This document shows positions 1 to 64,000 of a stretch of 64,000 bases of DNA, one piece after another. The stretch's first letter is position 1; each line of letters starts with the position of its first letter. This DNA is from Phallus indusiatus. Its lineage: Eukaryota; Basidiomycota; Agaricomycetes; Phallales; Phallaceae. The translations under genes were made by a program, and so were the position numbers. The notes beneath the pieces were generated by a model. It had not been told where the DNA came from and did not search any database. It worked only from the letters and a program-made list of their open reading frames with translations. The stretch is taken from positions 1,240,001 to 1,304,000 of the forward strand of contig JAQFWX010000008.1 in the NCBI GenBank assembly GCA_027605045.1, in the 5' to 3' direction.

Positions 1-346
1 TCTTCTTGGTCTCCTCGTGGAGTATTTGGAGAATATTTGTGATTTTGATTGTCAGAGTCTTATAATCGTCTTGGTTTTGTTGCATTTGCTGATTTTTTAT
101 CAGCACCGTGACTCACGAGTCGAGATCCAATGACTCACTTGGACGGGCTTTAGTAGAACCTTGACTAGCTCCGCTGCACCCTTTAGATATGGGAATGGTA
201 GGAGACCCCCTACCGCACTAGCTAATTCAGCAGCCTGGAATGCGTTAGATATCCAGTCGGTTTCGTTCTGCATAACAGATACTGCGGTTGAAGCTGATGG
301 TTCATGTTCATTCTGAGGGATAGGAGGCCTCTTCTTCTTCAAAACC
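1..346 (-). CDS. Kinase-like protein, copy 1 (N-terminal exons only)
   Basis: Start of the kinase-like family gene; the rest lies left of the window. Exon 1 (346 down to 139) encodes an MVLKKKRPPIPQ start followed by a hydrophobic helix (AAELASAVGGLLPFP) typical of the N-terminal helical bundle of MLKL-like/NLR-associated fungal proteins. The exon ends in a GTGAGT donor at 138-133. In the other copies the next exon is entered through GCTGATAG. Here the corresponding bases read GCTGATAA (position 97 is T where block 3 has C, plus-strand view), so the acceptor AG is lost. This copy may therefore be defective or use another acceptor. Family assignment rests on pattern only. Confidence 0.55.
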
Positions 347-1815
347 ATACCTGGAGATGGACCGTGTGTATAGGGTAAATCGATCCGTGTTGTTATATTT
401 ATATGTGTCAGATGTGCGCTTGATCTATGCCTGTCAATGAGAAACTGCCTCTGGGAACCGCAGTAAACCAAAACTAGCTGCACCGCCGCATCACATGCGC
501 ATGTGCCCGCGAACTCGACCCCATTGACTGTACGAAGGAGCGGCGTGCAACGAAAGCAGTCAAGTTGGTAAAGACCTCAAGTGTTGTGTCGTTCTATAGC
601 ATATCCATTGGCAAACCGTCTACAATCTCAGACCGAGCGTACCACCGTATTCTTCATTTAAAGCTCGGTGGAAGCGCTGGAACAGCAACGTGTCATTTCT
701 CGGGCGCCAGAATCCATCTTACTTCAGTACCCATCGCAGCAGACCTGATACGTGCTAGCGATTTTTAGAGCCATCAGTCCTGTTCATCTAGCCTAGTCTG
801 GCTCTCAGCACCATAACGTCCTGAACCTTTTTATCATTCTAACTTTTCCTCACCATCAACCTGATGCGTCAACTTCACCATCGCTCGTAGTATCCGACTC
901 CTGAGTCCTCGAATTGACCGTAGACACAATCGGCGTACTCAAGTCAAGCGGATTCCCTGCTGAGGCCGTATTTATCAAGAGATAGTGGCAGTGTGGATGA
1001 GTCAATCAGTCAACAACACTGCCGTCCCCAATCGCGATATGGCTAATCTGGCAATTTGCTGTGTCTAGGTGAGTTTTGAACGCTATAGCTACTCTTACTA
1101 CCTTTCCTTACAAGGAAATCCTCACAAACCCGCGCATATAATCGTCTCCGACTGGTTCATATCGCATTCGTGTTCAGTACTTCGCCGTTTCGCAAGTTTG
1201 GTCAGTGCGTTTGCCTCGCCAATTCCATCGTGTCCCGTTCTTCTCACCTAATCTTCCTACGCAATTCCTGTTTCGTTTCAGCTGTTTTTCATTGGTATCA
1301 TCGTCAGTCTGCTATTAATCTCCATTGGTCGTTGTCTGGTTTTTTGTAGGCCTTACCGTCGGTCTTTGTTGTATTGGGTACCCGTTCGGGTTCGTTCCAT
1401 GAACGACAACCCCGTAACACCAAGTCGCCAGATTCCTTACACTTCGTTCTTCACCATCCGGCATCATTTTTGAAAGAATAGAAACTGACCTAGATTCGCC
1501 TTCAGTGCTCGAATGTTTCTTAGCAGGATTCAAGGATTCAAGATACTAGAGCATTCAAAATTATGCTTTGCGTTCCCGTCCGATCCAACTACAAGATTTG
1601 TGAAATGTTTTTGTATGTACTGGCTTTGCGAAGACGTTCCCAGTTCCTCGGTGCCAACCTTTGTTTCGATACCCACAAATTAGTCTATCCGTCTCTTTCT
1701 TCTGCCTTTTCGCCTTCTTTCTTATAACTAACAAAGTCTCTTAGTCATCTATCTGACTACTGAGAGAGGTGACGCGTGTAATAATACGATGGACAGTAAT
1801 ATATTATTATATAAA
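347..1815. other. Unrecognised spacer upstream of kinase copy 1
   Basis: No gene recognised. The stretch 440-1140 is nearly the same as 34440-35080. Parts (500-720) are weakly related to 10700-10870 and 20100-20370 in blocks 2 and 3. A T-rich low-complexity tract follows at about 1260-1400. Short ORFs on both strands are not conserved in frame between blocks. Confidence 0.5.
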
Positions 1816-3922
1816 TTAGGTCTTTCTACTAGTCTTCTTCTTACCCTTCACATTACTCTCGCTCTCGCAAATCTTTAGCGATCCACCAGCTGCCTCCTGC
1901 AACACTTCACCGTCATTCCCAGCAGCAGCTGTGGATATCTTCTCCTTCACGTCCAAATAAACCATCAAATCCCGCACCTGTTCACCAACTCTCATCTCAG
2001 TCTTCTTCCTCTCCACCTCAGCCATCTCTGCATTCTGCTTCACCTTCTCCCAATTCTTCATCGACCCCTGACTAATAGCTCTCTCTTCCTTCAACTTCCT
2101 CTCCAACGTTCTCGCAACCTCCATAAACTTCTCACATCACTTCTCGATCTTCGTTTTCTCGCGCTACCATCTTACAACCTGTTCTTCCTCTTCCTCCTTC
2201 AGCCGATTGATCTCATCCCCTGTCAAACTCCTTTTGAGTTATCAACTCCTTCTCAAGTACATTAATCTGATTCTGCGCGGACATGAGCATATTGTCGAAA
2301 TGGCTCTTTTGCTGGTCATAATCCCACTGAGGATCCAACTGCGACGTAAGCAGATACGAATATTCGATTCCAATCGCTTCCATCTTCTCCATATGCATCG
2401 AACCAATAGATGTGGGACTTAACCTCAATCCATCCGCATCACTCCCGATCGTGTTTGTCGCGGCAGAAACAGAAGGCAACTCGACAAGTTTTCCATCCGT
2501 CTTATTCTGAATCAATCGATGCACATATGTACGCTGTGTTTCAAGCTCGAGAGAGTACAGATGCATCGTTAGCTCGTCGGTGCGCGTGCGCGTGGGCTGG
2601 ACCGTCTCATCCACAGCCCATGTTCCCGCATATTAGACAAATCCAGAGATTAGACGTCGAAGAACAATTAAAGCAGACGGATAGAGAATATCTGTTTTGC
2701 GAGTCGGCACACTGGACATCTATAAATCAATATAGAAATTAACTCAGCAAATCGAAGAAAGGGAGATAGCGATAAAACATGCGTGAACTGCTCTCTTCCC
2801 ACTTAGTTAAATACATACAATGAAAAGTATGCGAACACGATACCCGTAATGGACGTGTCTATCAGTTCAAGACAAACTGGATAACTGAGGAGCTCATGTA
2901 AATTACTCTGAGCAGTAGCAAGATGGGATTAGCGAGAGATATGGCATCATTTGATTCAATTTCGATGGATTTCATGTACGCGATATATCTTATTGGGCTT
3001 TGAAAGAGCATATAAGTATTCTGAGCTCATTAAACTGAGTTGTTTATGTATGGACACACGTACCTCTAACGTTGAACGGACCACCATTGTATTCTTGTGA
3101 AAAAGCACGGCGTCGACCCTAGATCTGAACTTTAGCGACACTAGTGAGCGATTTGGCGACGAATCGCTAAACACGGGACAAATCATTAATTATAAGAAAA
3201 TAGAGTTGAATGAATTGTGAATCACCGAATCATGCTCAAACGCGCCACACTTTCCAAAGCAGGTGCAAGAAAAGTCATAAAATCAACAGGAGTCATATAT
3301 GACGGCACGGCAAGAACAGCAAGAATTGTTCCATCGTTTAAATCTTCCACTTTGACGACGGCATCCCATTTCAGTGGGATTTCGAATTCATTTGTAAGAG
3401 TTCTCTCCGGCCATGATCGTTTGCCAAAGTCGGAATATTTTGATTATAAGTGTGTGTACAACACCTTCGGGTCAGAATATGCTTCCTTGTAGGAGGATGT
3501 AAATTTTGGAGGGTTTGTGGTCCGGATTTATCTGCGTTCCTTACAACAGATTTTATTCTTCTCTATAGATAATAACTGAGAACCTTTAAGAATGAAGAAT
3601 AAAAGTTAATATTTTAGAAGCTTACGCTGAAGTTTAGAAACAGAAGCCTGAGTACTGTGTGCTCTCCTGTTCCATTCTTAAATCAGACTCCTCGATGCTA
3701 GGCTCAGGCTCTTCCGAATCTAGCCAATCGACAACAAAGCCTCCAATCGTTTGTCGTCTTTCCTTCGTTGTTGAGATTGGTATAATAATGAGTATGCGAG
3801 GATGTTTTTTCAAATAGATCTCTGGGCCAATAAGGACTCAGACCCGGACTCGGAGAAGTAGTATTATGTGTGTGGTGTACGTAGCCTTTGGTCAATCGGA
3901 AGCGAAGGCTATAATCGTTCAT
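1816..3922 (-). pseudogene. BRAP2/ETP1-like RING and ZnF-UBP protein, degenerate copy 1
   Basis: Remnant of a BRAP2/ETP1-type protein, known as a RING E3 ligase with a UBP-type zinc finger and a C-terminal coiled coil. The tail is clear: a long charged coiled coil (1816-2124 and 2213-2614) with motifs such as [17 protein letters not shown] and EAIGIEYSYLLTSQLD, ending in a lysine-rich KGKKKTSRKT. Upstream, the FRSRVDAVLFHKN stretch (about 3080-3140) matches the family's FRSRD..F..EYNGRPFN motif. The presumed N-terminus (MNDYSLRFRLTKG) starts at 3922. The coding sequence is broken into several frames, the RING region is largely lost, and stops separate the pieces, so it is called a pseudogene. 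Confidence 0.6.
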
Positions 3923-4739
3923 GACATCTTAGGAAGAAAACACGGATAAAAGAGAAAGTCCTGCTTGTATTTGTCGTTCAAGGTCGTTTGGGTGGTGTTA
4001 GTGAACGGATCGTCCTCGGTGGCGCAAAGGCGGTAGGCCGAAGTCACCATTCCCTGCACCGAGCAGGGTTCTGGACCGTCATACGGAATCAAAATTCTGG
4101 TCTGAGTGTCTGTGTTAGAATACTTGGGATGCCGAGAATCCGTTGACATTATCAATCAACCTGAAATTGTTTATTACCAAATGGTCAAACGATATACAAA
4201 GAAATGCCCGGTTATCTGACTCTTTGAAAGGAATTTTTATGAATTTTGTTCGAGGAATTTTGGAATATGCACATGTATGTTTCAAATTGTTGAAAGCTTA
4301 TCACTGGCGCGAGGCGTTATTGCGAGAAATAGGATCCTTGGACGAGCATCTCCAAGAAGGAATCATAATATAATGTCTTCTTGATTGAAACAGAAATTGT
4401 TGTCTCAACATCCCTCAAAGACAGATTGTAGCAAAGAATTGGACCGCCACCGTCAATCTAGAAAGAACACACTTCTTAAGCCTTCCGTAACATTTCATCC
4501 TCTTTCCATTGCTTCGTGTTATATGGCTTTTAATAAATTCGGTTTTGTATCTAACATTTCGTTCGATATTTTCTCACTGGTCAACACAATAATCATATCT
4601 CCGGTGCAGGGATTTGCCGCGTAAAGCGGCGCTAGTTAAGTAGTGAGTAGCAGAGAAACAGTTGATATGGCCAATGTATGGACATGTGTGAGCATGTGTG
4701 GGCATGTACGCATATGAACGCGTCCATTTGCCCTGTGAC

Positions 4740-5421
4740 TTTCTCCGCGTTCCACCAATCGTACCTATACCGTACTCCTTTTCCCCCTTATACAAGTCGA
4801 GTTCACGTTGAGACGAGAGCGTCATCGATTTTGCGAACCTTTGTTCGACCCGAGTTTGCTTGAATTCGCTGGACGCGGTTAAAAAAGATCCAATTGTGAG
4901 TTATGACTTTACAGGAAAGAGTCCACGTGGCTGTAAATGGCCTTTCACACCCCTATCGCTATTCTGTTTGGAGCGGGTGTTTGTTACAGGTGAAATCACG
5001 ACGGGAGTGAAATATATGAAAGAACCTACTTTTCTTGTTCCATATTTATGTCTCTCATTGATCTTGCATTTTAGGTCTCAGTTCCGCTCTTCAATCAAGA
5101 CTGTTTCCTTACCTTCTATTGGAACAAAGCGGTCATCAACACATCTGGATGCTCAACGTACCTGAATATTTTGGCGACTATCGTGGCGAGAGCAGTGAAG
5201 ATCTCGCCGCGCATTTGGGAACAAGCATTACCGCAAAAGTATGTAATTTGAATACCACGCTGACTATATCCTTGATTCCTAATGTCCTTGATAAGTTATA
5301 GGTCGCGTTCAATGAGCCAGCTAGTAGAAGTTTTTTCTCCAAAGCTGATTATAATCCGATGGGACCTAGTGCCGTCCTTGAATTTTCTCCTGCTGTATCT
5401 TAATACGATACGAAGTATTGA
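4740..5421 (+). pseudogene. ARP9-like actin-related protein, C-terminal half, copy 1
   Basis: ARP9 is a nuclear actin-related subunit of SWI/SNF and RSC-type chromatin remodellers. This copy lacks the N-terminal half: sequence matching the upstream region of the gene jumps at about 4800 into the middle motif RHRFCEPLFDPSLL, read here in shifted frames. Downstream are remnants of VPEYFGDYRGE, a shifted FNEPASR and GPSAVLEFSPA, then a stop at 5419-5421. Block 5 ends the same way. Several frames are needed and internal stops are present, so this is a pseudogene. Identification rests on the full set of motifs seen across blocks 3, 4 and 5. Confidence 0.6.
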
Positions 5422-7654
5422 ATGTATTGTGTCAAGCGGTGTGGTAGCTCATAGTAACAAATTGTATACCGATGATACAAGCCTTGGTGAACCGGTATGG
5501 ACCTATTTATATCGACGCGTCTCGTCGGATGCAGCAAGCTTCACGCGCTTTTCCCCAGCGTATGCTTGTCAAGACTCTCCTTGCATCGCCTGAAGAAGCC
5601 TGAATGCAAGTTGGAGCGACATTGCATCCAAAAAAATAAGTGTGACGCTTACTAGTAGGACTTGCCAGAGGTCGCCCAAGTTCTTCAGTCCAATATTCTA
5701 AAGGCGTAGATCAGCGTGGTTTCTCTCTGAAGCATATAATTACTCCACCAGCAAATAGTCCACAGACCGAACATACCATCATATTCCTCCATGTAAAGCT
5801 CAGAGGAGACGCTGACGGACTTGCAGGCGCCAGAATCCATATTCGTTCTCCATCAGACCTCTCCGTCATCATTGCATTCTCGCCCTCAGTTTTGCTGCTG
5901 CACTCGGGTATGGATCTTCCTAAATGTGCCGATCTTCAATCTTTTCAGCGCTTCAAACTCCCGTCGCGATCAACATGGTGGTATGTATGTATCCCTATTA
6001 TATCGATCGTTTGACATGCTCAAGCTACGAGACGGTGTCTCCATGACCTGCAGTTATCTTGCGACGGGACAGTACCTCTAGAACTGTCCAGTTTATCTTC
6101 ATGACCGCTGGGTTACATAGAAAGATTACGTCTTCTCGATCTGTTTGTCGAACTATCAAGCAACCCCCTCGAGCTCAGGATTGCCTAGTCATGTTGACGA
6201 GTAGCTTTGGCTTTGACTGCAATCGAACTCGCGAGCATTGAGCAGCCATATGGACACCACTCCAGGGCAAGAGCCAACCGGTGGGTTTACAGTGTCGCAG
6301 TACCTAGCCTGTTGATTGCGACCGATCTAGGCATTACCGTGTCGCTCATAAGTCCTTAATATTGTGTTTTAACAGCCTTCCCGTTGCGCTGTCGCATGAA
6401 ACCTTACCGGGCCTTACCACCGCCGTTTTGTTTTGGCATTGGATGATTCTCCTCCTTCGCGAGCGTCTCTCAAATCGCACGAATATATCTATCAGTTCAG
6501 AGGGCCTTATAGAGCTCCATCATTGCTGAACCAGCATCACAAATGGACGCGCACCGTCACAAGTCCGCGCATTCACTACTGGGCATGACGACCCTTTTGC
6601 AATGTTTCAGGTCGCATGACTGAACACCCTAATCACTTCAGTCGATGCTTGGCCTCCACCTCATTCCGATCTGAAGGCCGTTGGTGGAAAACGGGTTGTA
6701 CGGTGTACGAGGCACGAATTTCCCTTCCAGTGACTGATGGCAAGCCTACACTATCTACATTGCACAGTACATTCCTTTCTACGAAGAACGAGACATCAAC
6801 ATCTATGCAGTCACGGGAGAAGCTAGTAACGAATCCGACTCCAATGCTATCGCTTATATGTGTATACTTTCCTATGATTTCGGCTCCCTCGAGATTCTGT
6901 GCCCAACAATTTAAAGCCAAATTAATGCTGCCTCCTGCCATTGAACCGGTGCCAGACAAGGTGGGCAGAACTCAACTATCGGAACAACGGTGAACATTTA
7001 TGTATACGTACCACAGCTGCCAATCCGATCCCGAGATGCCTTTCAATACCCCAAACTGAATTGGCAAACTGAGTGGGCTGACGATGACGGCGCTGGGATT
7101 CTCGATTCAGATGTCGTTGAAGCCATAATGGGGCACTGCATATGCTTAACTAGTGCACACTTGTATCTTGGCAATGTGCGCAGAATAACATGGAGGATAG
7201 TGATTGAATCAGCTCGCAGGGGACTCTTATTATGTGTTTGCGCGGTTGTTGGCAATAACCGGATATTTCAGCTTCGTCAGATCAGATGCGAGACGAATTC
7301 AAGTGACCGTATGTACATATGTGTTTGAGAACGTGAATAGGTTCGTTTTTGATTATCACTGCAGCGCACGCATCTTAGGTATCAGGTGTCGGTCGACCTG
7401 AAGCTAGCTAATTGCCAGACTTTTCTGTGCTGGTTCAAGGTTCATGGCGACGGTCAACCGGTCTATGAAGATAAGCTTTTCTAAATAATGAATTGACAGG
7501 ATAAAACATACATTTATGTATCTAAATTACATGGAGAGATATTATGAGATGCGAGGAAAACACCAAATATTTGGGGAGAGAAACCAGAACTAGTCTTGAA
7601 TGTGACTGCAGTAATTGTAAACGCTCCGTAAAACCTGGTATTAGATGAAAAGCG
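5422..7654. other. Unrecognised conserved segment of block 1
   Basis: No named gene. About 5850-6600 matches 59888-60900 in block 5 (interrupted there by a solo LTR). About 6640-7450 matches stretches in every other block (15840-16800, 30380-31180, 37200-37880, 60920-61760). Reading frames such as VPFYEERGINIYTITGE and YYVFARLWAMTGYF in the later copies suggest an old plus-strand gene, but the copies are broken and the family was not recognised. Around 5745-5850 the sequence switches to material resembling the spacer at 650-720, so this block is chimeric. Confidence 0.45.
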
Positions 7655-10543
7655 TTACTCAGTCTCATGATCAGGAGGGTCGACTGGTCCACCCTCTGCT
7701 TTATCACTTTCTTCATCCACTGCTTCATCTTCTCCATCCCCTGCGGTATGGTAGGATTCATAGCTATCAGAATCTTGATCAGAATCTTGCGAAAAAGTGA
7801 GAAGTTGATGCATTAGTTACGACTCAAGTAGGCTCACCGTCGGATACATCACCTGGTTCAGGTTGAATAGGACATATTAACGGAAGACCTAAAATACGAG
7901 CAGCTTCATCGCTGTTTGGATCAATGCCCAACACAGCGTGAGCCTCCTGGATATACTCAAACCCTCCATAATCAATATTAAGCACACGGAGGGTTCGACG
8001 AATTTGAACCTTGAATGAATTTGAGTCAAAACCGAGGGTGTCCATATCAGAACAATATAGTCTCTCGGACCCCGAAGGATCAAGAGACCAGTATGTATCC
8101 AGCGTTTCATCGTGTACCGCTGGTTTCGAAATAAAGAAGTATAACTCTTTATACTCAAAAGTTCCAACCGAACACCTGAGCCTGGAAGGAATCTGGATGT
8201 GCCACGAGAATCCAGTAACTAGGGACCATATGTTTGATTAAATCATCCATACAATGACATGATAGTAGTGGAATTGGCATACCAACGCAAACATCATAAG
8301 GCTCGTGCATTCCATTGATTCTTGCAAGTAAGTAGCCAATTTGACTAACAAATGCACGAGCCAATCGTTCCCAGGAAGCATGATCCGAATATAAAACATC
8401 ACATTCAACCACCACTGTCTGGAGATCGTCGGTTGTCGAAATGCCTGTTGTATCTACAGGAATGCAAATCCTGAAAACATTCAAGTGATATTCAATGCCG
8501 CTACATGATGGAAAAGTGCTATACCTAAAATGTTCACCACAGTCTTTGATACCCAATTTTTTATGCAGTATTTTATCACGAACAATCCAGTCCAATGATG
8601 ATGGTTCTTCCCATGGAATAAACCCTAGCATGGCTGCATTCGAAGCGTCAAGTATATCGTTGTGTTCATCGGCTAATAAAATGTCACCGGTGTAGACAGA
8701 ATATGCTGGTGCGGAGATGTCCCTCCATATCAAGACACATATGGTACCATAGAGATCCCATGAGAAAGAGGGGTCCGGAGGAACATTCGACCTTGGGGAC
8801 GAACGCAGCATGCCTACTCTTTCTATAATCTTGGTCATCTCCTCTTCAGACAAAGCGTTAATGCGCACCCTCTGCCACTGAGTAGCAGGAACGGCTTGTA
8901 GAATATTCGGCGACCATTCCTAATTTTGAAGAATGAATTCACACTAATAATTTTTCATGCGTTTGAAGGATGAGAAAAATGAACTAACAAATACGACAAG
9001 CCCGCGTCCGTCTAGAACGTTCACATAAAAACAGGCAAGATATCCATCCTCACGGTCTTTGAAACCGATAAAATCGCGAGAGAATTGCAGATCCCTCCAA
9101 GATATAATGGCATGGTTAGATATACCCATTGCCACGTAGTCACAGCCATCCTGTAAGCAGAAGGTAAACGGTGAGATACAAACAATTGGCGGAATTGTGA
9201 TCGGTTCTCACACAAAAAGACGACCGCTGAGATGTATTTGAGGAAGAAATTTCATCAAATATTGTGACAGCTCACTGCATAGCGCAAATCTATGTACTGG
9301 CCTAATACATCGCTGAATCTTGGATTGAATTGTTCAAATGGAATACACCACGCTATATACATACATCATAAGTGTTGATTTCATTTCATGAAGTGACATA
9401 AACGAACGGTTGTGAAAGACAAGGCCAGGGCTTTCTTTAGACGTGATTATGCCGGATAGCTGCATCACATTTGGATGACTTGCACGAAGAATGAGCTACC
9501 GTTGATAATTATTTCACAAGAGACGAGTGGATTACCGATATCGCGAATACCATTCCTTTTCTTTTTCAAATTTCTGTTTATAGTATAAGAATATAGCGAA
9601 GAAGGGGCAGTATCTTTTTGTGTCACGTACGGAAATAGCATCCCGACCTTTGTAGACACGGACCATCCGTGTTTGACTCTCTTGCTTCCATCGGACTTCC
9701 CAGTGTTCAACTTGTCCATTCGAGATATTCTTTAGCACGTTTAGATCGCCCAATCTGATTTTTTCGAACTGGCCACTTTCAGGAGACTTCAGAACGCGAA
9801 CGAGCAATCCGACTTACATCAGAGTCCATCTCGTCGGTGTTGCTGCCTATATGGAAACGTATCACACCCCTGAGCTTGATATGGGACCAGAATGAAACCA
9901 AAATCTGTGTCAAATATATTCGTGCGCACCATAAGATTGATCCGACACTCGTCTATCTGACTTTGATATTGTGCCAGTGAATTTTTTTCACGGTCAGCTG
10001 CGAAATATCTCCGAAGGAGTTTCGATTTATATGGTTTATTGTATGACTGGAGATCATTCGAGATGTTTCGTAAGCATCTGTTAAAGTGGACTTAGACTGG
10101 TGAGTATCATATATGAGCAGAATTGCATACTGGTAAAATTCTTCACAACCTTTCTCAAAGCTGTTGAATGAGTCGGACGCGATGTCATGATTCTTCTTGG
10201 TCTCCTCATGAAGTATTTGGAGAACAATTGTGATTTTGATTGTCAGAGTCTTATAATCGTCTTGGTTTTGTTGCATTTGCTGATTCTCTATCAGCACCGT
10301 GACTCACGAGTTGAGATCCAATGACTGACTCACTTGGACGGGCTTTAATAGAACTTTGACCAGCTCCGCTGCACCTTTTAGATATGGGAATGGTAGGAGA
10401 CCCCCTACCGCACTAGCTAATTCAGCAGCCCGGAATGCGTTAGATACCCAGTCGGTTTCGTTCTGCATAACAGATACTGCGGTCGAAACTGATGGCTCGT
10501 GTTCATTCTGAGGGATAGGAGACCTTTTCTTCTGAAAATCCAT
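7655..10543 (-). CDS. Kinase-like protein with MLKL-like N-terminal region, copy 2
   Basis: Multi-exon member of an agaricomycete-expanded family. The start MDFQKKRSPIPQ is at 10543. Exon 1 holds the hydrophobic helix. A 46-nt intron (GTGAGT...GATAG) leads to ENQQMQQNQDDYKTL and a helical stretch, and a 53-nt intron to CLRNISNDLQSYNKPYKSKL. A kinase-like middle follows (IRLGDLNVL, VRVYKGRDA at about 9790-9640, then HPNVMQLSG at about 9478, corresponding to the kinase HPNV.QL.G motif). No HRD or DFG was found, so catalysis is doubtful. The C-terminus has YWSLDPSGSERL and a DSDQDSDS-rich acidic tail with the stop at 7655. The long exon 8155-8868 is open. Exact exon joins near 9830-9900 are uncertain. 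Function unknown; inferred intracellular. Confidence 0.6.
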
Positions 10544-12484
10544 AGCTGGAGATGGATCGTGAGTATGGAGTGAGTCGATTCGTATCGATTATTTATGTGT
10601 CAAACGTGCGCTTGTCCTATGTCTGTCAAGAAGCTTCATGCTTCCCGTACTGACTCTGGGAACGGCAGTAAATTCTGACCGAAAGTAACTGCACTGCATC
10701 AAATTAAATGTGCATGTGCCCGCGAACTGGACCGCATTTGATTTTCTAACCAAATGGTTAAAGGCTTCTTTGATACTGGATGTGTGGCTGTGAACACCGT
10801 AAGTACAAAGTGACGTGCAACGAGAGGGGTCCAGCTGATACAGACCTCGAGTGTCGTGTCATTCTGTAGCATATCCATTAGCAAACAGCTCACATTTCCA
10901 TGGATTCAAGTCCTGTTCATCATCCGTATCATTCCAGCCCTCGGCACCATACCCTAAACTCGCCAGTCCTCAACCTTTTCTTCATTTTAACTTCCTCACG
11001 ATCAACCTGACGCGTCAGCTTCAGCACCACTCGTAATATCCTCGAATTGACTGTAGAACCAAATAGGCATACTCGAGTCAAGCTGACGATTTCCTGCTGA
11101 AGCAATGTCGATGTCGCTCTATGAAAAGATAGCATCATTTAGGGAGGCACAGCAACAACCACTCATCATTTCATTTCCGTAACCGCTTGCACAGGTTTCA
11201 GGAGAGTCCCTGGAAATATAGGAATGGCAGATGCCCCTGTGAGGTTTGTTTGATGACTAGACTCCCGGGGTTACGAGGTCTTCTACTTGTGTATGAAGTT
11301 CTACACTGATTATAGGACAAATTAATCCATTCATATCGACGTTTTGTAAGCATCAAACGCCTTTCCTCAGGCTATGCCTGTCTCGAGGAGTTTTGTGCAT
11401 CGTCTCTAAGAAGGTGGAACGGCAGTCGGTGCTACACTGTGCTACACAGAAGTGGCTACATTGTGTTGAAACGCCCGCTTGCGCAGTCTTCCAGCCGCTT
11501 TCCGAGTCAATGCAAGATCCTCGTATTATGCAGTGTCCTGGGTCAGAACTATCTTTGGGCAATTATTCGTGATGAAGTTCGTGACCTCATCGACATCGCT
11601 CGGGTGAGATGGTTTTCAAGAAAACCTTCACGAACCCGCGCATACAATCGTTTCCAACAGTTTGATATCGTCTTCAGTATTTCGCCGTTTCGCAAGTTTA
11701 ACAGCCCATTTACCTCATTAACCACACCGCTTTCCTTTCTTCTCGCCTGGTCTTCCTGTGCAGTTCTCATTTCGTTTTGGTTGGTCTTCATTGGTCTCAT
11801 TTCCCATTCGTCTTTTTGTCGGGTTTTATTGGTATTTGTTGATCTTTCGTTGATCTCTCGTGTCTCTGGTCTCTGTTGGTCTTTCGTTGGTCTTTCATTG
11901 GTCCTCGTTCATGTTCGTTCCATGAACACTAGTAGCCTGTTGGAGTTTTTCTGACACCAGCTCGCCGGATTCATTTTCATCCCCAAGCGGTTTTTATCAA
12001 CTCTTTCTCGATTTCCATGAAGAAGAGTTATTCTATCGCTCCTCTTTTATCAGTACTGATTAACGACAGAAGATCTGTTGGGTAGGGTCACTTCATTTTT
12101 CACCATTGTCTGGCATCATTTCTGAAAGAATAGAAAATTAGTCTCCAGTGCTTGAAATTTCTTAGCAGGATCCAACAGTGTTTACAATTACGCTTTGCGT
12201 CCCCGGGCCCGTCCGATTCAACTACAAGATTCGTGAAATGTTTCTAAATGTACTTGCTTTGGGATGACGTTCCCAATTCCCCGGTATCAACTCCGAAAAC
12301 CAGTCTACCCGTCTCTGCACTGTCGCCTTCATTCCTTTAACTGACAAAGATCTCTTAGTCGTCTAACCCACTCGTAGAGAAAGAGGTGACGCGCGTAACA
12401 GTATAATAGAAAGTAATGTCAAACGATATGACCATAATCGTATGTTTGTTGATGATACACACTGTATTGTTGACAATATATAAA
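10544..12484. other. Unrecognised spacer of block 2
   Basis: No gene recognised. About 10600-10870 corresponds to 20000-20280 and 41000-41270. About 11290-11960 corresponds to 20800-21430 and 41760-42400. A degenerate TTGGTCTTTC-type simple repeat lies at 11800-11930. Open frames on both strands exist (for example 11439-11954 plus), but their reading frames differ between copies and carry no known motif. Confidence 0.45.
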
Positions 12485-14584
12485 TTACGCGTTTCTACTA
12501 GTCTTCTTCATACCCTTTGCAATATTCTCGCTCTCACGAATCTCTAAAGATCCAACCAGCCGCCTCCTGCAGCACACTACCATTACTCTTTCCGTCGCCA
12601 TTATCTCCAGCAGCAGCAGAAATCCTTCACAACCAAACAAATCATCAAATCCCGCGCCTGCTCCTCCAGCTCACCAACTCTCATATCAGTCTTTTTCCTC
12701 TCCACCTCAGCGCTCAGCAATCTCCGCCTTTCTGCTTCAGCTTCTCCAAATTCTTCCTTCAACTCCCTCTCCAACGTTCTCGCAACCTCCACAAACTTCT
12801 CACATCACTTCTCAATCCTCGTTTTATTCGCGCTACCATTCTACAACCTCATCTTCCTCTTCCTCCTTCAGCCGATTGATCTCATACCCTGTCAAACTCC
12901 TTTTGAGCCATCAGCTCTTTCTCAAGTACATTAATCTGATTCTGCGCGGATATGAGCATATTCTCCAAATGGTTCTTTTTGCTGCTCATAATAACCCCGC
13001 TGCAAATCCAACTGCGACGTAAGGAGATACGGATACTCGATTCAATCGCTTCCATCTTCTCCGTGTGCATCGAATCTTCAATCAATAGACGTGGGACCTA
13101 ACCTCGATCCATCCTGATCGTGTTTGTCATGGCAGAAGCAGAAGCAGAAGGCAACTCGACAAGTTTTCCATCCGTCTTATTCTGAATCAACCGATGCACA
13201 TACGCACGTTTTGTGTCAAGCTCGAAGGAGTACAAATGCATCGTCAGCCCGTAGTGCATGTGCGCGTGGGCCCGACCGTATCGTCCACAGCCCGTGTCCC
13301 CACCTATCAGACAAATCTGGAGATTAGACGTTGAAGAACAGTCAAAGCGGACGGATAGAGAAGGTCCGTTTGCGAGTCAACAGTGGCGGTGGTAGATACC
13401 GGTTAGACTGTGATGTTGTGCTGTTGTTGTGTCATGCGCCGGAAGACGTGTTTGAGAATACCGGTACACTGGACATTTGTAGGCCAATATGGAAACTTGG
13501 GTCGGCAGGTCGAAGGAAGGGGTAAGGTATGTGTGACCTGCTCTCTCCCTACTTGGTTGAACACATACAATGAGAAATATGTGAACACGGGTATGGTTAC
13601 AAGTCCCGCAACGGACGTGCCCATCAGTTCATAAATTGGACAACTGGGAGCTCATGTAAATTGCTCCGAGCAGTGGCTAGACGGGATATAGCGAGAGTTG
13701 TGGCATCGTTTAATTCAATTTCGATGGATTTCACGATGTACGTGACATATCTTACTAGGCTTTGAAAGCGCATGTAAGTGTTTTAAACTCGTTGAACTGA
13801 GTTGTTTATGGATGAACACACATACCTTTAAGATCTCAGACGTTGAACGGACGGCCCATTGTATTCTTGTGAAAAGAACAAGGCGTCGTCCCTAGATCTG
13901 AACTTCAGCAATATTGAGCGATTTGGCGACGAACCGCTAAAAACAGGACAAACTGTTAGTCATAAAAGAGTTGGATGAATTGTGAATCACCGAATCATCC
14001 TCAAATGTCATTTCATCTTTTGAATCTTCCACTTTGACGACGGCATCTAATTTCAGTGGGGTATCAAAATTGTTGGAGAAGAGTAGACATTTTTATTTTC
14101 CTCCTCCTCTCCTCTCCGGTCGTGATCGTTTACAAAAATCACAGAGTGTGTCGATAGATGTGCACAACGCCTTCGGGTAAAATGTGCTTCTTTGTGAGAG
14201 GATATGCGTTTTGGAGGATTGGTGACCCGGGTTTATCTGTGCTCCTTACAACAGATTTATTCTTCTCTACGGGAAAGTAGCATTAGATGCTTGAAGAGAA
14301 GTAAAGTTTAAAAACCTACGATGAAGTTAGAAACAGAACCCTAGTGTTCTCCTGTTCCATTAATGAATCAGACTCGTACGCTCAGGCTCTTCCGAATACA
14401 GGCAATCAATAACAATACTCCCGGACCCCCAATCGTTCGTCGTCTTTCCGTTGTTATCGAAATCAGGACGGTGCGAGGGTAGTTTTCAAATGGTTTTTTG
14501 AGCCAATAAGGACTCAGGGAAGTAGTATTATGTGTGTGGTGGTAGGCCTTTGGTCAATCGGAATTGAAGGGTATAATCATTCAT
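12485..14584 (-). pseudogene. BRAP2/ETP1-like protein, degenerate copy 2
   Basis: Same gene as at 1816-3922. The presumed start (ATG at 14584, MNDYTLQFRLTKG) lies 28 bp from a solo LTR. Visible pieces are a damaged RING region (GTSVAGLVTIP at about 13620), FPYWPTNVQCTGILKHVF (about 13470-13520), the [16 protein letters not shown] motif (about 13140-13190), the coiled coil around 12600-13085 and the lysine-rich tail ending at 12485. Frameshifts separate the pieces and the zinc-ligand pattern is incomplete. Pseudogene by inference. Confidence 0.6.
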
Positions 14585-14611
14585 GACATCTTAGGAAAGA
14601 AAGACGGTAAG

Positions 14612-14914
14612 TGTAACGGATTTGGGATATAGGAATGGGCCCCCCTGGGGCCCATTAATGGCCTAGTGCCCATGCAGTGCCTTTGGCACTGCAGCAGTAG
14701 TATTTGCGCGTCACAGCGTGACGCTTAAGCGCCCGTCACACCCTTACAGCGGTGTGACTAGTAGTTACATTAGAAAATCTTAATCTTTTCCACTACTACT
14801 GCATGTAATTCCCTATTAGCCTAATTGAGCAATAGACAGGAATTCTGTGCACTTGTGGGAAAATAAGAAAAACCCTTTATCAGACCCCCCTGTGGTCTGA
14901 TAAAAACTGTTACA
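14612..14914. mobile_element. Solo LTR, family A (TGTAAC...GTTACA)
   Basis: A 303-bp element starting TGTAACGG and ending TGTTACA, flanked by a perfect 5-bp target duplication GTAAG (14607-14611 and 14915-14919). Block 3 shows the empty site at about 24130 (GACGGTAAGAGAG). An inverted near-copy lies at 60288-60589. The TG...CA ends and 5-bp duplication fit an LTR retrotransposon solo LTR. No internal coding sequence remains. Confidence 0.85.
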
Positions 14915-15086
14915 GTAAGAAAGAAAAGGTACTGCGCGTATTCGTCGTTTTGGTGGTGTTGGTGAATAGATCGGTGGCGCAAAGCGGCGGTGAATTCAGC
15001 ATTAGTGAGTAGCAGAGAAACAGCCGATATGGTCAATGTGTGGGCGTGTGTGGGCGTGTGTCTGTCTATACTACTGTAAATCCCAA

Positions 15087-15770
15087 ATGTCTGCTTTTCG
15101 GAAGTCCAGCGTTATCGTCATCGAGTCCAGCAGATGATATATTCGCGCAGGTATCGGTGTCATCAATCACATAAACGATATTCGGGTACAATTACTATCT
15201 CTGTACCCTGAACTTCAACGCACAAACGATGCTCAATAACTTTCTCCGCATTCCACCAATTGTATGTATACCATACTCCCTTTTTCCCTTTCGCTTGCGC
15301 TTAAGACAGAGAGATAACAGGAGGTGCAACCAGCACGCGTTGGACTACGCAAAACACCCTCAACGTCCAGGGTGGAAAATCTTCTACGAAAACTGCTGTT
15401 CCCAGTTCCGCTAAACGCATTAGTCGTTCTCGTAAACCACGCAGTCCCGTGCCGAGTACGATGGTGTCTAACTACTTCGTTGGACAACAATCAATGACAC
15501 ACTTGCGTCTGGTGAAAATGTTGAGATATGTTAAGATGATATCCGTTGCATGTCGCAGGTTGAGGCACTCTGGTGAGTATTGACGCTGACACGCTGACGG
15601 CTTGTAAAGGCTAGCCTCTGATGGTCATATTCCTTCCAGAAAATACATATTGTTCACGCGTCTACGCCTTCGCCGTAAACAGAACGAATCACCCGTAACA
15701 CTGTGTGTTCCATGCTACCCACGCTCAACACAAGAATTACTAGAGCAGCTATTTTTCGCCCCAGTCCCAT
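15087..15770 (+). pseudogene. ARP9-like actin-related protein, N-terminal part, copy 2
   Basis: Starts MSAFRKSSVIVIESSR at 15087, which is the actin-fold beginning (phosphate-loop strand) of ARP9. An in-frame TGA follows, then YIRAGIGV. Later fragments read ARVGLRKTP-like, QLDDALASG-like and, after a short intron, NESPVT..V.CYP and LLEQLFFAP. The copy stops there and joins unrelated sequence (TACCTGGTCTCCC) at about 15770, exactly as in block 3. The C-terminal two thirds are missing. Confidence 0.6.
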
Positions 15771-17027
15771 GGGCCGATACCTGGTCTCCCGAAGACCTTC
15801 GGTGCTGAGACGGGGAAGACGGCTACGGCTTCTTGTACAATGTACGAAGCACAAATTTCCCTTCCAACGACTGATAGCAAACCTACACGATCTACATTGC
15901 GCACTACGTTCCCTTCTACGAAGAACGAGGCATCAACATTTATGCCATTACAAGAGAAACTAATAACGAACCCGACTCTAACGCTATCGCCTATGCATGC
16001 ATACTTTCCGATGGCTTCGGCCTCCTCGAGATTCTGTGCACCACATCCTCGCACGTCAATGTCGCCTGCTGTCATTGAACCGGTGCCAGATGCTTTTCAA
16101 TACCTCGAACAAAATTAGCAAACTAAGTGGGCTGACGATGACGACGGTGGGATTCTCAATTGAGACGTCGTTGGAACCATGAACGCTCAACTCCATTTGT
16201 CCTGCTACACCTGCAGGACCCTTCAATTACATTCGATAGTGACTATAATGGGCAACCCGCTCTGTCAAGTGCCGCGTTGAGATCCATTTCAGGTTTCAAA
16301 GATCCATGCGGCGACCTCTTCTAGAACTCTACATACTACAGCTACAGATTCAATACTCTCAAAAAGGATTGGCAAACTGAATCGACCGACAATGCTGACA
16401 CTTAGTGGACACATGTTGGAAGGCCATAATCGGACGTTGTATGTGCATAACGTCTTCGTCAACACCGATCCGAGTGCATACACTTGTATTGCCAATGTGC
16501 GCAGAATAATGCGGAGGAAAATGATCTGATTCAACTCGTTGGAGTCTCTTATTATGTGTTTGCACGGCTGTGGGCAATGACTGAATATTCCAGATTCGTG
16601 AAACCAGGGCAAGGCAAATTCAGGAATCCAGTTCGATGAGAGAGGCATACATACATGTTTGCCTTCGTTCAAGAACGCGAATGGAGTTCAATTTTATTGA
16701 TCAATGCAGCGCATCTTGGATATCTGGCGTCGGTCGATCCGAAAGGTGTTCAGGCTGGGATGGTGGCTGTGTTTGACAAATTGTAAGGCGATTGGCAGAC
16801 TTCTCTGTGGAGGGTTCAAGGTTCACGGCAGCGGTGGATCCACGGGCTATGAGAAGGCTCTTCCTACAATGATTTAGTTGATAAGATAAAACATACATGT
16901 ATTGAAACAAAATTAAAAGGGAGATAATTCTAGGAAGTAAAACCAAATAAAGGCAAATCTGAACTAGTGGTGAATGTCACTCCAGCGATTGTAAACATCT
17001 CGTAAAATCTGATGTTAGTGAAAAGTG
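15771..17027. other. Unrecognised conserved segment of block 2
   Basis: Matches 30339-31361 in block 3 and parts of 37130-38035 in block 4. Plus-strand frames recall a broken gene (LVGVSYYVFARLWAMTEYSRF near 16520-16590). About 16190-16300 matches 37210-37320, a stretch absent from blocks 1 and 3. Product not recognised. Confidence 0.4.
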
Positions 17028-19917
17028 TTACTCAGTCTCATGAGCGTCCACTGATCCAATCGTCCGCTCCGTCCTTTACTTCAGCATCCTCTGCTTCATA
17101 CTCTGCTTCATCCTCTGCTGTATGATAAGATATGGAGCTATCGGTATCTTGATCAGAGTCTTGTGAAAAAGTGAGAAATTAATGCATCAGTTACAACTCA
17201 AGTAGGCTCACCGTCAGAAACATCGTCTGATTCAGGTTGAATAGGACATATTAATGGAAGACCTAAGATATGAGCAGCTTTATCGCTGATTGGATCGATG
17301 CCCAACAAAGTGTGAATCTCCTGAATATACTCAAAAACATCATCATTAATATTAACCACACGAAGAGTTCGACGAATTTGAACTTGAAATGATTTTGAGT
17401 CGAAGCCGAGGGTGTCCATATCGGAAAAATATAGTCTCTCGGACCCCGAAGGATCAAGAGACCACCATGTATCCAGCGTTTCCTCACGTACTGCCAGTTT
17501 CGAAATAAAGAAGTATAACTCTTTATACTCAAAAGTTCCAACCGAACACCTAAGCCGGGAAGGAATCTGGATGTGCCACGAGAATCCAGTAACTAGGGAC
17601 CATATGTTTGATTAAATCATCCATACAATGATATGATAGTAGTGGAATTGGCGTACCAACGCAAACATCACAAGACTCATGCATTCCATCGGTTCTTGCA
17701 AGTAAGCAGCCAATTTGACTAACAAATACACAAGCCAATCGTTGCCAGGAAGCATAATCCGAATATATAACATCACATTCAACCACCACTATCTGGAGAT
17801 TGTCCGTTGTCGAAATGCCTGCTGTATTTACAGGAACGCGAATCCTGAAAACATTCAAGTGATATTCAGTGCCGCTACATGATGGGAAATGTGCTATACC
17901 TGAAATGTTCACCACAGTCTTTGATACCCAATTTTGTATGCAGTATTTTATCACGAACAATCCAGTCCAATGATGATGGTTCTACGCATGGAATAAACCC
18001 TGATATAGCTGTATTCAAAGGGTCAAGTGTATTGTTGTGTATATCGGCTAATAAAATGTCACCGGTGTAGACAGAATATGCTGGTGCCGAGACGTCCCTC
18101 CATATAAAGACATCTATGGCACCATAGAGATCCCATAAGATAGAGGGGTCCAAAGGAACATTCGACCTTGGGGACAAACGCAGCATGTCTACTCTTTCCA
18201 TAATCTTGGCCATCTCCTCTCCAGACAAAGCGCCAATGCGCACCCTCTGCCGCTGAGTAGCAGGAACGGCTTGTAGAATATTCGGCGACCATTCCTGATT
18301 TTGAAGAATGAATTCACAATAATAATTTTTCATGCGTTTGAGGATGAGAAAAATGAACTAACAAATACGACAAGCCCGTGTCCGTCTAGAACGTTCACAT
18401 AAATAGAGGCAAGATATCCATCCTCACGGTCTTTGAAACCGATAAACGTGCGAGAGAATTGCAGATCCCACCAAGATATAATGGCATGGTGAGATATACC
18501 CATTGCCACGTAGTCACAGCCATCCTGTAAGCAGAACGCAAACGGTAAGATACAAACAATTGGCGGAATTGTGGTCGGTTCTCACAAAAAAAGACGAATC
18601 CTGGCATGTATTTGAGGAAGAAATTTCATCAAATATTGTGGCAGCTCACTGCATAGCCCAGATCTTTGTACCGGCCTAATACATCGCTGGATCTTGGATT
18701 GAATTGATCAAATGGGATACACCACGCTATATACATAAATAGTAAGTGTTCATTTCATTTCGTGAAGTGACATAAACGAACGGTTGTGAAAGACAAGGCC
18801 AGGGCTTTCTTTTGACGTGATTATCCCGAATAGCTGCATCACATTTGGATGACTTGCACGAAGAATGAGCTACCGTTGCTAATTATTTCACAAGAGAAGA
18901 GTGTATTACCGATATCGCGAATACCACTCCTTTTCTTTTTCAAATTTCTGTTTAAAGTATAAGAATATAGCGAAGAAGGGGCGGTATCTTTTTGTGTCAC
19001 GTACGGAAATAGCATCCCGACCTTTGTAGACACGGACCATTCGTGTCTGACTCTCTTGCTTCCATCGGACTTCCCAGTGTTCAACTTGTCCATTCGAGAT
19101 ATTCTTTAGCACGTTTAGATCGCCCAGTCTGATTTTTTCGAACTGGCCACTTTCAGGAGACTTCAGAACGCGAACGAGCAATCCAACTTACATGAGAGTC
19201 CGTCTCATCTGTGTTGCTGCCTATATGGAAACGTATGACACCCCTGAGCTTGATATAGGACCAGAATGAAACCAAAATCTGTGTCAAATATATTCGTGCG
19301 CACCATAAGATTGATCCGACACTCGTCTATCTGACTTTGATATCGTGCCAATGAATTTTTTTCACGATCAGCTGCGAAATATTTCCGAATGAGTTTCGAT
19401 CTATATGGTTTATTGAATGACTGGAGATCATTCGACATGTTTCGTAAGCATCTGTTAAAGTGGATTCAGACGAGTAAGTATCTGATATGAGCAGAATTGC
19501 ATACTGGTAAAATTCTTCACAACCTTTCTCAAAGCTGTTGAACGAGTCGGACGCGATGTCATGATTCTTCTTGGTCTCCTCGTGGAGTATTTGGAGAATA
19601 GTTGTGATTTTGATTGTCAGAGTCTTATAATCGTCTTGGTTTTGTTGCATTTGCTGATTTTCTATCAGCACCGTGACTCACGAGTCGAGATCCAATGACT
19701 GACTCACTTGGACGGGCTTTAGTAGAACTTTGACTAGCTCCGCTGCACCCTTTAGATATGGGAATGGTAGGAGACCCCCTACCACACTAGCTAATTCAGC
19801 AGCCCGGAATGCGTTAGATATCCAGTCAGTTTCGGTCTGCATAACAGATACTGCGGTCGAAACTGATGGCTCGTGTTCATTCTGAGGGATAGGAGACCTC
19901 TTCTTCTGAAAACCCAT
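17028..19917 (-). CDS. Kinase-like protein, copy 3
   Basis: Same architecture as copy 2, with the start MGFQKKRSPIPQ at 19917 and the stop at 17028. The second exon (QQMQQNQDDYKTL), third exon (NDLQSFNKPYRSKL at about 19430), kinase-like KIRLGDLNVLKN and VRVYKGRDA region (about 19140-19010) and HPNVMQL (about 18850) are all present. The long C-terminal exon encodes NQEWSPNILQAVPATQ (about 18300), SLDWIVRDKILHTKLG and the HLNVFRIRVPV motif. The last exons carry YWSLDPSGSERL and an acidic serine tail. Open exons make it a likely functional gene or a very young pseudogene. No HRD or DFG residues seen. Confidence 0.6.
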
Positions 19918-21973
19918 ACCTGGGGATGGATCGTGAGTATGGAGTGAATCGATTCGTGTCGATTATGTCGATTATTTATGTGTTAAACGTGCGCTTGTCA
20001 GGCTAAATATGTCTGTCAAGAAGCTTCATGCTTCTCGTACTGCCTCTGGGAACGGCAGTAAATGCTGACCGAAAGTAACTGCACTGCATCAAATGCGCAT
20101 GTGTCCGCGAACTGGATCGCATTTGATTTTCCAACCAAATGGTCAAAGGCTTCTTTGATACTGCATGTGTGGCTGTGAACACCGTAAGTACAAAGGGACG
20201 TGCAACGAGAGCGGTCCAGTTGATAGAGACCTCGAGTGTCGTGTCCTTCCATAGCATATCCATTAGCAGAAAGCTCACACTTTCAGGCCGAACGTACCAG
20301 TATATTCTTTGCGCAAAGCTCGGATGAGACGCCGGAACAGCCCCTAACCACACAGCGTCCTTTACGGGCGCCAGAATCCATTCGAGTCTTGTTCGTCATT
20401 CGTATCATTCCAGCCCTCGGCACCATGACGCTGAAGCATGACCCACCCTAAATCCGCCCGTCCTCAACCTTTTCGTCATTCTAACTTTTAACTTCCCCTC
20501 GCGATTCAACTCGACATTTCAACCCTCGAATTGACAGTAGACACAATCGACATGCCCGAGTCAAGTTGACGATTTCCTGCTGAGGCAGTGTCAATGTTGC
20601 AACTCTATAAAAAGATAGCATCATTTAGGGGGGCACAGCAAGAACCGCTGATCATTCCATTTCGGTGGCTGAACCGCTTGCATAGGATTCATGCTACACC
20701 CTGGAGATATGGGAATGGCAGATGCCCCCCGCTGTATTAGCCGATTCAGCGAATTTGAAAGTATAATACTATGTTTCTGGGGTTATGAGGTCTTCCACTT
20801 GCGTATGAAGTTCTACACTGATTACAGGACAGATTGATCCATTTATATCGACGTTTTGCAAAACATGCGCTTTTCCTCAGGCTATGCCTGTCTCAAGGAG
20901 CTTTGTGCATCGTCTCTGGGAAGGTAGAACGGCAGTCGGTGCTCCAATGTGCTACACAGAAGTGGCTACATCGTGTTGAAACGCCCGCTTGCGCAGTCTT
21001 CCAGCCGCTTTCCGAGTCAATGCAAGATCCTCGTATTATGCAGCGTCCTGGGTCAGAACTATCTTTGGGCAATTATTCGTGAAGTTCGTGACCTCATCGA
21101 CATCGCTCGGGTGAGATATTTTTCAAGAAAACCTTCACGAACCCGCGCATACAATCCTTTCCAACAATTTATATCGTCTTCAGTATTTCGCCGTATGACA
21201 AGTTTAACAGACGCGTCCTGTTCTTCTCGCCTGGTCTTCCTGTGCAGTTCTCGTTTCGTTTTGGCCGGTCTTCATTGGTCTCATTTCCCATTCATCTTTT
21301 TGTCGGTTTTTATTGATATCTGTTGGTCTTTCATTGGCTTCTCGTGTCTCTGGTGACTGGTCTCTGTTGGTATTTCGTTGGTCCTCGTTGGTCCTCGTTC
21401 ATGTTTGTTCCATGAACACTAGTAGCCTGTTGGAGTTTTTCTGCGCCGTAACACCAACTCGCCAGATTCATTTTCATCCCCAAGCGGTTTTTATCAACTC
21501 TTTCTCGATTTCCTTGAAGAAGAGTTATTCTATTGCTCCTCTCTTATCATTACTAATCAACGACGGAAGATCTGTTGGGTTAGGTCTCTTCATTTTTCAC
21601 CATTGTCCATCATCGTTTCTGAAGAATAGAAAATTAGTCTCCAGCGCTTGAAATTTCTTAGCAGGATTCAACAGTGTTTACGATTATGCTTTGCGTCCCC
21701 GTCCGATTCAACTACAAGATTCGTAGAATGTTTCTAAATGTACTGGCTTTGGGACGACGTTCCCAGTTCCCCGGCACCAACCCCAAAAACCAGTCTATCC
21801 GTCTCTGCATTGTCGCCTTCATTCCTTTAACTGACAAAGGTCTCTTAGTCGTCTAACCCACTATAGATAAAGAGGTGACACGCGTAATAGTACAATAGAA
21901 AGTAATGTCAAACGATATGACCATAATCGTATGTTTGTTGATGATACACACTGTATTGTTGACAATATATAAA
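19918..21973. other. Unrecognised spacer of block 3
   Basis: Close counterpart of 10544-12484 with scattered indels. It includes the low-complexity TTGGTCTTTC stretch (about 21270-21410). No known domain was seen in either strand's open frames. Confidence 0.45.
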
Positions 21974-24111
21974 TTACGTGTTTCTACTAGTCTTCTTCAT
22001 ACCCTTCGCAATATTCTCGCTCTCACGAATCTCTAAAGATCTGTCAGCCGCCCCCTACAGCACACTACCATTACTCTTTCCGTCGCCATTATCTCCAGCA
22101 GCAGCAGCAGAAATCCTTCACAACCAAATAAATCATCAAATCCCGCACCTGCTCCTCCAGCTCACCAATTCTCATCTCAATCTTTTTCCCTCTTCACCTC
22201 AGCAATCTCCGCTTTCTGCTTCACCTTCTCCAATTTCTTTCTCCTTCAACTCCCTCTCCAACGTTCTCGCAACCTCCACAAACTTCTTACATCGCTTCTC
22301 GATCCTCGTTTTTCTCGCGCTACCATCTTACAATCTGCTCCTCCTCTTTCCCCTTCAGCCGATTGATCTTATCCCCTGTCAAACTCCTTTTGAGCCATCT
22401 CCTTCTCAAGTACATTAATCTAATTCCGTGCGGATATGAGCATATTCTCCAAATGGTTCTTTTTGCTGCTCATAATAATCCCGCTACGAATCCAACTGCG
22501 GTGTAAGCAGGTACGAGTACTATCGCCTCCATCTTCTCCGCGTGCATCGAATGAACAGACGTGGAACCTAATCTCAATCCATCCGCATCACTCCCGGTCG
22601 TGTTTGTCACGGCAGAAACAGAAGGCAATTTGACCAGTTTCCCATCCGTCTTATCCTGAATGAACCGATGCACATACCCATCACCCGCGTAATCCCAAAC
22701 TCGGCGTTCGCTGTGTTTCAAGCTCGAGGGAGTACAAATGCATTGGCATCGTCAGCTCGTAGTGCATGTGCGCGTGGGCTCGACCGTGTCGTCCACAGCC
22801 CACGTTCCCGCATATCAGACAAATCCAGATTAGACGTCGAAGAACAGTCAAAACGGACGGATAGAGAAGGTCCATTTGTTGAGTCAACGGCGGCAGTAGT
22901 TGTTGCGGTTAAACTGCGACGTTGTGCTGTTGTTGTGTCATGCGCCGGAAGACGTGTTTGAGAATATTGGTACAGTGGACATTTGTAGGCCAATATGGAA
23001 ACTTGAGTTGGCACGTTCCGGGAAAGGGTGAGATATCCGTGACCTGCTCTCTCCCCACTTGGCATACAAAGTATGCGAACACGGTACGGTTACAAGTCCC
23101 GCAACGGACGTGTCCGTCAGTTCACAAACTGGACAACTTGGGAGTTCATGTAAATTGCTCTCAGCAGTGGGAAGACGGGATATAGCGAGAGGTTTGGCAT
23201 CGTTTAATTCAATTTCGATGGATTTCACATTGACTATGTACGCGACATATCTCACTGGGCTTTGAAAGCGCGTGTAAGTGTTTTGAAGTCGTTAAACTGA
23301 ATTGTTTATGTATGGACACACATACCTCTAAGATATAAGACGTTGAACGGACGGCCATTGTATTCTTGTGGAAAGAACAAGGCGCCGTCCCTAGATCTGA
23401 ACTTCAGCAATATTGAGCGATTTGGCGACAAACCGCTAAAAACAGGACAAACCATTAGTCATAAAAAAAGAGTTGGATGAATTGTGAATCACCAAATCAT
23501 CCTCAAATGTCGTTCCATCTTTTGAATCTTCCACTTTGACGACGCCATCTAATTTCAGTGGGGTTTCAAATTTGTTGGAGAAGAGTAGACATTTTTATCT
23601 TCCTCCTCCTCTCCTCCTCTCCGGTCATGATTGTTTACAAAAATCACAATGTCTTGATTATAATTGTGAGTGTGTCGATAGATGTGCATAACGCCTTCGG
23701 GTAAAATGTGCTTCCTTGTGAGAGGATATGTGTTTTGGAGGGTTGGTGACCCGGGTTTATCTGTGCTCCTTACAACAGATTTATTCTTCTCTACGAGAAA
23801 GTAGCATTAGATGCTTGAAGAGAAGTAAAGTTTAAAAACCTACGATAAAGTTTAGAAACAGAACCCTGAGTGTTCTCCTGTTCCATTAATGAATCAGACG
23901 CGTACGCTCAGGCTCTTCCGAATACAGGCAATCAATAACAATGCCCCCGAACCTCCAATCGTTCGTCGTCTTTCCGTTGTTGTTGAAATCGGGGCGGTGC
24001 GAGAGTAGTTTTCAAATGGTTTTTTTGAGCCAATGAGGACTCGGGGAAGTAGTATTATGTGTGTGGTGGTAGGCTTTTGGTCAATCGGAATCGAAGGCTA
24101 TAATCGTTCAT
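21974..24111 (-). pseudogene. BRAP2/ETP1-like protein, degenerate copy 3
   Basis: The copy with the clearest domain order. The start is at 24111 (MNDYSLRFRLTK-like). The remnants then run: FRSRD.A.FF.QEYNGRPFN at about 23400-23340, VAYIVNVKSIEIE (about 23240), a RING start ELPSCPVC with VTVPCSHT (about 23130-23080), FHIGLQM (about 22990), and the UBP-type zinc finger ICLICGNVGCGRHGRAHAH (about 22830-22760). After these come [20 protein letters not shown] (about 22690) and the coiled-coil tail down to 21974. These motifs are those of BRAP2/ETP1. The RING lost its second half and several frameshifts are present, so it is a pseudogene. Confidence 0.7.
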
Positions 24112-24312
24112 GACATCTTAGGAAAGAAAGACGGTAAGAGAGAAAAGGCTCTGCGCGTATTCGTCGTTTTGGTGGTGCTGGGGTACAGATGGATGGCGCG
24201 AAGCGGCAGGCCGCGGTGAATTCACCATTAGTGAGTAGCAGAGACACAGCCGATATGGTCAATGTGTGGACGTGTGTGGGCGTGTGTCTGTCTATACTAC
24301 TGTAAATCCCAA

Positions 24313-24984
24313 ATGTCTGCTTTTCGGAGAGTCCAGCGTTATCGTCATCGAGTCCAGCAGATGATATATTCGTGCAGGTATCGGTGTCATCAATCACATA
24401 AACGATATTCGGGTACAATTACTATCTCTGTACCCTGAACTTCAACGCACAAACGATGCTCAGTAACTTTCTCCGCGTTCCACCAATCGTACGTATACCG
24501 TACTCTTTCCTTGCGCTTAAGACAGCGAGATAACAGGAGGTGCAGCACGCGCTGGACTACGCAAAACACCCTTAACATCCGGGGTGGAAAATCTTCTACG
24601 AAAACTGCTGTTTCCAGTTCCGCTAAACACATTAGTCGTTATCGTAAACCACAGTCCACGCAGTCCTGTGCCGAGTACGGTGTCCAACAATTAGATGATG
24701 CACTTGCATCTGGCAGAAATGTTGAAATATATTGACCGTTGAGAAGACGATATTCGTTGCTGGTCTCAGGTTGAGGCACTCTGGTGAGTATTAACGTTGA
24801 CGGTTTGTAAAGGCTAGCCTCTGATATTTACACCCCTTTCAGGAAATACATCTTGTTCACGCGTCTAGGCCTTCGCCGTATTAGTAAACAGAACGAATCA
24901 CCCGAAACATTTTGTGTTTCATGCTACCCACACTCAACACCAGAATTACTAGCGCAGCTATTTTTCGCCCCAGCCCCACGGGCC
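24313..24984 (+). pseudogene. ARP9-like protein, N-terminal part, copy 3, interrupted by copia
   Basis: The start ATG at 24313 is followed by a 1-bp shift relative to block 2, so the SSVIVIESS stretch is read in another frame. Further on, YGVQQLDDALASGRNVEIY and WSQVEALW precede a GTGAGT donor at about 24784. The next exon has ESPETFCVSCYPHSTPELLAQLFFAP. These match ARP9 N-terminal motifs. The copia element is inserted at 24985, and the sequence resumes after it with the same post-ARP9 junction as block 2. Confidence 0.6.
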
Positions 24985-25166
24985 TGTTAGACGCTAAAGC
25001 TTACTAATATTGATTACACGACTCGAATGTCGCTGAGTTAGTTTTTCCTTCAAAGGAGGTTTTTTAGACTCAGCGGACTAATAGTTTCGTTGTATATAAA
25101 TCTCTTTATTCTCTATTATAATATAGTTTCCCTTTTCCTCTTCGCTCCAAACGCTCTTTGACAACA
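24985..25166 (+). repeat. 5' LTR of the copia element
   Basis: 182 bp, TGTTAG...CAACA, with a TATATAAA box at about 25094. Reads the same as the 3' LTR. Confidence 0.95.
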
Positions 25167-25179
25167 GGGTTATGGGCCC
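25167..25179 (+). promoter_or_regulatory. Primer-binding site complementary to the initiator-Met tRNA anticodon arm
   Basis: GGGTTATGGGCCC directly abuts the 5' LTR. It is the complement of GGGCCCAUAACCC, the anticodon stem-loop of initiator methionine tRNA (CAU anticodon). Priming by a half tRNA cut in the anticodon region is known for Drosophila copia and yeast Ty5. The match is seen; the priming mechanism is inferred from those families. Confidence 0.75.
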
Positions 25180-25231
25180 CGCGTTAAGTTTAGGGTTCCA
25201 AGTCTAAGTTTAGGGTTCGCTTATCTACACA

Positions 25232-25696
25232 ATGTCAACGTCACTCTTTAAAGTCAAAATCCGGGACCTCACCGGTGATAATTATTATGGGTGGCGTGAG
25301 AGAATGAAACTCATTCTGGTCGAAGAAGACATCAATCTGTGGAAACATGTTACTGGAGAGATCACGAAGCCAGTAGCACGCATAGCAAGCTTACCTTCGG
25401 ATGACGAAATAAAGGCCTTGCAAGGATGGAAGGATGTCGACGAAAAGGCTAGGGCCGCGATCCTACTCCGAGTTGCCGATTCTCATCTAGCTTACAGACA
25501 TGGGAAGGAAACTGCCAAAGAGGTGTGGGACACTCTTGAAAATGTCTTCAAACTGAAGGGAGCAGTCGGAATAACAAAGGCTAGACAAGACTTCAGCCAG
25601 TTGAAGGCTGATGATAGTACAGAGCTTGAAGAACACATCCGAAAGATGAGTGTTAGGGCTACTCAGCTCACACTAGAGGGAGGGGATCCTAAGTAA
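25232..25696 (+). CDS. Copia gag, N-terminal part
   Basis: 154 codons from ATG 25232, starting MSTSLFKVKIRDLTGDNYY. The GDNY..W..RM..IL pattern and EVWDTLENVF are typical of the UBN2-type gag of copia elements, the structural protein forming the virus-like particle. The frame ends at a stop created by the 743-bp insert (25694-26436). If the insert were absent, the frame would run straight into the downstream gag part at 26437. Confidence 0.8.
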   Translation: MSTSLFKVKIRDLTGDNYYGWRERMKLILVEEDINLWKHVTGEITKPVARIASLPSDDEIKALQGWKDVDEKARAAILLRVADSHLAYRHGKETAKEVWDTLENVFKLKGAVGITKARQDFSQLKADDSTELEEHIRKMSVRATQLTLEGGDPK

Positions 25697-26436
25697 TATA
25701 TTGGAGGATAACTATACTACTCACCTAGAGGGAGGGGATCCTAAGAGAACAAGCTTAGGGACCCTCACTCTAGGTACAGCTACTATATACATAAAACGAC
25801 GACGCGGCGTGCGGCCCTGACACAGCTAAGTGCCAGGCGCCCAATGTTAGGGCTACTCAGCTCACACTAGAGGGAGGGGATCCTAAGCTAATATATTGGA
25901 GAAATACTAACTACTCACCTAGAGGGAGGGGATCCTAAGAGAACAAGCTTAGGGACCCTCACTCTAGGGACAGCGACTATATACATGAAAAACGATAACG
26001 CGGCGTGCGGCCCTGACACAGCTAAGTGCTAGGCGCCCGAACCGAGCGTAAGCGAGGTGATGTCACGGGCATCACGCCGGGAACGAGCGCGAGTAAAGAA
26101 AGTGAAATAGGGAAGGGAGAAATAAACGGAGAGTGGAAATAACACACGGGAAATATAAATTAAATAGAAACGAACGTGTCCCGATGATAATAAATAAGGA
26201 AAATGAGAGACGGCGGTAGCGTACCCTGACACCCAAGCCGAGCCTAAGCGACGTGATGTCACAGGCATCACGCCGTGTACGAGCGCGCAACGCGCGCGAG
26301 TAGAGAAGGTGAAATATGGACGGAGAGAATAAACGGAAGGTAGAGGTAATGCACGGGAAATATAAATAAGGTAGAAATAGATATATACCGATGATAATAA
26401 ATAAGGAAAAATGAGGGGACGCGGTAGCGTACCCTG
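25694..26436. repeat. 743-bp tandem-repeat insert splitting gag
   Basis: Two pairs of tandem units: A1 starts at 25652 and A2 at 25846 (period 194), and B1 starts at about 26041 and B2 at about 26237 (period about 196). Unit A begins with a 40-bp piece of gag itself (GTTAGGGCTACTCAGC...), so gag sequence is duplicated in the insert. Removing 25694-26436 restores an open gag frame. A possible intron reading also exists (GTAATA donor at 25693, AG at 26443-26444) and would keep the frame, but it is far longer than other introns here. Confidence 0.65.
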
Positions 26437-26892
26437 ACAATGAGGATGCTTCAAGAAACACTGCATAGTCTTGGCCATGTTGTATCCGACGAGGAGTTCA
26501 AGTCGACGCTCCTCGCTTCGCTTCCGAGGAGTTGGAGACCATTCGTTCGTGGAATCCGACCTGCGACATTGACGTCTGACGAGCTAATTGCGCAAATCAT
26601 TGAAGAAGAACAATTTCTCAAAGAAGATGCACCTACCGGTACAGCACTCAAGGCACGCGAATTAAGCAAGAGGCCGCGAAAACCCAAATCTGGCGCACCG
26701 AAAGGATCTTGCCATAACTGTGGCAAGAAAGGTCACTACGCTCAGGATTGCTGGGAAAAAGGGGGTGGCAAAGAAGGACAGCGACCTAAATGGTTCAAGC
26801 CGAAGAATGAGAAAGTGAATGTTGCCGAAGAAAAGGTAACTTACGCTCAGTCCGACTATGTATGCGCAGCAAAAGAATCTTCATCTGGGTGA
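26437..26892 (+). CDS. Copia gag, C-terminal part with CCHC knuckle
   Basis: Continues gag with MRMLQETLHSLGHVVSDEE and LLASLPRSWRPF, standard copia gag motifs, then the nucleic-acid-binding zinc knuckle CHNCGKKGHYAQDC at about 26710-26750. It ends at a TGA (26890-26892). The pol frame continues in the same phase immediately after, with SEWLADSAASTH. The TGA is therefore either a readthrough stop or a point inactivation of a single gag-pol frame. Confidence 0.8.
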   Translation, partial: TMRMLQETLHSLGHVVSDEEFKSTLLASLPRSWRPFVRGIRPATLTSDELIAQIIEEEQFLKEDAPTGTALKARELSKRPRKPKSGAPKGSCHNCGKKGHYAQDCWEKGGGKEGQRPKWFKPKNEKVNVAEEKVTYAQSDYVCAAKESSSG

Positions 26893-29800
26893 TCTGAATG
26901 GCTTGCGGATTCAGCGGCATCTACTCATGTGGCAAAGAACCGGGCCGACTTCACTGACTTTGTCAACGAGACATCTGAGATCAATGGTGTCAGCCCGAAT
27001 TCCGTCTTGAAGGTTTATGGCCGTGGTACAGTTCCTGTCAACTTTATTGTCAAAGATAAGACTTTTACAGTACATTTACGCGACGTGAAATACGCACCTG
27101 ATGCACCTGACAACCTTGTATCAATTGGACGAATTACCGACCACGGGCACAGAGCCGAATTCAGCCATACAGGGGTTGAGTTCAAGTCGGCATTGGGAAC
27201 TGTATTCGCTTGTGGCGAAAAGTCTGGAAGACTCTACCGAATGCAAGTTGGCACTGTAAAACAGTCAGATGATTTTGTAGCGGTTGCTAAAAATCGTACC
27301 TGGAACAAGTGGCATCGCATACTAGGTCATATTGGAATGGGTGCTGTCAAACTCTTGAAAAAGAATAATCTTGTGTGCGGGATGGATGTCGATGATAGTG
27401 CACCAATAACTCAATGCACGGCTTGCATTGAGGGTAAGCAAGCTGTCGAGCCATTTCCAAAAGTCGCAAATGAACGGAACTTGAAGATCGGTGATCTTAT
27501 TGTGACGGATGTCTGGGGACCGGCTCGAATTGAAGGCAATAGTCGCGAAAAATACTTCTATTCGTTTACTGACGTCAAGAGCCGATACACAGTACTGTAT
27601 TTTGCACATACAAAGGATCAAACACTCCGGTACTTCAAAATATTCCGTGCTTTTCTGAAAAACCAATTCGGGATCAAAGTGAAGACCCTGCGGAACGATG
27701 GTGGCGGCGAATACATAAACAAAGAGTTTCAAGATTTTTGTGCTGCTAAAGGTATAGTTGTAGAGACGACTGCACCTTATTCTCCACCGCAAAATGGGAT
27801 TGCCGAAAGGATCAACCGAACTGTGCTCGAACTTGGACGCTCCATGCTGTTCGCAAAAAACTTGCCTCCGAAATTATGGCCTGAGGCAACTGCGTACGCT
27901 TGCTACATCAAAAATCGCGCACCAACAAAAGCTTTAGGAAAGAACACTACACCTTATGAAGCTTTATATGGTAAAAAGCCCGATTTTTCCCGTCTTGAGG
28001 AGTTCGGCACGAAATGTTGGGTGAAAGTTCCTGACGAACGACGGTTCAAGTTGCAATCAAAATCCGAACAACACATCTTCGTTGGTGTTGCGGAATTTGC
28101 AAAAGCTTGGAAATACTACAACATTAGGTCAAAACGAGTTCAAATATCGCGAAATATAAAGTGGGACGAAAGCGACACTCACTTGTATGTGATTCCGAAT
28201 GAAGACGACTCTGACGACGATGATACACCCTTGAGCAAGGGGGAGAAATCTCAAACACATGCTCAAGAGCCGGAAATTCGACCAATAACTCCAAGAATTG
28301 AAGTCGAGCCTGAGGGTACTCCGAAAACAATCCGCGGTTCTACAGTTGGTGTGGAGGAAATGCCCAGTCTGGTTGAGCTTGATGACGAAAAAGATGACGA
28401 TTCTGATGAAGAAATGGTCAAGTCATCATTGGGAATACCAGGCGAATTTGAAACCGACGTGGAAACACCACAGCCGAGAAGAAGTGGCCGAAACGTCGAA
28501 CGCAAGGACTATAAAGCCCTTAACGAACCCTGGAAACAAAAAGATTCAGCGGACGTGGCTTATAGTGCCACAACCACCGTCATTGCACCGGAAACATTTC
28601 GAGATGTTGAAGAACGTTTGGACGCCGAAATCTGGAAAGCTGCAATGAAAACCGAGCTGGATCAGCATGAGAAAATGGGTACATGGGAAAAGGTTTCCTT
28701 ACCTGAAGGACGGACCGCGATTAGTAACCGATGGGTCTTTGCAGTGAAGACAAAACCAGACGGCGAATTTGATAAAGCGAAGGCACGTTTAGTCGCACGC
28801 GGGTTCTCACAACAACCGGGAATGGACTATTATGATATTAGTTCACCCGTCATCAAATTCGATTCGTTACGCACCTTGATTGCCATTGCAACTGCAAAGG
28901 ATTGGGAGATCCAATTGGTTGATATTAAGGGCGCGTATCTTAACGCCGAGCTTGAGGAAGAAATCTTCATGAAACAACCGGAAGGTTTTGAAGACGGTTC
29001 AGATCAAGTTCTTAAGCTAAAACGAGCGTTATACGGGTTGAAACAAGCAGGACGTGCATGGTACTTACACTTGCAAGAAGTACTGCTCAAGTATGGTTTC
29101 CGTCAAACATATGCCGATGAATGTGTCTTCATCAAAAACGAAGACGGCTGTATCCACGTCATAGCCGTTTACGTCGATGATCTTGGCTTGTTTTCAAATA
29201 AGCTAAGTGGGATTGAGTATATTAAGAACATGCTTAATGAACACTTTACGGTAACGGACCTTGGTGAGATGCAAAAAGTACTTGGTATTCGCGTCGAACG
29301 AGATCGCGAAAATGGGCGCACAAAACTTTCGCAAAGGCCATACATCAAATCCATCTTGAAGAAATTTCGAATGGACGAGTCGCACGCTGTGGCGACGCCG
29401 CTAACCAAGTCAATTAAACTGCAAAAAATAGCGTCAGACGATCCGAAACGCAACACAAGTGCACCTTACCGAACGGTTGTTGGAAATCTAATGTACGCCG
29501 GAATTGGTACAAGACCGGATATTGGTTTCACGGTACAGTTACTGAGTCGCTTCAGTACTGCATTCGACGATTCGCATTGGACAACGGCGAAAAGAGTTCT
29601 CCGTTATTTGAAAGGCACTTCGGATTCCGGACTAATTTTCGACAAGAGTAAAGGTCTTGATCTCGAAGTTTACGTTGACGCGAACTGGGCGGCAGATGAA
29701 GATGCGAAATCCATTACGGGATATGTTTGCAAATTAGCCGGCGGCGCGATTTTTTGGTCCTCGAAGAAGCAATCGACGGTTGCAAGTTCGACAACGGAAG

Positions 29801-30174
29801 CTGAGTACATCGCACTATCGCATGCTGTTAAACATGTAATCTGGATTCGTCAACTATTGAAAGAACTGGGATTTGAACAGAAGAAACCTACCTCAATATA
29901 TTGTGATAATTTGGGCGCGATTTCTTTGGCAAATACTCCTGGCTTTCGTGCGCGAACTCGACACATTAACATTGCATATCATCTCATCCGGCAACACATC
30001 AAACATCGCGAAGTATCCTTAACGAAGGTTCATACGAAGAGAAATGTGGCGGATATTCTTACTAAAGGTTTAGAGAGGGAGAAACACGTCTATTTGATGA
30101 AGAAGATCGAAATGGATTTAGGTGACGACGACATCTCTCGTCGAGGGGGAGTGTTAGACGCTAAAGCTTACTAA
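26893..30174 (+). CDS. Copia pol polyprotein
   Basis: Open frame with no ATG needed at its start, because it continues gag phase after the TGA. Protease motif ADSAAS at about 26905. GAG-pre-integrase HRILGHIGMG with CTACIEGK (HHCC zinc site, about 27310-27440). Integrase core with VTDVWG, SFTDVKSRY, LRNDGGGEY and the later E (about 27500-27800). Reverse transcriptase with NRWVFAVKTK, DIKGAYLNAELEEEIFM, ALYGLKQAGRAWY and the catalytic YVDDL (about 29170). RNase H with DANWAADEDAKSITGY and STTEAEYIALS (about 29680-29820). The last codons run about 20 nt into the 3' LTR. All catalytic motifs look intact. Confidence 0.95.
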   Translation, partial: SEWLADSAASTHVAKNRADFTDFVNETSEINGVSPNSVLKVYGRGTVPVNFIVKDKTFTVHLRDVKYAPDAPDNLVSIGRITDHGHRAEFSHTGVEFKSALGTVFACGEKSGRLYRMQVGTVKQSDDFVAVAKNRTWNKWHRILGHIGMGAVKLLKKNNLVCGMDVDDSAPITQCTACIEGKQAVEPFPKVANERNLKIGDLIVTDVWGPARIEGNSREKYFYSFTDVKSRYTVLYFAHTKDQTLRYFKIFRAFLKNQFGIKVKTLRNDGGGEYINKEFQDFCAAKGIVVETTAPYSPPQNGIAERINRTVLELGRSMLFAKNLPPKLWPEATAYACYIKNRAPTKALGKNTTPYEALYGKKPDFSRLEEFGTKCWVKVPDERRFKLQSKSEQHIFVGVAEFAKAWKYYNIRSKRVQISRNIKWDESDTHLYVIPNEDDSDDDDTPLSKGEKSQTHAQEPEIRPITPRIEVEPEGTPKTIRGSTVGVEEMPSLVELDDEKDDDSDEEMVKSSLGIPGEFETDVETPQPRRSGRNVERKDYKALNEPWKQKDSADVAYSATTTVIAPETFRDVEERLDAEIWKAAMKTELDQHEKMGTWEKVSLPEGRTAISNRWVFAVKTKPDGEFDKAKARLVARGFSQQPGMDYYDISSPVIKFDSLRTLIAIATAKDWEIQLVDIKGAYLNAELEEEIFMKQPEGFEDGSDQVLKLKRALYGLKQAGRAWYLHLQEVLLKYGFRQTYADECVFIKNEDGCIHVIAVYVDDLGLFSNKLSGIEYIKNMLNEHFTVTDLGEMQKVLGIRVERDRENGRTKLSQRPYIKSILKKFRMDESHAVATPLTKSIKLQKIASDDPKRNTSAPYRTVVGNLMYAGIGTRPDIGFTVQLLSRFSTAFDDSHWTTAKRVLRYLKGTSDSGLIFDKSKGLDLEVYVDANWAADEDAKSITGYVCKLAGGAIFWSSKKQSTVASSTTEAEYIALSHAVKHVIWIRQLLKELGFEQKKPTSIYCDNLGAISLANTPGFRARTRHINIAYHLIRQHIKHREVSLTKVHTKRNVADILTKGLEREKHVYLMKKIEMDLGDDDISRRGGVLDAKAY
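30143..30151 (+). promoter_or_regulatory. Polypurine tract of the copia element
   Basis: GAGGGGGAG lies directly before the 3' LTR and overlaps the last codons of pol. It is the expected plus-strand primer site. Confidence 0.8.
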
Positions 30175-30333
30175 TATTGATTACACGACTCGAATGTCGC
30201 TGAGTTAGTTTTTCCTTCAAAGGAGGTTTTTTAGACTCAGCGGACTAATAGTTTCGTTGTATATAAATCTCTTTATTCTCTATTATAATATAGTTTCCCT
30301 TTTCCTCTTCGCTCCAAACGCTCTTTGACAACA
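30152..30333 (+). repeat. 3' LTR of the copia element
   Basis: 182 bp, the same as the 5' LTR, followed by the GGGCC target duplication. Confidence 0.95.
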
Positions 30334-31361
30334 GGGCCGATGCCTGGTCTCCCGAAGGCCTTCGGTGCTGAGACAGGGAAGGCGGCTCCTTGTACAATGT
30401 ACGAAGCACAAATCTCCTTTCCAGCGACTGATAGCAAGCCTACACGATCTACGTTGTGCAATACGTTCCCTTCTACGAAGAACGAGGCATCAACATTTAT
30501 ACCATCACGGGAGAAACTAGTAACGAACCCGACTCTAATGCTATCGCATATGCATGTATACTTTCCGATGGCTTCGGCTCCTCGAGATTCTACCCCCCAC
30601 ATCCTCGGACGTTAATGTCCCCTGCTGCCATTAGACCGGTGCCGGACAAGGTGAGCAGAAACCAACTATCTGAACAATACTGAATGTTTATGCGTATCAC
30701 AGCTACCAATCCGATCCCAAGATGCCTTTCAATACCGCAAACAATTGGCAAACTGAGTGGGCTGACGATGACAACGCTGGGATTCTTAATTGAAACGTCT
30801 TTGGAATCGTTGGGGCCATAATTGGGTGCTGCATATGCATAACACCTTTGTCAACAGGTGTACAGTTGTACCTTGGCAATGTGTGCAGAATAACATGAAG
30901 GATAGTGGCTGATTTAATTCACAGGGTCTGTTTGCGCGGCTGTGGGCAATGACCGGATATTTCAGGTTCGTCAAATCAGGTGCGAGACGAATTCAAGCAA
31001 CTAGCTCGGCGGGAAAATTGTATGTATGCATTCAAGAACGTGAATAGGACCGTTTCGTTTCTGGTTATCAATGAAGCGCACGCATCTTAGGTATCGGGTG
31101 TCGACCTGAAGCTGGCTAATTGCTAGACTTTTCTGTGCCGGGTTCGAGGTTCATGGCGACGGTCAGCCGATCTATGAAGATAAGCTTTTCTAAATAATGA
31201 ATTGATAGGATAAAACATACATTTATGTATTTAAATTACATGGAGAGATATTATGAGATGCGAGGAAAACACCAAATATTTAAAGAGAAACCCGAACTAG
31301 TCTTGAATGTGACTGCAGTGATTATAAACGCTCCGTAAAACCTGGTATTAGATGAAAAGCG
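30334..31361. other. Unrecognised conserved segment of block 3
   Basis: Counterpart of 15771-17027 and of 6640-7650. A plus-strand frame VPFYEERGINIYTITGE with SNEPDSNAIAYACI (about 30465-30560) is the best preserved reading, but an antisense frame is open over the same bases. No family recognised. Confidence 0.4.
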
Positions 31362-34278
31362 TTACTCAGTCTCATAATCAGGAGGGTCGACTGGTCCACC
31401 CTCTGCTTCATCATCCGCTTCATCACTCTCTTCATCCACTGCTTCATCCTCTCCATCCCCTGCGGTATGGTAGGATTCGTAGCTATCAGAATCTTGATCA
31501 GAGTCTTGCGAAAAAGTGAGAAGTTGATGCATCAGTTACGACTCAAGTAAGCTCACCGTCGGACACATCGCCTGGTTCAGGTTGAATAGGACGTATTAAG
31601 GGAAGACGTAAGATACGAGCAGCTTCATCGCTTTTTGGATCGATGCCCAAAACGGCGTGAATCTCCTGGATATACTCAAACTCTGCATGATTAATATTAA
31701 GCACACGGAGGGTTCGACGAATTTGAATGTTGAATGAATTTGAGTTAAAACCGAGAGTGTCCATATCAGAACAATACAGTCTCTCGGATCCCAAAGGATC
31801 AAGAGACCAGTATGTATTCAGCATGTTATCGTGCCCCTCCTGTTTCGAAATAAAGAAATATAACTCTTTATACTCAAAAGTTCCAACCGAACACCTAAGC
31901 CTGGAAGGAATTTGGATGTGCCATGAGAATCCAATAACTACAGTGACCATATGTTTAAATAAAATCATCTTATACAATGACAGATAGTAGTGGAATTGGC
32001 GTACCAAGGCAAACCTTGTGAGTGCAAATCACACAAGACTCGTGCAATCCATTGGTTCCTGCAAGTAAGCAGCCAATTTGACTAACAAATGCACGAGCCA
32101 ATCGTTGCCAGGAAGCATAACCGGACCATTCAACATCACATTCAACCACCACTGTCAGGAGATCGTCGGTTGTCGAAATGCCTGCTGTATCTACAGGAAC
32201 ACGAATTCTGAAAACATTCAAGTGATATTCAGTGCCGCTACATGATGGGAAATATGCTATACCTGAAATGTTCACCACAATCTTCGATACCCAATTTTGT
32301 ATGCAGTATTTTATCACGAACAAACCAGTCCAATGATGATGGTTCTTCGCATGGAATAAACCCTAGCATGGCTGCATTCGAAGCGTCAAGTATATCGTTG
32401 TGTTGATCGGCTAATAAAATGTCACCGGTGTAGACAGAATATGCTGGTGCGGAGACGTCCCTCCATATCAAGACACATATGGTACCATAGAGATCCCATA
32501 AGAAAGAGGGGTCCAAAGGAACATTCGACCTTGGGGACAAACGCAGCATGTCTACTCTTTCCATAATCTTGGTCATCTCCTCTCCAGACAAAGCGCCAAT
32601 GCACACCCCCTGCCATTGAGCAGCAGGAACGGCTTGTAGAATATTCGGCGACCATTCCTGGTTTTGAAGAATAAATTCACAATAATAATTTTTCATGCGT
32701 TTGAGGATGAGAAAAATGAACTAACAAATACGACAAGCCCATGTCCGTCTAGAACGTTCACATAATGGGAGGCACGATATCCATCCTCACGGTCTTTGAA
32801 ACCGATAAACTCGTCAGAGAATTGCAGATCCCTCCAAGATATAATGGCATGGTGAGATATACCCTTTGCCACGTAGTCACAGCCATTCTGTAAGCAGAAG
32901 GCAAACGGTGAGATACAAACAATTGGCGGAATTGTGGTCGGTTCTCACACAAAAAGACAAAGTCTGAGATGCATTTGAGGAAGAAATTTCATCAAATATT
33001 GTGGCAGCTCACTGCATAGCCCAAATCTATGTACCACCCTAATACATCGCTGAATCTTGGATTGAATTCTTCAAAGGGAATACACCACGCTATATGTATG
33101 TAAACAGTAAGTTTTTATTTTTATTTCGTGAAGTGACATAAACGAACAATTGTGTGTAAAGACAAGGCCAGGGCTTTCTTCTAACTTGATTATCCCGAAT
33201 AGCTGCAACACGTTTCGATGTCTCGCACGAAGAATGAGCTACCGTTGATAACTATTTCACAAGAGACGAGTGTATTACCGATATCGCAAATACCACTCTC
33301 TTTCTTTTTCAAATTTCTGTTGAAAGTATAAAAATACAGCCAAGAAATAGCTGTATTTTTGTGTGACGCACGGAAATAGCATCCCGACCTTTGTAGACAC
33401 GGACCATCCGTGTCTGACTCTCCTGTTTCCATTGGACTTTCCAGTGTTCAACTTGTCCATTCGAGCTATAATCAAGCACATTTAGATCACAAAGTCTGAT
33501 TTTTTCAAACTGGCTATTTTCAGAAGACTTCGGAACGTGAACGACCAACCCGACTTACATGAGAGACCATCTCGTCTGTGTTGCTGCCTATATGGAAACG
33601 TATCACGCCCCTGAGCTTGATATGGGACCAAAATGAAACCAAGATCTGCGTCAAATATATTCGTGCGCACCACAAGATTATCCCGAAACTCTTCTATCTG
33701 ACTTTGATATCGTGTCAATGAATTTTTTTCACGGTCAGCTGCGAAATATCTCCGAAGGAGCTTTGATTTATATGGTTTATTGAAGGACTCGAGATCGTTT
33801 GAGATGTTTCGTAAGCATCTGTTAAAGTAGATTCAGACGAGTAGGTATCTGATATGAGCAGAATTGCATACTGGTAAAATTCTTCACAACCTTTCTCAAA
33901 GCTGTTGAAAGAGTCGGACGCGATGTCATGATTCTTCTTGGTCTCCTCATGGAGTATTTGGAGAATAGTTGTGATTTTGATTGTCAGAGTCTTATAATCG
34001 TCTTGATTTTGTTGCATTTGCTGATTTTCTATCAGCACTCATAAGTCGAGATCCAATGACTGACTCACTTGGACAGGTTTTAATAGAACTTTGACTAGCT
34101 CCGCTGCACCCTTTAGATATGGGAATGGTAGGAGACCCCCTACCGCACTAGCTAATTCAGCAGCCCGGAATGCGTTAGATATCCAATCGGTTTCGCTCTG
34201 CATAACAGATACTGCGGCTGAAGCTGATGGCTCGTGTTCATTCTGAAGGATAGGAGAACTCTTCTTCTTCAAAACCAT
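31362..34278 (-). CDS. Kinase-like protein, copy 4
   Basis: Start MVLKKKSSPILQ at 34278, stop at 31362 after an acidic DYETE tail. Contains the N-terminal hydrophobic helix, the QQMQQNQDDYKTL exon, QIEEFRDNLVVRTNIF (about 33690), KIRLCDLNVL and VRVYKGRDA (about 33500-33370), NQEWSPNILQAVPAAQ (about 32660) and SLDWFVRDKILHTKLG. The last long exon (31543-32007) reads VIGFSWHIQIPSRLRC, then YWSLDPLGSERL and GFEYIQ-like repeats. The glutamate-rich stretch before the stop is longer than in copy 2. No HRD/DFG was found. Likely a functional family member or recent pseudogene. Confidence 0.6.
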
Positions 34279-35299
34279 AGCTGGAGATGGATCGTGAGAA
34301 TGAAGTGAGTCGATTCGTGTCGATTATGTCGATTATTTATGTGTTAAACGTGCGCTTGTCAGGCTAAATATGTCTGTCAAGAAGCTTCATGCTTCTCGTA
34401 CTGCCTCTGGGAACGGCAGTAAATGCTGACCGAAAGTAACTGCACTGCATTAAATGCGCATGTGCCCGCGAACTCGACCCCATTGACTGTACGAAGGAGC
34501 GGCGTGCAACGAAAGCAGTCAAGTTGGTAAAGACCTCGAGTGTCGTGTCGTTCTATAGCATATCCATTGGCAAACCGTCTACACTCTCAGACCGAGCGTA
34601 CCACCGTATTCTTCATTCAAAGCTCGGAGGAAGCGCTGGAACAGCAACAGCGTGTCATTTCACGGGCGCCAGAATCCATCTTACTTTAGTACCCATCGCA
34701 GCAGATGTGATACGTGCTGTCCGTCGTTCTTGTCATTCTAGGCTAGTATAGCCCTCGGCACCATAACGTCCTAAACCTTTTTATCATTCTAACGATCAAC
34801 CTGACGCGTCAACTTCCCCATCGCTCGTAGTATCCGATTCTTGAGTCCTCGAATTTACCGTAGACACAATCGGCGTACTCAAGTCAAGTGGATTTCCTTC
34901 CGAGGCAGTATTTATCAAGAGATAGTGGCAGTGTGAATGAGTCAATCAGTCAACAACACTGCCGTCCCCAATCGCGATATGGCTAATCTGGCAATTTGCT
35001 GTGTCTAGGTGAGTTTTGAACGCTATAGCTATTCTTACTACCTTTCTTACGAGGAAATCCTCACAAACCCGCGCATATAATCGTCTCGAAGAAAACACGG
35101 ATAAAAGAGAAAGTCCTGCTTGCAGCTTGTATTTGTCGTTCAAGGTCGTTTGAGTGGTGCTGGTGAACAGATCGTTGTCGGTGGCGCAAAGGCGGCAGGC
35201 CGAAGTCACCATTAAGTAGTGAGTAGCAGAGAAACAGTCGATATGGCCAATACATATATGGACATGTGTGGGCATGTGCGCATATGAACGCGTCTATTT
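34279..35299. other. Spacer of block 4 with BRAP2 deletion scar
   Basis: Matches block 1 from about 440 to 1148. At about 35085-35092 it then continues with sequence matching block 1 from about 3933. The skipped 2.8 kb is the whole BRAP2-like region. No intact gene. Confidence 0.65.
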
Positions 35300-36450
35300 G
35301 CCCTGTGACTTTCTCAGATAACAAGACGTGCCAACACGCGTTGGACTACGCAAGACACCCTTAACGTCCAAGGTAGAAAATAGAGCCGAAATCACAAAAA
35401 ACAATACTAATACTAATGGCGCATCACGCAAAGCGTTCAACGTCAACTTTTTTAGAGGATGTTGAGATAACTAATGACTATCAAGGCGAGAGACCGCCCT
35501 GTCCTCCACTTCTACGAAAACGGGTGTTCCCAATTCCGCGAAACACATCAGCCGTCTTCGTAAACCATTCAATATCGTGCCAAGTGCAAGGGTGTCTAGA
35601 CTATCTCGTTAGACAAGAATGAGATATATTAGCCGCTAGACAAAGATGATATCCGTTACTAGCCTCAGGTTAAAGCACTCTAGTGAGTATTGACTTGTAG
35701 ATGCTAGCCCCTGATGCTTATATTTCTTCCAGGCAGGAAATACATTTTGTTCACGCGTCTAGGTCTTCGCCGTAAATAAAACGAATCACCGGTGACATTT
35801 TGTGTTCCATGCTGCCCGCGTCCAACACAAGAATTACTAGCGCAGCTATTCCTCGAATGGTTAAATGTGGCGGCGTTTATGCTTGTAGAACGTTCCCCTG
35901 TCGTGGAGTCTCTAGTCCAGTATCATTGCACAACGCGTCTCGACCTCGGTATGAAAGAATTGCGAGATCTATTTAACTCATATTTTTCGATTGCACCACA
36001 GCCTAGTAGTTGCAATTTCCGAAGGAGGGGACATACACAGAAGAACATCTGAATACCCAGCTATCAGAGCAAACTCGTCAAATCTGGCGAGACGATCTTA
36101 TCTTCAAATTTCCATCAGACGGTGAAACCGCGCAATATGAAGAAGAAGGCATAACAGATATCGCAGATTTATTAGCTGCCGGTAGAAAAAAAGCTGCTAT
36201 CGAGGCTGGTACAAAACGCAAATTGACCACAACGCAAACTCAAGCTAAACGAGAACGGGAAAGAGAAATAGCCCAACTCAATTTTATACAAGTCAAATTC
36301 AAAGGAAAGACGCTCAGATTGAGACGAGAGTGTCATCGATTTTGCGAACCTTTGTTCGACCCGAGTTTGCTTAAATCCGCTGGACGCGGTTAAAAACGAT
36401 CCAATTGTGAGTTACGACTTTACAGGAAAGAGTCCACGTGGTTGTAAATA
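35300..36450 (+). pseudogene. ARP9-like protein, degenerate copy 4
   Basis: Covers the middle of ARP9 well. Early exon fragments read ARVGLRKTPLTS-like, then a NNTNTNGASRKAF insert typical of the variable loop. Next come NESPVTFCVPCCPRPTQELL, NVAAFMLVERS, and the long charged stretch EEEGITDIADLLAAGRKKA with REREREIAQLNFIQVKFKGK (36010-36300). The stretch ends with RRECHRFCEPLFDPSLLKSAG. Stops and frameshifts separate the exons, the first exon is missing and the C-terminal third is replaced by other DNA after about 36460. It preserves the empty site of the block-5 Helitron at about 35398. Confidence 0.65.
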
Positions 36451-38035
36451 GCCTTTCACACCCCTTAACATTCAGAAACACCAGATAGTCTTATACGAGT
36501 AACAATAAGTAATGGCAATGGCAAGGTCAGTGGGAGCCAACTGTTCCATTATGTGGAAGAGATAAGCAAACATTGCGCAAGGTAACAAGACCGCTCAACT
36601 ATTCCAAATAAGGTAGTTTGGCCGTTCCCTACTAGGTTGCTTGCATCCCGCCTTTGTGTTCAAGCTTCTGCTAGCAGCCGCACTTCCACCTCTCGTACGA
36701 CACATACCATGAGAAATCGATCTAGTCCGAGGAGCATCAGGTTCTCAAACTCGTCTTGTGATATGAACATGGTCCACCAAAACGGCCAGCGACAAAACGA
36801 ACGTCCTTATCGATATCCCCAACAATATAAAGACGATGGTCACGATCAGCGCCTAACCGCATCAAGGACTGAGGCATAGCCAATGTAGTCTTGGTGCATT
36901 TCGCATCCGACAAAATGGACAAGATGGTCTTGTGTATCCGCATGGAGTAGGCTGGATAAGCCGGAGCTGAAAACGAGACTGACTGAAACACGTTGATGAA
37001 AGCGACCCTTCTCTGTACAGCGGTTCAATCGTCGGGATGGACCTATGATCATAGCATGCATTGGCTACAATTTCAATTAACGTTTCTTAGAACTTCTAAA
37101 CTATGATCAGTTCTAACTGCTCTGCTTCACTCCAAAAGGCTCGTCACATCCTCGGTCGTTCAGATCTTTCTCCCCGGAAACAGCACCCAGGACTGGATGG
37201 ACTCCATTCATCCAAATTTTCCTGCTACACTTGCAGGACCCTTCAATCACATTTTCGATAGTGACGATAACGGACAACCCGCTCTTTCGAGTGCCACGTT
37301 GAGTTGCACTTCAGGTTTAAACATCTATGTGGCAACCTCGTCTACAATTCAACGTACCACAGTTACTAACCAAATCCCAAGATTCCTTTCATTATTCATT
37401 ACACTTGAATAAGGTAGGCAAACAGAATGGACCGACAGTGCTGGCGTTTGGTGTTTGAACACATGACGGAAGGCCATAATCGAACGTTATATGTGCATAA
37501 TGCCTTCGTTAACCCTGATACTTGTAGTGCCTGTGTGAGCAAAATAACATGGGCTGTTTCAACTCGCAGGAGTCTCTTATTATGTGTTTGCACGGCTGTA
37601 AGCAATGGCTGGATATTCCAGATTCGTGAAATCAGGCGCGAGGCGAATTCGGGCATTCAGTTCGATGAGGGAGAGCATACGCATCTGCATTCGTGCAAGA
37701 ACGTGAACGGGATTTCAATTTTGTTGATCAATGCAGCGCGCATTTTGAATATCAGGTCTCGGACGATCCAAAAGGCGTTCAGGCTAGGATGGTGGCGTGG
37801 GCTGATTGGCAGACTTCTTTGTCTAAGGTTCAAGGTTCACGACGACGGTGGGACCACGGGCTATAAAATATTCCTCCTACATTGATTTAATTGACAAGAT
37901 AAAACATACATGTACTGAGACAAAATTGAAAGGGAGATTATTCCGGGTAAGAAGAAAAACCAAATTCAAACTAATTGTGAATATGACTCCAGTGATTGTA
38001 AACATCTCGTAAAATCTGATGGTAGAGGAAAAATG
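36451..38035. other. Block-4-specific insert and unrecognised conserved segment
   Basis: 36466-37130 has no counterpart in the other blocks. Its best frame is on the minus strand (CTKTTLAMPQSLMRLGADRDH, IYIVGDIDKDVRFVAGRFGG, about 36750-36910), which looks like a fragment of a real protein that I could not name. From about 37140 the sequence follows block 2 (16180 onward). A plus-strand frame at 37427-37885 (GHNRTLYVHNAFVNPD) is open but unrecognised. Confidence 0.45.
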
Positions 38036-40926
38036 TTACATAGTTTCATGAGTCTCGACTGATTTACACTCTGCTTCATCGCTCGTTCCGTCCTCTACTT
38101 CAACATCCTCCACTTCATCCTTTGTTGTATAATAAGATTCGGAGTTATCAGAACCCTTGATCAGAAACTTCGCGAAAAGTGAGAAATTAAGGCAGCAATT
38201 ATGACTCAAGTAAGCTCACTGTCAAAAACATCGTCTGATTCAGGTTGAATAGGACATATTAAAGGAAGACCTAAGATACGAGCAGCTTCATCGCTGTTTG
38301 TATCGATGCCCAACACAGCTTGAGCATGCTGGATATACTCAAAACCTCCAGTATCAATAGTGAGCACACGGAGGGTTCGACGAATTTGAACCTTGAATGA
38401 ATTTGAGTCGAAACCGAGGGTTTCCATATCAGAACAATATAGTCTCTCGGACCCCAAAGGATCAAGAGACCACCATGTATCCAGTGTTTCATCGTGTACC
38501 GCCGGTTTTGAAATAAAGAAGTATAAATCCTCATACCCAGAAGTTCCAACCGAACACCTAAGTCTGGAAGGAATTTGGATGTGCCATGAGAATCCAATAA
38601 CTAATACAATGACCGTATGTTTGAATAAAATCATCTATAATGACATGACAGTGGTGAAATTGGCGTACCAAGGCAAACCTTACGAGCGCAAACCTCACAA
38701 GACTTGTGCAATCCATCGGTTCTTGCAAGTAAGTAGCCAATTTGACTGGCATATGCACGAGTCAATCGTCCATAATCCGAAAAAAAAACATCGCATTCAA
38801 CCACCACTGTCTGGAGATTGTTGCTAGCCGAAATGCCCGTTGTATCTGCAGGAACGCGAATCCTGAAAACATTCAAGTGTGATTCAGTGCTGCTACATGA
38901 TGGGAAATGTGCTATACCTGAAATGTTCACCACAATCTTCGATACCCAATTTTGTATGCAGTATATCATCACGAATAAACCAGGCCAATGATGATGGTTC
39001 TTCCCATGGAATAAACCCTAACATAGTTGCATTCGAAGCGTCAAGCGTAGTGTTGTGTATACCGACTAATAAAATGTCACCGGTGTAGATAGAGTACGCT
39101 GGTGCAGAGACATCCCTCCATATAAGGACATCTATGGCACCATAGAAATCCCATAAGAAAGAGGGGTTCGGAGAAACATTCGACCTTGGGGACAAACGCA
39201 GTATGTCTACTCTTTTCATAATCTTGGTCGACTGCTCTCCAGACACAGCGCCAATGCGCACCCTCTGCCACTGAGTAGCAGGAACGGCTTGTATAATATT
39301 CGGCGACCATTCCTGATTTTGAAGAATGAATTCACAATAATAATTTTTCATGCATTTGAGGATGAGAAAAATGAACTAACAAATACGAGAAGCCCGCGTC
39401 CGTCTAGAACATTCACATAAAGAGAGGCATGATATCCATCCTCACGGTCTTTGAAACCGATAAAATCATGAGAGAATTGCAGATCCCACCAAGATATAAT
39501 GGCATGGTGAGATATACCCTTTGCCACGTAGTCACGGCCTTCCTGTAAGCAGAAGGCAAACGGTGAGATACAAACAATTAGCGGAATTGTGGTCGGTTCT
39601 CACACAAAAAGACGACATCTGAGATGTATTTGAGGAAGAAATTTCATCAGATATTGTGGCAGCTCACTGCATAGCGCAAATCCATGTACCGGCCTAATAC
39701 ATCGCTGAATCTTGGATTGAATTGTTCAAATGGAATACACCACGCTATATACATAAATCGTAAGTTTTGATTTTCATTTCGTAAAGTGATATAAACAAAC
39801 GGTTGTGAAAGACAAGGCCGAGGCTTTCTTTTGACTTCATTATGCCGAATAGCTGCAACACATTTCGATGTCTTGCATGAAGAATGAGCTACCGTTGATA
39901 ACCATTTCACAAGAGACGAGTGTATTACCGATATCGCGAATACCATTCCTTTTCTTTTTCAAATTTCTGTCGAAAGTATAAGAATATAGCGAAAAAATAG
40001 CTGCATTTTTGTGTGACGCACGGAAATAGCATCACGACCTTTGTAGACACGAACCATCCGTGTCTGACTCTCTTGCTTCCATCGGACTTTCCAGTGTTCG
40101 ACTTGTCCATTCGAGATATTCTTTAGCACGTTTAGATCGCCCAATCTGATTTTTTCGAACTGGCCACTTTCAGGAGACTTCACAACGCAAACGAGCAATC
40201 CGACTTACATCAGAGTCCATCTCGTCTGTGTTGCTGCCCATTTGGAGACGTATCACACCCCTGAACTTGATATGGGACCAGAATGAAACCAAGGTCTGCG
40301 TCAAAATATATTCGTGCGCACCACAAGATTATCCCGAAACTCTTCTATCTGACTTTGATATCGTGCCAATGAATTTTTTTCACGGTCAGCTGCGAAATAT
40401 CTCCGAAGGAGCTTCAATTTATATTGTTTATTGAAGGACTCAAGATCGTTTGAGATGTCTTGTAAGCATCTGTTTAAGTGGATTCAGACTGGTAAGTATC
40501 TTATATGAGCAGAACTGCACACCTTTCAAAGTCTTTACAATCTTTCTTAAAGCTGTTGAATGAATTTGACGCGGCTTCATAACCCTTTTCAGTTTCGTCA
40601 TGAAGCATTTGGAGAATAGTTGTGACTTTGATTGTCAGAGTCTTATAACCATCTTGGTTTTGTTTCATTTGCTTATTTTCTATCAGTACTCACGGGTCGA
40701 GATCTAATGACTGACTCACTTGGACAGGTTTTAGCAGAACCTTGACTAGCTCCGCTGCACCTTTTAGATATGGGAATGGTAGGACACCCCCTACCGCACT
40801 AGCTAATTCAGCAGCCCGGAATGCGTTAGATACCCAGTTGGTTTCGCTCTGCATAACAGATACTGCGGTCGAAACTGATGGCTCGTGTTCGATCTGAGGG
40901 ATAGGAGACCTCTTCTGAAAAACCAT
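38036..40926 (-). CDS. Kinase-like protein, copy 5
   Basis: Start MVFQKRSPIPQIEHE at 40926, stop at 38036 (ending HETM). The second exon is more diverged than in other copies: the matching bases around 40500-40680 show changes such as EETKKN to DETEKG-like. The kinase-like KIRLGDLNVLKN, VRVYKGRDA and NQEWSPNIIQAVPATQ (about 39310) are present, as is the YWSLDPLGSERL motif. Several substitutions and a small deletion near 38760 (DYGRLTRAYASQ) make it the most diverged complete copy. Function unknown; no catalytic HRD/DFG seen. Confidence 0.55.
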
Positions 40927-42969
40927 AGCTGGAGATGGATTGTGAGTATGGGGTGAGTCGATTCGTGTTGATTATTTATGTGTCAAACGTGCGCTTGTCC
41001 TATGTCTGTAAAGAAGCTTCATGCTTCCTGTGCTGCCTCTGGGAATCGCAGTAAATGCTGACCGAAAGTAACTGCACTGCATCAAATGCGCATGTGCCCG
41101 CGAACTGGACCGCATTTGATTTTCCAACCAAATGGTCAAAGGCTTCTTTGATACCGCATGTGTGGCTGTGAGCACCGTAAGTACAAAGGAGGGACGTGCA
41201 ACGAGAGCGGTCCAGTGACTCCAGTTGGTAGAGACATCGAGTGTCGTGTCCTTCTATAGTATATCCATCAGAAAGCTCACACTTTCAGACCGAACGTATC
41301 AGTATATTCTTCGTGTCAAGCTCGGATGAGACGCCGGAACAGCACGTCCTTTATGGGCGCCAGAATCCATTCAAGTCCTGTTCGTCATTCGTATCATTCC
41401 AGCCCTCGGCACCATAACGCTCAAGCATGACCCACCCTAAATCCGCCAGTCCTCAACCTTTTCATCATTTTAACTTCCTCACGATCAACCTGACGCATCA
41501 ACGTGTCAACTCTCGAATCGACTGTAGACACAATCGACATACCCGAGTCAAGCGGACGATTTCCTGCTGAGGCAGTGTCGATATTGCCTATGATGAAATA
41601 ACGTCACTTACGGAGGCACAGCAACAACCGCTGATCATTTCATTCCGGGCTACACCCTTGAGATATGGGAATGGCAGAAGCCCCCCGCTGCATTAGCCGA
41701 TTCAGCGAATTTGTTACTGTATAATACTGTGTTCCTGGGGTTACGAGGTCCTCTACTTGTGTGTGTGAATTGCTACAATGATTATAGAACGAATTGATCC
41801 ATTCATATCGACGTTTTGCAAGCATCAAACACGCGCTAAGCGCGCCTGTCTCGAGGAGTTTTATGCATCGTCTCTGAGAAGGTGGAACAGCAGTCGGTGC
41901 TACACTGTGCTACACAAAAGTGGCTGCATTGCCCGCTTGCGTAGTCTTCCAGCCGCTTTCCGAGTCAATGCAAGATCCTCGCATTATGCAGCTTCTTGGG
42001 TCAGAACGATATTTGGGCAATTATTCGTGAAGAGGTTCGTGACCTCATCGGCCTCATCGCTCAGATGAGATAGTTTTCAAGAAAACCCTCACGAACCCGC
42101 GCATACAATCGTTTCCAACAGTTTGATATCGTCTTCAGTATTTCGCCGTATGACAAGTTTAACAGCCCATTTACCTCATTAACCACACCGCTTTCCTTTC
42201 TTCTCGCCTGGTCTTCCTGTGCAATTCTCGTTTCATTTCGGCTGGTCTTCATTGATCACCTTTACCATTCGTCTTTTTGTCGGTTTTTATTGGTATCCGT
42301 TGGTCTTTCGTTGGCTTCTCGTGTCTCTGATCTCTGTTGGTCTTTCATTGGTCATCGTTGGTCCTCTTTCGTGTTCGTTTCATGAGCACTAGTAGCCTAT
42401 TGGCGTTTCCTGCGCCGTAACACCAACTCGCCAGATTCATTTTCATCCCCGAGCGGTTTTAATTAACTCTTTCTCGATTTCCTTGAAGAAGAGTCTTCTC
42501 TTTTATCAGTACTAATCAACAACGGAAGATCTGTTGGGTAGGGTCACTTTATTTTTCACCATTGTTCGGCATCGTTTGTGAAAGAATAGAAAATTCATCT
42601 CCAGTGCTTGAAATTCCTTAGCGGGGTTCAAGATATTACAGCGTTTACTATTACGCTTTGCGTCCCCGTCCGATTCAACTACAAGATTCGTGAAATGTTT
42701 CTAAATGTACTGGCTTTGGGACGACGTTCCCAGTTCCCCGGCACCAACCCCAAAAATGAGTCCATCCGTCTCTGCATTGTCGCCTCCGTTCCTTTAACTG
42801 ACAAAGGTCTCTTAGTCGTCCAACCCACTCGTAGAGAAAGAGGTGACGCGCGTAATAGCACGATAGAAAGTAATGTCCTTTTAACAAAGAAAAACGATAT
42901 GACCATAATCGTAATCGTAATGTTTATTGATGATACAGACTGTATTGTTGGAAAAATACAATATATAAA
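40927..42969. other. Unrecognised spacer of block 5
   Basis: Counterpart of 10544-12484 and 19918-21973, including the TTGGTCTTTC low-complexity run (about 42230-42370). ORF 42608-43132 plus is open, but its frame is not kept in the other blocks. Confidence 0.45.
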
Positions 42970-45196
42970 TTACGTATTTCTACTAGTCTTCTTCTTACTC
43001 TTCGCAATATTCTCGCTCTCACGAATCTCTAAAGATCCACCAGCCGCCTACTGCAACACCCTACTATTACTCTTTCCGTCGCCATTATCTCTAGCAGCGA
43101 CAGTAGAAATCCTTTCCTTCACATCCAAATAAATCATCACATTCCGCACCTGCTCCTCCAGGTCACCAACTCTCATCTCAGTCTTCTTCCTCTCTACCTC
43201 AGCAATCTCCGCTTTCTGCTTTACCTTCTCCAAATTCTTCCTTCAACTCCCTCTCCAATCTTCTCGCAACTTCCCCAAACTTCTCATACCGCTTCTCGAT
43301 CCTCATTTTTCTCGCGCGCATGCCATCCTACAACCTGCTCTTCCTCTTCCTTCTTCAGCCGATTGATCAACTCCTTCTCAAGTACATTAATCTGATCCCG
43401 TGCGGAACTAAGCATGTTCTCCAAACGGCTCTTTTCGCTGCTCATAATAATCCCGCTGCGAATCCAACTACGGCGTGAGCAGGTACGAGTACTAGTGCTC
43501 AATTCCAATCGCTTCCATCTTCTCCGCGTGCATCGAATCAACAGACGTGGGACCTAACCTCGATCCATCCGCATCACTCCCGATCGTGTTTGACACGGTA
43601 AAAGCAGAAAGTAACTCGACAAGTTTCCCGTCCGTCTTATTTCGAATGAACCGATGCACATACCCATCACCCGCGTAATCCCAACCTCGGCGTTCACTGT
43701 GTTTCAAGCTCGAGGGAGTACAAATGCATTGGCATCGTCAGCTCGTAGTGCACGTGTGCTTGAGCTCGATTGTGTCGTCCACAGCCCGTGTTCCCGCATA
43801 TCAGATAAATCCAGAGATTAGACGTCGAAGAACAGTCAAAGCGGACGGATAGAGAAGGTCCATTTTGCGAGTCGGTACCGGTGGTGGATGTCGGTTAGAC
43901 TGTGATGTTGTGCTGTTGTTGTGCCATGCACCGGAAGACGTGTTTGAGAATACTGGCACACTGGTCATTTGTAGGCCAATATGGAAACTTGGGTTGGCAG
44001 ATCGGGGAAGGGGTGAGATATGTGTGACCTGGTCTCTCCTCACTTGGTTAAACACATACAATGAAAAGTATGCGAACATGATAACCTTACAAGTAACGGA
44101 CGTGTCGTTCGTTCAAGACAAACTGGACAAGTGATGAGCTTCATGTAAATTGCTCTGAGCAGTGGCAAGACGGGATATAGCGAGAGATGTGGCATCGTTT
44201 GATTCGATTTCGATGGATTTCATGTATGTGACATATCTCACTGGGCTTTGAAAGCGCACATAAGTGTTTTGAACTCGTTAAACTGAATTGTTTATGTATG
44301 GACACACATACCTCTAAGATCTAAGACGTTGAATGGACGGCCCATTGTATTCTTGTGAAAAGAGCACGGCGTCGTCCCTAGATCTGAACTTTATCGACAC
44401 TATTGAGCGATTTGGCGACGAACCGCTAAAAACGGGCCAAATTGTTAGTTATAAGAAAAGGGAGTTGGATGAGTTGTGAATTCAGAATCACCGAATCATC
44501 CTCAAATGCGCCACACTTTCCGAAGCAGGTGGATCAAAAGTCATAAAATCAACAGGAGTCATATATGACGCAAAAACAGCAAGAATCGTTTCATCATTTA
44601 AATCTTCCACTTTGACGACGGCATCCAATTTCGGTGGGGTTTCGAATTCATTTGTAAGAGAAGAGTAGATATTCTTATGTTCTTCCTCCTCTCCTTCTCT
44701 TCGGTCATGATCGTTGACAAAAGTCGGAATATTTTGATTATAATTGTGAGTGTGTCGGTATGTGTTCAACGCTTTCGGACCAGGATATGCGTTCTGGAGG
44801 GTTAATGACCCGGATTTATCTGCGTTTCTTACAACAGATTTTACTCTTCTCTATAGATAATAGCTTGAGAACCTCTAAGAATAAAGAATAAAAGTTAATA
44901 TTTTAGAAGCTTACGCTGAAGCTTAGAACAGAAGCCTGAGTACTGTGTGTTCTCCTGTTCCGTTCTTAAATCAGACTCCTCGATGCTAGGCTCAGGCTCT
45001 TCCGAATCCAGCCAATCGACAACAAAACCTCCCATCGTTTGTCCTCTTTCCTTCGTTGTTGAGATTGGTATAATAATGAGTATGCGAGGATGGTTTTTCA
45101 AATAGATCTCTGGGCCAATAAGGACTCGGAGAAGTAGTATTATGTGTGGTGTACGTAGCCTTTGGTCAATCGGAATCGAAGGCTATAATTGTTCAT
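42970..45196 (-). pseudogene. BRAP2/ETP1-like protein, degenerate copy 5
   Basis: Start MNNYSLRFRLTKGYV at 45196, tail end at 42970. The N-terminal exon at 44769-44488 reads PPKLDAVVKVEDLNDETILAV and YMTPVDFM, the fold preceding FRSRD.A.LFSQEYNG (about 44390-44350). The RING start is destroyed. QVTHISPLP and FHIGLQM follow at about 44030-43970. [20 protein letters not shown] (about 43690) and the coiled coil (43541-43048) are preserved. Frameshifts and stops disrupt it. Its head-to-head neighbour is the ARP9-like copy 5. Confidence 0.65.
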
Positions 45197-46738
45197 GACA
45201 TCTTAGGACGATAATACGGATAAAAGAGAAAGTCCTGACTGTATTTGTCGTTCAAGGTCGTTTGGGTGGTGCTGGTGAACGGATCGTCCTCGATGGCGCA
45301 AAGCGGCAGGCCGAAGTCACCATTAAGTAGTGAGTAGCAGAGAAACAATCGATATAGCCAATATATGGACATGTGTGCATATGAACGCGTCTATTTGCCT
45401 TGTGGCTTTCTCCGCGTTCCACCAATCGTATCTATACCGTACTCTTTTTTTCCCTTTCCCCTGCGCTTAAGACAGAGAGATAACAAGATGTGCCAGCACG
45501 CGTTGGACTACGCAAGACACCCTTAACGTCCAAGGTGGAAAATGAAGCCGAAATAACAAAAAACAATCAACAAATGAAAAGAAGACTATGACAAATCTGA
45601 ATTAGCTGACAAATTAATTACGTAAATATTAACGTAAGCAGGGGGCGCGTGGGGGTGCGAGGCAAAGCCGAGCTGTGTCCCAATCGTGAGGTGCAGCCGA
45701 GCATCCAATCCAAGCTCTGTCAGCCAATTGCGAGGCGCAGCCGAGCCACCGGTCAGTCTGACTCTGAATCAGTCAGAAAAAGCGCCAGTTAAATGCCTCC
45801 GCAGAACTCCAGGCCTTTCCGGCCCTCCAGTAATTAGTTAGAGATAAACTGAGAGTCTGTAAGATCCACTAAGTTCACTGAATAAACCTCTGAGCCACAG
45901 GAATATATCTGAGAATAAAATAAAATTAAATTAATATGATCAACAATTCGAATTTCGAACTGATCAGAAATAGTTGTAGTCAGAAGATAGATATCTCTAA
46001 AAATTCATCATGAAGGCATAAACATCCATTTATAAGTTCGAAAAAAATGATTTTGTGAGAACTAAGAATAATTAACATGTGCTATCTTTTGACAGGAACA
46101 GAAAATTATGGGAGGCCATTGTAACTGTAAATACTGTTCAAAACAATTTCTGAAGATAATCTAAAGAGACTATCAGGAATGGTATTCTTGAATAAATCTG
46201 ATAAAAGTCTAGGATTGTATGGAAATACATTACCGGAGCATAGAAGTCCAAAGTACAGGGATAAGGAGCCTATATGCTGTCCCCACTGCTTCCCAAGGCT
46301 ACTCACTCAATCCCTCACAGTTATAAAATCATATAGAGATAGGCTGTACATTATAAAATAAAATAAACATGTCTTAATGTATAAATTTAAACCAAAATTT
46401 GCATTTAAGAGCTAAATAATCAACAGAAAGATGTCAAATTCATAATGATTCATTGTGTATTTCAACATTTGTGAGATGATAGGTAAAATGGAAAGTTAAT
46501 ATCAGATTGTTTTTCAAGTTGTCTTTCTTGATGTCAGTGAAATAAAAAGTGAAACAACTCCGGATGCATTTTATTTTCAGCACAAAACAACATTCTTTGC
46601 ACTGCTCATTTCACACCTCATCTACTACCAGTCAGACACGAATTTTAGAGGAGAATTTTTGTTAAAATAATTTATCTGATAAAATCTCCAAATAAAATGG
46701 AATATCATAAAACAATAATTCTATGCCAGACAAGCAGT

Positions 46739-46872
46739 GAGGCGCCATTCAGAGTTAAGACATTTATGTTAGAAGTGGTCAATCTGTTCATTGCCTGTTT
46801 TCTATCTATTTCAGTTTGTTGGGAGAAATGCCACTTCTAACATAATTGTCTTAAAAGTTAACTCTGCACCTC
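46739..46872. repeat. Imperfect inverted repeat inside Helitron copy 1
   Basis: Arms about 46739-46778 and 46831-46872 share CAGAGTTAAGAC..TTATGTTAGAAGTGG against its complement. It can form a hairpin with a 50-nt loop. It recurs in the inverted Helitron copy at about 50210-50345. Confidence 0.7.
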
Positions 46873-47030
46873 ATTGACCAATCATTCAAATTTCAAGGAG
46901 AATTAAATGTAATTTTTCTTTGGAACATTGATGTTTCAAAATGAGCAGAAAAATAGAGTTTTGAATGACCCAACAGTTAATTCACATAAAAAGGGAAATT
47001 AGAGAATATCATCAGTAGTAATGTTCACAA

Positions 47031-47191
47031 GTCACAAAAATCAAAAGTGGTTTACATTGATTTATAAATGAGTCAAGGGGCTAACTTCATATTTATCGGT
47101 TAATAAAGAATTGTAAACCGATAAAATGTGAAGTTAGCCCCTTGACTCATTTATGTATAAATCAATGTAAACCACTTTCGATTTTTGTGAC
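47031..47191. repeat. Long near-perfect hairpin inside Helitron copy 1
   Basis: About 70-bp arms (47031-47101 and about 47115-47191), starting GTCACAAAAATC and ending GATTTTTGTGAC, around a short AT-rich loop. Could be a MITE captured by the Helitron or its own internal palindrome. The same structure is in the other copy at about 49935-50097. Confidence 0.75.
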
Positions 47192-47457
47192 AAAATCAGA
47201 TCTTTTGACATAGAATATGACTTATTTTATTAGTTTAGCTATTGAGAAAATAGCTTATTTCTGTAAACAAGTACAACTAAGTTCAAGTTGTCACAAAACA
47301 GGAAATATATCTAAATTTTTAAAAGTACTGAGTCAAACCGGAGTTAACTCAGCTTGGTATTCTCTCAATGGCAAATTTAGAAAGATTAAATTTATATTTT
47401 ATTCATTCAAACAAATAATTCTTAAATTCACGGATTCTGATTCAGCCTGTAACACGG

Positions 47458-47473
47458 GCGCGGCTTGCCGCGC
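47458..47473 (+). terminator. Helitron 3' subterminal hairpin
   Basis: GCGCGGC-TT-GCCGCGC, a perfect 7-bp stem with 2-nt loop, 12 nt upstream of the CTAG end. In Helitrons this hairpin is thought to act as the rolling-circle transposition stop signal. Confidence 0.85.
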
Positions 47474-49041
47474 AGTCAAACCTAGTACTAATACTAATGG
47501 CGCATCACGCAAAGCGTTCAACTTTTAAAGATGATGTTGAGATGACTAATGACTATCAAGGCGAGAGACCGCCCTGTCCTCCACTTCTACGAAAACGGGT
47601 GTTCCCAGTTCCGTCAAACATATCAGCCGTCTTCGTAAATTGTTCAGTCTCGTGCCAAGTGTAGAGGTGTCTGACTATCTCGTTGGACAACAATGAGATA
47701 TATTGGCCGCTGGACAAAGATGATATCCGTTGCTGGCCTCAGGTTAAAGCACTCTGGTGGGTATTGGCTTGTAGATGCTACCCCCTGATGCTTATATTTC
47801 TTCCAGGAAATACAATTTGTTCACGTGTCTGGGTCTTCGCTGTAAACAAAACGAATCACCGGTGACATCTTGTGTTCCATGCTGCCCGCGTCCAACACAA
47901 GAATTACTAGCGCAGCTATTCTTCCAACGGTTCAAATGTGGCAGCATTTATGCTTGCAGAACGTCCCCTGGTGCAGATATATTCGACGAATGCTGTGATC
48001 GACATATTTTATTCTAGAACGAATCACCTCTGTCGTGGAGTCTCTAGTCCAGTATCACTATACAACGCGTCTCGACCTCGGTACGAAAGAATTGCGAGAT
48101 TTATTCAACCCATATTCTTCGATCGCACCATAACCTAGTAGTTGCAATTTCCGAAGGAGGGGACATACACAGAAGAACATCTGAATACCCAGCTATCAGA
48201 GCTAACTCGTCGAATCTGGTGAGACGGTCTTATCTTAAAGTTCCATCAGATGGTGAAACCGCGCAATATGAAGAAGGCATAACGGACATCGCAGATTTAT
48301 TAGCTGCCAGTAAAGAAAAAGCCGCTATCGAGGCTGGTACAAAACGCAAACTCAAGCTAAACGAGAACGGGAAAGAGAAATAGCCCAACTCAATCTTATA
48401 CAAGTCGAGTTCAAAGGAAAGACGCTCAGATTGGGACGAGAGCGTCATCGATTTTGCGAACCTTTGTTCGACCCGAGTTTGCTTGAATTCGCTGGATGCA
48501 GTTAAAAAAGATCCAATTGTGAGTTATGATTTTACAGGAAAGAGTCCACGTAATTGAAAATAGTCTTTCACACCCCTATCGCTATCCTGTTTGGAGCAGG
48601 GTGTTTGTTCAGGTGAAATTACGACGGGAGTGAAAGGTATGAAAGAACCTACTTATCTTGTTCCATATTTGTGTCTCTCACTGATCTTGCGCTTTAGGTC
48701 TCGGTCCCGCTCTTCAATCAAGACTGTTTCCCTACCTTCTATTGGAACAAAGCGGTCATCAACACATCCGGATGCTCAACGTACCTGAATATTTTGGCGA
48801 CTATCGTGGCAAAAGTGAAGATCTCGCCGTGCATTTGGGAACAAGCATTGCCGCAAAAGTATGTAATTTGAGTACCATGCTGATTGTATTCTTGATTCCT
48901 CATGTCCTTGATAAGTTATGGGTCACGTTCGATGAACCAGCTAGTAGAAACTTTCTCTTTAAAGCCGTTTATAATTTGATGGGACCTCGTGCCGTCCTTG
49001 AATTTTCTCCTGCTGTATATGAATACGATAGGAAGTATTGA

Positions 49042-49401
49042 ATGTATTTTATCAAGCGGTGTGATAGCTTATAGTAATAAATTGTATGCCGATGATACAA
49101 GCCTTGATGAACCGGTATGGGCCTATTTATATCGATGCGTCTCCTCGGATGTAGGCAAGCTTCACGCGTTTTTCCCCAGCGTATGCTTGTCAAACTTTCT
49201 TTGTATCGCCTTAAGAAGCCTGAATGCAAGTTGGAGCAACATTGCATCCAAAAAAATAAGTGCGATGCTTGCTAGTACTAGGACTCGCCAGTGGTCGCCC
49301 AAGTTCTTCAGCCCGATCTAAAGGCGTAGATCAGCGTGGTTTCTCTCTGAAGCATATGCATAAAGCACATGAATTACTCCACCAGCAAATAGTCCACAGA
49401 T
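49042..49401. other. Unrecognised stretch between ARP9-like copy 5 and the inverted-repeat element
   Basis: Matches block 1 at about 5422-5745. A plus-strand reading in block 1 (MQQASRAFPQRMLVKTLLASPEE, near 5530-5595) suggests a second small downstream gene, not recognised. Confidence 0.4.
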
Positions 49402-49462
49402 TATGGAAAGCAGGACTGGACAGCTTGTTTTCCCTGCAAATTTGTGACGCAACGGCACCGGC
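49402..49462 (+). repeat. Left 61-bp terminal inverted repeat candidate
   Basis: TATGGAAAGCAGG...CACCGGC. Its reverse complement is found without mismatch at 59827-59887. Confidence 0.85.
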
Positions 49463-49646
49463 AATCGGTTTTCACTCACCACACACCCTGAAGACACCGG
49501 GCACCTTACAGTGTAATTAATATTATTGCAGATTGAGCCGGTGTAGCTACTATCTGTGGAGGCGGCGGGTGGGGAGTGCGCTTACGTAAGCTGAAAAAAC
49601 TGACAGCATCTTTGCCTGTTCGCTCTTCGTGCAAATACATAGTCTA
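49463..49646. other. Non-coding interval before Helitron copy 2
   Basis: Subterminal region of the inverted-repeat element. No gene seen. Confidence 0.4.
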
Positions 49647-51512
49647 CTAGGTTTGACTGCGCGGCAAGCCGCGCCTGTGTTACAGGCTGAATCAGAATCC
49701 GTGAATTTAAGAATTATTTGTTTGAATGAATAAAATATGAATTTAATCTTTCTAAATTTGCCATTGAGAGAATACCAAGCTGAGTTAACTCCAGTTTGAC
49801 TCAGTACTTTTAAAAATATATTTCCTGTTTCGTGACAACTTGAACTTAGTTGTACTTGTTTACAGAAATAAGCTATTTTCTCAATAGCTAAACTAATAAA
49901 ATAAGTCATATTCTATGTCAAAAGATCTGATTTTGTCACAAAAATCGAAAGTGGTTTACATTGATTTATACATAAATGAGTCAAGGGGCTAACTTCACAT
50001 TTTATCAGTTTACAATTCTTTATTAACCGATAAATATGAAGTTAGCCCCTTGACTCATTTATAAATTAATGTAAACCACTTTTGATTTTTGTGACTTGTG
50101 AACATTACTACTGATGATATTCTCTAATTTCCCTTTTTATGTGAATTAACTGTTGGGTCATTCAAAACTCTATTTTTCTGCTCATTTTGAAACATCAATG
50201 ATTGGTCAATGAGGTGCAGAGTTAACTTTTAAGACAATTATGTTAGAAGTGGCATTTCTCCCAACAAACTGAAATAGATAGAAAACAGGCAATGAACAGA
50301 TTGACCACTTCTAACATAAATGTCTTAACTCTGAATGGCACCTCACTGCTTGTCTGGCATAGAATTATTGTTTTATGATATTCCATTTTATTTGAAGATT
50401 TTATCAGATAAATTATTTTAACAAAAATTCTCCTCTAAAATTCGTGTCTGACTGGTAGTAGATGAGGTGTGAAATGAGCAGTGCAAAGAATGTTGTTTTG
50501 TGCTGAAAATAAAATGCATCCGGAGTTTCACTTTTTATTTCACTGACATCAAGAAAGACAACTTGAAAACATCTGATATTAACTTTCCATTTTACCTATC
50601 ATCTCACGAATGTTGAAATACACAATGAATCATTATGAATTTGACATCTTTCTGTTGATTATTTAGCTCTTGAATGCAAATTCGGGTTTAAATTTATACA
50701 TTAACACATGTTTATTTTATTTTATAATGTACAGCCTATCTCTATATGATTTTATAACTGTGAGGGATTGAGTGAGTAGCCTTGGGAAGCAGTGGGGACA
50801 GCATATAGGCTCCTTATCCCTGTACTTTGGACTTCTATGCTCCAGTAATGTATTTCCATACAATCCTAGACTTTATCAGATTTATTCAAGAATACCATTC
50901 CTGATAGTCTCTTTAGATTATCTTCAGAAATTGTTTTGAACAGTATTTACAATTACAATGGCCTCCCATAATTTTCTTTTCCTGTCAAAAGATAGCACAT
51001 GTTAATTATTCTTAGTTCTCACAAAATCATTTTTTTTCGAACTTATAAATGGATGTTTATGCCTTCATGATGAATTTTTAGAGATATCTATCTTCTGACT
51101 ACAATTATTTCTGATCAGTTCGAAATTCGAATTGTTGATCATATTAATTTTATTTTATTTTATTCTCAGATATATTCCTGTGGCTCAGAGGTTTATTCAG
51201 TGAACTTAATGGATCTTACAGACTCTCAGTTTTATCTCTAACTAATTACTGGAGGGCCGGAAAGGCCTGGAGTTCTGCGGAGGCATTTAACTGGCGCTTT
51301 TTCTGACTGATTCAGAGTCAGACTGACCGGTGGCTCGGCTGCGCCTCGCAATTGGCTGACAGAGCTTGGATTGGATGCTCGGCTGCGCCTCACGATTGGG
51401 ACACAGCTCGGCTTTGCCTCGCACCCCCATGCGCCCCCTGCTTATGTTAATATTTACGTAATTAATTTGTCAGCTAATTCAGATTTGTCATAGTCTTCTT
51501 TTCATTTGTTGA
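49647..51512 (-). mobile_element. Non-autonomous Helitron, copy 2 (inverted, nested)
   Basis: 1866 bp, the reverse of copy 1 with small indels and point differences. On the minus strand it starts TCAACAAATG (51512) and ends CTAG (49647), with the same hairpin at 49659-49674. Flanks are A and T on its own strand, with no target duplication. It lies inside the inverted-repeat-bracketed element, so it inserted after that element. No coding sequence of its own was recognised. Confidence 0.9.
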
Positions 51513-51773
51513 TTACATCTAAAAAAAAAGGCTTACATTATACACCGGTGTGTCATAAACCAGAACTACCACCAAATTGCTACAAAGCTGTGTGACACCG
51601 GTACATAGTGCACCTGGTAAAAACCCAGGCATGGGATGGCAGTTCCACTGCACTCCCTGTACCATTGTCTATCCTCCATAGCCAACCCAAGGCATCTATG
51701 GTTGTCAGACCTGCTGTGCAGAGTTAGGAACCAAAAGGTGCATGGGCAGGGTGGGTCTAGCTGCAGGTAGGTA
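51513..51773. other. Upstream region of the dioxygenase-like gene
   Basis: Non-coding; contains ACACCGGTGTGT, a short palindrome at 51542-51553. No clear TATA box was identified. Confidence 0.35.
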
Positions 51774-53548
51774 GTGGATGTCGACACAGGACCGGTTGCT
51801 GCCCATTACGTAATCATCCCCAGCACTGTCGCCCTCCTTAATCCGAACTTAATTAAACAGCCTACCCTATATCCTTTTACTTTAATGGCACTCAGGAATG
51901 AAAGGCAAAGTAAGTTTTTTAATATGCAGCTTGAGAGAAAGCTTGAATACCTTCTAGTGGTTGTAGAGTGGGTGTCAGATACAGCTTTAATGAACGATTT
52001 ATTCCGGGGCGAGATTGTGCAAACAACAATGCAACAGCTACAGGCAATATCTTTGAAATATGGATTCTCAAAGATTAAAAAAGTATGTACATAAAGCTGT
52101 CAATTTTTTTAGTTAAAATAGTTTCCAGGTAGACCAAGTAACTGCAGTTATAGGGCGACATGCATCCTATATAGAGGGTTTGGATGGTCGCTGGATGACC
52201 TATACCGGTAAACGAAAGCTAGTAAAGGACTTTAAGAACAGTGCAAAGCGACATACAGTATGTATTTTATTTTATATTATTATACACGATCCTATGACAG
52301 CTGTAGGTCAAAGCTTTGGGCCTTAATTCGCTACCTGGTTCTGTCAAAGTACCTGGTAACAGTTATATTCGTACCAAAGATGATGGATTTCATGTAAAAC
52401 GCTGGACTCATTTGGTTGATAAAGGAAATGAAGACCTCTTTTGTGGTGATAAAAGCAACTGCTATGTTGTTGGCGAGAAGCAGGGTTGGCTGCATATTGC
52501 TGCAACAGAAAGTGCCTATATTTACGATTCAGAAGGTGAGTTTCAATGTATGGATATAAGTAAAGCTTTATTCATCATTAAAAAGGAAACCTACAAATGT
52601 TCATACTATGAAATGTGTCTGAAGATACCGATATTCTTAATGCCATCAATAAGGTTATGAATGAGGCCATTAGTGATAGGCGAGGAGTTCGGGTGAGTCA
52701 TTTTTTCTAGTTAATCTATTTGTAATACTGATATCAAGTAAATAGCCTACCGATCCTGGGAAGCAAGTTCAGTTTGGATACAATGCAGGCCCACGACACT
52801 TACGAGTTTTTGGATTCGTTCGTAATATCGTTAGTAAGAAATGGTCTACCGATATGAAATCACAAAAAGATCGGAAAATCCTTGGTATTATGTCATTGTT
52901 TTGGAATGTGGTTTTATCAAAAGCTCCAGAAGAAGCAGTCCAGCCTGTGGTCCAAGAACTTGAGGCTTCTCAATTACCATGTATGGCTAGTGAAAATGAT
53001 CAAGGTATGTACAGTCAGTGTTTCTAATTAGTATATACTTATATATAAGACTTACTAGCGAAACAGGGCTATAGCCTTGAACTGACGAATGGTATTGAAA
53101 TAACCTTCAATACTGCTATCCGGGCACCACCGGAGGGATATATTGCAATGAACTACTCATCGTAAGTTATTTTACTATATTGACTAATACTCATTATATC
53201 TTTATTCTTAGTCGAGCACATACTGATCGTACATTCGCACCTTTCGCCTTCAGCTGGCAAACATACTACAATACCGACAATCTTCCTACACTTTCTCGGA
53301 GACAAGTACCAGGGGGTAACTTTACTAATCTTACTCTAGGTGTTACTGTTGAGTCATCTGCTAATTCAATAATGGGTTTTCAACCGAAGCATTTACATGG
53401 AACAACACTTGCTCGCGAAGGATTGTATAGGGGAGGTTTACTTATAACCTGTTCATCGCATATTAAAAAAGCCTTTGATGAGGCAAATGAAATGGCAGTA
53501 CTAAATAAATCGGTAGATATTTCATTGATAGATGAAGAACAGGTATGA
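51774..53548 (+). CDS. 2-oxoglutarate/Fe(II) dioxygenase-like protein of the element
   Basis: Multi-exon gene from ATG 51774, split by short introns (for example GTGAGT at about 52693 to TAG at 52744, and GTAAGTTATT at 53162 to TTAG at 53212). Exon 1 has the helical VVVEWVSDTALMNDLF; a middle exon reads SYIRTKDDGFHVKRWTHLV and GEKQGWLHIAATES. Later exons read QFGYNAGPRHLRVFGFVRN, then NYSSRAHTDRTFAPFAFSW with an HxD, GGNFTNLTLGVTVE, and FQPKHLHGTT about 60 residues on. HxD, a downstream GG.F and an HG-type distal histidine match the double-stranded beta-helix oxygenases, including TET/JBP-like proteins carried by fungal transposons. The assignment is by pattern only. Stop at 53548. Confidence 0.45.
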
Positions 53549-53601
53549 ATCGTACATACATGTGTAATCTTTTTCTATAAAACACTTTGTCTACCTATGT
53601 A

Positions 53602-55455
53602 TTATTCTTCATCTGTGAAATCATTGATAGGAATATTGATACTATTAGGATTGTTAATATCTGGTTCATCATCTGAGAAATCATTGATAGGAATATCGAC
53701 ACTGTTTGTATCGCTAAACCCTTGCCCCTCTTCTTCAACCTCAATCTCTACTACACCCCCCATATAGGCAACCTGATTCGGATTGACTGGGTAATTTCCA
53801 CGAAGTTCCCGTAAATTGGGTGTAAGTTCCATATAATTCTCTGTACCAGTGCCATTATTCGTACCATCCTCGATAACAATCTCCGGAATACGATAAATAA
53901 AAGCAGGATCTTGGTAGATACGATGGACTTGTGTTAGAAGATCAACGAAGATGGGCCAGATATTTTGACGAGTAATGGTAGGGGAAGCCAATTGTATATA
54001 TAGTGGGCAAATAATATTAGCAAATTCCGCTGGTACTAGTGTGAAAACATGGTCGGTTGGAGGGGCAAACATTTCTCGGACTGAGTTAATAGAATCGGTA
54101 GTGATATGAACCTGAATTATCGGTTAATGAGATATCTCCAGCCATACTTTTATTGAAAAAGTACCTTATAATCAACTGTATCATAATTCTCCGGGAATTC
54201 AAAGATTAGATCTGGTCGATCATGGGGTAAGAGCTTGTTATGATCAGCTCGTTTTGGAGTAGCATTGTGTGCAGTAATCCAGGCATTCAACTCTCCCTGT
54301 AAATATGGAATAAATAGCCATCTAAATGTTAAACTGCATATTTCGATAAGGTATAGGATGATTGATTAAATCAAAGTATTCGCTTACATATCCAAAACAT
54401 CATTCGGATCATATAGATCATTATTCAGACCGAAATCTAAAAGATCTTCAAAGCCTGGAGTAAATCGACGACAAACTTGAGACCATGTTATTTCAGGTTT
54501 GATATTACTGTGTTTTGGCATCCAGCGATGTTGGCGAGTATCAGCTAGGCTGTTATCGAACATATGGCGAAGAGCAGTATGGCCATTAGCAACACCATAA
54601 TTTTCGGTTCCTGAATCACTTTGAGTAACAAGTGGAATGGCTGGAGTTTGTTATTAGTATATCGTAAAAAGATATTAATTAGATATGATGATGTTTACCA
54701 CCAAACTGGGTTACGAATTCTAAGTAATAGCCAAGAACCAGCTTAGGATTCTTATTCGTCCACCAAACTTTGATCCATAAGATCTTTCCACTATAAGGCT
54801 CAATTCCAGTATGTAGCCACAAGTGAAATCGCTTCCATTTGTCGTGTTGGTCAATAGCCCATATATCATTAACTCCTGCTGTCCAGAATTGTTTTCGTTT
54901 GAAATTCTTGGCTTTTCTAATCTCTATTCCTTCTGGTTCATAAGTATGAAAATATTCGGTTATTACTTTTCTATTATAATAGGAATTAGTATTATTAGGT
55001 TATTAATAGCATGTATACCTACCGACTAACTCGTATACCACCCTCAGAGCGACATAGCATCATCATATCACGAATTCCAGCTTTAGGAAATCGTTCTCGT
55101 ATCGAAGCTATGACTTCTTTGCTACTTTCAATGGTATGGTCCTGTTGTCGTGTACTCTTGAGGCCCAGCTTATTTCGCATTCGTTTAAAGGATTTCAAGC
55201 TATTTTGAATTAAAATACATATTAAACAATGTATTATAACATACCTCAGGCCATATTTTGTGCCATCAATATGTTTAGTTACTATCAATTCGTGGATTTC
55301 CTTGTCGGAAAGACTCATATTATAAAAGCGACGAATATGGGGCTCCAGTTCCTCAATAGGAGCTGGTTAAATCATTAATTAAAGAGTGCAATGTCAATAT
55401 CAACAAAAAAATTAAACATACGACAAGGTTTATATTGATTAGATCGTTTACTCAT
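53602..55455 (-). CDS. DDE integrase-core transposase
   Basis: Start MSKRSNQYKPC at 55455, several 45-60-nt introns, stop at 53602. The N-terminal part (SLSDKEIHELIVTKH, KSFKRMRNKLGLKSTR, IRERFPKAGIRDM) looks like a helix-turn-helix DNA-binding region. The core reads NDIWAIDQHDKWKRF (first Asp), PLVTQSDSGTENYG (second Asp) and KHSNIKPEITWSQ (Glu), at about 54860, 54640 and 54510. The downstream GELNAWITAHNATPKRADHN matches the fungal integrase-core family known from agaricomycete genomes. An acidic C-terminus carries an imperfect repeat (NDFSDDEPDINN). It converges on the dioxygenase-like gene with a 53-bp gap. Confidence 0.8.
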
Positions 55456-55652
55456 GAGTCATAAGAGTCGTGACTGTATACGATCCTATATCATTTACTT
55501 GGGATGAGCTAAGGTTCAATCTTACTGCGAAGTCCGAGGACTTATATTATTCCCGAAACATTTTCCAACTATAACCCCTACATTCATTACATTTTTTCTC
55601 CCTTTCAATATTTAAATTACTACATTATTCTTTATATTCTATAAACCAATCA
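55456..55652. promoter_or_regulatory. Shared divergent promoter region of integrase and alpha-kinase genes
   Basis: 197 bp between the two opposite start codons, AT-rich, with no other gene. The close head-to-head arrangement suggests co-expression; this is inference. Confidence 0.45.
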
Positions 55653-58600
55653 ATGGATCAAGGTTAGGAATTTATTAAATATAGCCTATATTAGTTGACT
55701 TATTTTGATTTTAGCACCAGCCAATAGGCTAGTACGTGATGTTTTTACCGAAGAAGCTGCCATACCACAAAATTGTGAAAGAAGCTCGTGCAATAAAGTC
55801 TTACCTGCAGGAACTTCACGATACCCTGTGGAAAATAGTCGTGGTCAACAGCGATGGTATTGCCAGGACTGCTTTCTTTATTTTCAAAATAAACCGACTA
55901 CTCTTAATACCAAAAGTTTGTATAACTTTATAATTTTATTTTATATATATACTTACTCAACTATCTATAGCCTGTAGTTCAACTATATTCCGACAACCAG
56001 AAAATAATACAGTAAACTATCAAGCTATTCGTACTCAAAATAACTCAGCACAGCGACATAGTATATCTTTTTAGTTTTATTAATATTTTACACTAATAAC
56101 TATTTAGGCCCAGGGATATCTAGAGTTAAAGCTATGGGCGATTCTGTCATGATCCGATTCATGACATCACTTCCGGTAACGTTACATAAACCATATCCAA
56201 TCATTTACCGTTTATCTCCGTAATCTTATCTCGCTTACGTCACTCACGATAAGACCATCGCGTTCAGTCATCTCCATCAACCTCGCAACTCGAATAGAGA
56301 CGCACCCGTCTCTCTTAACTCCTGGAACATCCGCGGAAAGCCCTTTCTAGAATATTCCACGCACGTTCCGGTTATGAGATCATAGATGACGAACGTAGGT
56401 CCATGTATGCACAGCTCCTATCCCTGCATATCTCATGTTCATCACATGAGACATCATACCCTGCATATATTGATGTAACTTACGAATCTCACGACTTGTT
56501 TGTATTTCTCTAGTTCGGAATCTATTTCGAACTGAGCTAGAATTATTTAGCTGACGTGTATATAAACCCTAGCATACACGTAGATAGTTCTTCAGACTTA
56601 ATATCGAACGTAGTTCGATATCTCTATAACAACTCTCCTTCTCTATTCTATTCATCATTGAACGTCGAGATCGTTCCTCGAGACTTGCAGCGACGGAAGC
56701 CATCCGTCGTTGCCGAGAGTTACATCTCAAAGCTTTCTTCATTATCGTCGAGCTTGATATCATTCAATACGAGATACAGCTCGCGACTCTCGAAGCTCGG
56801 AACGCACATATCCGTAACGTCCTTGACGAACTCGACGCTCGTGACGAACGTCAGGACAAATCCTAAAGAAGACTGTCGTGGCACAACCTCTTATAGGTTG
56901 AGGCCAAGTCCTGGCTATCGTCAACCAACGGTGACAGTTATTGGTGTTATATTCAGCGACTAAAATACATTACAGTATCTATTACCGTTCCCGGATATCG
57001 GTACTTGACAGATTCGAATGGGCAATCAATACCTCCAGGCTATTTCTCTGCAAGTACTTTACCTGGTTTCATGGCTAATATGGTAGCCTCACCAAATATC
57101 GGTGTTCCTCGTGAAGGAACAATTATAAATAGTGTATCTATAAGTAAGTATGTGAATCATATCACTTAATATAGCTAATAAGACTTTGTAGATGCACATC
57201 AACAAGGTGCAGCAATATCATATCAACAACCAGGCTATACATCGGTGCATAATGACTATTATTCTCAAAAGGCAGCTCTGGCTGCAGTAGCTTATAAGAC
57301 ACCTTCTTCTCGATCATCCAAAAAAACCGATCAGGCAAAAAACTCAGCATATGTATTGGTCCATGCTGGATTATATTACGAGATCAAAGGAAAAGCAAAG
57401 ACTCAGCTGGTAAATGTAAGTTCGTATGTAATCCTATATTTGAACTGAGTTGATTTATTCGATATTAGAATGTCCACAAAGGCCTTTCTGATATACCTGC
57501 CCATATTGGAACATTGGATCTAAAGCGACATATTTATAATGCTTTGATGCCAGCATTTATTGCTGATATGGGATTCAGTATTCCAATTGATGAACTTCGC
57601 CTTGTCCGGCCCCCTGCACACGAGATTCTAGATGATAATCCTAAGTCGGAAGATGCAATCTGGCCATTCTTTCAGAACTCTAAAGCCAATAGTAACCTCA
57701 AGAAAGCTGGATTGACATTGCAACTCGTGATAGGTGCGAATAAATGGACAGAAATATGTGAGAGGATGGAAAAGGTAAGTAATATATACTGTATATTATT
57801 ATTACTAAAGTTTCAATAGTCGACTGAGTCTGACTCTGACTCTGAAACTATACCTTGGAGAGGATCGTCATCGTCTAATAAAAATCCCATATCCCAGGCC
57901 GCTAAAGTAAAAGTTCCTTAATAAAAACGACTGTAGCTAAATCTTTTTCTAGAAACTGCAGATTAAGCAGACCAACCAACAATCAGTTTCTGAGGTTCCC
58001 AAACAACAGCCAGTTCCTGAGGTTTCCAAACAACAACCAGTTCAGGTTTTCGAACAACATTCAGTTCCCGAGGTTTTCGAACAACATCCAGTTCCTGAAA
58101 CTTCCAAACAGCGACTAGTTTCTGAACAGCAAGCTATTTCAGGTGTACTTGATATGTCAAGTGAGAGTATTGGTTCCAGTCGTAAACGATCTGTATGTTA
58201 TGGTAATACTTAAAACCGAGCCTACAACTTAACATGGTTATTAGTGTACGACTACGATATTACCATCGGAGGAACCAAAAAAAAAAGTCGCAGCTACTAT
58301 GACTTGGAAATCTCCAGATCGTACTGCATTATCTAAAGCATTTGCCAGATCAGCATATACAGTTAGTTCTATTGCAGGTATGAATATCTGATACTTCTTA
58401 TGTTATTATGCTGATCCAATATAGATATTGAGATTGCCAGTTTTCCGGTCGATTTGATTCCAATACCACATGTCAACTTCGCTGATCTCCAGGACATTCG
58501 GGACGATCCTTTTTCTCTAAATAATTGTGGTCAGGGAAAGTTATTTATTCCTGAAAAAAAAGCTTTGGGATCAGGCACATTCAAAACTTGCCATATTGCC

Positions 58601-59432
58601 AATTTGATTGTTACGAAACAGCCAGAACATGGGCAGATTTCTTGGTCGGCTGTCGACACATTGGTCTCCAAACAATTTTTCAAGAAACTTGTTACTGAAG
58701 GTCCAACTACCCAGGTCACAATTTTGCGAACACCTGGCATACCCGACCTTACATTTTCACTTCGCGAAGCACTCTCGCTGTTATGGGCAGATTCATTGAT
58801 GGGGATGACTTATAGCTATATTAATTCTATAGAACATTCATTGAGCATACCCAAAGTGAGTTGTATGGCTATTCACTATTAATACTAATAACGAATTGTT
58901 AAGGTAAAATATGTCGATGCCATCATTGCTCGGACTCAGAATCCACAAACTCATTCAGTCAAAACTATGATTGTTGAACAATATATCCATCCTGAAAAGG
59001 ATGGACCATTTCGGAAATTCATTGTTAATGCTAATGCAACTCCGATTGTCCCAGAAGGACACCCTGACTATGAGCTATCGCAGTTTCTTTGTTCGGTTCA
59101 ACACATACAGTGGGATAAAACTGGAGGCCTGGCATTTGTAAGTGACTTTCAGGGTATGTCTAATGAATATTAAAGTGAAATCGTATACACTAAATGAATA
59201 TTAGGTGGAAATGAAATTTTGACAGATCCTCAGATAATGACCCATCCGTAAGCTGTAATGTTCATATTATCATCAACTGTCTAAGTTAACTCTTTTTAGA
59301 CAACTGCAGGCACAATTTGGGGAAGGGAATGTCCCTGAATGTTTCAAGCGATTCCCTGATCAGCATGTCTGCAATCATTATTGTACTGCTTTCAATCTCC
59401 CTGAACCCCAACCTTATAGCGAGAACATCTGA
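55653..59432 (+). CDS. Zinc-finger alpha-kinase
   Basis: Start MDQ at 55653, with an intron right after codon 3 (GTTAGG...TTTTAG). Exon 2 has a zinc site, NCERSSCNKVLP and YCQDCFLYFQ. The middle is low-complexity and Q/P-rich with repeats (VPKQQPVPEVSKQQPV, about 57985-58100). The alpha-kinase domain spans about 58430-59430: GSGTFKTCHIAN, TMIVEQYI with FRKFIVNAN, LAFVSDFQGGNEILTDPQ, FGEGNVPECFKRF and HVCNHYC, the C-terminal zinc site of MHCK/EF2K-type kinases. It should phosphorylate serine/threonine in helical contexts, as known for the family. A probable insertion at 56144-56955 interrupts the N-terminal half, so this copy may be inactive. Confidence 0.75.
56144..56955. mobile_element. Probable solo LTR or other insertion in the alpha-kinase gene
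   Basis: About 810 bp with base composition and content unlike its surroundings, containing a TATATAAA box (about 56559). Similar bases flank it (GCGATT at 56138-56143, GCGACT at 56956-56961), a possible diverged target duplication. The inner TGTCA (56145) and TGACA (56932-56936) could instead mark the ends. Boundaries are uncertain, and it could be an unusually long intron. Confidence 0.4.
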
Positions 59433-59826
59433 AATACAGACTGTCACAATGATTTCGGCTGCTCTGGAGTTATGTGCTCCTTTTTTTTATTGTCTGCTTC
59501 CAATTTCGTACACATTGTTAATCACTTCTCATTAAGTTTACTTTCATTAAATCTACTTTCGTTATCCATGTCTCCCTTTTTTAATGTACTAACCAATAGG
59601 TCGATACCCTTTCTTAACTATTCAAAAAATTTATTCTTTAACCAACAGGTCAATACCCATTCTTAACTAGCCGGTTTAATATATTTGCCTTTTCACATAT
59701 AATCTTGATAATTTTTTTGGGTCTGCAAATGTTATTGTAACTTGAGTGCGACAGCTTATATACTACATCATCAAAATGTCCGAAAAATCAAAGCAGTTCT
59801 TGAGGTCCTATTGATCAAAAATGATC
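59433..59826. other. 3' non-coding region of the element
   Basis: AT-rich. Contains a direct near-repeat AACCAATAGGTCGATACCC / AACCAACAGGTCAATACCC at about 59591 and 59640. No gene recognised. Confidence 0.45.
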
Positions 59827-59887
59827 GCCGGTGCCGTTGCGTCACAAATTTGCAGGGAAAACAAGCTGTCCAGTCCTGCTTTCCATA
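59827..59887 (-). repeat. Right 61-bp terminal inverted repeat candidate
   Basis: Exact reverse complement of 49402-49462. Confidence 0.85.
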
Positions 59888-61908
59888 TCCATCAGACCTT
59901 TCCGTCATCATTGCATTCTCGCCCTCAGTTTTGCTGCTGCACTCGGGTATGGATCTTCCTAAATGTGCCGATCTTCAATCTTTTCAACGCTTCAAACTCC
60001 CGTCGCGATCAACATGGTGGTATCCCTATATATCATATCGATCGTTTGACATCCTCAAGCTACGAGGCGGTGTCTCCATGACCTGCAGTTATCTTGCGAC
60101 GGGACAGTACCTCCAGAACTGTTCAGTCTATCTTCATGACCGATAGGTTATTACATAGAAGATTACGTTTTCTCGACCCGTTTGTCAAACTATCAAGCAA
60201 CTTCCTAAGCTCAGGATTGCCCAGTCATGTTGACGAATAGTTTTGGCTTTGACTGCAATCAAACTCGCTAGTATTGAGCAGCCATATTGTAACAGTTTTT
60301 ATCAGACCACAGAGGGGCCTGATAAAGGGTTTTTCTTATTTTCCCACAAGTGCACAGAATTCCTGTCTATTGCTCAATAAGGCTAATAGGGAATTACATG
60401 CAGTAGTAGTGGTAAAATTAAGATTAACTAATGTAACTACTGGTCACACCGCTGTAAGGGTGTGACGGGCGCTTAAGCGTCACGCTGTGACGCGCAAATA
60501 CTACTGCTGCAGTGCCAAAGGCACTGCATGGGCACTAGGCCATTAATGGGCCCCAGGGGGGCCCATTCCTATATCCCAAATCCGTTACACATATGAACAC
60601 CACTCCAGGGCAAGAGCCAATCGGTCGGTTTACAGTGTCCTATACACATAGCTTCTTGACTGCGACCGATCTAGGCATTACTGTGTCGCTCATAAGGCCT
60701 TAATATTTTATTCCAACAGCCTTCGCGTCGCGTTATCGCATGAAACCTTACCTGGCCTTACCACCGCCGTTTTGTTTTGGAATTGGATGATTCTTCTCCC
60801 TCGTGAGCGTCTCTCAAATCGCACGAATATATCTATCAGTTCAGAGGGCGTTAGAGTTCCATCATTGCTGAACCAGCATCGCAAATGGACGCGCACCGTC
60901 ACAAGTCCACGCATGATGCCCATTGTCTGAAGACCGTCGGTGGAAGACAGCTTGTACGGTGTACGAGGCACGAATTTCCCTTCCAGCGACTGGCGGCAAG
61001 CCTACACTATCTACATTGCACAGTACATTCCTTTCTACGAAGAACAAGGCATCAACATTTATGCCGTCACGGGAGAAGCCACTGGCCAGTAACGAACCCG
61101 ACTCCAATGCTATTGCTTATGCATGTACTGTATACTTCCTATGATCTCAACTCCCTCGAGATTTTGTGCCCAACAATCAAAGCCAAATCCCTGGACATTA
61201 ATGCCGCCTCCTGCCATTGAACCAATGCCCGACAAGGTGGGCAGAACTCAACTATCGGAACAACGGTAAACATTTATGTATAAATACGTACCACAGCCAC
61301 CAATCCGATCTTGAGATGCCTTTCAATACCCCAAACAAAAATTGGTAAACTAAGTGGGCTGACGATGACGGCACTGGGATTCTTGATTGAGACGTCATTG
61401 AAGCCATAATGGGGCACTGCATATGCATAACACCTTCAACCAGTGCACACTTGTCTCTTGGCAATGTGCGCAGAATAACATGGAGGATAGTGAGTGATTC
61501 AACTCGCAGGGGACCCATATTATGTTTTTGCGCGGCTGTTGGCAATGACCGGATATTTTCAGCTTCGTCAAATCAGATGCGAGGCGAATTCAAGTGACCG
61601 TATATATGCGTTTGAGAACGTGAATAGGACCGTTTTGATTCTGATTATCAACGAACCGCAAGCATCTTAGAGCAATTGGCAGGGTTTAAGCTTCGAAATT
61701 TCAAGGCTCACGGCGACGGTGGAAAAACCACGGTCTATGAAGGAATCTTCCTACAATAATATTTCGGTAGGATAAAGCATACATGCATGTATTTAAAAAA
61801 AAGTTTACATTGAGGGATATTGTGAGGTGTAAAGAAAACACCACCAAATTAGTTGCGAGTGTGACTGTAGTGATAAACACGCCGTAAAATCCGATGTTAG
61901 TGAAAGCT
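59888..61908. other. Unrecognised conserved segment of block 5
   Basis: Counterpart of 5850-7650 in block 1, interrupted by the solo LTR at 60288-60589. Open frames (59742-60146 plus; 60885-61220 plus) do not match a known family. A plus-strand reading similar to YYVFARLLAMTGYF lies near 61520-61560. Confidence 0.4.
60288..60589. mobile_element. Solo LTR, family A, second copy (inverted)
   Basis: 302 bp, TGTAACAG...CGTTACA, the reverse complement of 14612-14914 with few differences. The perfect target duplication CATAT (60283-60287 and 60590-60594) matches the empty site in block 1 (GCAGCCATATGGAC, about 6245). Confidence 0.85.
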
Positions 61909-64000
61909 TTACTCAGTCTCGTGAGCGTCGACTGATCCATCCCCTGCTTCACCTCCCCCTCCGTCTTCTGCTTCAACATCCACTGTTTCATCCTCTGTTG
62001 TATGATAAAATATGAAGCTATCAGTATCTTGATCAGAATCTTGCGAAAAAATAAGAAATTAATGCATCAGTTACAACTCAAGTAGGCGCACCGTCGGATA
62101 CATCGCTTGATTCGAATTGAATAGGACATATCAAAGGAAGACCGCAAATACGAGCACCTTCATTGAATTTTGGATCGATGCTCAATACAGCATGAGCCTC
62201 CTGGATATACTTAGATGCTTCATAATTAATACTAAGCGCACGGAGAGTTCGACGAATCTGAACGTTGAATGATTTTGAATCATAATCGAGGGTGTCCATA
62301 TCGGAAAAATAGTCTCTTGGACCCCAAAGGATCAAAAGACCAGTATGTATTGTAAGGGTCGGTACCCGTGTACAGCGGAAGTAACGTCATCCGTTCGTTT
62401 GTCTTCCCCGAGTATTTTTAGATTCCTTTGTGCGCATTCGCACATTTCCGTGTTCCTTTATGCATCCCTTTCCTTTATGTTCACTTCCTTTGTTTCACTT
62501 TTCTTTATTCGCGACTTTGTACTACATTCATATTTATTATATAAACCCTCATGTAGTTACAAAGTATCTCTCGTAGAAGTTTCTATCTATATTTCTTTTA
62601 CCCTCTTATCTGCTTCCTCGCGCGACTTACGCGCAGGTTTACAGTATCCAGCGTTTCATTGCGCACTGCCGGTTTCGAAATAAAGAAGTATAACTCTTTA
62701 TACTCAAAAGTTCCAACCGAACACCTGAGTCTGGAAGGAATTTGGATGTCCCACGAGAATCCAGTAACTACATTCACCATACGTTTGAATAAAGTCATCT
62801 ATAAAATGACACAAGAGCGGTGGAATTGGCGTACCAAAGCAAACCTTACGAGCGCAATCATTACAAGACTCGTGCATTTCATTGATTCGTGCAAGTAAGC
62901 AGCCAATTTGACTGACATATGCACGAGCCAATCGTTGCCAGGAAGCATAATCCGAATATATAACACCACATTCAATCACCACTGTCTGGAGATCGTCGGT
63001 AGTCAAAATGTCTGCTGTATCCACAAAAACGCGAATCCTGAAAACATTCAAGTGTGATTCAGTGTTGCTACATAATGGGAAATACTATACCTGAAATGTT
63101 CACCACAATCTTCGGCGGCCAATTTTTTATGCAGCATTTTTTCACGAACAAACCAATCCAATGGTGATGGTCCTTCGCATGAAATAAACCCTAACATAGC
63201 TGCGTCCGAAGCGTTAAGTGTATTGTTGTGTATACCGGCTAATAGAATGTCACCGGTGTAGACAGAATATGTTGGTGCGGAGACGTCCTTCCATATATTG
63301 ACACATGAGACCATAGAGATCCCATAAGAAAGAGGGGTTCAAAGGAACATTCGACCTTGGGGACAAACGCAGCATGTTTACTCTTTCCATAATCTTGGTC
63401 ATCTCCTCTGGAGATATAATGCTAATACGCATCGTCGTCCACTGAGTAGCAGGGATGACTTGTAGAATATTCGGCGACCATTCCTTATTTGGAAGAATGA
63501 ACTCAGAATAATGATTTTTCATGTGTTTAGAAACGAAAAGAATGAACTAACAAATACGACAAGCCCGCATCCGTCTAGAACATTCACATAACAAGAAGCA
63601 AGAAATCCATCCTCACGGTCTGTGAAACCGATAAAATTGCGAGAGAATTGCAGATGCCACCAAGATATAATGGCATGGTGAGATATATCCTTTGCTACGT
63701 ATTCACAGCCTTCCTGTAAGCGTAAGGCAAACGGTGAGATACCAATAATTGGCGGAATCGTGGTCGGTTCAAACTCACAGAAAAAGACAAATTCTGAGAT
63801 GTATTTGAAGAAAAAATTTCATCAAATACTGTGGCAACTCACTGTATGGCGCTTATCTATGTACCGACCCAATGCATCGCTGAATCTTGGATTGAATTGA
63901 GTCGTTGGAATACACCACGCTATATACATAAATCGTAAGTTTTGATTTTCATTTCGTGAAGTGACATAAACGAACGGTTGTGAAAGACAAGACCAGGGCT
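61909..64000 (-). pseudogene. Kinase-like protein, copy 6 (C-terminal part, interrupted)
   Basis: The gene runs off the right edge of the window. Visible exons read NKEWSPNILQVIPATQ (about 63480), SPLDWFVREKMLHKKL, a HLNVFRIRV stretch (about 63050) and, towards the end, a YDSKSFNVQIRRTLRAL stretch (about 62290-62240), with the stop at 61909. A 293-bp solo LTR (62351-62643) sits between AVRNETLDT and the WSLDP motif, so the reading frame is broken unless it is spliced out. The LTR adds stops and a promoter-like TATATAAA. Confidence 0.65.
62351..62643. mobile_element. Solo LTR, family B
   Basis: 293 bp, TGTAAGGG...GTTTACA, with a perfect 4-bp target duplication GTAT (62347-62350 and 62644-62647). 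Contains ATATAAACC, a TATA-like box, at about 62540. Other kinase copies show the empty site (CAGTATGTATCCAGCG in block 1, about 8090). No internal coding sequence. Confidence 0.8.

Follow-up and report, generated by a model that had tools for sequence, protein, structure and literature searches.

What kind of genetic unit lies between positions 49402 and 59887 of the 64,000-nucleotide stretch of Phallus indusiatus DNA analysed here (the window)? A first-pass annotation had proposed a transposon outside the standard fungal classes, with genes for a DDE integrase, an alpha-kinase and a dioxygenase-like protein packed between 61-bp inverted repeats in a duplicated host locus. We find that the interval is very probably a decayed copy of an IS3EU cut-and-paste element that carries an alpha-kinase and a dioxygenase of the TET/JBP fold, with the roles that we propose below.

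The interval begins with TATGG and finishes with CCATA. Its left terminal inverted repeat (49402–49472, + strand) and its right one (59817–59887, − strand) match at 68 of 71 positions, and the outermost 61 bases are perfect, exactly as had been annotated. When the left end was used as query in the organism's own genome (67.2 Mb, 206 contigs), 14 matches were returned, comprising the window pair, five other facing pairs and two lone right ends, so the further copies that the first-pass annotation suggested looking for do exist. Four of the five further pairs carry a target site duplication (TSD) of 5 or 6 bp: CAGAAT on C18, CACCTC at C136:306588–318199 (C136a), GTTGAC at C136:338258–344750 (C136b) and the 5-bp CTTTC on C2. 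The flanks of the remaining pair, C184:995964–1007110, were also compared and have no TSD. Because TSDs flank these pairs, the window-type ends are mobile. Across ten distinct insertions compared, an exact 6-bp TSD was found in six, a 5-bp TSD in one and none in three. C136a and the C184 pair both enclose 11-kb intervals in which, among the matches listed, none of the three window proteins was matched. A Helitron_like_N domain lies at position 312314 inside C136a, and other elements are therefore nested within it.

The predicted target duplications thus flank sister copies but not the window copy, whose flanks (ACAGAT and TCCATC) differ. About 80 bp of target is missing at this site and present in three element-free paralogous loci, at about 5.77–5.85 kb of the window, at C136:373 kb and at C184:1199 kb. 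Recombination between two nearby insertions, or an imprecise insertion, may account for this. Direct-orientation repeats, mostly of 80–92% identity (for example 16195–22368 against 37216–43368, 84%), occur across positions 1–64000, and the window is therefore a tandemly duplicated host locus. As to the annotated duplication, it stands for the flanks of the element, but the large palindrome around 45565–51514 has another origin: an unrelated, dispersed repeat sits within the element's left part (49645–51514, no strand assigned) and has an inverted twin at 45565–47487. We considered the palindrome as a part of the element and rejected this, since it consists of one repeat in two opposite copies, and this repeat is matched at many other places in the genome. 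The repeat contains a 160-bp near-palindrome (49935–50095 and 47031–47191) that matches many places in the genome and may be a separate foldback or MITE element. Elsewhere in the window, a 1,093-aa open frame (26893–30174, + strand) resembles, by reading, a Copia-type retrotransposon polyprotein, with motifs of an integrase, a reverse transcriptase and an RNase H. Scans for Rfam families and tRNAs found nothing in the window.

The transposase gene (53602–55455, − strand) has six introns, and its spliced model matches the PF24764 integrase core with E 3.5e-13, in agreement with the integrase that had been annotated. The only other Pfam match up to E 1 was a weak one to HTH_21 (E 0.068), with no zinc-binding integrase (HHCC) domain at that threshold, so that the protein is an rve-like DDE transposase of the IS3EU type. 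The presumed catalytic triad, D151, D210 and E251, was assigned by motif. In a spliced alignment to the transposases of two sister elements, C42 and C112, the gene is free of frameshifts and stops over about 430 residues. An exon-by-exon search of the whole genome with PF24764 gave no match, and a blank from this method does not show absence.

The alpha-kinase gene (55653–59432, + strand) has a C-terminal kinase domain with D.QG, TDPQ and C-terminal HxCxxxC motifs, which we take to be those of alpha-kinases and which are common to the window, C42 and C112 genes. The annotated identity was confirmed by PF02816 on the spliced model (E 7.7e-18, 65.7 bits, where the cut-off is 21.3) and by a match to PDB entry 1ia9 (E 2.4e-6). 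At the N-terminus, a Cys-rich, putatively zinc-binding exon (55715–55915) matches PF17772 weakly (E 0.005, below the cut-off); a Cys-rich first exon is also present in the C42 gene. The window gene is split by the solo LTR of a high-copy repeat (56145–57010, no strand assigned), which has at least 44 other genomic matches and is bounded by a 5-bp TSD, GATTC (56140–56144 and 57011–57015). Spliced where its relatives are spliced, the dioxygenase gene contains an in-frame TGA at 52609–52611. Because the kinase is interrupted and the dioxygenase has an in-frame stop, the window copy appears to be inactive as a complete unit.

The third gene (51885–53548, + strand) encodes the TET/JBP-like dioxygenase in seven or eight exons, with an uncertain start and first intron. 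The HxD and distal HG motifs that the first-pass annotation had read are both in our model, and together they supply the HxD...H metal triad of TET/JBP dioxygenases. The relatives of this protein are from Suillus, Pisolithus, Scleroderma, Chiua and Mycena, with no rust proteins among the matches listed, and the Fe-binding residues are kept across genera. In one alignment of the family (A4), HxD is present in 13 of 14 rows, the remaining row being a gap, and the distal His in all 14. In a larger one (A5), HxD is present in 29 of 33 rows and the distal His in 27, and gaps explain three of the four and all six of the misses, respectively. A putative 2OG-binding Arg is found in 10/14 rows of A4 and 18/33 rows of A5 (7 gap rows in A5). 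All of these counts are independent of the segment around the in-frame TGA.

The window dioxygenase had no Pfam match, including to both TET models. Within the family the best TET scores were 17.3 bits for PF12851 and 19.9 bits for PF20515, below the curated cut-offs of 34.9 and 27, and these two TET-like families are the strongest of its weak Pfam links; the other matches are weak and scattered (SAM_HAT_C in 3/33, TauD in 1/33 and others, with ISN1 for C112). Exon-by-exon search of the genome with PF20515 found no match, which again does not show absence, and PF12851 gave two weak matches below its cut-off, on C113 and at C162:1992k, neither of them at a dioxygenase locus. Sequence searches of the PDB with the dioxygenase profiles returned weak matches to unrelated chains alone; CcTet was not matched up to E 10. 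We modelled the fold on a homologue from Chiua virens, P0018, and not on the window protein. An AlphaFold model from a ten-row, Suillus-only alignment had a pLDDT of 39.5 and was not used. In a Foldseek search of the PDB with the P0018 model, ranks 1 to 26 were all CcTet, TET2, CMD1 or NgTET1, with modest whole-model TM-scores (0.28–0.41 by query length). CcTet had the best E-value, and the TET/JBP structures top all others listed by E-value and Z alike. In BFVD, viral JBP1/TET proteins took ranks 4 and 5, after three nameless entries. The homologue model has the double-stranded beta-helix of the TET/JBP type, and on this modelling the product of the third gene almost certainly has a TET-like fold. 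The suggestion of a 2OG-Fe oxygenase is thus borne out by the fold of a homologue, but not by Pfam scores, which remain below cut-off. The protein is apparently a distant, undescribed relative of TET that falls in no Pfam family above cut-off.

Two other elements in the same genome have the same ends, TATGG..CCATA, and the same three genes in the order and orientation of the window: C42 (18726–26148), with the 6-bp TSD CAAGTG, and C112 (172267–180073), with the 6-bp TSD AGATTG. C42 is 99.86% identical to C122 over 12.25 kb including the flanks, so we count these as one insertion; the trio is thus found in three distinct elements (window, C42/C122 and C112). In C112, the dioxygenase (guide residues 17–423), the transposase and the C-terminal part of the kinase align without frameshift or stop. 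Other elements are partial: C1 and C177, near-identical to each other, have a transposase and a dioxygenase, with stops in the C1 transposase, and C144 has a transposase, a kinase and, about 30 kb off, a match to the dioxygenase. The alpha-kinase profile gave 11 genomic matches, eight of them apart from transposase matches; the two of these eight that we inspected, C137 and C129, are 6.77-kb elements with 177-nt terminal inverted repeats, TACGG..CCGTA ends and a diverged transposase opposite the kinase. Neither has a dioxygenase match; C129 has the TSD GACAGA and C137 has none. The transposase and kinase are oppositely oriented in the window, C112, C42/C122, C144, C137 and C129.

The dioxygenase gene is also found beside Helitrons. 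One copy (C162:1550 kb, C162b) adjoins a Helitron Rep-helicase frame (PF14214, PIF1) tail-to-tail, the C121 copy is about 2–3 kb downstream of another Rep-helicase on the same strand, and a copy at C1:2209 kb adjoins a frame with a weak Pif1_2B match alone (E 0.025). One of the Helitron-side copies is identical to a transcript-like spliced sequence. The C195, C121 and C162b genes have seven introns at equivalent places, in phases 1,0,0,1,0,1,2. The window gene clearly has the last six of these, the first depending on one aligned codon and possibly not existing, and C112 shows the last five; in C42 and C1b, the alignments are frameshifted and later intron positions are unreadable. Because intron positions and phases match between copies, the gene would have moved as genomic DNA and not via RNA, a reading that these gene structures support. 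At C121:663.5–673 kb, a 304-aa ORF without a Pfam match lies between the dioxygenase and an ORF that matches GCM below the threshold; relatives of the 304-aa ORF adjoin the C195, C133 and C162:608k dioxygenase copies, and together they possibly mark another type of transposon.

Could the interval be an ordinary host locus, its flanking repeats belonging to some unrelated family of MITEs? In favour of this are the absence of a TSD at the window copy and the position of both flanks in a duplicated host locus. However, C42 and C112 hold the same trio within their own terminal repeats and perfect TSDs, and paralogous sites without the element exist, which leaves a host locus with almost no credibility; for the element family, the full TSD-flanked sisters led us to reject it. 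The TSDs, the matching ends and the recurrence of the trio in other insertions instead support the annotated transposon with a transposase, an alpha-kinase and a dioxygenase of base-modifying type. It might still be argued that the dioxygenase entered IS3EU elements by chance, for example within a nested Helitron fragment, and is no functional passenger, given that the same gene family, with matching intron positions, adjoins Helitron Rep-helicases and that the window gene has a stop and the C42 alignment two frameshifts. We consider this improbable, since three distinct IS3EU elements that have diverged from one another all hold the gene in one place and one orientation, the C112 gene is free of stops and frameshifts in its aligned region, and HxD and the distal His are conserved between genera.

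For the genes of this IS3EU element we propose the following roles. The DDE transposase would act on the terminal repeats, TATGG..CCATA, and integrate the element by 6-bp staggered cuts. The dioxygenase, an Fe(II)/2-oxoglutarate enzyme, would most likely oxidise methylated bases in the DNA of the element, thereby countering methylation-based silencing and keeping the element expressed. The alpha-kinase might phosphorylate the transposase, or host chromatin or repair proteins, in favour of transposition; this role is a guess. A DNA base is the likely substrate of the dioxygenase. If the enzyme acted on protein or RNA, DNA demethylation would fall away, which we consider rather unlikely because TET/JBP structures lead the Foldseek results by E-value and Z and the best of the weak Pfam links are TET-like. 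An anti-silencing role, close to the control of silencing that the first-pass annotation suggested, is somewhat favoured, by analogy with the hypothesis advanced for TET-carrying transposons in the available text of PMC12730594. There is perhaps an even chance that this further undescribed HxD type of TET/JBP dioxygenase, present in Boletales, Mycena and the window genome, serves IS3EU elements and Helitrons of agaricomycetes alike against silencing, and that its gene was handed between them intact, introns included. The gene and the alpha-kinase would then make up an accessory module, which might have a DNA-base chemistry of its own; the direction of transfer would be conjectural. Within a single genome, one dioxygenase family adjoins transposons of two unrelated classes, and its introns match between them. 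The copy that exactly matches a transcript-like sequence offers a protein with which to test why transposons carry TET enzymes. The modelled structure is also evidence that proteins of Suillus, Pisolithus, Scleroderma, Chiua and Mycena include a TET-like family that has no name in Pfam.

How does the element compare with known transposons? According to the portions of Kojima and Bao 2023 (PMC10045372) available to us, TA..TA termini are invariable in complete IS3EU families, and their TSDs are usually of 6 bp. The ends found here, TATGG..CCATA in the window and its sisters and TACGG..CCGTA in C137 and C129, fit this pattern, and 6-bp TSDs are a property of the element family (6/10) but not of the window copy. 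Because its ends, the TSDs of its sister copies and its gene content match the published hallmarks, we are confident, by these hallmarks, in placing 49402–59887 in the IS3EU superfamily. The trio recurs within the genome, and our searches of the open-access literature listed no report of it, or of TET-carrying IS3EU, in Agaricomycotina, which could be taken to define a new superfamily. However, the ends (TATGG or TACGG), the 6-bp TSDs, the rve-like transposase and its pairing with an alpha-kinase all fit IS3EU as the accessible text of PMC12730594 and PMC10045372 presents it, and we rejected a new superfamily as very unlikely. The annotated absence of a standard class likewise does not hold, as TET-carrying IS3EU with alpha-kinases are in print in the former source.

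That source (Kojima 2025), as far as its available text goes, reports TET-carrying IS3EU from Pucciniales and Tuber indicum, and for Agaricomycotina lists TET-carrying Kyakuja, Zisupton, EnSpm, Plavaka and Helitron2 with no IS3EU, so our element extends TET-carrying IS3EU to this subphylum. IS3EU as such has already been counted in agaricomycetes, in the accessible parts of reports on Phlebopus portentosus (PMC12411881) and Ganoderma leucocontextum (PMC8955403). Compared with the IS3EU/GingerRoot elements of PMC10045372 and Repbase, ours shares the TA..TA termini, the usual 6-bp TSD and the rve-like DDE transposase without HHCC; a dioxygenase or kinase is not mentioned in the portion available, whereas our element has both. 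The PE-type TET/JBP proteins of transposons from A. bisporus, Laccaria, Gymnopus and Pezizomycetes are similar in having a divergent TET fold on Helitron, IS3EU and other DNA transposons, but by description their hallmark is HxE, in contrast to HxD in our family (13/14 rows of A4). CcTet and the AG-type TETs of Kyakuja and Zisupton have the same fold, yet the search to E 10 found no sequence-profile match to CcTet. The closest likeness is to the TET-carrying IS3EU themselves: in the accessible text of PMC12730594, the Pucciniales set has TAYGG..CCRTA ends, 6-bp TSDs and terminal repeats above 30 bp, as well as an oppositely oriented transposase and alpha-kinase pair and a TET/JBP-type dioxygenase. 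Their TETs, however, are of PU type in the rusts and of PE type in the truffle, whereas ours has HxD and no profile similarity to CcTet, and in all of those families the TET/JBP gene lies inside the pair, whereas in the window, C42 and C112 the dioxygenase lies outside the pair, beyond the transposase and tail-to-tail with that gene. Thus TET-carrying IS3EU elements with alpha-kinases are already known, as far as that source can be followed, and what sets this one apart is the position of the dioxygenase outside the transposase/kinase pair, its HxD motif and its agaricomycete host.
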